Shown piece by piece: positions 1 to 64,000 of a DNA stretch of 64,000 nucleotides. The first letter of the stretch is position 1. Every line of letters starts with the position of its first letter. A program made the position numbers and the translations under genes. The notes below the pieces were generated by a model, which saw nothing but the letters and a program-made list of their open reading frames with translations, searched no databases and was not told where the DNA came from. The stretch is taken from NCBI GenBank assembly GCA_950106755.1, contig CATNNA010000001.1, positions 682,001 to 746,000 on the forward strand, written 5' to 3'. The stretch comes from Climacium dendroides. Taxonomy: Eukaryota; Streptophyta; Bryopsida; Hypnales; Climaciaceae.

Positions 1-3000
1 CCAGAGGCCATTGAAGAACGACTACATGACACAATAGTTGAAGCCTTTACAATAGCAGATGATGTCAACGACAACTGCAGCTCTAGACCAAGTGCGAATG
101 CTGAAGTAGAGGTCAATAATACTATGCCACAAGAAGAACCAGTTGGTGATACAAATGAGCAATCGGAGCATGAAGATTTAAGTAATTTCGACTCTCAAAT
201 TTTGGAGGATGCTCTGTATGAATTGTATGAAGGTGCTCAGTGTACCAAGTTGGCTACCACCATTCTTCTCATGAATGTGTGCACTGTCCATGGGGTGAGT
301 AACAATTTTGCTGATGAATTATTTACTCTTTTGCAAGGACACATTCTACCGCAAGGCAATACATTGCCTAAAAACTTTTATGCAGCTCGAAGCCTAACCA
401 AGAAATTAGGGTTGTCTTACAATAGCATCCATGCATGTGAAAAAGGGTGTGTATTGTTCAGAGGAGAACTCGAAACTGCTACAAATTGTCCGAAGTGTAA
501 TCTTCCGAGGTATAGAGATGAAATTAGGAAGAAGTTTCCTGTAAAAGTATTGAGGCATTTTCCTATCATTCCAAGATTGCAACGCATGTTTCGCAGTCCA
601 GCATTGTCAACATTATTGCTGTGGCACTCAAAGAATGGAAGTAATCGTCTAGGAGGAGACAATCTAGTGCGACATCCATGCGATTCAAAAGCATGGCACC
701 ACTTCCATGAAAATGTAGATCCAAGCTTTCAAGAAGATTCTAGAAATGTTCATTTTGCTCTTGCTGCAGATGGAGTGAATCCTTTTAAGCAGACCCGCTC
801 GAGTTGGTCTACTTGGCCAGTAACATTGTTGAATTATAATTTACCTCCATGGTTATGCACCAAATTTTTTTTTATGATGTTGGCTTTATTGATTCCTGGA
901 AAGCAATTTGTAACTGCTGAAGTATTTGATGTGTATCTAGAGCCCTTGGTGGATGAATTGCTAGAACTGTGGAAGGGAGTGCTAGCCTATGATATAGTAC
1001 AAGAAGTTGGTGCTCGTTCTTTCAACCTAAGAGCAGTTCTTATGTGGACAATACATGACTATCCAGGATACGGTACTGTTGGAGGGTTTGCCCACCAAGG
1101 CTATGCAGGCTGTGCATGGTGTGGTAATGACTTAGGAGCAGAGCACTCTATAGAGCTATCTAAAGAAATTTATTGTGGGACTCGTAGATGGTTGCCTATT
1201 AGTCATCCGTACCGATCAGAGCATATGAAAGATCACTTTGATGGGCAACTAGAGACTCGAGGAAGGCCCAAAGTTGTATCTGTAGAAGATCAATTGAAAT
1301 ATGCACACCAGTACAAGATTTGGAAAGCAGCAGGGAATAGAGATGGTGCTCGAGGTGATCCATCCAAATTGCATGGAGTAAAGCGGACTAGTATTCTTTT
1401 CAAGTTGCCTTATTGGAAGGTGAGTTCCAATGCTTTGTCTAATTGAATGACTAACTTGCAACTATCGGAAGTAATTGAATAAAATGACATTATAGTAGTT
1501 CCATATTAGTTGTGTTGTAGTTACATATATAAGTGTATGGTAACATTGTGTTTGTGATGAGCAACCACAGTGAATATCAAAGCATCTATAGTATACAAGA
1601 AATGAATTAGATTTTTTGGCAAGTTCCACTAGCATGTTTTTTGATAGAGATGAAGTGACAGTGAAAGCAATAAGGAGATAGATGTACAAATGAATGTGTA
1701 GTTGGTTGTCTATTATGTTTGTAATTGTCCTCAATCAATTTCATATTTACTTAAAAAGATTGTTTGTGTGAACAGAGGCTTCTTATTCGCTATACATTGG
1801 ATGTCATGCATTGTGAGATGAATCTTGCCAAGAATTTTCTGAAAACAATAAGTGGAAAAAAAGATACAGTGAAGGTGCGACGTGATTTACAAAGAAGAGG
1901 TATACGACAGCATTTGTGGCTGATTCCAAACCCTCGTAGAGTTGGTAAGATGTTGAAACCAGCAGCAAGATATGTGCTTTCAGAAGAAGAGTACTTGCAG
2001 TTCTCAAATATAATTGCCTCTGTGAAGCTACCCTCAGGGTATTCTTCGTCATTTGGCAAGCATATTAAGGCTAAAAAATTTGGAAGCCTCAAATCGCATG
2101 ATTATCACGTCTTAATGCAACAATTGATGCCATTAGCATTGCGAGATCTGTTGAAGCCTGGAGCACGGATGGCTGTCATGCGGATGTGTAAGGTATTTAG
2201 GAGGATATGTACAAAAGTTTATAATCCAGCGGAGTTTGAGTCTCTTCAATTGGATGTGGCTGAAAGTATGGCACTATTGGAAATGGAATTTCCACCATCT
2301 TTTTTTGACATGATGACACACCTTCCATATCATCTAGTGCAAGAACTGGACTTGTGTGGGCCTGTTAGCACGAGGTGGATGTATCCAGTTGAAAGGTATA
2401 TGAAAACATTAAAGAATTATGTTCGAAGCATGGCTAGGCCAGAGGCTTGCATGGCAGAAGGGTACTTGAAGGAAGAATGTCTTGGTTTTGTAACTGAGTA
2501 TTTACAGAGATTTGATATTGTCAAAAGGCGTGTTTGGGACGCTGAGGAGGAATATGGTGACGCTGAAGAAGTTCTTGAAGGTGCGGGTCGTCAATTTCTT
2601 ATGTCTACTACAATGCGGAATGCAGCACATAATTATGTGCTAAACAATGTTGCAATTATGGAGCCATTCGTGAAGTAAGTTGCACATGCTTCTTCATCTT
2701 GAACAATCCAATTATTAAAAAAATATGCAAGTCATATGCATGCAACTATTGTGATAAAAAAATACCTAGGACAATTGTACATCAGGAACTTCACTAATTA
2801 TTGTTTAGCACCTTGACATAGTTGTGGTTTTAACTTCTGTGATGCACTTGTAGGAAGTGGAAGGAAGAGAGTCAAATAGATCGAAATACAGCAGCCCTTG
2901 AAGTTTGGATCCAAACAACTATTCGCAACAATCATATTGATGCACATACTATAGAAGACAATGATATGATGTTGTTATGCAAGAAACCATCGCAAAAAGC

Positions 3001-3583
3001 ACTTCGATATTCTCGAATGAAAGCTTTTGGAAACCATTTTAGAGTTGATGACAATGCCTCAAATCAATTGCAGACATATGACTGCGGTGTTGCATCTGTG
3101 TTCCAGATTCCAACTTCTGATGTTCGGGATGTATCAGTGCAGTATGTCGGAGTACTGAAAGATATATTAAAATTAGATTATGGGTCTCTTAGCACCCCTG
3201 TGATACTAATGCGCTGTGAATGGGTGAAGAAAACAGACAATCGAGGAAATTCAACATACATTAGAGATGAAGCTGGTTTTCTTATAGTGAACTTTCGCCA
3301 CAAAATGCGTAGGATGTGTGATCCTTTCATATTTTCAAGCCAAGCAACTCAAGTATTCTTTGCTGATGATGTAAGGAAAGAAGGTTGGAAAGTAGTTTTG
3401 CATAAAGAAGCCCGTGCTCGACGAGAATTTGTGGACACATCAGATGTTTTCGTGAGCACTACTATACAAGCTTCTGGTTTAGCTACCCCAGAGGATGTAC
3501 CTCCGCTACCTACTATTCCATCTTTAGTTGGAGCCATAGAATTATCTGCAGAAGAGAGTGTCTTAGCAGCTGCAAGATATTGA
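1..3583 (+). CDS. CACTA Tnp2-type transposase, three exons, 5' end missing
   Basis: This is the transposase that cuts and re-inserts CACTA elements in the nucleus. Exon 1 runs from the window edge to 1419 and holds the Transposase_21/tnp2 region, including a CxxC pair (NCPKCNLPRYR) and the DGVNPF motif with FALAADG before it. Exon 2 (1776-2674) opens at RLLIRYTLDVMHCEMN and carries a DUF4218-like region (HLPYHLVQELDLCGPV, WMYPVERYMK). Exon 3 (2854-3583) carries a DUF4216-like region (VQYVGVLKDILKLDYG, then VILMRCEWV). The splice sites are GTGAGT/ACAG and GTAAGT/GTAG. Joining the exons keeps the frame and gives 1,015 residues from the edge to TGA at 3581. Domain order matches plant CACTA transposases. 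No stop or frameshift is visible. The true start is upstream of base 1; ATG 124 is internal to an open frame. Confidence 0.92.
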
Positions 3584-3719
3584 GAGCATTTATGAATTGT
3601 AGATGTTTTGCAAATAAACTATAATCATTTGGTTTTCAAATTTTAGTTCGTTTTTTGAGCAATGAAGTCATCTTCCAGTTGCATCTTCATTGTTGTTAAC
3701 TTATATGAAGTGTAATTGT

Positions 3720-4165
3720 TTTTATAGTTGCAGTTACTTGTTTTTTAGTTGCATCATAGTTGTTTTTTAGTTGCACTGTAGTAGATTTGTAGTTGCATTG
3801 TAGTTGTTTTTTAGTTGCATTGTAGATAGTTTGTAGTTGCATTGTAGTTGTTTTTTAGTTGCATTGTAGTTGGTTTGTAGTTGCATTGTAGTTGGTTTGT
3901 AGTTGCATTGTAGTTGGTTTGTAATTGCATTGTAGTTGGTTTGTAGTTGCATTGTAGTTGGTTTGTAGTTGCATTGTAGTTGTTTTTTAGTTGCATTGTA
4001 GTTGTTTTCTAGTTGCATTGTAGTTGGTTCGTAGTTCCATTGTAGTTGGTTTGTAGTTGCATTGCAATTGATTTGTTGTAGTTTTGTAGTCGCATTGCAG
4101 TTGCACTATAGTTGCTGTGTAGTTGCATTGTAGTTGTTGTGTAGTTGCATTGTAGTTGTATTGTA
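3720..4165 (+). repeat. CACTA subterminal tandem repeats, unit about 22 bp
   Basis: About twenty degenerate copies of a 10-12-bp word (GTAGTTGCATT alternating with GTAGTTGGTTT or GTAGTTGTTTT) lie just downstream of the transposase stop. Two words make the roughly 22-bp unit. Arrays of short repeats near the ends are the known binding sites of the accessory (TnpA-like) protein in En/Spm elements. The minus-strand open frames across this array are low-complexity artefacts. Confidence 0.85.
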
Positions 4166-4593
4166 ATTAAACTTTGGTCATTTTCCAAACTATATCTGAC
4201 TATAGTTTTATACGTTGAACTTCAAGATCATACATCAACAACACTGATGAACTTCGGATGTACAGTGTTTCACATCTGCACTTCTGTTATCTCTCATAAA
4301 GCTTTTTAGTTGAACTGCAGTCATTTTTCAAACTACACCTGACTGCAGTTAAATACATTGAAGTCTAGGACCGTACATCAACGATATTGATGTACTGCGG
4401 ATGTAAAATGCTTCACATCTACTCTTCTGTTACTCTCTCGTAAAGTTATACATCGTTCTACGACTACTTTGCAACTAGAACAAAGTACACGATCAATTTG
4501 GTGCAAATATAGAGGGCAGCAGTTGTACGGTAGTTGTATAGGACACGTAGTCGCATTCTAGTGGGTTGCAGCGGACACGTTTTTCTTCTAGTG

Positions 4594-5690
4594 TGATAAT
4601 ATAAGAACTATTAGAGCTTCTTCATTATTATTTTTAATTAGATAATGGAACCAATTTGTTAAAAGTTTAGAATGTCTACTAATATCCTTCCAATGTATCA
4701 TGGAACATACTAGAAATTAATTTGAACATACAATCCTTCAATTGAAGCTTGTGCAATTTAGATAGTAATTACAATTTTTGTATTAAAAAATTCTAGACTA
4801 CTTACTAGAACAATTTCACAATTGACGAGGTCTTCTAGCTTGGAAACAAGGCCCCCAAAGCTTCAATCTTGTATCACCAGTATCATGGAGAGCAATAAAA
4901 CCTTCTTCTACAAATAATATAGGAATTTCAAATGAAGAAAATTCAAGGTTCATTAAGATATTACAATAACGGAAGGTGCCTCGAAAATATTTATTACTAC
5001 ACTGAACTACAATTATATCTTGCAATCTATGTAGTCAAAATTTGTATAATAAAATTCATCATATGTTTGGATACAAATGTTTTTTATTGTAATGAAAAAA
5101 TTTGAATTTAATTTGGATAAGAATAATTTTAGAATATTCTTTGATCTTGTATGAATATAAAACCTCTTTCGCTAAATCACTCACAATTATTGCTTCTAGC
5201 CTAAAATAATAATATACAAAGCATATATAGTACATAGTGAAATTATAATTTTTTTTCTTAAAATATACTTATTTTGAGGAAATATTTTGAATTCTAGCAA
5301 TATAAATTATTTACCATGACATTCTTTCTACAAATTTTTTTTTATTCATAGGTGTTGCATTTATTTAGGTCCAAAAAAATCATAAGAACTACATCTATTT
5401 TCAATGTATATGATCTTTTTCCTATTAATCTTGTTCAGTGTAGGGTTGCTTTCAAACTCCTTGACAAGACCCTATAAGATTCAAATGAGTGTAACAGACC
5501 CACTTACAAATTATTTATAGATTTCATAAAAATCTGTAGACTCCCATGAAATGAATAGCGAAAGAATTTGAATTGAATAAATTGAAATTTTTCTACAAAA
5601 GTTAACCCTAAATTCAAAAAATCCCTTATGATTGCATGAACCCTACACAATACTTTGATTACAGCTTGTTTAAGATGTTAGGAAACTCTT
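4594..5690. other. AT-rich non-coding stretch, no recognisable feature
   Basis: No open frame of interest, no palindrome family and no terminal motif is visible between the CACTA end and the first palindrome cluster. It may be flanking DNA of the CACTA insertion or the degraded left part of giant element alpha, whose left terminus I could not find. Confidence 0.5.
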
Positions 5691-5714
5691 AGATATGAAT
5701 AGTAAATCATTCAA

Positions 5715-5876
5715 TGGACTCAGTATCCTCGCCTCAAGAATAAAAAGGACCACGAGTCTACTAAATTATCCTCGTCTCGAGGATAAATATCCTCGCCTCA
5801 AGGATAAATATCCACGAAGCACAAAAAAATTCGGGACCCTGGGAACTTTTTATCGTCGAGTCGACAATAATCATCC
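5715..5876. repeat. First cluster of alpha-type 21-nt palindromes
   Basis: Four degenerate copies of the alpha palindrome (arm TTATCCTCGA, one central base, reverse-complement arm) lie at about 5722, 5766, 5787 and 5848. The copy near 5766 is nearly perfect. The copy near 5848 has the gamma-like arm TTATCGTCGA, showing that the two families are related. Confidence 0.75.
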
Positions 5877-5891
5877 TCGCGTGAATGTCTA

Positions 5892-6046
5892 CAGTACTAG
5901 AAAATTTAGTTTTTCTGTTGTTTTGGTCACGTTGATCCGGTCAAAATCTGACAGAAATCTGTTGAACAGAAATCAACAGATTTCTGTCAGATTTTGACCG
6001 GATCAACACGACCAAAACAACAGAAAAACTAAATTTTCTAGTAGTG
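5892..6046. mobile_element. CACTA-type foldback MITE, 155 bp
   Basis: Almost the whole segment is a hairpin. The left arm begins CAGTACTAGAAAATTTAG and the right arm, read on the other strand, begins CACTACTAGAAAATTTAG. The arms continue as near-perfect reverse complements to a short loop around 5965-5972. The trinucleotide CTA flanks both sides (5889-5891 and 6047-6049), matching the 3-bp duplication of CACTA elements. There is no coding capacity, so it would need a transposase supplied in trans. Its inner sequence differs from the autonomous CACTA at 1-4593. Confidence 0.85.
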
Positions 6047-6049
6047 CTA

Positions 6050-7100
6050 TAGCCTAAATATTTAGTCATTCTAGACTATTGGTAATCGCAATTATCTTCG
6101 GGTCGATGATAACTAGTTTGTGGACTGGATGTGTATGCAAAACCCCTATAACTGAACATTAAACGAGGAATCGAATTACCAAACCCTAAGACATTCTGTA
6201 TAGAACAAAGTGGAACTACCTAAACCCTAAACCTTTAAATTGAGCCTGACTCCTCCCGAGACTACCAAGCCTACTACCCAAACCTGCCGCCACCGAGCCT
6301 AGCGGGCCGAGCCTACACCGCATGGTCTGGCGCCGCCAATCTGTGTTGCCGAGCCTGCCGCTGTTTACGTTCGGCACTGCCTTGGCAGGTCATCTTCCTC
6401 CCGCCAGCGCGTATACGCGCATTTGTATTCTGAGTTGTGAGTGTCTGTGCGTGTGTATAGTTGTTGTGCGTGATTGTGCGTGATTCTTTGCGGCCTGTGT
6501 AGTTGAGTGAGTTGTTTCTTGTGAGTGCGTGTAGTTCAATGAGTTCAGTTGAGTTCTGTGTGCGTGATCTTTGTGTGAGAGTTATTTGCGCAAGTTTTTG
6601 TGTTTGTGTTTGTGAATGCTAGTTTGAAGGTGTGCGCACACCTTCATTTACATTTCCAAGTCGTTTAGAATCGTCCTTTCCCATGGTGCATGTAGTGGAG
6701 TTGGAGTGGAGCGTCGACGAATTTTTTGGGTTTCAGTGCTTGTGTACTGCTGTTATTGTCAGGTATGTATTCAGTTGTTGTTCTTGAATTTCAATTTCTA
6801 CCTTCTTGCATTGCACTTGGAGTTCGCTTTGTTGGTTTCCCTTTTGATTAGTTCATAGTTGCTTGTAATAAGGTTCGAGTTCATTAGTATTCAGTTGTTA
6901 CATTCATAGTTCCTATCTGGACGAATGTTTTAGGGTTTAGTAATACGACATGGGATTTAAGGAACTCCATTTGAATATAAGTTTTAGGGTTTACGCCTAC
7001 ACGTCCATTCCCCGAACGAACATGTTGCAGTTATCTTTGACCTGAAGATAATTGTGTTTTCCCTTAGTCCAGCACGATTTCATTTTCAGAGTCTAGTCAT
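6050..7100. other. Probable 5' leader/promoter region of the alpha cargo operon-like block
   Basis: No convincing open frame is present. The stretch changes from a C-rich block (6230-6420) to a GT-rich block (6420-6620). A splice-donor-like GTATGT follows a CAG at about 6770. A palindrome-like site lies near 6093. The position in front of the first cargo gene suggests an untranslated first exon and promoter, but this is inference from location and composition only. Confidence 0.3.
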
Positions 7101-7822
7101 TCTAGAGAGGATAATTATCCTCGACTCGATGATAACAAATTCGAGGGGTCCCAAATCTATTCTTGCCTCGAGGATAATTATCCTCGGGGCGAGGATAACC
7201 TCGTGTACCCGTGGTGCAATTTATCCTTGAGTCGAGGATAAATTGTGCACAATAAAAGGATTAATAATCCGATGTCCTTGCAGAAATGATAGCTGAAGTG
7301 TTGGAAAACCAAGTCAATTATCGTAAGACTAGCATTGTACATTCCATCAGATGAGTTTTAATTCACAATAAATTTGAGTGTTTCGATGTCTACGCGCAGT
7401 CCTAGAATGTCCGTGCTACTATTATCGTCGACGCGAAGATAATTGTGTTCATCAATACAAATTAAAAATGCTAAGATAAGAAAAATTAAAGCCTGCCAAA
7501 GGCCTATTCAGGTATGTCAGAGACACAAGAGAACAACATAATGACACTGAAGATGATGGAATCCCATATCAATGAAACATATATAATTCAATTGCATCAG
7601 AAGACTAAAGTGAACGAACCATTACTCCAGCTAGGTCCACAATGATGACGGTCATTTATCTTCGATTCGAAGATACATTGCTTCCTCTTGTCTGAGAGGA
7701 TAGACCATATTCACGTCGCCATTGTATCTAGCTATCAACATTGACATCACACCATGAGTAGAAGTAACAGCATTCCAGGAGTCAAGCCTAGAAATAATGG
7801 AAACACATCCTCGACTTGAAGA
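7100..7822. repeat. Alpha-type palindromes upstream of the ParB/methylase-like gene
   Basis: Copies of the alpha palindrome occur at about 7108, 7156, 7173, 7220, 7420, 7656 and 7806. The last overlaps the chosen start codon region of the ParB/methylase-like gene. In element delta a palindrome array occupies the same place, directly before the homologous gene at 51010-51805. This conserved position suggests operator-like sites. Confidence 0.75.
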
Positions 7823-9284
7823 TATCCTCAGTGGAAGTCGTAACCTGATCAATACGTGGGCAAGTGCAGATATGGAGGCGGAAGGCAGTTACGACTACTC
7901 AACTGCACTACTACTGATGGAGCCGTTCAAGAACCCATTTGTGAACGAGCCGTTCATAGTTGAATTGCCAAAGATTTACGGGAAGCTCTAGCGATTCAAA
8001 GACAACATTGCCGCGTGGTCATTTGGCATGAATAAGTACAAGGATTACGTCTACCTTCTCTATCGCGCCAAGGATCAGACAAACTTTTTACCACTGAAGC
8101 AAAACGAGAAAGTTTCAGTAATCGAAGAGCACCACCAATACTATGTCGTTATTGTGCTCCGAGACGTTGGGGAAGATGGGCGTGCTGGTGATCACTACCA
8201 CTCTCTTGTCCTAGACATAAGAAGTGATCACGCATGGTTCGACATGGCGTATCTTGTCGCTACTTTCGAGGCGTCTCAGATTACGGAGTTGGTGAGGACG
8301 TTTGAGGCATCCAAATATCTGCCCTGGATTGATGGTACAACGTCTGTCATTTGTAGAAGACTCACTAATATCTGGGGAGCGTTAGATCGATACGCAATCA
8401 GGCATGTGCAGGAAGTCCCTCCAATTGGTGCGCCTCAGAATCGAAAGAAAAGGAAATCGACTGACGAGGCCAGACAGCAACTACTTCGGGTAGCGTTGCA
8501 ACAGGTCAAGGACGAGTGCGTTCGGAGCCACGCAGTTGTTTGGAGACTCAATTCGGAGGTCCATCGAGTTCCAAGCCAAAGCGACCGCGGGGAGGCATTG
8601 CATCCAAATCAGCAATGGCTGGTAGTTCTAGATCAGCCCTTACGACTGTGGAAGCAGTCGACAAGGAGAAAAAGGATTTCGAGAAGTTTGTTGAAATTCA
8701 GAAGAATTTCTGGAATACTCACGCCGCCTGCTTTGTGTTGGGCCAAGACCCTGTCGTAGTGTCGATCAAACAATGCTTTCTTGTGAGAGACGAGTATATT
8801 ATTCGGAAGCTCGAGAGAGGCATTGTTGAGGACGTGAAGAAGGAGCTCATCCAATTGGGCGACATCAAGCAAAGGTAGCGTATTTGCATCACTCCCGTGG
8901 ACGCCAAGAAACGACTTCTAAAGTCCCCTCCCCTGAAATGGGATGACATTAAGGACGGTGGATTCATGATAATCAATGGCCAACACAGTGTCACCGCCTC
9001 TCAGGAGTTGCAAGTTGAGGACTGTGGTGAAACGCGAAGGTGAGAACTTCAAACGTGGGAGGCTTACGTTGTTTGGACCCTAGATCCAGAGATGTTGACG
9101 AACATCTCCGCCTTCTACAACTCCACCAACCACCTCGATCACGTGCAGCCAACTTGGGGGAACCAGATTATTAGTTGTCGAAACATCTGGATCCACTGTC
9201 TCCACCCGACAAATGATTCAGAGGAGGCAAATTTGAGAAGAAATGGAGCCGTCTTAAGTAGTACCTAGTACTAGGTAAGTCTTG

Positions 9285-9385
9285 AATGATCCTCATTATC
9301 TTCGAATCGAGGATAGATTTCCAATAGTAGACATTGTTTGCAATACATGTCAGTAGTAATTAATTATCATCGATTCGATGATAAG
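9285..9385. repeat. Alpha palindromes in intron 1 of the ParB/methylase-like gene
   Basis: Two degenerate copies, at about 9293 and 9364, lie inside the first intron. The homologous intron in delta (53286-53418) contains one perfect delta-type palindrome, so intronic placement is conserved although the sequence differs. Confidence 0.7.
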
Positions 9386-10767
9386 TGTGAGATATGTAGC
9401 TATGCATTGACCCAACCTACTCGTGTCTTGCAGAAATTTTGTACGCTTATGGTCAGTCGCTTCAAAAATATCAATCTAGAAAAGGACGGAGCGACTATCA
9501 AGACAGCAGCTGACTTGAAGTGTGAGATGAAGATTATCACGCTTTGGGATAGTCTTTTCAAGTACTGGAATGAATTTCTGACGATGCATTCTGAGGGCGA
9601 GTTAGTCGAGCCAATCACAGGGCTGAAGTTTAAAGAGCTCAAGGGCTTCAATCGAAAAGCTTTCTCCTTGAAACGAGAGTTTTTTAAGCACCTTGCCCAC
9701 TTCACAGACAAGGACTTGGTTGCATATGCGTTGCATTTGCTGAACAAGACACCTTCCCGGAATGGGTCTTACCCGAAAGTGTCCGTGCAGAGGACGAAGA
9801 TTTTGGTGCCCGACAACTAGTCAACTACGCTGGCACAGATTGGGTTCAACGCAGGAAGCGAAAGAAGATTGTCCTCGAAGAACTCATAGCTATTAAGCCC
9901 TCGTTGGACTTACGACACGACAATGGAGACGTCTTGGACAACGTCTGGAGGGCATGGAAAGCGAGGCACCGATTTTCTGCATCGACATGGGACTTCCTTC
10001 TGTCACACCCTCGAGGAGAATTTTTTAAGTAGAGGTTGACGAATGAAGCCAAGAATCGGAGGGCAAAAGATCTTGGAGAGAAGTTCGAGGACGAACAAAC
10101 TCTTTTCCAAAGGTTCATGAAGTTGAAGTATAGATTGCCTTCTATTTCTGGAGGAGTGGCGTTGAAGGGACTGGACGTTCAAGAAAGGGTTCTCATCGTC
10201 AACGGGAGTTACAATTACGAGCCCCGGCCTCTCAACCTCACCATTCTTGATGTCTGTCAACTCTGGAAGCCCAAAGAGACGGACAAAACACCATCTTTGC
10301 AACCATTCCTGGAGTTCCTCGCCACGAAGCTGCAACCAACAGCTACGGAGGCGAGTGTATGGTTGTGGATCCTGGGAGACCCAGCTGAACGACAAACTGC
10401 TACACAATTTTTCAAAACTCAACTCATAGAGTTTGACTGCATTCAGTCGAGATACATTCCCAGCCGAGCGGAGCGGCTGAACAATGTGACGAACCGGTCA
10501 TCGGCTCCTCCAGTGCCGCTGCTCTTTTTGTTCAAGAAGGGTGACGAGCACGCTTCTCTGGTGCGGTGGAGAATGAAAACGGAATATGGCACTCCCGATA
10601 TTCTGTACTACCTAGATTCCTCCAAGAACAATGAAGCGAAGTGGAGGTTGTACACGACGGAACTTCGAATGGAGTTCTATTTCGAGATCCTCCAAAGCTT
10701 CGCAATTTCTGGCGAAAATGTCTTGGGCATCTATGTAGGATCGAAGTGTGTGCTGGCTGCAAAGGTA

Positions 10768-10955
10768 TGCTTATCCTTGACTCGAGGATAGTCCATTGCT
10801 TTTGTTCAATTTTCTAGCATAGGCTTTGTTTTTAGATGTTTTTATGATCCTTGAATTATCCTCGACTCGAAGATATAGTCGATTCTATTCTTAATGGCGT
10901 AATATATTAGTGACTATGGTGTTTAGGAAATTATCCTCGACTCGAGGATACAAAC
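10768..10955. repeat. Alpha palindromes in intron 2 of the ParB/methylase-like gene
   Basis: Three copies, at about 10769, 10857 and 10931, lie inside the second intron and are spaced 75-90 bp apart. The matching delta intron (54772-55054) holds three delta-type palindromes at similar spacing. Confidence 0.75.
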
Positions 10956-13900
10956 TCTATAATCATAGTGACTAAGATTTGGCTCCATTGTTGGCTTGTC
11001 TAGATGTTCGGAGCATACTTCTACGGCATCGTAGACAAAGATCTAACGGCAAGACATCAAGTAGTGGCAACGTTGGTTGACTCATTGGATATGAATGATT
11101 TTTTTCATTCCAATTCTCCGTATTCTACAAAGTACGTGCGGCCGTTGCACGTTGGGTCTCCGCTTCTGTTGTCCGTGTCTCCGCCGCATGGTGATGATCT
11201 GGAATCACCTCGATTAGCATCAGAGCGAGAGTCATCAGATGAGGACTCTAGTTCTGGAAACAAACGCGAGGTGACACCGCGTCCCTCAGAAGCAGTTCCT
11301 GATGAGGACCTGCTTTGCATTGACGAATATGGGAGTATGGTGCCCACATTAAAGCCTGTGCGAACTACCGAGGCAGGGTCTTCAGCAGACGAAGACGTTG
11401 AGACAGATACGGAGTGGGACCAACGGCAAGCTGAACTAAGGACCAAGTGGACGCAAGAGCAGCGGGGAGATCGGGAACAACCACCTTGTCAGCAATCACC
11501 TGTGCAGCGGTCACCTAAGCTGCCTCGTCCTCAACAGTTAGAAGCTATATAGAACCACGTTGAGGATGAGGTTCCGGATGCCGCGATGGGTGGTTCCCCA
11601 ACGCATGAGGTTGAAGGTAGAGCTGGTGAAGATGTCCTTCCTGTGGAACGTCAGAAGATGAAGTCCGTAATCACTCACAAGGTTGTAGATCTGAGTGATT
11701 TTGATTCAGAGGACTTCCCTCACTCCTCTGACGATGACGACGAAGAGAGTGAGCCCGAAAAAGAGGCTATCGTGTCGACGCCGACAGTCTCTGAGTCGGC
11801 GACTAAGCCTTCCGCGAAAGTGAAGGATGATCTCGGATATTGGGACATGGTAAATGAGCGAAAGGCCAGGAGAGAGGTAAGGAAGAATGCACAACAGGAC
11901 GAGCTTGACCTCAAAGACAAGCAAATCAGAGAAGCTGTGGCCTCGAGTCAAGAGACCAGCCTGAGGTGCGCCAAGCTGGAGGAAATGGTGGCGGAACTTT
12001 TTGCTAGATCTCTATCGCAGACTCTCCCGAGCCAAATTTTAGTGCCACCTCCAGTCCACTCTTCGTTGCCTGTAGCATCCACGTCCCGCGATGCTGCCAA
12101 TCCTTCTCATCCTCGAGTCGAGGATAAGACTGACGAGGTTCGTCCCTACGGAGATGACTACGTTGTAGCGACTCTGGCGTCTCAGCTGTCCGCGCCTAGT
12201 CTCACACGTCACGACGGGCAGTCTACGCTCATCCCCGAATCTGCGGGCGTTACTCCTGCAACACATCCTCGAGTCGAGGATATTGCTGGAGTTCCTGCGT
12301 CTTCGTCCGCAGGACCCTCAAGGCCTCCGAAAGTGGTTGACAAAGTAGAGGCTGCTTTATACACAACTTCCCAAGAAGCGGGTGGAGAAGATCTTTGTGT
12401 CAATGATTTGGAGGAGGAGCTTCTTGATTACGAGGAGGCCGAAGAAGACATCCTCGAGAACATTCTCGAGGAGGGGGAAGTTCGGGCGGAGGCGACTGCA
12501 GTTGGTGAGGGCGAGGGGTCACAAGGCGATGCATCGGAGGTACACTTGGCTGATCCATATGCGTTTATCTAAGTGTCTGCGATGTGTAATGATTCGTGTC
12601 TTGCTTGGCTTGCGAAAGAGGCTGCTCTTTTGATGTAGATTTCCTGTACTAAATCAAGTTTCGTTGGCACGAAATCACATTTATGATTGCTAGGCATTGA
12701 TGCAGACCTCTAGGCCTGCTTGCGTGTAGAATAGTGTAGCATAGTGTTCGCGTGAATCTGTGCTTCATTTAGTTTCACGCGAAGTGTAACTGTCGTACGC
12801 GCAGTTAGCCGTAAGTATCTTTACAACGACAAATGGTTGCAAGATGACACGAATTATCGTTCCAGAGAACTTTTAGTAAGATATCGATTGAGTTAGAAGT
12901 ATCCGGATCGTGACTAGTCACTTAATCCTCTTTCTTTCACTTACCCTATCTCGTTCCGGAAACTTAGTACATTCCGGATTCCGTTCCAGATCCGAACACA
13001 CCCGGAACTTAGTTCCGTCTCCCTTCCGTCACTAGTTTTTGTTGCCTCTGTTTTACCCTCAGAGGGTCCGCCCTTGATCTAGAAAGGGGTGGGGACTCAC
13101 CACTTGTGCAATATCCTCTCTATACTCTAAATCTACTAAACAACACACCCAAGACAACACAGTTGTAGGGAGAGGGAGGGAGTATCCTCTCACAGTTTCC
13201 GGATTGGTCGATCCGGAATCAGGTCACACAAAGCAATTCTCACACCTCTCTTTACTACAACGACGGATTCGAATTCATAGATCCCAAGGAATAAAGTTTC
13301 AAGGGGAAGATATATACCCAGGGGGAGGTTGGTAGACTTTCCGGAGTAGCGGGAGTTCCTTTCCTTTGGCGGTTGCTTATCTCCGCACAGAACCCTCCTG
13401 GTTCTGGACTCGCAGGGCCCTCTACTCTCTTACCCGGATTGCCGTTCTGTCAATTTAAAAGCACGTCACACTTACACTCCCTTATTTAGTTCGCATTCCT
13501 CCCACTCAGCTCAATACCAAGAGATCCGTGGCTCAAGATCCGGATTCCTTCTCTCCCTCCCTTCTCTTTCTCCAATACCAGATCACACACCCATACATAC
13601 ACTCAGCCAAAAAGACCCTGTCTAAGCAAAAGTGTAGCTAAAGGTATCTTGGCTGGCTTAGATTAAGAAAAGAAAATTGTAATACATACGTGAAAGCACT
13701 AAAATCGAGTAGAGTAGGATGGAATGGCTGACAACTAACTTGCCTGCCCTTAAAATACTAACACAAAAATCCAAAGTCAACTTCTAAAAGCCTGAAAAGG
13801 AAACCTGGAAATCTAGGCCACCAATTCCTGAACCTCCCAGAATATCCGGAAAGATTGCTAACTGCCGTCCGAGATTACCGGATTTCCTGACTATCCGCCT

Positions 13901-13968
13901 AAGATTTCAAAAACCGGGTCCATGCTCGGAACCTCATTCCGGATCCTATACTTCTTCTTCTACCAACC

Positions 13969-15917
13969 CTAATGTTTTGGCTTCCGTCCTTTCCTTGAAC
14001 GGCTCCCCGCTTGGTTGGTAGGCGTCCCCTTCGTATTCTTTGCTGGCGTAATTTTTGCTGTGGCCCGAGTCTGGATATGGCGCGTTGCGGGAGACGGATC
14101 GTTGTCGCCTTCGGTTCCAGAAGTGGAGTGGGCACTCTCCTCTTCAGAATCTTCAATGACTTGAACTTCCTTCTCCTTCTCTGGTATTGTATCCTCCAAT
14201 GTTGCGGGTTCGCTTCCTTTCTCCGGCGTGGTCTCTTGCATGTGCACAAATCCTTTCGGATTAGTCTGAGCCGGATTGGTCATCCCACCGATCTGGTTGA
14301 TGAGATCTCCCCTAACTTGCTGTCCCGGAACCTTCAATGATCCGGTCATCAAGTTCGGCATTGTTTGGGACTTGGGAACTTCCGGGGTTGAGAACTTAGA
14401 TGGCACCGGAACCGATTTCGCACTAGACTCAGGTTCCGATTCCGAGGCTGGCCTCAAATTCAACTCCGTCATCCGCATCTTACTGGCGGAAGGCTCGGCT
14501 GGTGTGAGTATCCCCCTCAGGCCCTCCATCCGGGTTGCCTGATCCGCCACTGGCTTCCCTGGGGTACCTGCGACAAAAGGAAGTTCCGGAAAGGTGGAGA
14601 AATCCATCGCATGGTTTGGGTCGATGGCCGCCAGTAACTTCTGGATCTCCTTCAAAACTCGCTCTATCCTCGCGGTAAAGTCTACGAGGATGGTAACTAC
14701 CTTGGTTCCGGTAATGTGGCCTTCCGATATCATCTTGGAGTCAAACAAGGCAGCTTTTGTGATGATGTCGACTTTAATGTTGACTGCTCCGGTTAGATTC
14801 TTGACTAGAGCGAGAGCCTCTTTCTCTTTCTCTTTTGCAGCTACCATTTCCCCTTCCGCCCAATTCACTCGGGTCTGGAGTAGGTTCCGTTCCGCCTCCA
14901 ACTCTTGGATCCGCTCCTCCCTCTTCTTCAGATCCTCCGGTTTGGGCAGTCGCTTGACAGCTTCCACGATCTAATCCGGATCCACCTTCAACACTTCCGC
15001 GGTATCTATCACCAAATCTGACAACCCGTCGTGGAGTACCTTGGCTTCACGTATCCACTCGAGCCTCGCATTGAAAAATGCGGATTCTGTTTCCATTTCA
15101 GGTCCCTTGCTGGACTCCCCCCTCTCCATCGTCTGTGGCTTGATTCGCGACCCCGGATCGATTGACTTCCTCTTCTTGGTCCTCGGATCGGTCAGACGTT
15201 CCTCGGGAAGTTCCTCCGAATCAGACTCGACCGGATCTTCCGCTTCCTCCCCGGAAAGTCCGTATGACAGGAGCGTCTTTCCAATGTCATACTGGATTAC
15301 TTCCGCCGCACTCAAAGGTCCTATTGATGGTACAGATGAAACAAGTAGGTGCTAACTGGACTCGCCTTTGCTCGAGTCACGTGATCCGCTAATTTAACCA
15401 CTATCTCGGCTATGACCCTACCCCAGTGCACTATCCGGTTCTCCATAGCCCCAAAGATAGTATTGGCCACCGTAATAGTAACCCGCGTTGGATTTTCCGG
15501 ATACAAGATTAGAATCAGAAACTCTAGTATCCGCCTATGTCTCTTGTCCTTGCACTCGTTGATAGCGAATCCGTCGTTAGGGTTTGCAGACCCAGTGAAC
15601 TTCCCAGCTACAAAACGGTCTGTCCTCGATGCTAAACCGTTCCCACTCTTCCGAAACTGATAGACATCCGCCCAGATGTCCTCGGTCCACGCGACTGGCC
15701 GCCCTCTCAAAGTAAGCTCATACTGATTTGGAACACCGTGAAGTAGCTCTTGAATCATCTCTTCACTCTTGAGGTTCCATGGTCGGTGTAGTAGACCGAC
15801 ACATCCTAACTTAGTTAAGTCCTCCTCTAACTGCTTGTATAGTTCTGGGCTATCCGGAATGGCCGGAGAGATAACCCGGGCAGATACCGCTACCTTCCGT
15901 ACTGGTCCGGATGCCAT
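13969..15917 (-). pseudogene. Gag-like / coiled-coil ORF of retroelement E
   Basis: The coding region starts at ATG 15917 (MASGPVRKVAVSARV) and can be followed to TAA at 13969 with one frame change near 15316 and TAG near 14973. The N-terminal domain carries the family signature: CVGLLHRPWN, then TVANTIFGAM, then STYLFHLYHQ. A charged linker, a coiled coil (EDLKKREERIQELEAERN) and a basic tail (RSRKGRKPKH) follow. The order resembles a nucleic-acid-binding structural protein. I cannot place it in a named family. The ANTIFGAL region faintly recalls the 'putative plant transposon protein' domain. Confidence 0.65.
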
Positions 15918-16140
15918 AAGATCTAAGTGAGAACGAGGGAAAAGTAGTTCTACTTCAGTCGCTAACTCACCACTCTTTCTCTCAACTACTCACACAAACA
16001 GTCTCAGGAACACAGAACAAGAAAGTGAAGAGAAAACCCTAGGAAGACAGCTTAAGTACTAAACCGTCTTTCTACGGGCTTAAGGATAACGGCTACAGGT
16101 CCGTTGTATTAACGGTATCCTACTTCCGTAGCTACGAGAC

Positions 16141-16148
16141 CTATATAG
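16141..16148 (-). promoter_or_regulatory. TATA-like box of retroelement E
   Basis: CTATATAG lies about 225 bp upstream of the E start codon on the minus strand. Copies A and C have TATA-like motifs in the equivalent place. Confidence 0.45.
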
Positions 16149-16631
16149 TAGGTTCCTGTGTCCAGATGAGTCCGGATTCCGGATCCGGATAAGTTCCGGT
16201 TACGGGTTGTGCCGGAACGCTTATTTCCTAATTCAAGCTATCTGGTCCAAAAATCACACTCGTAACTATAATTTTTTTTTATTTTTTTTTTATTTTTCGC
16301 ACCTACTTCTTGTATTATTGATCCGTTTTCGGATTCCGGATTCCCACAATAACATGTAATCTTTGTAAAGAAAATATAAATAAAATTCCTGTTCTCACAG
16401 GCTTTTAATTTCAATCTTTGTCGATGTTTTGTTTGCTCAGCCTATAATTCTTAAAAGCTTGCACCATCCGAGGGCACTGAAATTGCTTCTTGACTGGAAC
16501 ATGCAATCCATTGGTGGAATTCTGTGCTCCGTCCCATTATCTAGCTCACCTGATTCTGCATTCAAATAGGTAACTCCATTTCTTTGTTGTTCTGCTTTCA
16601 TTAGGTAGAATTGCACAAGGGCGGAGAGAAC

Positions 16632-17315
16632 ATGACGGATATCGTAGAGCCCTCACCCCTGGTCAAGTGGCTCAACATTGTCTTCGATTTGAACGGCATT
16701 CTCTATCAGTGCTTGCCGAGGTTAGTCGCTAATAGTTTCAAGCCGTATCGGATGGAAGACAATGTGTTGTGCCACCTGAACCCGACTATCGTTGGGCCGA
16801 AGATCGTGTTCGCGCGACAGAACATTCGAGAGTTCCTGCACGAGGTGTCCCAGATCGCGGACAGAATTGTCATATGGTCCTCCATGGTGCAACCCACTAC
16901 GGAGTTGGTCATCGAGCATTTGTTTAGGGGAATAAAAGCCCCGTATGACGTCCTAGGTCAGGAGAAATGCAGGAGGATAGAGACCTTGAAGGGAAAGTTT
17001 CTCACGCGCGATTCTAAGCTGGTATTCTTGAAAGTCCTGTCTGAGCGCATGTTCAACCACAAGGGCGTGCGCACGACTTTCAACATGAACAACACCCTGC
17101 TCATTGATGACTCTCCCGAAAAGAGCGTCTGCAATGAGTTGTGGAATGCTGTGTTCTTCAATACTTGGACTCATGCGCACTTGACAGACAACTTCCTCAT
17201 GTCAGAACTCCTTCCTTGGCTTGCGCGCTTAGAGTTGGTGCGCGATCCAGGGCGTTTGCGTGAGTTTGTAGGGGCAAACAGGATTGGCTTGGAACCCCTC
17301 ACGAAGAACGACTAA
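16632..17315 (+). CDS. HAD-fold FCP1/NIF-like protein, alpha copy
   Basis: The protein contains the three landmarks of the NLI-interacting-factor (FCP1-like) HAD phosphatases. These are the nucleophile loop VFDLNGILYQ (about residue 18), the serine loop IVIWSSM (about residue 80) and the acidic loop LLIDDSPEK (about residue 156). In canonical FCP1 enzymes the first loop is DxDxT. Here the second Asp is Asn, as in a plant subfamily I recall with DLNGIL, so protein phosphatase activity is uncertain. I chose ATG 16632; the open frame extends slightly upstream and an acceptor-like AG lies near 16604, so a leading exon is possible. The frame is intact to TAA at 17313. The delta homologue is at 56654-57457. 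Retroelement E lies just upstream, in what may be an intron or intergenic gap. Confidence 0.75.
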   Translation: MTDIVEPSPLVKWLNIVFDLNGILYQCLPRLVANSFKPYRMEDNVLCHLNPTIVGPKIVFARQNIREFLHEVSQIADRIVIWSSMVQPTTELVIEHLFRGIKAPYDVLGQEKCRRIETLKGKFLTRDSKLVFLKVLSERMFNHKGVRTTFNMNNTLLIDDSPEKSVCNELWNAVFFNTWTHAHLTDNFLMSELLPWLARLELVRDPGRLREFVGANRIGLEPLTKND

Positions 17316-17832
17316 CAAGTGCAGTTCCTCGTAGAGGGGATGAGGATGTCTGCCAGGAATCTGGGATATTGTTTTGAGCTTCCAGGCCTCCAACTAGTGA
17401 TAGGCCCGGAGAGACGCGATCCCTAGTCATCCCTACAGTCGTTTGTTTAGGGTGCCTTCGGGCGGCCTCGTAGGTTTGGATTGGATAGGAACTCACATTT
17501 TGTATTTTTGTAATATTGTACATTTCTTCAATTGTATATAATTTTGAGAGCGAAGATTTTGGCACAGATGTTCCGATGTTGTATCGAGCGTTCCAATTGT
17601 CTGTTCAAGTGAATATGCGTTTCCTTTGCTTGTGACCATTTCATCAGCAGTATAATGTGGGCAGAACTTGTGTAATCTGGGCTTCCTGCAGGTTGGTTCT
17701 CCAAAGGGAACTGAAACAGGTAAACATCACCGGGGGGCCAGGAGCCTCTTTTCCAAGTCGGAGAAGTCGCTCTCCGAGGTGTCAAGCTTTGTCGGAGGTA
17801 GTACCAAACCATCCATATTTTCGGGGCCCTAC

Positions 17833-18594
17833 ATGATGCGCACGGCAGAGGACGCGGCGTCTGCGGCCATTGACTTCTCAAAGGCCGATGTTGAAGATGG
17901 CGTGGTGGACAGTCCTCCAAGTCGAGGACCCGTCAAAAACCTCGTCTATTCCCCGTCTCCGCTCAAGTGAGCATCCTCAAGTCGAGGATGCCCCTTCTCG
18001 CCCCCGCCGCGGGCCGATTTCGTCACGAATCGGAAGCTTGTTCTCCCTGTCAGCAACGGTACAAATCATCCTCGCCTCGAGGATGGTGTCCCGACAGATT
18101 CTGTAGGTCCAGCTACGGAGACGGAGGTCGTTAAGGAGCTAGTTGGCTTGCCGAATCAAGCAAGGGGGACATAGGTGGGGGCTCACAGTGCACCTCATTT
18201 GCCTCGACTCAAGGATAGTGGGCCCCCGTTTCCGCGTAGTATTGGACGGCGAACGTTACTTCCCTTGCACATTCTGTTTCGGCGAACGATTGCGAGAGAA
18301 CAACAGCGGTCGATGAGCTCTAAATCAATTGGAAATGCACGTCCGTACATAAACAATGTCGATATGCCACGGCTGACACCTCGAGGATCGAGATCCTCCA
18401 AATTACCTCCACGCAAGCGTCAAGCAAAGCGCAAGGACAGTACCTTTCCAGGTATGGACCTCAGTAGTGGCGCGCAATATCCAAGTGCATCATACTATTC
18501 CTCACAACGTGAGGATATCTATAGAGGCATGGCAAGGCTGAAGGTGTTGGAGGTGCTGGAGGCGGCCAAGAACAATTGTACAGGCCACAAATGA
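17833..18594 (+). pseudogene. Third cargo gene, MMRT-type small basic protein, alpha copy (decayed)
   Basis: The frame opens at ATG 17833 with MMRTAEDAAS and continues VEDGVVDSPPSRGP. The delta copy opens MMRTSEAHV and has EDNMVDSPPSGR, so the two are homologous. TGA at 17968 and TAG near 18172 interrupt the frame, which otherwise stays open to TGA 18594. The C-terminal third is basic (SKLPPRKRQAKRK) and ends in a predicted helix (YRGMARLKVLEVLEAAKNN). Several alpha palindromes (about 17972, 18066, 18200) lie within the coding region. Function unknown; a DNA- or chromatin-binding adaptor would fit its composition. Confidence 0.6.
17965..18225. repeat. Alpha palindromes inside the third cargo gene
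   Basis: Copies lie at about 17972, 18066 and 18200. The copy at 18066 translates as NHPRLEDG, the same peptide type that palindromes give in the ParB/methylase-like gene. Confidence 0.65.
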
Positions 18595-19010
18595 CGTTTG
18601 GTCAAGCCGATTCAATTTTGGACGCCATGGGCGTCAAATTGCCTAAACCCTATAAATAGCATGATAAATAGAATATAGAAAAAAATTACTTAGAAAAGTT
18701 GAGGTTTACGTGTACAGTTAGCCTCTCCGTTTCTACACAAATTCAGAGTACCTAGTTCTCAATAGCCATTTACGTCCAGTGACATTGTGATAGAGGCTTG
18801 AAAGTTCTTTGTGTAATTAAACTCTCAAATAATTTGAGCTTATTGAATGCAATTCAACTCACTTTTCTATGCATCTATTTATTCTTTGCTAATTATTTTC
18901 TAGAATGTAGCCTTAGAGATCTTTATTGTTGTTGTGAGTTGAGGGTTCATTTACAACTATTCAATCAATTGAGCTTCGCACTCCGGTTTTCAATGTCTGA
19001 AAATGACCAT

Positions 19011-19038
19011 TTTGTCTCAATTTAACGAATAAGGCCTT
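19011..19038. repeat. Right terminus of giant element alpha
   Basis: Read leftwards from 19038 the end is AAGGCCTTATTCGTTAAATT followed by GAGACAAA. This matches the left terminus of gamma at 38567 almost base for base and shares TATTC(A/G)TTAAAATGAG with the proven right end of delta. By the orientation of delta, the element lies to the left. The exact final base and target duplication are not established. Confidence 0.7.
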
Positions 19039-19332
19039 CTTTGTGAGATGCTTGTCTTTTAGTTCATAATTCTGTCCATATTGTTGACCCTACCTTACTT
19101 CAATTTGAGGATAAGATGATTTCATTTCATTCAGCTCCTACCTCTAACTAGAAGAACTTGTTTGTTTTGTAGAATGGACATTCATGGTCCAGATGACTTT
19201 ACCATCCCGGTGTCTGTTCTTCCTGTGGATGTCGCACCTTGTGATGGTCTTCTTTGTGCGTCATGAATATCAAAGTGCATTACCTTGAGGAACGAAGCTA
19301 GAGATGACATTGCGAGTGGGATTTGTTGAAGT

Positions 19333-20067
19333 GGGTGATTGCAAGAAACACCTGTCGATTTTGTTGCGTTTTCACAGTACTCATGGTTTTTCTTCTGTAG
19401 TACTTTAAAAATAGAAAACTAATTTTTTTTAAATTAAAAAAATATGAATTATGTATATACTTCTAAAATGAAGGTTTGCAGGGAAGGAAATGTGTAGGAA
19501 AATTCTCTAACTAGGAGAACTTGAAAAGTACCAAATCTCAAGAAAATAGGACTTTTGATGTGAAAATTAGTTTAAAATAGTAAAAACAAGTAAATAAAAA
19601 AAATAAAAAATGGCCATTTTTAAGAACTTTATGAAGATGGTCATTCACCAAAAAACTTACAAAAATAATATTTTATATGTTTCAAAATGCAAGCAGAAGG
19701 AAGCTCTCTTCATAGACTTCCACACCACACAAAATTAATTATTTTTAAAAACCCTTTGATGAAAAGTTGTATTTATATGTAAGGAAGAACTCCATACAAT
19801 TTTCTTGATGTAGGGTATATGAAAAAGGTACTCAAAAGTACTAAAAACCTCTAAATTGGTAAGTGTGACATTTATTTCGGGCCTATTTTTGGATAGTAAA
19901 TTATTTTTGAAAATTACCAAAAAATCAAGGAAGTTGTAGGATAGTCATGAGTACCTTCTTTGTAAATCTTAAGTCATTCGAAGTTAAAACACAAAAGTTA
20001 TGGCCAAAAAACAACTTAGCCCGCAACGTGTGACAGAAAATAGTACAAGTGTTTCTTGCAATCACCC
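19333..20067. mobile_element. 735-bp non-autonomous TIR element in the beta gene
   Basis: The segment starts GGGTGATTGCAAGAAACAC and ends with the reverse complement GTGTTTCTTGCAATCACCC. AAGT flanks both sides (19329-19332 and 20068-20071). Removing it rejoins the gene where the gamma homologue is continuous. The interior is AT-rich and non-coding. Superfamily unknown; a 4-bp duplication and G-rich ends do not single one out. Confidence 0.8.
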
Positions 20068-21688
20068 AAGTGTTGACGCAAATCTTGTTGTCAACGTGGA
20101 TGGGCAACCTCTTGGTGACGACCGTGTGGCCATTTAGATTGCAGATTCTTTATGCAAAGATGAAGTACCGTTAGGTTGGATGTGGTCCATGCACTCTTGG
20201 CACATTAAAAGAGTGTTTTTGAATGGTGTTAGTCTGTACGTCCACAACCAAACAAGCATTTATAACATGGCTGTCAATGCTTTGAACCGTCGTGTTTGTG
20301 TAAGAATTCGCTTGTATGAAAGTTCTTGTGTGAGGACCAAGATCGATGATCCTTCCAAAAAAGAATTGCTTTTCACAACAAAAGCAATCACTGAAATGTC
20401 CACAAAGCCATGATGCCTAAAAAATTGCTTGCAGTTGTTTCCGTGGTGAGAAATTCAAGCCATACATTCTCAACTGCATATAATCGACGGAGTGTACAAT
20501 TGCAAGATGTGCCTTCTTGAAGTGCATAGACAAATGTACAAGGACTAGAATGGAAAGGAGTGGATTTCCATGAAGAACTTTGAAGTGTATCCCACTGCCT
20601 GGTGGACAATTCACGGCATTTCAAAAGCTACTTTCTACAAGTACAAAGAAAAGACCAAATCTGGGATGCAAGCTAAAGCGCACAGGAATTTGGGGTTGAA
20701 AAACCCCTACACGCAAATTGTACAAGCTACTGCCACACTTTAGATGTTGGTTGTAGGTGAAGTTGAAGCAATGCCACACAAGACGAGAACATTAGCATCT
20801 AGAAAAAAAATCCCTACAATGGTATTGTCATCAGTATTTCGTTGCAGTGACCAATTACCAAAAATCAATGAGGCAAATGCAACATTTAATTTGCCTCTGA
20901 TTTCTTCTAGTGGATTGAGTAACATTCGTTGTGCATCTTTTCCTGAATTTGCTCCAAAGGCACGAGGAGATACTTTTGCAAGGTGTGGTATGTGCAATAC
21001 ATACAAACAGTTGAAGAGCACATGCACTACTGTCGCAGCACAGGGTAAGTGAAATTCCCTATTATGCTCTCAAAAACCAGTTTAAAGTATAACGTGACTC
21101 TAAAGATCAGATTCAAGAGACTCTGTGAAGTGTTTTGTGTTACTAGGTAGTTTGGGGGTAAATACCAATACAAATGCCCTTCTTTCTCTTTGGTTCTTTT
21201 TTCCCCCAAAACTGGATAACTCCTTCGACCAATGATCACTAATCCGGACTATCCTTCTACTCGATCTGAACTAAGATCCAGTCACCCAATCAACTCAATT
21301 CCAGTTGGAACTAAGACATCCGTCCGGATTTCGCTACTACATCCGAGGATCTCTTTCTTCCTCGGGTTCCGTTCCTATTTTGCTTAATCTCTGTTGGCAC
21401 TTCAGAGGGATCTGCCACTTGATTTTAGTGATGTCGCAACCTAACTTTTTGATTTTTCTCTCTATCGTGTTTTGTAATACAGAATCCGGATTAAGTAGAC
21501 CTGGATTAGCACGGAAGAGAAAGGAAAAGCCAAGAGTTAGAAAGACTAGAAACATAAGCCCTGAATAAACCGTATTAGGGAGCGAAACGGATATCGGAAA
21601 CGAATTCGGTCTAGTCCCATAACCGGAGGAACGGATCCAGGATTCGCGTCCAAAAAATCGGAAAAAAGTAATGATTAGGTTTTCGGGG

Positions 21689-21696
21689 TATAAAAG
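21689..21696 (+). promoter_or_regulatory. TATA box of retroelement A
   Basis: TATAAAAG lies about 400 bp upstream of the coding region and about 260 bp inside the element. The equivalent site in B reads TACAAAAA on its strand, so B has probably lost its promoter. Confidence 0.55.
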
Positions 21697-22094
21697 AGAC
21701 TGTTTTAGGGTTTGGCTGTCATTTGCACCTGAGAGCACCAGCGTACTTGGCGCGCTCTCAGTGTTTTGAGTTTGTGTCTGCAAATTGAGTGTGTTTGTGT
21801 GTGAATTGTGCAAGGTCTGAGAGTTATGAGTGAGCGCGTTTGTTTTCTTTACACAGGCGCAGGGATTAGAAAAGAATTGAGTGCGCGAGCGGGGTTGAAA
21901 TTGAGAGAGAGAGAGAGAGAGCACCGCGAGACTTGTGCATTGAGCGACTCGGTTGAGACCGAGGAGTGTGTATGAGGAAACGGGACATGCGGCTAGGAGA
22001 GAAGAGAGGTAGCGATCTAAAAGAGAGACGAATGCCGTAGTTAAAGCACGAACGAAATCAGGTACAGGCGAGCACTCAAAGGATAGAAATCAGA

Positions 22095-23785
22095 GTGAGG
22101 AAGGTATCTCCTTTAGAGCCCAGTAGTGAGTGGAAGATAGTCGAATTGATGGAGGACCTCTCCGCCATGGGGTGCGCAGGGTTCCTGGGGAAACCCTGGG
22201 GGTTTCGAAGCGAGGCAATAGTTAGAGAGCTCATCGAAGGAGCCCCTAACCAATTCGACAACATTATCCGACCGGCTCCGCCTATGTGGACCAGGGAGAT
22301 CTGGAGGAAAGTTTACAATCTGGAGGAAGGCGGCGCGGAACAAGCCAACCGGAAAGGAGACTACGTACGCGGGAAGTTTCGGGGAGCAGCTAATCCCAAG
22401 GACGGGTACGCCATCGAGGACTGTGTCAATGCGTGGCACAGACGACTGCTAGAATTCCTGGTCCCAATCCTACATCCGAAAAAATCCACCCGGATGACTT
22501 CTACGCTCGGAAACGCGATCTTTGGAGCCCTGATCGGAGAGAAGCAGATGGATTGGGTGGCATTCATTCAGACATTGGTGAATGTTTTAGTTTCAAATGT
22601 GGAAAAGAGTAGGGCTACTTCGGTAGGCCCCTACCTTTTCCACCTATACAAGAATCAGAATCTCCTGATGTCAAAGAAGAACAAGGAGTGGAGGGCTTAA
22701 ATGGCTTTCCGGACGTGCGGTGGATCAGATGAAGAATCCGAGACGGAACCGGATAGCCTGGAACCGGAGGAGAAGGGTGAGAATCCTAAGAAGACGAATT
22801 GGACAGAAGAGGAAGAGGAGGAAGAGGACATTCCTCTCAACCGAAGGATGAAAAGGACGCCCAGTCTAAGGGGGTCTCCTTCGAGGCTTCGGAAGGATAA
22901 GGGACCGGAACTAGTGGAGCCGGTCATCCCAAAGAAGCAAGAACCGGTGGAAGTCGTCAAGCCGAGACCCGTTCCATCGTCCCAGTTGTTGGACCTGACG
23001 GTTCCATACAACGACCTAATCCGGATTCTTAGTGCAGTGAGAGCGGATTAGGAAGTGAAGACCACGACGCTTCGTGAGGTGGCGGATTTGGTAGGAAGCG
23101 CTCCGACCAGTTCTCTGCCGGAAGCCGTGGGGAACTACATCAGCAATCCGTACAAAGTGAAGGAGTTGGAGGATAGATTGCTGAAGCAGAATGTCAACCA
23201 GCGGGAGACAGACGAGCAGGTGGTTCGGTTGCGAGGAGAGATCCAAAGCTACCAGAAGGACTTGGATGCTAGTCGCGACCAAGTAAAACCGCAATGTCTC
23301 TACAGGAGGAGACCAGGACTGCAATCAACTGGATGACAATAGTAGTAGGGGCATCCGGTGAGGTATTGGCAAAGGCCAAATTGTTTGATGAGGGGGTACA
23401 TAAGGATCAGAAACCTTCGGGTACCCGCATCGCTTGCATCTTGACTGACTTTGCCGGGAAGTTAGAAGAGGCAATGAAGGAATTCCGGAAGGATGCAAAG
23501 GGATTAGAGGATACTGTCCGGAAATTCTAGAGTAGGTTAGTCTCTTTATCCGGGATTTCGATCTCAGATGAGTTTGATGAGGTAGAGATATTGGAGGGGA
23601 AGTTCGAAACTCCAATATCGAAGGAGAAGGAGTCCGGAAGGACTTCCACTTTAGAGGCCCCACGGACGATGACAGGAGTAACTTCTCCTGTAGAACTGGA
23701 ACGAGTTCCAAAAGGGGGAGATAAGAGTAGAAATTTGAGTGAGCTCTCCCCTATAGCTACTCCAGATAGTGGTGGACCCTCTTAG
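22095..23785 (+). pseudogene. Gag-like / coiled-coil ORF of retroelement A
   Basis: A continuous frame from 22095 (first possible codon GTG; no upstream ATG in frame was found) runs through TAA 22698 and TAG 23049. It shifts frame near 23285 and ends at TAG 23783 after another TAG near 23528. The N-terminal domain shows CAGFLGKPWGFR, TLGNAIFGAL and GPYLFHLYKN. A Glu-rich segment, a coiled coil (VKELEDRLLKQNVNQRETD) and the tail SRNLSELSPIATPDSGG follow. It is homologous to the ORFs in B, C, D and E. Copies A and B end with almost the same tail, so they are the closest pair. Confidence 0.65.
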
Positions 23786-23961
23786 GAGGGATAGGTAGTT
23801 AGAAATTAGAAAATAGGAAATTTTGTTAGACCGGACCTTACTCCGGAAAGTTAGGAAAAGTTCAGATCCAAAAATCTCGGCCGGATCAGTGCCTGATTTC
23901 CGGGGAGCCCTTTTTGTAAAATTCTGTATATAATTCAAGTCTCAAGACTGAGACTGGAAGT

Positions 23962-24055
23962 CACTAGAAGAAACCCGCGTTTTAGGTGACGTTTTGTAAT
24001 TTTTTCAGACGGATTTTAGGTGACGTCGAAAAAAACAACTTGTGTTTTTTTGTGT
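23962..24055. other. CACTA-like start without a matching end, inside A
   Basis: CACTAGAAGAAACCCGCG at 23962 resembles the CACTA end seen at 4593. The roughly 95 bases that follow contain a repeated GTTTTAGGTGACGT-like word and are absent from the corresponding part of B. No convincing inverted partner is visible, so this may be a decayed MITE or a chance match. Confidence 0.3.
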
Positions 24056-25643
24056 CTAATATAACATAATTTCGGGTGAGATAGCCAGTGCTAGGCTAGA
24101 CAACAAGAGAATGGATTCTCAAATTGTGCTAGAGCTACCAGATAGAGTGTCTGGGTTAGCCTCTAAACACTTGAGAGGTCTCACCATCTGAAGAAGTAAA
24201 CGGAAGAACGCTAGATTGTGCTGGTACGGGCGACGCACTTGTAGCCACCTTAGTTTCGCACGGATTTCAGAAGATAGTGAAGTCGTTGTAGTAAGTGAGG
24301 ATCATACGGGGGATTTTTGTATAACCAACAGATTGGGATTACTTCTAGTTTGCTGTGAAAGATCAAACCGGATCCTGTTAGAATAGGAGGATAGATTAGC
24401 TGAGTGAATTTTCCATCACTATAAAGACCGGAAAGAGAGGAGTGCCTACCTCTCTGAAAATAAGCAGTAGATCCCTCTGAAGTGCCAACAAAGGCTAAGC
24501 AGAACCGGAATAGAAACTGAGGAAAGGAAGTCCTCGGTTAAAGTAGTACGAGATCCGGTCGGAAGTGTGAGTTCCGGTTTGGTTCTTGTGGGTTGTCGAT
24601 CGAGTTTGATTCGGGTCAGTGTTAGTCTGGACCGGATCCGTTTATAGGAAGAGGAGGAAATTATCCGGTAATTGGGAGAAAGGGTGAAGAGGGATAAAGA
24701 AGGGTGATAAAGAAGAGTAATGGAATTGAGAAACTTTCCTCAAATTATCTAGTAACACGAAACACTTCATAGAGTCTCTTGGGTTCGATCTTTAGAGTCA
24801 CTTTATTATACTTTAAAGAGGTTTTTGTGAGCATAATAGGAAATTTCACTTACCCTCTGCTGAGACAAGAGAGGTAGGCCCACCACTCCTTCTGGAACTT
24901 ATAGTGACGGAAGACTCACTCAACTAATCTAATTCCCTATTCTCATAGGACCCGGTTTGATCTTTCACAATAGATCAGAAATGAATCTAGCCTGCAGGTC
25001 ACACAAAAATCCCCAATACAATCCCCTCCAACTACAACAACCTTCATGCTTCCTCGGATCTGTGCGAAACTAAGGTGGCTGCAAGTATATCCGCCTGTAC
25101 CAACGCAATCTAGAGTTCTTCCATTAACTATTTCAGATGGCAAAACCTCTCAAGCAATCGGATGCTAATCCAGATATCCCATCCGGTAGCTCTAGCATAG
25201 TTAAGAATCCCCTCCCTAACCGTCTAGCCTAACACTGGCTATCTCACCCGAAATAATGAACCCTAGATCTACTGAGGTGCAATGATTCACTTCCAACGCT
25301 TACAACCCGTTCACATGCACATGCAATCACAAAAAAACACCAAGGGGAGAAATTCCTCTCACGATTTGCTCATTTGCACTCAATCTCTCATTTCCTCACC
25401 CGGCCATTCTTTGGAAAGACAAAGAAAACAATAGAAAATACAAGAAGAGACAGAATATGCAAGGGAAAAACTCCCAATCTCAATTTTGAGACTTGAATTA
25501 TATACAAAATTTACAAAAAGTGATCTCAAAAATCCGGTATTGATCCGGCCGAGATTTTCGGATCTGAACTTTTCCTAATTTTTCGGGATAAGGTCCGGTC
25601 TAACAAAATTTCCTACTTCTAAATTCCTAACTACCTACTCATC

Positions 25644-27340
25644 CTATAGGGGTCCACCACTATTTGGAGTAGCCATTGGTGATAATTCGCTAAGGTTCTT
25701 ACTCTTGTCTGCCCCTTCCGGAACGCGTTCTGATTCCACAGGGAAAGTTGTCCCTGTTTTTGGCCTTGGAGCTCCTGACGTGGAAGTTCTTCCTCTTTCC
25801 TTCTCCTTTGAGACTAGAGTCTCAAACTTTCCCTCCAGGATTTCAAGGTCATCAAGTTCATCCGGGATCAAAATCCCGGATAAAGTGATCGGGTCACTCT
25901 GGAACTTTCGGATGCTCTCCTCTATCCCCTTAGAATCCTTCCGGAACTCCTTCATCGTGTCCTCTATCTTCCCCGCGAAGTCAGCGAGGAAAAAACAATC
26001 CGGGTGCTGGAAAGCTTTTGGTCTTTCTGCACCCCCTCGTCAAATAGCTTGGCCTTCGCCATCACATCGCCGGATGCCCCCACCACTAGGGTCATCCGCT
26101 CTATCGCTGCCCTGGTTTCCTCTTGTAGAGACTTGGCGATTCTCTCCTGCTCGCGACTGGTCTCTAGGTCCTTCCGGAAGACTTGAATCTCCCCTTACAA
26201 CCGGATTGCCAACTCGTCCATCTTCCGCAGGTGGATATTTCGCTTTAATACCCAGTCCTCCAACTCTTGGATGACATTCGGGTTGCTGATGCAGTTCACC
26301 ACTACTTCCGGTAGTGAAATACTCACCTTTCCTCCCACCAGGTCTGCCACTTCATGGAGCGTGGTGGTCTTAACTTCCCAATCCGCTCTCACTACGCTGA
26401 GAATCCGAATCAAGTCATTGAACGGACCTATAAGGTCGGTCAATTGGAACAAGTGAGCCGCCTTTGGCTTGACCACCTCCACTGGTTCCACCTTCTTAGG
26501 AATGACCGGTTCCGCTCTAACCACTGGCTCCGGTTCCTTGTCTTTGCGTGGTCCGGAAGGGAAACCCCTTAAGTTAGGCGTTTGCTTGCTCCTTCTCTTG
26601 CTGAGGGGAGCTTCCTCTTCCTCTTCCTCCCAAGCCCTTTTCCTCGGGTTTTCACCCTTGTCCTCCAGCTTTGGGCTATCCGGTTTGGTCTCGAATCCCT
26701 TTTCATCCAAACCTCCGAACTTCCGGAGAGCCATCTGGGCTCTCCATTCCTTATTCTCATCTGTGGTCAGGAGACTCTGGCTCTTATACAGGTGGAAAAG
26801 GTAGGGGCATACCGGAGTAGCCCTACTCTTTTCCACATTGGCCACTAGGGCGTTCATCAACCCGTAGACATAGCTCGTCTAGTCCATCTTCTTCTCCCCG
26901 CTTAAGGTTCTGAAGATGGCGTTTCCAATCGTGGAAGTAACCCCCGTAGATTTTTCGGATGTAGGATCGGCACCAAGAACTCTAGTAGTCGGCAATGTCG
27001 CCCATTGATACAATCTTCAATGGCAAATCCGTCCTTGGGTTGGCCGCGCCCTTGAACTTCCCCCTCACAAAATCTCCTTTCCAGCTGGCCTGTGCCGTGT
27101 CGCCTTCTTAAAATTCATATACTCTTCTCCAGATGTCCCGTGTCCACATAGACAGAACTAGCCGAAGGGAGTTATCGAATTGGTTAGGGGCTCCTTCTAT
27201 GAGCTCCCTAACTATGGCTTCATCTCTGAAGCCTCAAGGTTTCCCGTAAATACCCGCGCACCCCATGGCGGAGAGATCCTCCATCAACTCCACTCTCTCC
27301 CAATCCCCGCAAGGCTCTAAAGGCGCCCCCTTTCTAACTT
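25644..27340 (-). pseudogene. Gag-like / coiled-coil ORF of retroelement B
   Basis: On the minus strand the coding region starts near 27340 (RKGAPLEP, compare RKVSPLEP in A) and ends at 25644 with KNLSELSPMATPNSGG. Several frame changes occur near 26870-27130 and near 26000-26200, where the reading frame breaks. The longest intact piece is 26195-26860 (MNALVANVEKSRATPVCPYL, then YLFHLYKSQ and an acidic linker). It is nonfunctional. Confidence 0.6.
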
Positions 27341-28851
27341 TGATTTCTACTTTTGATGCACTCGCTTATCCCTGAGCTCTAGAACGCTTTAATTGCGGCA
27401 TCCGTCTCCTCACCGATTGGCTACTTTACTTCTCTCCTGGTCGCATGTCCCGTTTCCTCACAATCTCTCCTTGATCTCAACCGAGTTACCACCTGTGCCA
27501 ATCCTCACACAGACTCTCACGACACTCACTTGATCTCAATTGGCTACACTCAGATACACACAACTAAATTTTCTCTTAATCTAATCTCTGATCAGAGCAA
27601 AGAAAAAAAACACAATCACACACATACAGAAGCGACTCAAACAGTTGAGAGCGTGGCAGGTAAGCTAGAGCTCTCAGGTGCAAATGGGGGGTCCAAACCC
27701 TAAAGGAGTCTTTTTGTACACTGAAAACCTAATCATTACTTTTTTCCGCTTTGCCGGGCGTAGATCCTGGATCCGTTTTTCCGGCTTTGGATCTAGACCG
27801 GATTCGTTTCTGATATCTGTTCTATTTCTTTTCTAATTTGATCATTGCTTATTTCCCTAATTATTCTAATTTTTAGTTTTTTTCTTCCTCTTGTACCAAT
27901 CCAAGTATACTTTTTCCGGATTCTGTATTTCAAAACATGATAGAGAAAAAAAATCAAAAAGTTGAGTTGCGACAACTCCTTTTTCTACTGCGCAAGACAA
28001 GTGGGAAAGAATTTTGAGCACACACCTTTTAGGGTAGAAGACGTATAGGGAATTCTATTACGGGAATTGAGAGTATGATAAAATGGATCACTTAAAGACT
28101 ACTTCCCCTCCTCTCACAAGACTAAAATGACGGATTTTTTCATGAAAAGGCCCATTGCTATGACTAGCATGATTGCTCATGGTGACATTTGGTATGCGAA
28201 CTATGGGCTAGACATTTTCCCAACGGACTCTAATCACACCATTGGTTCCATTGCAAGATTGTTGTATGATCTCAAGAGACCGCCCAAAAATTCATCACGT
28301 GCCTTATTTTCTGTGGAGAATGACCAATCCACGCTAACGAAGGTAGTACTAGCTAGTTAGGGAATTTATTTGGACTCCCTCATTCCTCCATAAGAACCTA
28401 TCCCTACTCACCCCTTACCACCTATATTGAATATGCAACTAGACAATGCATTAGGAGACAATAAGAACCGATAGGTTTTTGCTTTCTACTCTTTGCTTGT
28501 ATTCAAAGGCATTTTTCGTGAGATATACATCAATTTCCTCATAGTTGGGTACATACATGAAGACATTGACGCTTGTTGCAACGTGAATTTTTGGTTTTCT
28601 TAGCTTACCTAAAAGTTGGAATGAAAATGAGTATCAAAGGAACCGGATCCAATTAGGAGGTGTAAGAAAACTAAAAATAAATAGGGAAAATGAAGTAGTA
28701 GGCCAACCAGATCTAATCCAGTCCAAAGTTTCAAATTGGATGGGAACGAAAGTCACTCCGAATTAGGTCTAGGAACCAGATTAAGGTTGAACCGGATGTT
28801 AAGACGACTGGACCGGAAAAGGTCATGATGACTAGTCCGGGGTCCTGAGAC

Positions 28852-28859
28852 TATTTAAA
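28852..28859 (+). promoter_or_regulatory. TATA-like box of retroelement C
   Basis: TATTTAAA lies about 280 bp inside the element and about 400 bp before the coding region, the same arrangement as in A. Confidence 0.45.
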
Positions 28860-29164
28860 GACTAGCCTTCTTAGTCACACCTCTTTTTCATTTTTCACTC
28901 TGCTTAGGTGTTCCTTGCGTTTCCTTTTCTATTTCCATCCAACGCCCTAGTTTTTTGTGTGGGATTTGTGTGTGAGATTAAGGTGGAGGTGCAAGAGTAT
29001 ACTATTGGACCTCGAGTACGTGTGCTGCAGGTTTTGTTTCCATTTGAGATTGGAGAGAGAAAGTGAAGAACGGGACGTGCGGCTAGGAGAGAGTGAGTTA
29101 GAACCAGAAAGGATTTTGAACAATATAGTCTATGTCCATGCCACAGCTGCGCAGAAAGAGAGCG

Positions 29165-30774
29165 GAATCAGCTAACTTCGCCCCAGTCGAGGTGAAGCTC
29201 CGGAAAGTGATTCTGGTTATTCTCTCCGTGGAGCTAGAAAAGGCCTAACTTATGGAAGACCTGACTTCCATGGATTGCCAAGGGTTTGCAGAAAAACCCT
29301 GGGGTTTTAGAATGGAGAGGATGGTGAAAGAACTCTTGGGCAAATTGTCCAATGAATTTGACAACACCTTGCGGAGAGCTCCGTCCCTCTGGAATGAGGA
29401 CTTATGGAGAACAATCTATGGTTTCCAGGCGAGGGTTTGAGAATGGCAAGCCGGAAGGACGGATATGCAATCAAGGACTGCATAGATGATCGCCACCGCC
29501 GCCTCCTCAAATTTCTGATTCTGGTCCTTCATCCGAAAAAGCCAACAAGGGTGACGATCACCCTTGGCAACACCATTTTCGGTGCTTTGAATGGGAACCG
29601 GAAAGTTGATTGGGCTTGAATTATTTTTGATCTGGTTGCCCAACTCATCGGTAGAATGGGTAAGAGTGGGGCCACTCCAGTATGTCCTTACCTCTTCCAC
29701 TTATACCATAACCACCAACTCCTCACCGATGCGGAGGAGGAAGAGTGGAGGACCCAAAAAGTCCTTTTGAAGTATGGGGAGTTAGAGACAAATGACAAGG
29801 CGGAGTCTGTTCCCGGATCAGATCTGGAAACTGAAGAGGAGGATGAGGAGCCTTCGTTGTTGCTAGTCAAGCGATAGAAGACGCTGCCTCCTCACAAGCG
29901 AAGGACACCACCTAGTCATGACAAATCAACCCTGGAAGGAAGACCAGAAATTGAGAAGATCGTCTCCAAAGAAGTCACAAATCCCCTAGATCCGTTCAAC
30001 AATTTGATAGCTTTCCTCTATAATGTTAGGGCGGACTAGAAGGTCAAGAATAGAACCTTGGCTATAATCAAAAAGTTGGTGGATGCGTCACCAAATAGCA
30101 AGCTACCGGAGAAGGTGGCAGACTGCATCATTGATCCGGTCGAGGTCTGGAAACAAGTGAAGGAAGTACACCGACTGTAGAAGGAGGTGGGTACCTTGAA
30201 GGCAAAAATCTTCGCCTTGAAGAAAGACGCAACCGCCACTCGTGAGATGACGAAGGAAACTAAAAAGACAGCTGAGCAGGTGAAAGACACCTTGGGAGTA
30301 TCCGGAATGGCCACCATCTAGGCTAAGTTGTTTGACAAGGAGATATAGAAGGAGAAGAAGCTATCCAGTTCTATGATAGTTAAAATTCTTACGGACTTTG
30401 CCGAGTGGGTCGAAACGGTAATGACGGAGGCACGGACATCTACGGACCGGATTGAGGAGAGTAGCCGAAATCTGACTGGGGCTACATGCTCTAGGAAAAT
30501 CTAGCTCTCGGATCTCTCTCTACTGGATTCGTTTCTAGATGAATCAGTTCCAAGAGAGGGAAAGGACACGACTTCCAAATCCAAGAAATCAGAAAAAAAG
30601 ACAATACCGGCCAATACGCCTGAGTCTGCAATTGACTTGGAGCCTACATCCGATTCCGGCCAAAGCGACCCGGTCCCTAATCCTATGAAGGGAGAACGGA
30701 ATCGGAACTTAAGCGAGGTCTTTGAGCAGATGGAACCCGATCCGAAGAGTCCCACCATAGGATCTAAGTTGTAG
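29165..30774 (+). pseudogene. Gag-like / coiled-coil ORF of retroelement C
   Basis: Homology to A and D is visible from about 29165, with MEDLTSMDCQGFAEKPWG at 29252. It continues through TLGNTIFGAL, VCPYLFHLYHN, an acidic linker and a coiled-coil region to a tail ending near 30774. It is broken by several stops and at least two frame changes (near 29430 and in 29880-30500). It is the most decayed and shortest family member here. Confidence 0.55.
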
Positions 30775-33172
30775 TCTAGTTAGGATTGTGCATACTAGGA
30801 AGGTTTGACACGGATCCGGATCTTGTTCCGATCCGATTGATAATAGGTAGGATCAGAAGTCCGGCCTAAATGGCAGTGGGCTTCCGGGGGCTTTTTGCCT
30901 TTTGTATTTTAGGGTTTTTGTATATAAATCAATCCCTACGAGGAGAGCTGGGAGTCTTCTTTTGTAACCTCCTTGAGTTTTCCACTTACTTTCTTGTTGT
31001 ACGTCTCTCTTGAGTGTGGTAGGACTGCAATCCAGATTGCCATCTGGGTTGTTGTAAAGGACCAAACCGGATCCGGAATAGTTTAGGAGATTAGAGGATA
31101 GAATAGTGGGTCTTTAGCCACTATAAGTCACGGAAGGAGTGGTGGGCCTACCACTCTTAAAAGCAAGTGGAAACCCCTCTGATTGTAAAACAAAGGCAAA
31201 ACTAAACCGGATAAGAACTAGGATACGAGTAGACAGTCCGAAACGGATTGGTCTATAAGGGTACCTAGGACTGGAAGTACTAAGATCCTAGGGTTGTGGT
31301 AATTTACGGACCGGATAGTTAGAGCCGGAACGGTGGGAGGAATCTGGTCTTCAATTTTCTAGGTGTTGTAGTGTTTCCGGTTTCAGACGTAGGACTAGAA
31401 AGTAGGATTTGGGTATTGATTGAGCTTAATCACTTAATAAAGCTAGATACTTCATAGGATCTTGTGGGTTCGATCTTTAGAATCACTTGATTATGCTTTA
31501 GAGTGATTTTTGGAAGTATAATGAAGAATTTACTTGCCCTACACTGTGACAACACTTTGTTTGGTTGATAAAGCACCATGTTGAAGACCAATACTACCAG
31601 ACACTTCCAAGACTCATGAAATCCTTCATGGATTGTAAATCCCAACTAATAATTCCTCATCTCATCGAGGAAGTCCTTAACTTCAATAGATTTGTGCATG
31701 AGTACTTGGGAACAAGTGGAGATTTCTTAGAAGGACATTCTTCAGGCCAGCAATTCAAGTTCCACATGGATTCTAGTGGCTAGCTTATTATGGAGTACAA
31801 ATATCTATGTATTAATAAGGATTGGCTTCCACTGCACAAAAAAAAAATTAGCTTGTGGTCGGAGACTGAAGACGGTCATCTCCTAGTACCGAGTAGTAGT
31901 CCACCCCCTTTGGCTCCCCAACATATGAAATCATTACATGAAATCAAAAAGGGTTTGAACAGTTTCATTGCACATTGGAGTACAATATCAGATGACGATC
32001 GATCTAGAGAGTTTAGGAGGAAGATTGACCCTATAAAAAGTTATTGGAAAGGTGTGAGATCTGCCTAGATGCCCCTTTGCAGGTACGTGAGACATTTGAG
32101 GATGGATTTTGGCCAGCTTCTAGGATCACCAATGAACCGGAAGACCAAATACAAAGGGATGGTACAACACTTGAAGAGTTTGCACGGGATGCACCCTTCA
32201 TTGGATGTAGGTGTGACCATCCACGTCCTTCATTTCGTATTGACAGTGATGTGTTTGCGGGTTATTTTGTCATAGTGCATTCTGTTGATGATGACCCAAA
32301 GCCATTTTGGCTTACAAAGGCTCTTACAAATCCAAATCTAGATCTTGGATATGTTCATTTGATCCAAATCTAATATTGGATACCTGCTTCAAGTCATCAC
32401 GTCAATATAAATATGTATGTTGAATAGAACACAAAAGCTGGGAATGTGTGGAGCAAGGATTATGTAATCCCTCCATGCTGGTCCAGTATGGATTGTATCA
32501 TGACGGCTTTCAAGCCACGTGGAAGAAGGGGGGCCGAAGATCAACCTCAAGTTATTACAAAAGTTACAATGCCCAAGTTGTAGATCAACATCATCAAATC
32601 ATCCGTGGTGGCCTTTATCCCTAATTCAGACAACAAAGTATCTTCAGCGGAAGGCGAGGAATAGTTTGTAGGTATATTGGTTGTTATTTATTTTGGGAAG
32701 TGAGGTTCAATGTAGTTTTACATTTAGATGTTTGCAAGTGTTTATTCAATTATTTCTATCATAATGTGGCAGCTATGTAACATTTTTAATGTTATTAATA
32801 CAATATATTTTTCCCTTATGATTGCTTTTGTATATAATACATGTACATTTGCCTTCAATTTGTATTTGGTTTAAGTATATTTTATTCAAAAATTTTGGTG
32901 TGAGAAGTATATAGATTAGTTTTTAGAGAAAAGCAAGTCTCAATTTAAAGTAATGTCTCAATTTAAAGTAATGTCTCAATTTATAACTTCATGGTCAATT
33001 GTATGTAGATATTAATAAGTAAATTAAGAAATGAAAAAGTTAATTGTTGGTTGGAGCTCCTTTTTGTAGAACTAGCAAAATCTATAAAATAATATTTTAA
33101 CATTTCTAAGTCTTAATTTACTGAAGAGTCTCAATTTATTGAATACTAATTTCATTTTAAATATAGAGTGCA

Positions 33173-33218
33173 TTAAAATGAGACCTCAACTTGTCTCAAA
33201 TTAACAAATAAGCCCTTA
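33173..33218. repeat. Right terminus of giant element beta, with subterminal hairpin
   Basis: Read leftwards from 33218 the end is TAAGGGCTTATTTGTTAATT followed by TGAGAC, a diverged version of the gamma left end. TTAAAATGAGAC (33173-33184) and GTCTCAAATTAA (33193-33204) can pair as a hairpin just inside the end. The beta transposase gene stops about 550 bp before this terminus, the same outward orientation as in delta and gamma. Confidence 0.75.
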
Positions 33219-33446
33219 ATTCATTTAACTTTCATATTGAAGTCCTTGCACATATCATTGTTCCATCACATAGAGAGCCAAAAAAATGTAGATCACCAAA
33301 TAAAGATGATAAACTTGCACATCTTTATTTATCTCACAAGGAATGCTCGCTAGAATAAGGAAATTCTTAGTGGAGGCTTGTAAAGTACCCAAGAGTTAAT
33401 TAGATTGTTGGCATGTACATTGGAAAATCCAAACAATCTTGGTAGT

Positions 33447-36400
33447 TGTGGGAGCACGGAAATCCAGTCTTTAGGTTTAGAAAGGAAATAAGGGGAATAG
33501 AGCTCTTTTTACTCCCTATTTTTTTTGTTTTTCTTTAGAAAAGTAGACCGTAAGTAGTTAGGGACCGGATATCGGAAGAGGGTTACTTTAGAATAGATAA
33601 TAGTGTTAACAGAAGTAACCGGAAACCGAAAGTTCGGAAACGGCATAGATAGGTCAGGAGTAGGTCAGAGTGATTTTCATTAGAAACCGGAAACCGGAAT
33701 AAAATAGAAGATCGGAGACCGGAAACGGAAGATAGGCAATCCGGGTGTAACGGGTGCCTACCTAGTTCTAGACCATACTTGAGAGCGGGTCTATTTTGGG
33801 GAAAACAATCACTTGTAACGGCCCGGGTGAGTGCAACCCTAGAAATAGGAGGGACAGGTGGCTCAGACCTCCTTTTGCGCGGAAGCTACCTTGAGAAGAG
33901 ATTGGTGAGGAGCATTCGAGGTGTACTTATATGACAGCCAAAGAGAAGAAGTTACAGGCTCAGTTTACGGACCGGATTAAGGACAAACGGGTCTTGAGAG
34001 GAGAGTTCACTTAGAAGTTCACGTATGAGTGTGGAGTCAGGAGTGTACTGGTGAAACGACTTTTGAGGTGGGTCCTTGAGCAGAATAGGAGACTAGAGTG
34101 CGAGTGATTGTAAGACTTCAAATAGTGATTCCGGTCACTGAGAGGGTTTGAGAGAACAGCCCACGATGATGAGAGAAGAGGTAGCTGTATCCTTGCGCAT
34201 GGTGAAGCCGGTGGCACCAGCGGATCCACGAGAGAAAGCGGAGCTAGAAGAAGACCTCCGACAGATGGGGTGTGAGGGATTTCTAGCCCGGCCATGGAAT
34301 TTGAAAGACGAGGAGATCGTGAGGGAGGTAATCGGCGCGCCGCTAAGGAAGTGGAAGGGGACGTCGAGAAGCCGGCCTGAAGACTGGACTCCAACGCTGT
34401 GGAGGGAGACGTACGATTTCAAGAAGACGGACAAGGGACCGGCTTCCCGGACGGATCGCTTCTACGTGGGTAAGTTCCAGAATCCCCCAACGAAGAAGGA
34501 TGGTTTCCCTATGGCAGAGTGCATAAATGGTAGGGAGAAACGTTTAATGAAGTACCTAGCAGCCATCCTTAGTCCAGAGCGACCAAACAGGATTACAGTC
34601 ACCTTGGCGAACACTATTTTTGGTGCATTGTCGGGTGACCGGAAAGTAGATTGGGGCGTAGTGATGAGAGATCAGATCAAGAGATTGGTAGGAGGTATAG
34701 GGAAGTCTAAACCTTCCCCTATAACCCCTTTTCTCTACCACTTGTATCAAGCACATGGCTGGCTTACAAATAGAGAGATAGATTCATATAATACAGCTAG
34801 AACCATGTCAGAATTCGATATAGAAGACCCGGATGAAGAAGCCAGGCAAGAAGAGGAAGATTCAGAGGCAAACACTATACCGGTCAAGGAAGCTAAGTCT
34901 CAGTGGAGGAGGCAAGACCGGAGAGAGAAAGACTCAAAGATAGGAGAGGGTAGTAAGGGAGTCGATCCGGTTTGGAACTAGGATCCCCTAGGTCGAATTG
35001 TGAGGGAACTCAGTGAGTTCCGGGTCCAATATGGGAAGAGCCAGGAGACCATTCAAGAACTATGTCAGCTACTGAAGGTCAGTCAGCCACAGCAGCTCGT
35101 TGCCCAACTAGACCGGAAGATGAAGGAAGCGGTGAAGAAAGAGCTGAGCGAAGCCGCGAGTAAGGTGGACCAGCTAACAAGGGAGTTGGAGGAGAAGAGA
35201 GAAGAAATGGACCAACAGAAGAAATTCTCCAAGACAGCCGCAAAAAACCTTCAGGCGATCCGGGAGTTCATCAGCAATCCGGGCGAAGTCATCAACAAAG
35301 CAATGTTATTTGACGAGAAGGTGATGGAAACCGGAAAGCAAATTCCAGCCAACCTGATGATGGCGTTAGTGTCCTACCACCGCAAGATGGAGGCAATAGT
35401 GGAGCCATTGCGCGAGGTGATGAAGGAGGTAGAAGAACGAAGAGAGCGGGAGTAGGGACCGGAAACGGAACCGGAACTCGAACTAGCACCCTTTTCGGTC
35501 ACCGAAGAAGAAGCAAAGGCGAAGGACAAGATGGAGGACGTACCAAGTTCTTCCATCCGGTCAGAGCCTAAAGGAGAAATGACTTCCCTACTAGGGGAGG
35601 TAACTGACGTTGCTCTTAATGCAGCGCGAGCAGTAGAAGCTGCTGAGGAAGAGAAGACCGGAGAAGTGGAGACAACAAGCAAGGCGAGGGAACAATCGAA
35701 GGAAGTGAAGGCCACAGCTGAAGAGAAGACGAGATCTGGACCGGAACCATCTGAGAAGAAGAACGTGCCCAAACCAGGGCTGAGCACCAAGTTTATCGAC
35801 CTAAGTGAGTTATCTCCAGTCTCTCCAACTCCTCCTGCAAAGACACAAAAGGTATTTCCTTCCACCCTACTCAACTTAGCTTTGGGAAGCGAAATTGGAT
35901 CAATGGAGGAAAGGAAGACCGGATCACAAGGGCAAGAATCCGGGAAGGGCAGATCGATTGAGGAAACCACTCCTCAGAGTGCTAGGGCCAATGTTCCGCC
36001 CACACCAACCACGCAGAAGAAGAAGCCTCCAATTATGACACATAAGAAGAGGACGATTCTAGAGGACGATGACAAGGAGGAAGAAGAAGAAGAAGAAGAC
36101 GAGGATGAAGAATCCGGTACTGAGGAGGACTCGGAGCCGTATTCTGACCCGGATCAAGCACTGGCAGAGACTTGCGCAACCAAGGCTGCAGCATCCAAGA
36201 AGAAGAAGCTTACCGCTTAGGGTAAGGTACGCCAGGGACAGAAGACCGGAACCGGAAAGAAGCCGGCCGTGAAAAAGTTAAAAACTTAGAAAGTTACGTA
36301 GGGTAAATTTCTGAGGATAGGGTGGTGAAAATCTGAAGTTTTGGGATAGTTGTACATAATTAGGCAGTTTACTTTTTTGAGTGATACGGCCACTAGCAGT

Positions 36401-37732
36401 TGGAAAGTGACCGAGTCCGTAATTATAGGATCTGAGATCCACTTTTAGCGGAAGTAGTGGGAGTTTTGAATGAAAGTCAACAGGGCTAGAAATTAGTAAG
36501 GGAGTGAAACGTGTTGAGCCCTGATTGGCTGGAGCGTTACTTTTAGGTTAGGATTTTGAGGGAGTAGTTTAGTATTTAAATCCGGGACTTCTTTGGTCCC
36601 GGTGTGCATCTTTATCTTACCTTCTTATATTCATGAGTACCTGGGAGTTCGCTCTTGGCGTGATTGAAAGAAATCATAGTTGTGTGTACTTGACACTTGT
36701 CCGTGTTTTGGAAGTCTAGGCTGGAAAGTGAGTGTAAGTGAATACAAGGTGTACCCGGATGCTAAGTTTATCCGGTCTAGTATTGAATTAGTGCGTGTGG
36801 ATGGAGGCAGAAGGGATCTCTAGTGTGGACTAGGAGTGGACTCGGAAGGGAGTATGGATTGAAGACCACTCTCCGGAAAGAGTAAGGGTTAGCACGCCTC
36901 CGCAGCGCTTGTTTCCCCTCTCTTCCCCGCTAGTTCAGACCGGATTTAGGACTAACTCAGTAGGTTGTCGTTGTAGCATTGGTTAGGAGGGATTAGACCG
37001 GCTTGCGTGATCTGCTGGACATGACTACGTTTCCTTTCCAGTTGTGAGGATGGTCTGTTTTTTCATTTGAAGGATTTGAAAGTATATTTTTGAAAGTTTA
37101 ATCACATAGTGAAACTTCTAACACTTTAAAATGGAAAGGTAGGAGTTAAGCTTCCTTCCTAAAGCCCAATTAAGCAGATCCCTCGTCGAGAGGTTAAAAT
37201 CCACATGGCTACAATTAGAGATCTAGACTGGATGTGAATACTAGAGGTTAAGGTTAAATCTGTGGAAACGCAGATTCCGGTTACGGTCTGAAAAACGTAA
37301 ATACATGTAACTACCAAAGGTGTGTGAATAGAAGTGTTGGGAGAGTTACAGGGTAGTGTAAAGTCGTGGGGTAGTAAACTAACCAGTTAGAGAGTCTGTG
37401 TGATAAACCAATGGGTGTTAGACCGGAATCAAATCCGATCAGTGTTGTTAGATCGGGAAGGTCCGATCTAAAGTGTAGTAGTAATTGTTGGACCGGAGAG
37501 ATCCGGTCGTGTTTGTCCAAGGAAACAAGGAGGCCAAGTGGAAGTTCCGGTCTATTGTTTTGCTTGGGGTTTTGTGTTTGTGTGTATTTCGTGACCATTA
37601 CTCTACCATTTTCCGGTAATTGTGAACCTAGGAAATTCGATCTTCGTGGAAACGATACTCGAGTCACTTTAGGGCCTCTTTTAAGAAATATTGAGCCTTA
37701 GAGAAGGATTTTTGCTTTCCTGTGCTACGACA
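33447..37732 (+). mobile_element. Retroelement D: coding solo-LTR-like unit, best preserved
   Basis: It begins TGTGGGAGCACGGAAATC and ends CTGTGCTACGACA. Flanks GTAGT (33442-33446) and ATAGT (37733-37737) form a 5-bp duplication with one mismatch. Start and end are imperfect inverted repeats (TGTGGGAGCACGGAAA against TGTCGTAGCACAGGAAA). It sits between the termini of beta and gamma, outside both. Its start and end do not share a direct LTR. Confidence 0.8.
34148..36292 (+). pseudogene. Gag-like / coiled-coil ORF of retroelement D, near-intact
   Basis: One frame without any frameshift runs from about 34148 (ATG 34166 or 34169) to 36220, interrupted only by TAG at 34979 and 35453. It then reads past TAG 36218 into a short basic tail. 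Domains in order: gag-like (CEGFLARPWNLK, TLANTIFGALSGDRKVDWG, TPFLYHLYQA), an acidic linker, a long coiled coil (KMKEAVKKELSEAASKVD), a Pro/Ser-rich part (DLSELSPVSPTPPAK), a Glu/Asp stretch and a Lys-rich tail. No zinc knuckle, protease, reverse transcriptase or integrase motif is visible. It would form a multimerising nucleic-acid-binding protein if translated; this is inference. Confidence 0.7.
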
Positions 37733-37737
37733 ATAGT

Positions 37738-38566
37738 TAGAAGGATGAATCTAAACTCTTATCAATATTAAGTTCAAAAGCCCATAATATGTCCAAAGCA
37801 CATAGTCCCATCACTTTGTAAGCTCCAACAAATGTACACCTAAATTTCTACTTTTTTAAGTCCTTTATAATTCACAAATACTATTGAATAAAATGTGGAG
37901 GATTTGTCATAAAGGTTGTAGGGGCCTTAATGTTTGAGAAAAATTACTTCCAAATTCACTTCAAAGTAGGCTAAAAAATAAACTACTTTCTACGAGACTT
38001 CATACAAAGTAACAACCAATTAACAAGACATATATGGAGGACTTGAAGCAAACCTCCACTTTCTCTATGAAAGGCCACCACTGAAGGCCACCACTGGAAG
38101 AACACTTTTCAAGTGTGGGCAAGCTATGAAAGTCTCATGCTAAAATCGTTGGATCACAATCTTGTGCACAAATTTGTAAGAGTTCATGTAAGCATGAATG
38201 GCTACTACATTTCTTAATTGAAGAGTATTTATAAATAATACATTTCCTATAGATCGTTAGGGAAAACATTAGCAAGAGCATATATAGCCTTAATAGAACC
38301 TCAAAGGTAGAAAACAAACAAAAATGTTTATTGGTCTATATAGAATAGGTGCATACATCACCAATTTCAAGAAGGTTAGCATTGAATTCACTTGTTTACA
38401 TGCCATGATTGAAGTTGTGCTTAATAAGTAGGATTTATTTTTGGATTTGGGATGAGCTAAAGGTGAACACTGAGGTTGAATTCATTATTCTAATTACAAT
38501 TGTGGATTGCAAATTGAAAAATTGAATTCTAATGATGTAAAGATTATCTTCAATATAGTAGTGAAA
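37738..38566. other. AT-rich spacer between retroelement D and giant element gamma
   Basis: Nothing recognisable is present: no open frame, no palindrome family and no terminal motif. With 33219-33441 it forms the only stretch right of 19 kb that is in neither a giant element nor a retroelement. Confidence 0.5.
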
Positions 38567-38612
38567 TAAGGCCTTATTCGTTAAAATGAGACAAATTGCA
38601 GTCTCATTTTAA
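38567..38612. repeat. Left terminus of giant element gamma, with subterminal hairpin
   Basis: The end starts TAAGGCCTTATTCGTTAAAA and continues TGAGACAAATT. TTAAAATGAGAC (38581-38592) pairs perfectly with GTCTCATTTTAA (38601-38612). It is near identical, in inverted orientation, to the alpha end at 19011-19038 and similar to the beta end at 33218. The gamma transposase gene ends about 540 bp inside. Confidence 0.75.
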
Positions 38613-39109
38613 TTTTTCATACATGCAAGGTGGAAGAAGGGTTCATTAAATTGAGACTTGAAAATGTCAAATATGTATTTCATTAATTTTATACTATTAA
38701 CTAAAGTAGCACAAACTCAAAAGTACATCTCGATTTACTAATTCCTTTGTAAAAAAGAAAACAAAATAGTCAAAGATATTATGAAGTGAGACATTTTTAA
38801 AAATCAAAACTTTCATATGTCAAAAAACTAATGTATACATGGAGGATAGCAAACTTTAACATGAAATTAAACATATGAATTACCAAAAATTCACCAAAAA
38901 CATTTAGAATACAATACTTGGAGACGCAATAGTAATAAAAAAATTTACTATTAATAGAAATCAATTTCTCATACATAGGCACACTACCATAATAAAAATA
39001 ACCAATACATATATGAATGTAAACATGCCCAAACTTGTTAATAATTACAATGAGTGCTCTAATTGAACTACCAAAACAACATTTGTCTAATAAAATTATG
39101 AACTATAAG

Positions 39110-39800
39110 TCATTCTTCAATCATAAAACCATCGTTATTTGCAGTAGTCGTGAAGGCTGCCACTGATGCCTTAATAATTTGAATTTGTAGACTTGGAACC
39201 CTCACCTTTAGATTTTTAGTTCCATCATGAAACCGTGGCTTCCAAGCTGTCATGATACAATCTGTGCTTGACCATGTTGAAGGTATAACACTATCTTCAC
39301 GCCACACAATCCCTTGTTTGGTGTCCCAACCCTCATATGTCTCCATATTAATGTGCCGATCCGAAGTAGGCCTCCAATATTGGATTTTGATCATATGCAT
39401 ATGCCCTAGATCGGGACTCGGAGCCGTAATAGCCCTAGCGAGCCAAAATGGTTTTGGATCACCATCAGCAGGACGCACTGCAACAAAAGAACCTGCGTGT
39501 GTATCACAAGCAACACGAAACGAAGAACGTGGACGATCACGTTTACGTCCAATAAAGTTGGCATCCTCTGCATTTTCTTCACGCAATGTGCCATTTCTTT
39601 GCATTTGATCTGTTTCATCATTGGCAATCCTTGAAGCTGGCCAAAATCCATCAAGTAATGCCTCTCGTACCTAAAGAGGTGCATCTAGAGCAGCTCTGAT
39701 GCCTTTCCAATACTCTTCTAGTGGACCATTCTTCTGCCTGTACTCTCCACTATGATCATTGTTTGCCATTTTGTTCCAATGTTTAACATAGCCATTCAAA
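39110..39800 (-). pseudogene. 3' part of the gamma DUF7869-type gene
   Basis: This is the C-terminal part of the gene whose 5' part is at 59007-61165; delta separates them. Joining at the GG of 59006-59005 restores KKGLNGYVKHWN without a shift, matching KKGLNSFIAHW in beta. The C-terminal domain has RPRSSFRVACDTHAGSFVAV, then PKPFWLARAI and MTAWKPRF, and is shared with 40615-41187. One TAG lies near 39674 after LDAPL. The open piece 39110-39604 is intact. Function of this domain unknown. Confidence 0.8.
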
Positions 39801-40614
39801 CCTAACGCTATATTCAAAATTTTGGGAGTTTAGGACTCTCCCAAAATAATATTGTCGATTTTGATACCAATACGAATGGATGTTTTGTATATAATTTAGG
39901 TTGACAAATATTAGACATACTAATTTTTTAATGTATTTTCCATTAAAATGAGAGTGTAGTGACATACAAAGTCTCTAATTCGAACATTAGGTCAAATTTC
40001 AAGCACCAATGCTAACATTAATATACAGAAAATCTTTACTTTTTGAACACCAAGTCATGAGCTTTGAAGTTGGTTGTAAAGGATGGTTCATGTCATTCAA
40101 ACGGTCTGAGTTCAATTCCCATTGAATATGAATAAGCGGTTGAGGGAGAGGCATGACTTGGTACTGCCTAATGATCTATGCATGCAGCTAGGAAAGTTGT
40201 AACAATCAATCGGCCCCCTATCCGAATTGTGACAATTACTTAACACAATTATCAAACACATAGTCATTAGAACCACTACCCATTTTTTCCAGTTGCTTCA
40301 AATTATCAATAATATTCGTCATAGATATTATAACATAAGTGCTTCAACAAAAATAAATTAAAACATAGAAAAAAAATAAAACTCAAATGTACTTAGAAGC
40401 AATTTATTATAATTGAAATTGAATACTCTTGTTTTGTAAAAACAAAAGCTACATTTCAAAGCATATAAACAATACCAAACTATAAATCCAAACCAACAAA
40501 ATTAAAGTATATGCCATCTACTACAATATATAAATTCCATCCATTACACACAATATGTGGATGGGAAATACAAAATAAAGCATACCACATATACCCTTAT
40601 ATACATATGGCTTC

Positions 40615-43452
40615 TCAATTATAGGAAGTCAAGCTCTCGTTAATGACTTCAATTTGTATAGCAGGGATCTTAATCATGCACTCCTGAGTGTCTTTCTTGA
40701 TCCTCGACTTCCACGCTGTCATAAGAGCATCAGTGTGTTGCCAAACAGGAGGTTCAGTTTCATCTACCTTCCAACGCAGACCTCTTTTGCTGTCCCATCC
40801 GGTGTAGAAATCTATAACATCTTGATTCCTTGATGTTGGACGGAAGTATTGAATACGGACACAATTCGGATTTTCTGGGTTGCAGTTCGGATCAGACAAT
40901 GCCCTTGCAATCCACACCGGATGAGTGTCACCATCTGCGGGGCGAACCGCAACAAAATAGCCTTCAAACAAATCTCGAGCTACCCGAAAGGATGGATTTG
41001 GACGACCACTCAACGGCCCAACGTACGGGTCATCTTCCCCAAACTCTTCACGCTCTTCACCATCCTCGTTCAATTCATCCGCTCGGTCTGCTACTACTCG
41101 TGAAGTTGGCCAAAAACCATCTCTCAAAACACCAAAGGTAGGTAATGGTTCCATCAACGCTGTCTTGACGCCACGCCAGTACCTCACTATGTGCTCGTAA
41201 CGTCTTAGTTAATCCCCGGTGACGTTTGTATTGCATAAATTGTCCCAATATTTCACGAACCCCGACACACCTTTGACGATGTCATCTAAGCCTTTCATAG
41301 GCTTCAACGGAACAAGCAGCGGTTCACCCCGTGGCCACAAACTTCACCCTTCAACATCTTCTTTCCATAATTTGATGCCTCTTCCGTCTTCTCCTAACCA
41401 CTCTGCATCAGTGCAAAGAAGTTTGTACTTCATGACAGGGCACCCCGTTGAGTCCAGATAGAACTTCAACTGATGTGGTTTTGTGTGTCCAACGAGGATG
41501 TCATCACCATCAACAAGTGACCCTATTATAAAACCCTTGAAATCGGGCACTTCTTCAATAAGGTGAGGGATAACGGAGATGGAATCCACATCCATGAACG
41601 ACTTCATTAGTACTGGTACTGTTGAGAAGTTGTCTTTCTTCAAATCCATGCTCCATCTTCCAAACAACGCATCTATGTCGTCATGTGTGTGACCCACAAT
41701 CATGAAGTTCACGTACACTTCCCGGAAGATTTTGTTTGCGACAAGTAAAGACCAAAAACAGAAAACATATCTATTCTTGTTGTCTCCAGTGACATTGTCC
41801 ATCTGCACGTTCAAAATGGGCGGTAGCCGCATGGCTGGAGCTAAAGTATTTGGCAACGGTGGTAGTGACACATTGCACATGTCTGCACCCTCTAGCACAG
41901 CCTTAAACAAATTAGTGGACTTTGAATTTTTGAACAACTCTCGAGAAGAAGACTTCGGAACTAACTCTAAATCTCGCAACAACTTTGCCATTGATCCAAC
42001 GGTATAGTTGGAGTCATGGGAGAAGACATCCAAGCCATAATGTGCGTAGCGTACATCTGCATGACCATGTGCAAGCATGCCCGTCACAGAAACTGGTAGC
42101 TTCATGAGGCCATCGAGTTCTTTACTCTTGTGAGAGAACACAGGACAAGCGGTTTTCGAGTGATCCATTTTGTCATGTATGATTGTAAGACATTCATGCG
42201 GAGACTTGAATGACAACTCTCGATTGATGTAATATACATCCCTATGGGCACGAGCAATGGTAAGATGCCTATCCAATCTTCTTGCCCATTTCAAAGCAGT
42301 TTGAGATCCACTAATAGCATCCTTAACAAGCTCATTTAGCTTGTCACAAGTAGCACACCGAGCAAAATTATCCCTTGGCTTCTTCACATCGAATTCCGAG
42401 AACTTTGTGGACCTTATTTTACTCAAGTTCGAAGTGGAGATCTCCTTCAATCCGAAAGCCGCATTGGAATCATTGAGTTTCTTCAATTGGTCTTTCCGCT
42501 GAAATGAGGCCGGAAGAATCTTTGACACGACCTTCTCACCTGCCTTCAGACTCCGGGTGCGATGCGGCATATGATTGGCTTCCCTGTCAAGGATACACTT
42601 TAAAGAAGCTATTGCTTGTAGGGTATGTTCTCTAGGCTTCAACAATCCTGTATTACCGTGATCCCTTGCTTCTCGATCGAGCTTCATGTATTTTGAATAG
42701 CGATAGAATGTAGACTCAGCAACCCCTGCAATAAACATCCATGCGCGCAAACACACATTTATGCCTTCAATTGTAACCATCTTCCTTCGATGTGCACCTT
42801 CATGAATTTGTCTGTGCACATCAGTCTTCATGAAGGCACGGTGTTTAAATGTTGAATTTCTGTACATTCTTTCTCGAAATGCCCGAATTTTCTCCCTCGG
42901 GAACGGTTGGACACAATTCTTATTGCAGCAGACCTTGCTAGACACCATGTTGATTGAATCCTGTGTAAGGAGGTCTTTTGCTCTGACAGCAGTTTGACGA
43001 GGCGGATTTCGGTTGGCACTTGCATAGGGCCTAGCAGATTTAGATGATGGTGGATTCATTAAACTTGCTTGCAGACGGTTGAATTTGTCTCTCTGTTCAT
43101 GATCGCGTAAACTAGCACCACGACAGTGCACGAGCTCAATAGGCCAAGCTACTAATGAGAAGACATTTTCTTCAGAAATGTCCACTTCAGAATGTAATTT
43201 TGAAATGTGCACTGATACATGAGTGTCTCCAAGAGGTCCAGTGACACCAAGTACAAGATCTGAATTCACACTATGACAAGTACCTTCTCCAACAAGAACG
43301 CCCTCTCTATTATACAAAGTAACAAACCTTGTATTCCATTTTTGTCGAGGAAGCCCTTCACACTCAGGAACGCCAGCACTCATTTCTTGAAGTACTTGGA
43401 GTTCATCGTCTGATGAGTCCATGAGGTCAAGTGGGACATCAACGGAGTCCAT
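40615..43452 (-). pseudogene. DUF7869-type candidate transposase, delta copy (two nonsense codons)
   Basis: From ATG 43452 one frame of 945 codons runs to 40615 without a shift, broken by TGA at about 41344 and TAA at about 41211. Landmarks by residue: Cys cluster VCCNKNCVQPFP (about 173), helix-turn-helix-like VCLRAWMFIAGVAESTFYRY (about 231), ARCATCDKL (about 361), IIHDKMDHSK (about 421), MLAHGHADVRYAHYG (about 457), QMDNVTGDNKNRYVFCF (about 548) and VGHTHDDIDALFGRW (about 584). A separate C-terminal domain (about 760-945) has RPNPSFRVARDLFEGYFVAV. The Asp residues in the last three central blocks are candidate metal ligands of an RNase H-like fold; this is inference. The Cys-rich plus helical N-terminus fits DNA binding. 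It is the best-preserved of three copies. Confidence 0.8.
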
Positions 43453-43554
43453 ATTATCTGTAAATATGAACCACAATCCGAATAGAAAATTAATAGATGA
43501 AGAAAGACCTATCAAATTTTATTTAATGTAATTTATTAATTTATGTAAATGCAG

Positions 43555-44695
43555 TTTAGGGTGGACCTCCCTAAAATGCACAACTAGACAAACAAAGTTC
43601 TAGATCAATGAAGACCAATCTGATCGAAATTAATGATCATTGTACGGCTAACAACCCTTATCTGCTTCACAGTAGTGTGAAGTTTTCTGAACACAGATGG
43701 CGTAGACCTCATTCATTTTCTTAATCTGTCAATATCAATGGTGTGGCAGTTTTAGGCGAATAGCATGACCACTTTCTCAGATTTTAGAAACTAAATAAGA
43801 CATCCCCTCATATTTTCTTTCTTAAGTACGAAAATTGTGGCATTTCAATTTAGGGCGAACCTAAATAAAAACTGCATGAACATAGTGTGAAATATTTCAG
43901 ACTCGACATGCTGAAACCCTATAAATTGAACATGGAAGAAGTGTATTTTAGGGCGGACCTCCCTAAACTGCATGACCGGTAAAAACTACGTGAAGGTTGT
44001 CGAAGTCCTTTCTAAATTGAACAAGAACTTGCTTTGTTCACTATTGTGCAAGTAATGAAACTATTGCAATGCAATTTAGGATGGACCGTCCTAAAGTGTA
44101 TGTCCGGACTCTCCGTGTATTGAAGATATAGCAGTACCTACCTAGTTAATGCTTCTAAAACATTTAGGTTTGTCAATATGTAGTTTAGGACGGACCGCCC
44201 TAAACTGCAATGACAGAATATATAGCGTAAATGTAAATTGTCTTTATTTCAGAGGGTAAATGATGCATTGCAATTTAGGGCGGACCGACCTAAACTGCTC
44301 GTCATACTAGTAAAAATTATACTATATAGAATATAAATTAAGGCATTGATGCATTTCATTTTAGGGCGGACCGACCTAAAGTGCATATCCAAATTGTTGA
44401 TTTTGTGATTAATTATTAGAAACCCCAACTTATTTAAGTCTTCAGAAAATATTTAGGTTTGTCAATCTGCAATTTAGGGCGGACCGCCCTAAACTGCATG
44501 AATAGGGTCAAGGAAATTGGATTCAGTGTTAGTGTATTTTGTTGTCATATTCATAAAATTATTTCCGATCGCAATGCAGTTTAGGGCAGACCGACCTAAA
44601 CTGCACTTCTTACAAAAACGTAATATACTCGACATGAAATACAAATCATGACATGGTCTACTTGCGTTTTAGGACGGACCGTCCTAAATTGCACG
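43555..44695. repeat. Delta palindrome array upstream of the transposase gene
   Basis: About ten copies of the delta palindrome lie at roughly 43556, 43951, 44078, 44186, 44273, 44360, 44473, 44579 and 44666, plus half-sites near 43858. The core is arm TTTAGGGCGG, central A, and the reverse-complement arm; the best copies extend by GCA or TGCA on each side. From 43951 the spacing is 85-127 bp, mostly near 100. The copy at 44473-44493 is perfect. The array begins about 100 bp before the transposase start, so it may act as operator or recombination sites. Confidence 0.85.
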
Positions 44696-44699
44696 TCTT

Positions 44700-45650
44700 C
44701 AAAAACATGTAGCCCAAGAAGTTTCTAAATATAGACCCGGATTTTACGGCTACAAACCAGGGTACCTATTCACACCGCAGAAATTGAATTCAATATGATA
44801 ACTTAAAATTGAACTTGTACTTGAAAATGTATGAGCACATTGCAAATTCCTCAATACGAAACTGAAATGTACAAGAAGAAGTGGAGAACTCTGTCGAACT
44901 TGAAATCTGTTGCGTTACATGACTATGTACAAAGTATTGGAGTGCTAGAAATGTCTGGACAAAGAAAATGCTTTCATCTGTTGGTTGTACGCAAAGCGCA
45001 CCTTGAACTGTAGAACACCTCGTCCAACTGTGCCACGTTTAAAGTCTTCAAACCACAACAGAAGAAAATGACAACAATGAATAACAGAGAGCTTGAACAG
45101 GTTCACGATCACATAAGAAAAGCCAAATGAGAATGAGAACGACACTAACAATCTCAACGCGCATACACAAAGCACCCGGCCACCTGCGCCAGGGGGAGCA
45201 AAGTTTTGGCGCCGGAGGGGGGCCGCGCCATAACAAAATGAATTCAAATTTCAAATTTTTTTTCGGGAGATTCGTTTTCCACTTTGTAGCACTTTTTCAG
45301 GCCACATGATCTTTGGAAGAAGTTTGTGTAGTCTTTCATTAGAAAAATAGTCGTCCACTTGATAGTGCTTACTTTAGATTCAAGCCTATTTCAGGTGTTT
45401 GCGGATTTGCAAAGTCAACTACTGGAAATTTTTTTCACAAATCACAGTGTTGACAAAGCAAATTTTGCGCGCGATTTTTTGTCTAACATTAAAGATTTCC
45501 AGAAGTAGGTGAGACATTCTCTCCTTCCTTTTCCTTGCCACGCAACAATGCATGTGCAAAGAATGTATTGAACTTTTGTAACTTTGTTGACTTTGCGTTT
45601 CAAAAATAAAATCTCTTTGTTTATGAATGTTGGTGTACAAAATGTAAACA
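44700..45650. other. Non-coding stretch after the first delta palindrome array
   Basis: No convincing gene is visible. It contains a GC-rich patch (45170-45235) with a run of Gs next to an AATTCAAATTTCAAATTT block. A similar pair of a G-rich patch and CAAATTTCAAATTTC occurs near 63850-63885 in gamma. This suggests a shared promoter or leader on the far side of the array from the transposase gene. Confidence 0.35.
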
Positions 45651-45654
45651 ACGC

Positions 45655-45721
45655 TTTAGGGTTTAGGGTTTAGGGTTTTAGGATTTTAGGGTTTAGGGTT
45701 TAGGGTTTGGGGTTCAGGGTC
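45655..45721 (+). repeat. Telomere-like repeat tract
   Basis: About seven degenerate TTTAGGG units (with TTTTAGGA and TTTGGGG variants) lie in tandem. TTTAGGG is the usual plant telomere unit. It is internal to delta, so it is an interstitial tract and not a chromosome end. Confidence 0.8.
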
Positions 45722-48700
45722 CAGTGTAAAAAATTTGGATTAAATGTTCAACATTCAAAAAAAGAGTACATACATAAACATTGAAAAAACTGGAAAAAAA
45801 AAGTTTTAACACTTTGGTATAAACCAAAGCCTTACAAATGAATTTAAAAAAAATTAATTGATACTTCTTCAAATGGGTTTGAGTAGTTAAAAAAATGTAA
45901 AAGTCCATGTACTTTTATGGACTGCTCATGCAAAAGTCGTGGACTTCAACCTAATACCAAAGAAAAAAATAGGTACAAGCTTGAAATTCTTTCAAAATCG
46001 ACTAATCATGATTTCTTGGAATTACTCTTTTTGTTTAAAATAATAGAACATTATGAAAGACATACAATAAATCAATTAGTATCCTTGGCAAAGCCAAAAA
46101 TATTACCCAAATAATTACCCATTCACTTGGAATCAAAGTTCATCATACTATTAAAATCATAAGTCCCTTTGTAGTATCACAAATGCTATCATTAATATTA
46201 GAGGCTCGTACTTACTATACTACGTATTCATTGTATCACATATTAGTAGAAATTTGATATATTTGAATAGAATGCATGATAATGATTTTGATAAGTCTTA
46301 ATAATAATTATTTTAATTATTTTATTAAAATATTTCCAATCATGCATACATAGAAATCATATTTTCAAACAATGTGATATTATTGAAATACAATAGTAGT
46401 TCACAATCACCTTTGTAATATCACTTTGTATAGAGGGTGATATTATAGAAATAATATAGTCGTTGCAATTGAAGTGATATTAAAGAGGATCAATATGGTG
46501 ATATTATAAAGGTAGCAATTCCATTGCTTTTGTTGGTTTTATACTTCTTTTGCATTTCTATGATGCTGTGCTTTTTTAAGCTTTGAGCTTCTCATTTGAA
46601 TTATGTATTGCTATTACTACATGATTTGAGAAATTTATTAGATTGAATTGATTTTGGATTTTACAACAATTAAATTGTTCACGAAGTTTTTGAGATTTAC
46701 AAAGTTTTCCTTTAAATATAATAGTATAATAATAAATAAACTATTTTAATTTTTGCTTAGCAAAACAAGCGCCACCTATGTAATATCACATTTTTCAAAA
46801 TTTGTGATATTATAGAAATACAATGGCTTTTACAATATCAGACCTCTAAACTCTACAAAATTACAAAAGTACGATGGTCATTGAAGAGAGGTGGAAGTTA
46901 AAAAATATGAATAGAGTGATATAAAAGAATTGACATTTCATTGCCCTTTTTGGCTTCAAACTTCATTGCACTTTCATAATTTGGTGATTTTTTGAGTTTT
47001 AAACTTTTGTGACTTGAATGTTTTATTATTATCAATTGATTTGAAAATTTTGTTAGTTTAAAAAAATAATAATAATTTTTTAATACAATATTATGGCAAA
47101 TGAGTAGTGCACCAAGCGCCAACCTTTAGTCATTTATAAAATATTAGTATTTAGGGTTTGTATAATTCAAAGAATATTAGAAAATTGTGAATTCAAAATC
47201 TTTAAGCGTCAAATTTATAAAACAGTTATTAGAAAAACAAATTTGATTATCAATGAAGATAGTAATTTTAGAGAATGAGAATAGTTAGAATATTGCATTT
47301 TGATCTTGTAAATTTTTTTAATTAATTCAAAACATAACTAATACCCAATATTTCATCAATTTCAAAAATATTTTTATATCTATTTCACTAATAAATATTG
47401 GTTAATGCAATGGAAGATGTAAACATATAGAGGATGAGTATGGATTATAGATTAGAAGTGTTAAAAGTCACTGCTAAGTTAAGTTGCAATTTACAATACA
47501 TCTTTATGTTTTAGAGATTGAATTTTTAAGTCCTTAGGAAATTATAGGTTGTCAATGATTTAAAAAGGGACAATAAATGTTACCATTTTACAGTCACAGT
47601 AATTTCTTCTAAACCAAAGACAATTTTTTTGCTCTTAACCAATGAATGTGCTTAGATTTGATATTTTCGTAAACCTCAAAGTTCCATTGTAACTTGAACT
47701 GATTTTAGGTAGGCTCTTATGGACTCAATATTCATCTATTTATGATTTTTTGAAACTTCTTGTAGAGATAGAAAATACACTACCTTTTTGAGAATATAAA
47801 TTTTTTTCAATCACTACGCCATGGGCGCAAAAATTATTGTACAAAAGCTCCTTTTTAAAGTTTGGTGGAGAATCCATCCTCCTAAAAAAGAAATTCAATA
47901 TATATTTGAATTCTTTTTTATCATAGATTTTGTATAATCATCTGCATGGAAAGCTTTCATTCCTCTTCATGAAAGCTCCTTCTTTATTCTTTGAATTTCA
48001 GGTTTATCAATAGTTCTTTCTTCTCTTTGCTTGTATAATTGAATCAACTTCATCACTCAACAAAGATGACATGAAGTAGCACTATTGTGATGTGTGCCAT
48101 TATCATAATTTAAAATTTTTAAAAAGAATTTCACTCCATAAATCTTTGGAATTCAATAAAGAATTTTTATAGTGTAAAGAAGTGATATTTTTGGTATAAA
48201 TTGAAAGTTCAATGCCCTACATAGTGCAAGGGCTTTGTTTGTGAATGCATTGTGAAAGTTATTTTTGTTTCAAAAATAAAAGATAATTGAATTTAAATCT
48301 TTAATTTTTCTAAGCCTTACATTTCAAATGGTAATTCCAAATGCTACAAAATTAGCATGAATACAAAGCACTTGTGCACAAAAGAGTGCAAAGACTTCAT
48401 ACAAGAGGAAACTTTTACATAGTTCACGATTTAGGATACAAAAAATAACATTTCAAGATCCTTATTGCTTTCTTTCAAAAAAATTAAGACAACTTCTAAA
48501 TATAAATGTATTTTCTATGGCTATGGTATACATGATTTGGTTTTGTCAAGAAAATTAACTAAACTGTTCCACCACCATATCCGAAGCTTCAAAATAGACT
48601 GAAAAATGATTGTTGGGATTCAAGTGATTTGCAAACCACTAGATTAGTTTATTATGTTTGTAACCCTAAACCTCACTATTCTTAGCATTAATAATTATAT

Positions 48701-49435
48701 TAAGACCTCAAATTCTCTAATGCTAAAATATGCATGAACTTTGAATTTTTGTATGCTAAGCTGGTCAATGTGAAAATCATTGACTCTGGAACTTTGTGAA
48801 CTTCAAGAAGACTAAAAATACTTAATATAATAGATGATGTTCAATATTTGAGGTTCAAAGTTACAAATAATAAAATTTAATCAACTGACTCCATATATTG
48901 AGACCTCAAGTATCTCAATGGTCAAATGTGCATCAATTTCTAATTCTTTGGACATCGAGCTAGTCATCGTCGAAATCATTGATTATGGAACCATGTGTCA
49001 TCATCTACTTTAACTAGACCTAAAAAACTTATTTGGAGTGAAACTACTATACGATTTTTTTTCTTTTCCACCCTTCATTATGTGGATGAATAATTGCACT
49101 TTTGTCCTATACAAAAGATTCCTTCATCACTCCTTAGACGACAAATATATGTTGTGTGTTTATGGATTAACCTTCAAATGACGAGGTAGATGTTTTTTGT
49201 CCGATGGATGACAAGAAAACTTCATGCACATGATGGAAGTGCCACTATTCATCCTTCCAATTCTATGTGAAAACAAAAAGGTCATCTATAGTATTTTACT
49301 CTTGCAATGAGTATTTCTGCATTATTTTAATCTAACAATTCACACGGTGACAAACCAGTTTTCCAATTTTGTGGGTATTAGCCACAAGTGGGAACCTGAT
49401 TAGGTATGGTCGAGCATTGGGTGAATATGAGGCGG
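45722..49435. other. AT-rich block without genes
   Basis: This 3.7-kb block is strongly AT-rich with no open frame that looks coding, no palindrome of any of the three families and no element terminus that I can see. A word like GTGATATTATAGAAA recurs several times (46375-46500, 46795-46815, 46915), which hints at decayed repeats. With the telomere-like tracts at 45655 and 50826 it may be DNA captured by delta or a later insertion. Confidence 0.5.
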
Positions 49436-49439
49436 TTAC

Positions 49440-49560
49440 AAGTCGGGTAGGGGGCGGTTTACAAGGCGGGTAGGGGGCAGGTACGAGGCGGATATGGGGC
49501 GGGTATGGGGCGGGTACGGGGCAAGTGCGGGGGGGTGCGTGCAGGGCGGGGAGGTTGACA
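49440..49560 (+). repeat. G-rich degenerate repeats
   Basis: Eight or so units of the type GGCGGGTAYGGG or GGGGCGGGTACGG follow each other. The plus strand has many GGG runs and could form G-quadruplexes. The tract marks the switch from the AT-rich block to the more balanced cargo region. Confidence 0.7.
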
Positions 49561-49796
49561 TCGAGTGCTCTTCGTCGTCGCTGTTGCCTCTCCTTTTCTT
49601 CCAGCTCCTCTTCTTCTTCGTTGCTGCTGTTTTGTGCTCCTACTTTGAGTCTTTGTTTCTACTTTGTGCTCGTATTTTACTCCGCCTTCTATTGGGGTTG
49701 TGCTTCGCTTCTTGTTGTTGTCTTTCCTTTCGCCTGCTTCAGCATCATTCATTGAGGTTCACGTCTTTGTTCACTTCATTGTTCACTTCACCAGAA

Positions 49797-50505
49797 AGGA
49801 GGTGTTTGGTGGCGGATTTGCGGATCAGGTCTGCAGGCGACCCAAAGGCCGAGGGATGTTGACGTTAGGGTTAAGAAGCTCACCTGCTTCAACATCATTC
49901 ATTGAGGTTCACCTCTTTCTTCACTTCATGTGCATCTGCGTCTGTTAGTTTTGGTCATGCTGAAGCTGCTGATTTTAATTTGCCAAAGAGGCGGACGTGT
50001 TCGGTCAGTTTGCGGTGTGCTTGTGCAGTTTAGGTCATTTGTACACGCCCACCGACTTGACATTGTGAGAAACCGTGAGAAACCGTGAGATTTGTTTTTT
50101 ATGATTGTTTGCCACAAAACTTAGATCAGGATGTGTTTGCATGCAATTCAGAAACGAGGTGTTTGGTGGCGGATTTGCGGATTAGGTCTGCAGGCGACCC
50201 AAAGGCTGAGGGACATTGACGTTAGGGTTAAGAAGCTCACCTGCTTCAGCATCATTCATTGAGGTTCACCTCTTTCTTCACTTCATGTGCATCTGCGTCT
50301 GTCAGTTTTGGTCATGCTGAAGCTGTTGATTTTAATTTGCCAAAGAGGCGGACGTGTTCGGTCAGTTTGCGGTGTGCTTGTGCAGTTTAGGTCATTTGTA
50401 TACGCCCACCGACTTGACACTGTGAAACCGTGAGAAACCGTGAGAAACCGTGAGATTTGGTTATTATGATTGTTTGCCACAAAACGTGAGATCAGGGTGT
50501 GTTTG
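49797..50505 (+). repeat. Two-copy tandem duplication, unit about 357 bp
   Basis: The first copy starts with GAGGTGTTTGGTGGCGG at about 49799 and the second at about 50156. Both continue through the same CTCACCTGCTTCA, GGCGGACGTGTTCGG and GTGAGAAACC-repeat segments and end at GTGTTTGCATG. Identity is high, with few substitutions, so the duplication is fairly recent. The GTGAGAAACC word is itself tandem (two to three units) in each copy. No coding function is evident. Confidence 0.8.
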
Positions 50506-50825
50506 CATGGGTTTTATTTTTATTTATAGAATGGTGGAAAACAATTGGGAGCACTGGTTTCAATTGCATCTGGATGTTGCAATTCTATTGAACTTGGGGA
50601 CAAATCAATTGCCTGTCTCCCAATTACATGTGACTAACTAGTTGCAATTGTACTTTTCTTGTTTTTTCACTCCTTGTTTTGCACTCTTGGATTTGCAGCA
50701 GTGTGATTTGGATACGTTTGTGGTAGCAGCTTTGAGGATTTTTTCATTTGTGGAAGGAGACAAGTATCAAAAACCTATCATTGTGTTATTTGGTAGGTCA
50801 GGACTTCTGCATTGGATGTTAATAA

Positions 50826-50872
50826 ACGGTTTAGGTTTAAGGGTTTAAGGATTTAGGGTTTAGGGTTCTAAT
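50826..50872 (+). repeat. Second telomere-like tract
   Basis: Five or so degenerate TTTAGGG units (GGTTTAGG, TTTAAGGG, TTTAGGG) in the same orientation as the tract at 45655. Together they bracket about 5.1 kb of delta. Confidence 0.6.
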
Positions 50873-51009
50873 TATCATGCTTTACAGTTGAAGAACGTGT
50901 TAACCCTTGCATAGAATTTGACGAATATGACTATGATATCTCCGGGTCTTAGGCGGGTATCACCTAGATATCCCCGGGTATCAAGCGGGTATTGAGTGCA
51001 AAGTCAGAA

Positions 51010-51805
51010 ATAGAATGTCTGCAATTTAGGGCGGACTGTTCTAAACTGCATTTCTATAGATCATGAGAATTGATCAATCCTATATATATGCTACGTTGAG
51101 AAATCAAAAATGTAGTCCATGCACAATTTAGTGCGGACCATCCTAAACTGAATTTTTGTTCATAATGAGAACTGATCAACTCTACATATAAGCTACGCTA
51201 ACTCGGTAAGGAATCAAAAATGTAGTCCATGCATAATTTAGGGCGGACCGTCCTAAATTGCATTTCTGTAAATCACGAGAATTGATGAACCCTATGCGTA
51301 TGCTACGCTGAAAAATAAAAAATATAGTCCATGTGCAAGTTAGGACGGACCGCCCTAAACTGCCTTTCTGTTGATATTCAAAATTGATCAACCCTATATA
51401 TATGCTACATATAAAAACCGAGAATATAGACCACGCGCAATTTAGGACGGACCGCCCTAAACTGCACTCCAAAGCACTACACTGACGACAGAAGCATAGA
51501 CATTACCATAAAATGATTAAAGAAATCAGACACATTAAACAATTTCAGTGATGATTGGTAGATAAAATACTTCTAAATTCAGTGCCTCTTCTACTAATTA
51601 AACAATAATGCTTACAAACCAAAGAATAATCCCAGTAGTTTAGGGCGGACCGCCCTAATCTGCAGACTAATAGAGAAACGTAGGCAGCAAACAGAAGACT
51701 ACAAAATCAAAAATAAATAAGGGCGCAATCAAAATTGACTTAATAAAGATCAACAAGAAAAATGTGCGTCTACGTCTAGCAACAGTTTAGCTCGGTCCGT
51801 CCTAA
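51010..51805. repeat. Delta palindrome array before the ParB/methylase-like gene
   Basis: Copies lie at about 51023, 51125, 51237, 51338, 51442, 51640 and 51787. The first five are spaced 100-112 bp and their spacers are also similar to each other (words like GATCAACCCTATATATATGC recur), so this is a degenerate tandem array with one palindrome per roughly 105-bp unit. The last copy is about 30 bp before the start codon. Confidence 0.85.
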
Positions 51806-53293
51806 ACCGCAACAATAGACTGAATTGTAGTTGTCTATGCTCAGAATGGAGGAATACATGGATCAACTCAAGGCGCACTTCAAAAGAGTAGAGGATGTCG
51901 AAGAAGAAAGTCCAAATGTAGACGAGGATATGATAGAAGGGGACTGGTGGGAGTTCGAAAATCCAAAAGAGGTGGACGCGTGGTGTCTGAAGATGGTGCC
52001 CCATACAGACAACATGCACTTCAACATGAAGTACCGAAATTCCAAGGCGTATCTCCCGATCTCATTTGACGAGAAAGTGAAGCGGGTGTCTACGGATAAA
52101 TTCCCAAACATCGAAATTCACTACGTCACCACCAACAACGAATTCCCAGCGGGCAATCAGTACCACTTCACATTACTCTTGAACTTAGAGAAGATTTGGT
52201 TCAACATATCGCCATTCTTGGAGAGTCTAGAGCCAATGCCATACAGTTCGGAGATCAAAGAGTTGGAGCGCAAAATAGACAATGGCGAGTACCACAATAT
52301 GGACGGAAGTCCACTGACGGGAAGCAGACTATGCACGAAGATCACGCTCCTGATGAACTCCTTTGTAGTCATCAAGGAAAAGATGGCAATGCAAAGATCC
52401 TTCATGGCTCCACGAACGGTATCCGTGGAGACAGCTGCTCAAGATGAAGGTCAGCCATCAACGAGGAAAAAGGCTGGTGGGTCACAAAGTAAAGGCAAGA
52501 AAAACAGGAAGCCCCCACCATCTCCAGCGACAACACCTCAAAGCAGTCCACTGGCATCCGGGTCAGCAAGGAAGGCAATCGAGAGGACATCAGAGTAGTC
52601 AGGCGTGGAGTCGGCAAGCTATCTCGAAGAAATGAATGTCGTTCCGGAAGCCCTCAAGACGGAGCGGAAGCCAAACTACAAAGATATAAGCGCTCTGTAC
52701 AAGAACTTCTGGGAGAAGTACTCCACCGTGTTTATCTACGGAGTTGGTGAGAAGAAAGAGCTGCCAATTGGAAAATTGAAGGAGGCACCTGCCGAACTCA
52801 ACATACGCGTGAAGGAGGACAAAATTGTTAAAGAAATGCTCCATTATCTTGTCAACATGCCAGACAAGAGCGTAAAGCAGACTCTTTGCGTCACACCGGT
52901 CTTGCCAAAAGGCAAAAGAGATCCACCTCGATGGGAGGAGGTGATGGACGGAGACTTCTACATCATCAATGGCCAACACAGTGTAGCTGCAAGCCACTTG
53001 ATGATGCAAGAGGAAAGCATGGTGAACGAAGAAGTGAAGAAACACTTCAGAACCTGGAAATGCTACGTGGTTTGGTCACTCGATAAGGAGATGTTGAGGA
53101 CAATCTCCGCATACTATAATCGGACCAACCACTTTCAGCCCGCTACGCCATCTTGGGCAACAAATATCTTGGGAGCAAGGACTGTGTAGGTTTCCATGGG
53201 AAGACCGGCACCACCGAAAGGAGACAAAACTGGTGGACCCTCAGAACGAGGCAAAGCCCATACTGCGCTAACGCAAAAGTACAAGGTAAGCAT

Positions 53294-53314
53294 TTTAGGG
53301 CGGACCGCCCTAAA
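53294..53314. repeat. Perfect delta palindrome in intron 1
   Basis: A perfect copy (arm TTTAGGGCGG, central A) lies 8 bp after the splice donor of intron 53286-53418. The same intron of alpha has its own palindrome type. Confidence 0.85.
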
Positions 53315-54784
53315 CTGCATATGCTTACAGTTTTGTACTTGCTCTCTGAGAGAGCTCCTTCTGTAGTGTAGTTTATGATAAGATCACAAGTTAATGAATC
53401 TAGTCAATCCTTGTGCAGAGTTTTGAAAAGGCAGTTAATCTCAGATTCGCCATGATTGACGTAAATAAAAGCTTCACGATCTCAAAGAAGAAGGGTGTAG
53501 ATGAAAAGCTGAAGCTTACAAACGAACTGAAAATAATTTCTGCGCTCGACGACGTTTACGAGGTTTGGAGCGAAGTTATCATCAGTGCTGCACACGGGGA
53601 GCTCATCGATCCAGAGACAAAGATGAAGTTCAATGAGAAGGAAAACTGGAAACAAGAAAGTTGCGCAATGAGCAGGGACTTCTTCAGGCCCCTTGGAAAT
53701 CTCAGCTACGACGATATGAAGAGATTGGCGAAGCACATTCTCAATTGCTCCGGACCAAGTCGCCACCACCCATATCCGAAAGTGACAATCAAACCGGTGT
53801 CCATGGTCGTACAAGACTGCTACAGCGCCAAGGAATGGGTGGAGAGAGTGAAGCGGGAGAAGAAGGTGAAAAAAGAGATTCACCTGATCTGCCTAGAACT
53901 CAACTTGTCCAATGCAAGGAATGAGCTCATTCTGGAGAACTGGCGACAGTTCAAGAGGAGCCGCTGCTTCACTAGTGCAACGATGAATCTGTTGCTTGAA
54001 AGGCCGGGTGAGGCATATTTTTCGATGACCAAGCAAACCCGAGGGAGAAATAAGACAGCAGCAACCATCAATCCCAAGATAGAGGCCTTCTTCAAAGTCT
54101 TTTTGGAAAAGAAGAACCAATTTTGCATTCCTTCGTCAGTCGCACATTTGCGTCCTTACAGCATACGTTACAATACACACGAGAACTGGCCAGCGGATGT
54201 TTGGACGCCGGAGACAGTGAGCTTGATCGGTTTGGGAGTGATCAATTTTCGATCGATTCCCAGAGTGCTGGAGAAGGAGAGCTCCACGATGGAGAAGCCG
54301 TTCTTCTTGGAAGTACTAATGTTTCAACAGCAAATGAAGGAACCTCTGCTTGAAGAAGTCAAGACCTGGTTGTTCATCGTCGAGGACGAGACCGACTTAT
54401 CTCAAGTCCTCGGGTTCGTTGAGAAAAATGAGGTCTTACGCACATATAATCGGAGTTTCTCCGATTACTACCCAGTGAAAAATGAGAGACTTTATGATCT
54501 CCCAACGAATTCGGCAAGGGCGCTGAGGAAAGTACCGCTCATTTTTCTCCAAAGCCCAGACCTGCCAACGCAGGTCCGGATTGAACCGTAATTTCGAGCT
54601 CCGAATACAATCACTTATAAAGAATCTAAGAGGTACAATGAGCTACCGTTTAGAATGTATATTATGGAGCTGCGAATGGAATTCTACCTTGGGATCATCA
54701 AGAAGTTCTGCCATCCGGGGTCAAGCGTATTCTTTGTTTTTGCTGGGAGCAAATTGACATGTGCTGCACTGGTAAGTACATCGC

Positions 54785-55012
54785 TACAATTTAAGTCGGA
54801 CCGACCTAAACTGCAAACCTGCACTTGACGCTTACTGCTTACTTGTAGTAAATGAACAATTTCTAGATCCTGGTTGCAGTTTAGGGAGGACCGCCCTAAA
54901 ATGCATAGATAGTCTGGAACTCAATGATTAATTGTCATAATAGTCAATGTTATTTTCCTATCCTAGCCTGTGTTCCTTGGATGTTGTTTAGGTCGGACCG
55001 TCCTAAATTGCA
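54785..55012. repeat. Three delta palindromes in intron 2
   Basis: Copies at about 54789, 54881 and 54989, about 100 bp apart, fill intron 54772-55054. Alpha has three of its own type in the same intron. Confidence 0.8.
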
Positions 55013-56343
55013 AGTCAGTAACTCTGAGATTCTGCATGCTGTGTTTGGTTGCAGATGAGCTGGGTAGATGTTTTCGCTATTGTCCCGGATTGCGAAACAG
55101 ACATCTGGCAAAATATTGCCACGGTCGGTTTATCGTTGGACAAGGATGACTTCCTCGACTCCTCATATGTTGTTGACAAAGACATTGTATCGACTCAACG
55201 TGAGTCATAGTCCAACCCTGATTCGACCAGACCAAGGGGTCGCTCGGAGACTGTTGCCTCGCCTGGCCAAAACCGGGGGAAGAGGTGCATGGAGGAAGAC
55301 GTCGAGGAAGATGAAAATGAGGAGGAAGAGGATGACTTTGACATAGAAGACATTGCGGGGGATTATGACGTGTTTGACGAAATCACCACGCTAGGTGCTC
55401 GTGCATCGCAGACCAATTTAGGGTCGTCAAGTTCAACAGGGCTGTAGAACACAACAGTCCAATCTGTTAATGCTGAAACTCCGGTTTCCAGAACTAGGCC
55501 TGCTAAAAAAAAGAAGGTGGACCATATGCAGGCCTTGTCGATGTCGCTGACGGTGGTCTTGAAGCAGCAAGAGGAAATCAGGCGCGAACAAAAAAAAGAC
55601 CAGAAGGAAAATTTAGAGTTCCAAAAGGAATCAACTAAAAACTTTGCGGGTCTAGCACAGGCCTTCCTAGAGGAACAAAGGTTGAATAGGGAGGAGCGTG
55701 AGCATAATCGGGTAATGTGGCAAGCGTACTTGGACAGAAATCAAGCCCAGCCTGTTGCCACGCTTCCACCATCAACAACTTCGCAGCAGCTCTTCATCGG
55801 AAACAACCCATCAGGATCCAATGATAGTGCTGTCTCCGTTCCGCAGAGGGATGCTGCTGCGCCTCCGCCTCTTCCACCGGGGCCTCCGGATTTTATCCCT
55901 CCGCCTATTCCTGTGAGAAAAACACGTGGAGGTCAGAGTTCCTCATCGCCCAAGAACGTCACATCGACTTTGGAGGGCGTACAAGCTGCAAGCGAGGGGA
56001 TATCCAAGGGAGATCAGTAGTGTAATAGTGGGCAGAACTTGTCTGTGGATCCAGAAGAGGTAGTGCCCGGGAGTACCATCGACCGCGCCAATGATCCACC
56101 AACAGGTTGTGCCAAGTAATCACTCGATGTCATTTGTTGTAGCTCGACTCGAGTTGATGTGTATTCTAGAGCTGCATTTGTAGATATAGTGTATAGAGTT
56201 TTTTTGTGGACACGGGAACTTCTAGTGGACTGAACCATGGAGTTCCAAATTTTGTAATCAATTTTGTATTTTAACACTCATTTGTTGAGGCTGTAATATA
56301 TCGTTGTCTTACACAACATTCTATCTTAATTCTTCTATTGCAG

Positions 56344-57457
56344 GGCTTCAGAATGCTTTCAATGTTTGTACAACTCGCGCTTCTTCTGTAGCACCATCAA
56401 TTCCTGTGTTGGAAAATGAGTTTGTTGCCCTTGATGAAATGCCGGTGCTAGGACCTCCTCAAAGTGAATCGAAGAAGGTGGTTACGACTGACATTCAACC
56501 TGAGGCTGAACCTGATGTTCCTGCTGAGTCCTCTCAACAACAGGTATGTTCATTTCCCTATTGTCCATGGGTTCTGGAATTCGTATCATTGTAGTGTCGA
56601 CAAGAAGAGGAGGTGCAGAATGTTAATTGTCCTCACTCTATTCCTTTTGACAGCAGGAATCCGGTCCTCCATGTCGTCGTGGAGGGACTTCGAAGGGCGT
56701 CGTTCGTCCATTTAGGTCCAGGGTTGCGGACAAGTGGATCAATGTTGTCCTGGACCTAAATGGCATTCTATGTGTCTGCGAAGATTGGAAGTCCAAGGGA
56801 TTGTCGCACAAAAAATTGAGAGACTTGTCGCAGCCGCACTCCGCAACTGAGCCCGTGCTAGTCGGACCCAAGGCTGTGTGGGTGCGGCCTCATTGCTCTA
56901 ATTTCCTTACAGAGCTTCAAAAATTTGCAACAGTTTCAGTGTGGAGTTCTATGAAGAAGTCTACCACTAAACTGATTTCTCAATATCTCTTCCGAGATGG
57001 ACTGCCGCCTTCCCAAATACTTGGGCAGGACTCTTGCCAAACACTAAAACAAAGAGATAGATCGGGAAGGTTGACCTATTTCAAAGTACCAGGAATGGAC
57101 AAGGACTTATTCCTCAAAAATCTAGACCTGTTATTTAAAGATAGAAGAGGAAGCTTCTCGTCTGACAATATTGTCATTGTAGATGACAGTCCTGTGAAGC
57201 ATATAATGAACAGGCCTCATAATATCATACTGCTTGATTCGTGGAGTTATAGAGGGAATGGTCCGCAGGACTCCTTTCTTTTTGATGTTTTGCTTCCTTG
57301 GTTTCAACGTTTACACATAGCTCGAGACCAAGGTTTGAAGGCATTCAAGGAAAATGGTCCTGGAAGAATTGGGCGACGAATGCTTTGTGACGAAAGGAAC
57401 CGCAAGGAGTACGAAGTGCTAATGGAAGTAGTTCGCGCTTCCTCTAGTTTGAGTTAG
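56344..57457 (+). CDS. HAD-fold FCP1/NIF-like protein, delta copy
   Basis: Two exons, 56344-56543 and 56654-57457, join in phase (GTATGT/TGACAG). The first may begin after an acceptor at 56343 or use an internal ATG near 56440. The HAD loops are VVLDLNGILC (about 56748), VSVWSSMKKST (about 56935) and IVIVDDSPVKH (about 57172); FLTELQKF precedes the second. The plant NLI-interacting-factor-like proteins with DLNGIL show the same spacing as I remember them. The second Asp of DxD is Asn, as in the alpha copy. It is the only gene in delta with an undamaged frame. It differs from the alpha copy at most positions, so the two elements are old relatives that both kept it. Confidence 0.75.
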
Positions 57458-57499
57458 GTCATGGTCTATGGTTTCCTAGGGAAGTGTAGTTCGAGTGCA

Positions 57500-57710
57500 A
57501 GACTGGCGCATTTTAGCTCGGTCCGCCTTAAATTGTATATACTTATTTTTTAATTGATACTGGTAGACTGGTGGATTGAATGAATCCATTCAGAACGTTT
57601 AAGCGATATCAGTTTTGTATGTGATATGTTTGAACTGCTTTGTTCTAGTATGTTGTGTGATCCACTTCTTTCGTTTCAACTTGTGCAGTTTAGGTCGGTC
57701 CGACCTAAAC
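57500..57710. repeat. Two delta palindromes between the HAD and third cargo genes
   Basis: Copies at about 57512 and 57688 use the CTCGG or GTCGG arm variant with a central T (TTTAGGTCGG, T, CCGACCTAAA). They lie in the gap or intron before 57874. Confidence 0.7.
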
Positions 57711-57873
57711 AGCACATGCTTGGCTTATATACATGTCAAAGTTCTTTTGAGCTTTTTGCTGGGTGTTGTCTTTTGTTTTAGTTCTTATATTGTTAGGTCT
57801 GTGTATTGCGCGGCAGTGTTTTCTCAATTTGAATTATGTTCTTCTTCAATCTGTGGCTTTCTTTGCTTGATAG

Positions 57874-58593
57874 ATGATGAGAACTTCGGAGGCCCATGTT
57901 CCGAAAGGTGGATTTGCTTGTGCAGCTTCTGCTGACTCCATCTTAGACTATGGGCAATACATCATTCTCAGCACTGGAAATTTATTGTGTTCGGCCGCTA
58001 CTACAAATTCCACCATGGATTTCTCGACGAAGCCTATTGAGGACAACATGGTCGACAGTCCTCCGAGTGGTAGGACGCGTCCGCGGCTTTCTTGCTCCCT
58101 GTCGCCGCTGCGATCCGTTGGCCAACGTGCTTTGCCGTCTACTTCTGATCGAATGACTCAAAGAAAGCTTTACGGGGAGGAAGGTTGTCTAGACATTGGA
58201 ACAAATGTAACTTTAGGCATTCCAAGTGAGATTTGCCAAGTGCGTCCAGATATTGCTTCCTCTCTTCCCTGCCTTCCTCCACTGACGGAAGGTGTCCAAA
58301 CGAAGTGATCTCGGAGCTCTTCCATGTATATTGCAGAGGCGACCACACTGGAGGTTCCACTACCTCCAATTCATAGACGCAGATACTTGAATGTTCCAAA
58401 ACGTCAACGCTCAAGTCTTAGTGGAGAGTCTCGACTAGAAGGGAGCCGTCGTTTATGGGATGCTGCGGAAGAAAGGTCCTTGGAGAAGCAAAGGTGGGAC
58501 ATCATTCGAGAGCGGTCCGCAATTTGTACTGGGTATAGTAGAGGACCGGAAATATTGAAGGCATATGAGAAGTTGAAGAGTATGTCACAATAG
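57874..58593 (+). pseudogene. Third cargo gene, MMRT-type small basic protein, delta copy
   Basis: ATG 57874 directly follows an acceptor-like TTGATAG, so an upstream exon is possible. The frame reads MMRTSEAHVPKGGFA, then MVDSPPSGRTRPRLS, passes TGA 58306 and continues through RRRYLNVPKRQRSSLSG to a helical end RGPEILKAYEKLKSM and TAG 58591. It aligns with the alpha copy at the start, at the VDSPPS block and at the end (helix preceded by RG). No known domain. Its place as last cargo gene before the right terminus (about 400 bp) is the same in alpha. Confidence 0.6.
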
Positions 58594-58689
58594 TAAAGCA
58601 CATTATGCTTATTACGGAGCATGAGCTACATCATCCGATACAATGTAGATGTACAGATGAACATCAACAATTGTTGACCATGATAACAT

Positions 58690-58785
58690 TTTGGGTTCCT
58701 TATAAAAGGCTACTGTAAAGTCTAGAATCCAAATGTAATTTTGGGTTCCTTATAAAAGGCTATTGTAAAGTCTAGAATCCAAAGT
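58690..58785 (+). repeat. Two-copy 51-bp tandem repeat with TATAAAAG
   Basis: The unit TTTTGGGTTCCTTATAAAAG followed by GCTA(C/T)TGTAAAGTCTAGAATCC occurs twice in a row, about 220 bp inside the right end of delta. Each unit contains a TATA-like motif. It could be a promoter reading outward or simply a subterminal repeat. Confidence 0.7.
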
Positions 58786-59006
58786 GTCATTCCATAGTGT
58801 ACACACTATTACTTGTATATTTGATGGATATTATTGGTAAATTCCATTCTTCTCATAATGGACTTGCAATATTAACACTCTTTTCTAATGATGCATTGCT
58901 TTTCTCTCTCCGTATAGAACAAAATCACCTATGTTTAAAGAAAACTATGTATTTAGAACCTCTCATTTTTTTGGAAAATTCTCATTTTAATGAATATAGT
59001 GTTACC

Positions 59007-61165
59007 TTTCTTTATCTCTTCAAGAGCTTTCATTGGAACTGGAGCCAAAGGTTTAGGGCTACCACTTGGTACTTTAGGAAGTCCATCCTCATTCTCTGAC
59101 CACATTCTCATCCCATTGCCGTACTCTGGCAACCACTTTGGATCAGTACACAAATTTTTATACTCCATCAAAGGCCATCCTGAAGAATCCATAAAAAACT
59201 TGAATTGTTGACTTTTCGAATGCCCTCCTAATTCATCTCCACCAGTGCCCAAATAACCCTCCACAAATTTCTTGAAATCAAGGAGCTCCTCAATGAGATG
59301 AGGAATCACAGGGTGCGTTTCACAATCTATAAAGGACTTCATGAGCTTTGGAAGTGTTGGATAGTCATTCGTCTTCAATCTTGAACTCCATCGACCAAAA
59401 AGAGCATCAATGTCTTCGTGAGTGTATCCCACAATAAGAAAGTTGATGTATACCTCACGAAAAATGCCTTTGTATACAAGCAAAGAGAAGAAAGCAAAAA
59501 CATATTGATTCTTGTTGTCCCCTGATGCATTGTCCAATTGCAATATTAATATTGGTGGGAGAGGTTGAGCAGGAAGTGGCTGTTCTGGAGGTGGAAGGAG
59601 GGAGTCCAAGCAATTTTCTGCTCTTTTTAAAAGCGCCTTTGTCAATGTGGATTGCCCCTCCTCAATAGAAAATAACGCCCTCGATGAATTTTTAGGCGGG
59701 CCTTCCAAATCCCGCAACAACCTTGCAATGGATCCAATGGTATGATTTGAATCTGTTGGGAAAATGCCCACACCATAGTGTGCATATCGTACATCGCCAT
59801 GACCATGAGCAATCATACCTGTGACAACAACAGGCATTTTTATGAAGGATTCCGTCGACTTGTTCTTGTGAGAAAAGTGTGGAGAAGCCATTTTTGAATG
59901 ATCCATTTTATCATGAATGATGCACAACATTTTGTCCGGGCATCTCACGGAAAATTCCCAATTTCCATAGTAGTACTCTCTATGAGCCCTCTGACCTGCA
60001 ACATGGGTATTCAAAATATTGATATACTTATCAAACGACTCTGATTTCCAACAAGCGCTCCTCAATTGCTTATACTCATCGCACAAGCCACACCTAGCAA
60101 AACTATCCCCACGAGCCTTGGCAGCAAATTCAGGGAAATTTTAACAGCGAATGTTGCTCAAGCCACTGGAAGAAATCGGCTGCAAATTGAACTCTACATT
60201 GGACTCATTGATTTTAGGTAATTGGTCACTCCAACGAAAAGCAGAAGGTAGAACCATCGCTGCAACTTTCTCCCCAGACTCTATTGTCCTTGTTTTGTAT
60301 GGCATTCGATCGGCATCAGACTCAATAAGAGTTCAAAGCGTCGCAGTAGCTTGAAGAGTATGCATGCGGGGTTTTTTGGATCCCACATTTCCATGCACCT
60401 GAGCTTGCTTCCCAATTCTAGCCTTCTCTTTGTACCTATAGAACGTAGCTCTTGCAATCCCATGAATGATCCACCATGCAGTGGGGCACACTTCTCTTCC
60501 TTTCAAGGTAATCCACTCTTTGCCAGCACTGTCTATATGGATTTGCCTATGCACCTCCAAAAGTGTCTTGCTACGCGCCTTGAAGTCCTCACCCGAATAT
60601 AGTTCAGTCCTTATCGCTTGGATTTGCCCACGCGGAAAAGGTTGAACACAATTTTTCGCACAACATGATTTTGTGGACACTGATGTGATCGATTCCATAG
60701 AGAGGAGAAGTTCTTTCTTGGGTTGAATCTCTGGATCAATCCTCTGACGAGTTGTTTCGTACGATCGAACCCCCTTACGAATTCTTCTGCTTGAGGGGTT
60801 CATGGTTGCGTTATATACATGGGTTTGGTCATGGTCATATAAGTTGACATCGTCATCTAAAAAAACTCTCTTGATGTCCCAGGAACGAAGTGACCATACA
60901 TTGCCAGATGAGAAGAGTTCCTCGTTCAGAGACTCAGCAATTTGAATGGCAACCCGGTCATCGCCAAGAGGCTTCCCATCTTGGTCAATGATTAACTCTG
61001 GGTCAATATTCTGGCAAACCCCCCTTGCGAGGTCCACCCCATCTTCGTTTCAAAGAGTGACAAATCGTGAGACCCATTTTGCACGAGCAATCCCCTCGCA
61101 TACCTGAACATCAGGTGGAAATGGGGGAACTGGATTCGCGAACTCATCAAACCCATGGAAATCCA
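59007..61165 (-). pseudogene. 5' part of the gamma DUF7869-type gene
   Basis: Starts at ATG 61165 (MDFHGFDEFANPVPPFPPDV) right after an acceptor-like TTGTAG, and runs to the delta insertion at 59006. Blocks: SCCAKNCVQPFPRGQIQAI, VCPTAWWIIHGIARATFYRY, ARCGLCDEYKQLRS, IIHDKMDHSKM, MIAHGHGDVRYAHYGVGIF, QLDNASGDNKNQYVFAF and VGYTHEDIDALFGRW. Stops are TGA near 61050, TAA near 60330 and TAA near 60142; no frameshift is needed. GYT replaces GHT of the delta copy. The remaining C-terminal part is at 39110-39800. It is closer to the beta copy than to the delta copy. Confidence 0.8.
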
Positions 61166-61423
61166 TCCTACAAGCACGAAGACCAATCTTAGATTCATTG
61201 TTGAGTCAAAGATAAAGATGTTCTATTGTAGCAACTTCTAGTATACTACAAACTAAACATACTCTATATTTACTAATACTAACATCATGCCTCCATAATT
61301 TCTTACGAATACGACATCGTTGAATCGATGATACAATGATTTGTACTATGATTCAGTCATTCATCTTCATCTAAGTAAATACTTTTCAATGCAAAGTTGC
61401 AAACACTTTATTTATAGTTGACA

Positions 61424-63337
61424 TTATCATCACCCCGACGATAACCGGAAGTTATCGTTACTTAGAGTTATCGTTGACTCAATGATAACTCTCCTCAATG
61501 AAACTCATTTCATGATTCATTGGATGTGACAAAGAAATAATTCAACCCAATGCACAATCTCGTTTGAAATCATAACAAATTGAAGTATCTACACATTTGA
61601 AAATTACTGACAAGATTATCATCGACCCGACGATAACTGGAACTCGAAGAACTCAAAGTTATCGTTGACACAACGATATCGATCTTCAATGAAACTCCTT
61701 TCAAAAATTCGATAGTTGTGACGAAGAAAAAATTCGACCCAATGCACATTCTTCTTTCAAATCATAAGAAACTGAAGTAGCTACACATTTTCTAAGAATA
61801 TCGACTGAGAAAATCTGACTACATAATCATCGACTTGACAATAATCAGGAGCAATAGAACTCAGAGTTATCATTGACTCAACGATAACTACCCACAATAA
61901 AACTCCTTTCATGATTCTCTGGATGTGATAAAGAAATAATTAAACCCAATGCACAATCTCCTTTGAAATCATAAGAAATTGAAGTACCTACACATTTGCT
62001 AAAAATGCTTACTGAAAATTACTGACTAGATTATCATCGACTCTAGGAAAACTAGAAGTCAAAGAACTCAGAGTTATCGTTGACACAACGATAATGATCT
62101 TCAATGAAACTCCTTTCATGATTCAATAGTTGTGACAAAGAAAAAATTCAACTCAATGCACATTCTTCTTTCAAATAATAATAAATTGATGTAGCTTCAA
62201 ATTTTCTAAGAATTCCGATTCGGAAAGTCTGACTATGTTATCATCGACTCGATGATAACCAAGAGCAAATGAACTCGGAGGTATCATTGACTCAACGATA
62301 CCTCTCCTGAACAAAACTGCCTTCATGATTCGTTGGATGTGACGAAGAAATAATTCAATTCAATGCACAATCTCCTTTGAAATCATAAGAAACTGAAGTA
62401 GCTACACATTTCCTAAGAATGCTTACTGAAAATTACTGACTAGATTATCATCGACTCGACGATAACTAGAAGTCAAAGAACTCAGAGTTATCGTTGACAC
62501 AACGATAATGATCTTCAATGAAACTCCTATCATGATTCAATAGTTGTGAAATAGAAAAAATTCAACCCAATGCACATCCTTCTTTCAAATGATAAGAAAT
62601 TGATGTAGCTTCAAATTTGCTAGGAATACCGATTGAGAAAATCTGACTACGTTATCATCGATTCGACGATAACCAGGAGCAAAAGAACTCAGAGGTATCA
62701 TTGACTCAACGATACCTCTCCTGAACAAAACTGCCTTCATGATTTGTTGGATGTGACGAAGAAATAATTCAACCCAATGCACAATCTCCTTTGAAATCAT
62801 AAGAAACTGAAGTAGCTACACATTTCCTAAGAATGCTTACTGAAAATTACTGACTAGATTATCATCGACTCGACGATAACTAGAAGTCAAGGAACTCAGA
62901 GTTATCGTTGACACAACGATAATGATTTTCAATTAAACTCATTTCATGATTCGTTAATCGTGACAAAGGAAAAATTCAACCCAATGCACATCCTTCTTTC
63001 AAATGATAAGAAATTGAAGTAGCTTCAAATTTGCTAGGAATACCGATTGAGAAAATCTGACTACGTTATCATCGACTCGACAATAACAAGGAGCAAAAGA
63101 ACTTAGAGGTGTCATTGACTCAACGATAACTATCCTCAACGAAACTCCTTTCATGATTTGTTCGATTTGACGAAGAAATAATTCAACTCGATGCACATTC
63201 TACTTTGAAATCAGGCGAAACTGAAGTACCTACACATTTACTAGGAATGCCGATTGAAAAAATCTGACTACGTTATCATCGACTCGACGATAACCAGAAG
63301 TCAAAGAGGTCACAGTTATCGTCGACTCAACGATAAG
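61424..63337. repeat. Gamma palindrome satellite, about 207-bp units
   Basis: Nine to ten tandem units each carry two palindromes about 43 bp apart: a stronger one (arm TTATCRTCGA, central C or similar) and a partner with a GTTGAC(T/A)CAACG centre. Stronger copies lie at about 61424, 61617, 61827, 62030, 62236, 62444, 62651, 62858, 63064 and 63268, a 203-210-bp period. Spacer words alternate (AAGTCAAAGAACTCAGAG against CAGGAGCAAAAGAACTCAG), giving a dimeric period near 414 bp in the middle. It starts about 260 bp upstream of the gamma transposase gene, the same place as the delta array. Confidence 0.9.
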
Positions 63338-63339
63338 TA

Positions 63340-64000
63340 CCCTCAATGACAGTATTGAGGCAATGGAATTATCCATGAAATGCTCCGACTTTCACGCCGC
63401 AGAAAATGGGCATTGCAAACAACTTTGTTACAACTCTCTTCACCAAAAGCAAGAGTAACCAATTCCCTATAGTCTACAGGCTCGCTCAACAAATATAACG
63501 TCTTCACACATGGAGATGTCACAAACATGGACCTTCAATGACTAGTTTTACGTACTTCCTGACATCAATATGTACAAAACTAACTCACCACCAGTCGAGG
63601 TCAATGGCAACTAATTTAAATACAAACTACACCTTTTATCTATGAACTCACAAACAAGAAGAAAAAAATTTGAGGACCTGCAGTTGTCAATGTGCTAGGT
63701 AGACACACTTGAAGCGCAAGAGAATAGCAAGAGCAAAAGAGTCTCGTCGGCATGTTTGTGGAAGAAGGCATGTTCTGGCAAGTGAAGTTGTCTGTGGCAA
63801 GTGAAGTTGTCCGTGGCAAGAGGTGGGCAAAAAGTTAGAAAAAGCGGGAACATTTTAGCGGGCAATTCCAAATTTCAAATTTCCTGCAAACTCCTTGATT
63901 CCTAGTTGTTCAGTCATTCGCTTGAAGGCGCTTTTGCTAGCTTTCTACAAAAAAGATGTGGCTCCACCAATGCATTTTCCAAAAAAAAATTGTCCATATA
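63340..64000. other. Gamma sequence beyond the satellite, no gene recognised
   Basis: No convincing coding region. Three copies of GGCAAG(T)GAAGTTGTCYGT-like units lie at 63776-63830, followed by the GCGGGCAATTCCAAATTTC block that resembles delta near 45230. The next giant-element gene would be expected further right. Confidence 0.4.

What the first reader, a model, noticed from the sequence alone, without database searches (positions are those of the whole stretch)
43555..63337. Lineage-specific 21-nt odd palindromes with identical geometry in three giant elements
Alpha uses arm TTATCCTCGA, delta TTTAGGGCGG and gamma TTATCGTCGA. Each is a 10-nt arm, one central base, and the reverse-complement arm. 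Copies number over 20 per element, sit before genes and in introns, and alpha-type, delta-type and gamma-type are not mixed except for a few alpha/gamma intermediates. Alpha and gamma differ by one arm base; delta is quite different. This is what a set of self-recognition sites that co-evolve with an element-encoded dimeric protein would look like.
Basis: partly seen in the sequence, partly recalled or inferred. Interest (0 to 1): 0.92.

Follow-up and report, generated by a model that had tools for sequence, protein, structure and literature searches.

The report
Giant transposons tagged by own palindromes
Large transposons in a plant genome, likely a moss, each carry about twenty copies of their own version of one symmetric 21-letter DNA word in front of genes and, where this could be checked, inside introns; these words are likely docking sites for a two-part protein that the transposon itself encodes and that is predicted to keep only its own kind switched on.

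Summary
The palindromes are real and non-random: 23 delta-type copies, and 23 and 22 alpha/gamma-type copies in the alpha and gamma regions, at up to 5 mismatches. Delta is a 19,202-bp transposon (39803-59004; 14-bp inverted ends, 2-bp target duplication) inserted in the gamma element's DUF7869 gene, its presumed transposase. All 23 delta palindromes lie inside it; none of the 45 alpha/gamma-type ones does. Corrections: the delta site is nearer 31 nt, and the types share a CGR-N-YCG core, so delta is a variant of one scaffold.

New evidence: homologous predicted proteins read through splice donors, so their tails encode the intronic palindrome. By back-translation, 38 of 51 tails carry one exactly 8 nt after the donor, as in delta intron 1 (7 of 10,200 shuffles); the 6 closest tail-bearing relatives of delta's second exon carry it at offset 18, as delta does. 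Words differ between protein clades. This gene is predicted to encode a ParB fold plus a methyltransferase fold without catalytic motifs.

Best reading: coevolving self-recognition sites, closest in logic to Arabidopsis VANC/VANDAL anti-silencing, with unrelated proteins. Binding and effect are untested; genome-wide counts could not be run (genome search did not complete).

The parts
39803..59004 (.). delta giant transposon, 19,202 bp, with CC target duplications at 39801-39802 and 59005-59006
   Evidence: Inverted ends TAACGCTATATTCA / TAACACTATATTCA; joining the flanks less one CC gives an open gamma frame ...EEIKKGLNGYVKHW..., which matches beta KKGLNSFIAHW
39803..39816 (+). left terminal inverted repeat of delta
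58991..59004 (-). right terminal inverted repeat of delta
40615..43518 (-). delta DUF7869 gene, presumed transposase (ORFs 41344-43518 and 40615-41208)
   Evidence: PF25273 E 1.7e-42 in 41347-43518; relatives in Physcomitrium patens and Ceratodon purpureus
43555..44688 (.). array of 10 delta-type palindromes upstream of the delta DUF7869 gene
51025..51806 (.). array of 7 delta-type palindromes upstream of the ParB/MTase-fold gene, partly about 102-bp repeats
51831..52598 (+). 5' ORF of the ParB/MTase-fold gene (ends at an in-frame stop)
52599..53285 (+). ParB-fold exon of delta (in-frame stop in this copy)
   Evidence: 79 homologs; model of homolog P0171 matches ParB, Noc, KorB; stop seen
53286..53418 (+). 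predicted intron 1; palindrome 53294-53314 starts 8 nt after the donor GT
53419..54771 (+). methyltransferase-fold exon of delta (in-frame stop at 54589 in this copy)
   Evidence: 45 homologs; model of homolog P0001 matches beta-class DNA MTases
54772..55054 (+). predicted intron 2 with three palindromes (54790, 54880, 54987); first one 18 nt after the donor GT
56651..57457 (+). NIF/FCP1-like phosphatase gene of delta
   Evidence: PF03031 E 1.3e-16
57512..57709 (.). two delta-type palindromes (57512, 57689) after the phosphatase gene
59007..61172 (-). N-terminal part of the gamma DUF7869 gene (itself degenerate), split by delta
39110..39799 (-). C-terminal part of the gamma DUF7869 gene, other side of delta, with an in-frame stop
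61195..63336 (.). 22 gamma-type palindromes upstream of the gamma DUF7869 gene; 20 form pairs 43-44 bp apart, repeated about every 207 bp
5723..18218 (.). 23 alpha-type palindromes; the 13 at 5723-7825 lie upstream of the alpha ParB/MTase-fold gene
8792..9274 (+). alpha ParB-fold exon, degenerate
   Evidence: tblastx to delta 52794-53186, 33-50% identity by segment; stops seen
9275..9433 (+). alpha predicted intron 1, palindromes 9296 and 9364; between the ParB- and MTase-fold exons, as in delta
10765..11003 (+). alpha predicted intron 2, palindromes 10771, 10856, 10931; donor in the same alignment column as delta's
   Evidence: 10570-10779 aligns without gaps to 54577-54786; donors 10765 and 54772
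16605..17315 (+). NIF-like phosphatase gene of alpha
   Evidence: PF03031 E 7e-10

Best explanation
Each of these elements carries 22 or 23 copies (at up to 5 mismatches) of its own version of one odd palindrome built on a CGR-N-YCG core, and these copies are likely binding sites for a dimer of a protein that the element itself encodes, most probably its ParB-fold/methyltransferase-fold protein, which is predicted to mark the element's own noncoding DNA and keep its genes expressed. Shown: the sites, their odd symmetry, their place upstream of the DUF7869 gene (delta, gamma) and of the ParB/MTase-fold gene and in its predicted introns (alpha, delta), different words at the same intron in alpha and delta, offsets from the splice donor fixed to the base in many relatives, mostly one type per element or protein clade, and the nested transposon with its ends. 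Inferred: that a protein binds; that it is a dimer (from the two-fold symmetry); that it is element-encoded (from the lineage match); that the ParB/MTase-fold protein rather than the presumed transposase is the binder (its own introns and upstream region hold sites; ParB-fold and beta-class MTase proteins are, from general knowledge, DNA-binding and often dimeric); that the effect is activation or protection from host silencing rather than repression or transposition.
Against: No binding, expression or methylation data. The four clade types were read off the same tails that they are scored on; shuffles and random arms control composition and chance fit, not that circularity, and related tails are not independent. 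Clade I (5 rows besides delta; support only 94/72) is untidy: 2 rows fit type I alone, 1 ties I with III, 1 (P0167) fits II and III better than I, and 1 fits none within 2 mismatches. In clade III one row (P0184) fits II better than III. In clade IV/V 5 of 10 rows show no site, but their tails have only 9-12 residues. Of 15 MTase-exon tails, 3 fit no type. The alpha boundaries and alpha's DUF7869 gene were not found, and gamma's partner genes lie outside the window. The delta and alpha ParB/MTase-fold genes and the gamma DUF7869 gene carry in-frame stops, so these copies are probably dead and their sites may be decaying relics. Five alpha copies lie in ORFs. Some alpha and gamma arm positions covary, as a hairpin would. 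The MTase-fold model has mean pLDDT 67.9, and neither domain is recognised by Pfam or by sequence search of the PDB. The DUF7869 protein is an equally element-specific candidate binder.
Confidence: 0.6

Rival explanations
1. The palindromes are sites for the element's DUF7869 protein (presumed transposase) or an accessory factor that assembles the ends for transposition, like the subterminal TnpA sites of CACTA elements.
For: Dense arrays sit next to the DUF7869 gene (10 in delta, 22 in gamma). Divergence of this protein also follows the palindrome: gamma and beta copies are close (47-77% per segment in the coding frame) and delta's is further from gamma (42-55%). CACTA subterminal motifs vary between families, likely in parallel with their binding proteins (PMC2613891, passages seen).
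Against: The sites are internal: in delta the nearest are 3.75 kb from the left end and 1.3 kb from the right end, and four lie in predicted introns.
Confidence: 0.2
2. The palindromes work as hairpins or cruciforms in RNA or single-stranded DNA (splicing, small RNA or replication signals) rather than as protein sites.
For: They lie in introns and upstream of start codons; the first intronic copies start 6, 8, 18 and 21 nt after a splice donor. Left and right arms covary at alpha position 6 (17 of 23 symmetric, shuffled mean 10.8, p 0.0016), alpha position 2 (p 0.04), gamma position 8 (19 of 22, none of 5000 shuffles) and gamma position 1 (p 0.006).
Against: At the most variable delta position symmetry is no higher than under independence (10 of 23, mean 8.5, p 0.30), nor at gamma position 6 (6 of 22, mean 8.1). 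Most gamma copies are tandem duplicates of two alternating forms. Transcription of the upstream arrays was not tested. A one-base centre suits a protein dyad better than a hairpin loop (inference).
Confidence: 0.1
3. The words are selfish mini-palindromes or by-products of tandem duplication without function, carried along in each lineage.
For: Many copies lie in tandem arrays. Some alpha copies sit in ORFs, as mobile palindromic elements can (recalled).
Against: The word differs on both arms between clades while its position relative to the splice donor stays fixed to the base (38 of 51 tails; 6 of 6). No delta-type copy was found in the 44.8 kb of the window outside the element.
Confidence: 0.1

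Closest known systems
VANC proteins and their motifs in Arabidopsis VANDAL transposons (PMC5735166, sections read)
   Same: Short motifs in noncoding DNA of the element, including introns of the element's own genes and upstream of the transposase; tandem-repeat expansion; related elements use different motifs.
   Different: VANC21's motif is a 9-base YAGTATTAY, not a 21-31-nt palindrome; VANC proteins carry DUF1985/DUF287 and VANDALs are Mutator-like (recalled). Here the presumed transposase is DUF7869 and the candidate binder is ParB fold plus methyltransferase fold. Anti-silencing is untested here.
TnpA/Spm and subterminal motifs of CACTA elements (PMC2613891, passages)
   Same: Element-encoded DNA-binding protein with family-specific repeated sites; the soybean element Tgmt* is 20.5 kb.
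   Different: Sites here are internal and palindromic; ends are TAACRCTATATTCA with a 2-bp duplication, not CACTA ends with 3 bp; no Tnp2 domain was found in the delta DUF7869 ORF.
ParB/Noc/KorB family with operator or parS sites (PMC11790492 and PMC2680271, passages)
   Same: Predicted ParB N-terminal fold; KorB acts from operators near and far from promoters of its own plasmid; KorB's operator TTTAGC(c/g)GCTAAA has the same outer letters as the type IV word TTTAGC-TCGANTCGA-GCTAAA, possibly by chance.
   Different: Eukaryotic host, next exon with a methyltransferase fold, longer site with a CGA-N-TCG middle; no helix-turn-helix domain was identified; CTP binding untested.

Membership tests
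VANC/VANDAL anti-silencing system | lineage-specific repeated motif in noncoding DNA, own introns and upstream of the transposase | tested here: met
   (transposase presumed)
VANC/VANDAL anti-silencing system | VANC protein domains DUF1985/DUF287 | tested here: not met
   None among the Pfam hits of 10 window ORFs or of 29 + 18 homologs; not every ORF was scanned
VANC/VANDAL anti-silencing system | Mutator-like transposase | tested here: not met
   The delta ORF 41347-43518 matches DUF7869 only
VANC/VANDAL anti-silencing system | protein causes loss of DNA methylation on elements with the motif | not testable with these tools
   No methylation data
CACTA (EnSpm) superfamily, delta element | Tnp2-type transposase (PF02992) | tested here: not met
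   among 10 ORFs scanned PF02992 only in the separate gene at 124-1446
CACTA (EnSpm) superfamily, delta element | CACTA terminal repeats and 3-bp duplication | tested here: not met
   Ends TAACRCTATATTCA, 2-bp CC
ParB/Noc/KorB family | ParB N-terminal (ParB/Srx) fold | tested here: met
ParB/Noc/KorB family | helix-turn-helix domain that reads the palindrome | tested here: inconclusive
   The matches cover model residues 148-290 only; what follows is another exon with an MTase fold
ParB/Noc/KorB family | CTP binding and clamp closure | not testable with these tools
   Biochemistry needed; the conserved stretch here reads mostly INGQHSVAAS
beta-class DNA methyltransferase | MTase fold | tested here: met
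beta-class DNA methyltransferase | catalytic motif IV [DNS]PP[YFW] and motif I FxGxG | tested here: not met
   Motif IV in 0 of 45 homologs, FxGxG in 1 of 45, though several hits are fragments that may not span both places; a [DN][LF][RK] tripeptide stands in 34 of 45, and its equation with motif IV's place is by eye

The most novel reading that the evidence does not exclude
Giant moss transposons run a eukaryotic ParB-parS-like self-recognition system: a ParB-fold protein fused to a dead DNA methyltransferase loads on element-specific palindromes, including ones placed a fixed number of bases after its own splice donors, spreads over the element and shields it from host silencing, while arm changes split elements into non-interacting lineages.
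Probability: 0.22. Interest if true: 0.93.

Novelty: new variant of a known kind. Interest (0 to 1): 0.74.

Why it matters
If true, lineage-specific self-recognition by transposons, known from VANC in Arabidopsis, arose a second time with unrelated proteins and a palindromic code that can be read from sequence alone. The gene-in-intron arrangement yields dozens of matched protein and site pairs, which makes the question of how a transposon's DNA-binding specificity and its sites change together directly testable. A ParB-fold/dead-methyltransferase protein acting on chromatin in a plant would also be a new use of prokaryotic-type parts. I found no paper with the word DUF7869 and saw no description of ParB-fold or palindrome-coded moss transposons in the listings; from these I opened only passages of PMC7466625 and PMC12695648. 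The library holds open-licence papers only.

Tried and rejected
Palindrome patterns in viral contigs: 0 matches each. Related loci for the MTase-fold exon: none confirmed in viral or prokaryotic contigs. Sequence search of the PDB with the ParB and MTase-fold alignments gave nothing or chance-level matches, and Pfam gave only weak matches to unrelated families (best: Tugs, E 3.6e-4, in 5 of 18 MTase-fold members); only fold comparison gave an answer. Placing alpha's ParB exon in a 25-row tree gave a very long branch (2.63) and mostly open forks, so its position is not used. Assigning the dead 'beta' DUF7869 gene (19168-32541) to alpha was considered and left open: the orientation does not match delta's layout and no palindrome of six types within 3 mismatches lies between 19000 and 39802. 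CpG observed/expected values (0.61-1.14 by region) were too mixed to argue for methylation decay. The inverted-end word also has a 1-mismatch match at 39286 and four 2-mismatch matches elsewhere; only the two exact ones fit the split gamma gene. The KorB operator likeness is kept as a remark, not as evidence.
Full report
What was checked. The window has plant-like telomeric TTTAGGG runs, introns and transposons. The closest named relatives of its DUF7869 protein are from the mosses Physcomitrium patens (67% identity over 96%) and Ceratodon purpureus (63% over 97%), so the host is likely a moss. That the DUF7869 protein is the transposase is also an inference, from its place in the elements; Pfam lists the domain as of unknown function.

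The palindromes. Odd palindromes with 10-nt arms number 49 against a mean of 2.85 in 20 shuffles. At up to 5 mismatches the delta word has 23 copies; sites within 5 mismatches of the alpha or gamma word number 23 in the alpha region and 22 in the gamma region. Five windows resampled from dinucleotide frequencies gave, in sum, 1, 1 and 0 such matches to the alpha, gamma and delta words. The copies vary: there is no perfect consensus alpha or gamma palindrome, and two of delta. Delta copies extend into mostly TGCA flanks on both sides, making a site of about 31 nt. Delta copies lie 86-294 bp apart in two upstream arrays, mostly about 100. Twenty of the 22 gamma copies form pairs 43-44 bp apart, repeated about every 207 bp.

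The elements. Delta is a transposon of 19,202 bp, 39803-59004, with both ends found. The ends are TAACGCTATATTCA and TAACACTATATTCA, flanked by CC on both sides. Removing it and one CC gives an open stretch of the gamma DUF7869 frame (...MKALEEIKKGLNGYVKHWNKMANNDHSGE), which matches the homologous stretch of a third copy in the window (KKGLNSFIAHW). So delta jumped into gamma. All 23 delta-type sites are inside this border. The 22 gamma-type sites lie outside it, on gamma's own side, upstream of its DUF7869 gene. None of the 45 alpha/gamma-type sites is inside delta. Delta encodes a DUF7869 protein on the minus strand and, after the arrays, a gene with a ParB fold and a methyltransferase fold and a NIF-like phosphatase gene on the plus strand. 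Alpha has the same plus-strand gene set, 28-69% identical by segment. Alpha's ends were not found, and its size and its DUF7869 gene are unknown. Gamma's other genes lie beyond the window.

Same place, different word. In alpha and delta the ParB/MTase-fold gene has two predicted introns. Intron 2 has its donor in the same alignment column in both (alpha 10765, delta 54772, in an ungapped tblastx match); intron 1 lies between the ParB- and MTase-fold exons in both. Intron 1 holds 2 and 1 palindromes, intron 2 holds 3 and 3, each with its own element's word.

Reading palindromes out of proteins. The homologs found by protein search (45 for the MTase-fold exon; 79 for the ParB-fold exon) are ORF predictions that often run through the splice donor into the intron. 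Of these 124 proteins, 66 had a recognisable exon end and a tail of 8 or more residues; 58 were dropped. I asked whether codons can be chosen so that the tail spells a perfect 21-nt palindrome. Near the donor this is possible for 35 of 62 distinct tails, against 6.5% of shuffled tails; centred exactly 18 nt from the donor, for 29 of 62, against 0.6% (2 of 64 distinct tails were too short). That centre, chosen, is the place of delta's own intron-1 palindrome, which starts 8 nt after GT. Four words explain most tails: I TTYAGGNCGGWCCGNCCTRAA (delta's), II ATYAGNTCGANTCGANCTRAT, III TTYAGCNCGRNYCGNGCTRAA, IV TTTAGCTCGANTCGAGCTAAA. Of 51 ParB-exon tails, 38 fit one of them within 2 mismatches at offset 8, against 7 of 10,200 shuffles. 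The 13 others: 4 with a type III/IV site at offset 29, 3 with a site at another offset (11, 15, 54), 1 with 3 mismatches at offset 8, and 5 with none, all with tails of 9-12 residues, too short to reach offset 29. Of 15 MTase-exon tails, the 6 closest to delta (56-72% identity; the other nine are at 38-50%) all fit type I within 2 mismatches at offset 18, delta's own offset in intron 2; 4 that I grouped by eye (P0008, P0014, P0015, P0017) fit type II at offset 11; 2 (P0011, P0037) fit III/IV; 3 fit none.

Types follow lineages, with exceptions. On a tree of 52 ParB-exon proteins, clade II (18 rows, support 100/100) fits type II in 18 of 18. Clade III (17 rows, 96/94) fits type III within 2 mismatches in 17 of 17; it is the single best type in 12, tied in 4, and second to II in 1. 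Clade I with delta (94/72) has 5 other rows: 2 fit I alone, 1 ties I with III, 1 fits II and III better than I, 1 fits none within 2. Clade IV/V (10 rows, 100/99) has III/IV in 4, a II/III tie in 1, none in 5. One unplaced row (P0192) fits II. Palindromes with shuffled arms never did as well for clades II and III (0 of 200 each). The words were derived from these same tails, so this is a description with a chance control, not an independent test. One longest-contig length (3355) is shared by P0212 and P0002, probably two exons of one element; both tails fit type I. All words, with alpha TTATCCTCGA-N-TCGAGGATAA and gamma TTATCGTCGA-N-TCGACGATAA, share CGR-N-YCG.

How it likely works. Two-fold symmetric sites with a central base suit a protein dimer. 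Sites that keep their position relative to a splice donor while both arms differ between clades suit a binder that changes with its element. The sites cluster upstream of the element's two main genes and inside the introns of one of them. This is the layout that Hosaka and colleagues reported for VANC21, whose motif lies in introns of VANC and VANB and upstream of VANA, in tandem repeats, and where related VANC proteins act on different elements (PMC5735166; first part of Results, the tandem-repeat section and the Discussion read). I therefore take the palindromes as self-recognition sites, most likely for the ParB/MTase-fold protein, with expression or anti-silencing as the most likely outcome. 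Binding, dimerisation, identity of the binder and effect are all untested.

Rivals. Binding by the presumed transposase for mobilisation is the strongest rival (sites near its gene; its divergence follows too), but the sites are internal and intronic. Hairpins are weakened by the lack of left-right covariation at delta's loosest position (10 of 23 symmetric, 8.5 expected) but not excluded, since alpha positions 2 and 6 and gamma positions 1 and 8 do covary. Passive repeats are weakened by fixed offsets with changing words.

Limits. No genome-wide count, one window, three elements with two incomplete, related and partly duplicated copies, and types defined from the data they describe.

Noticed in passing
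window 124-4165: CACTA-type gene pieces (Transposase_21, DUF4218, DUF4216) on the plus strand, followed by a 22-bp minisatellite rich in TTGCATTGTAGT-like units.
   Followed up: no
window 19168-32541: A third DUF7869 gene ('beta', closest to gamma), broken by stops and by an insertion that contains inverted copies of gag-like ORFs (21.3-27.8 kb; 'gag-like' is a guess by eye); no palindrome of six types within 3 mismatches lies between 19000 and 39802.
   Followed up: partly
window 5892-6046: A 74-nt near-perfect inverted repeat (96%, 7-nt spacer) between alpha palindromes, MITE-like.
   Followed up: no
window 16605-17315 and 56651-57457: Both alpha and delta carry a NIF/FCP1-like phosphatase gene, unusual cargo for a transposon.
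   Followed up: partly
window 45655-45720 and 50828-50867: Runs of plant telomere repeat TTTAGGG inside delta; the delta arm itself begins TTTAGGG.
   Followed up: no
type IV word deduced from P0209, P0229, P0230: Outer letters TTTAGC...GCTAAA equal those of the RK2 KorB operator (PMC2680271, passage), and KorB is among the fold matches of the ParB-like exon.
   Followed up: partly
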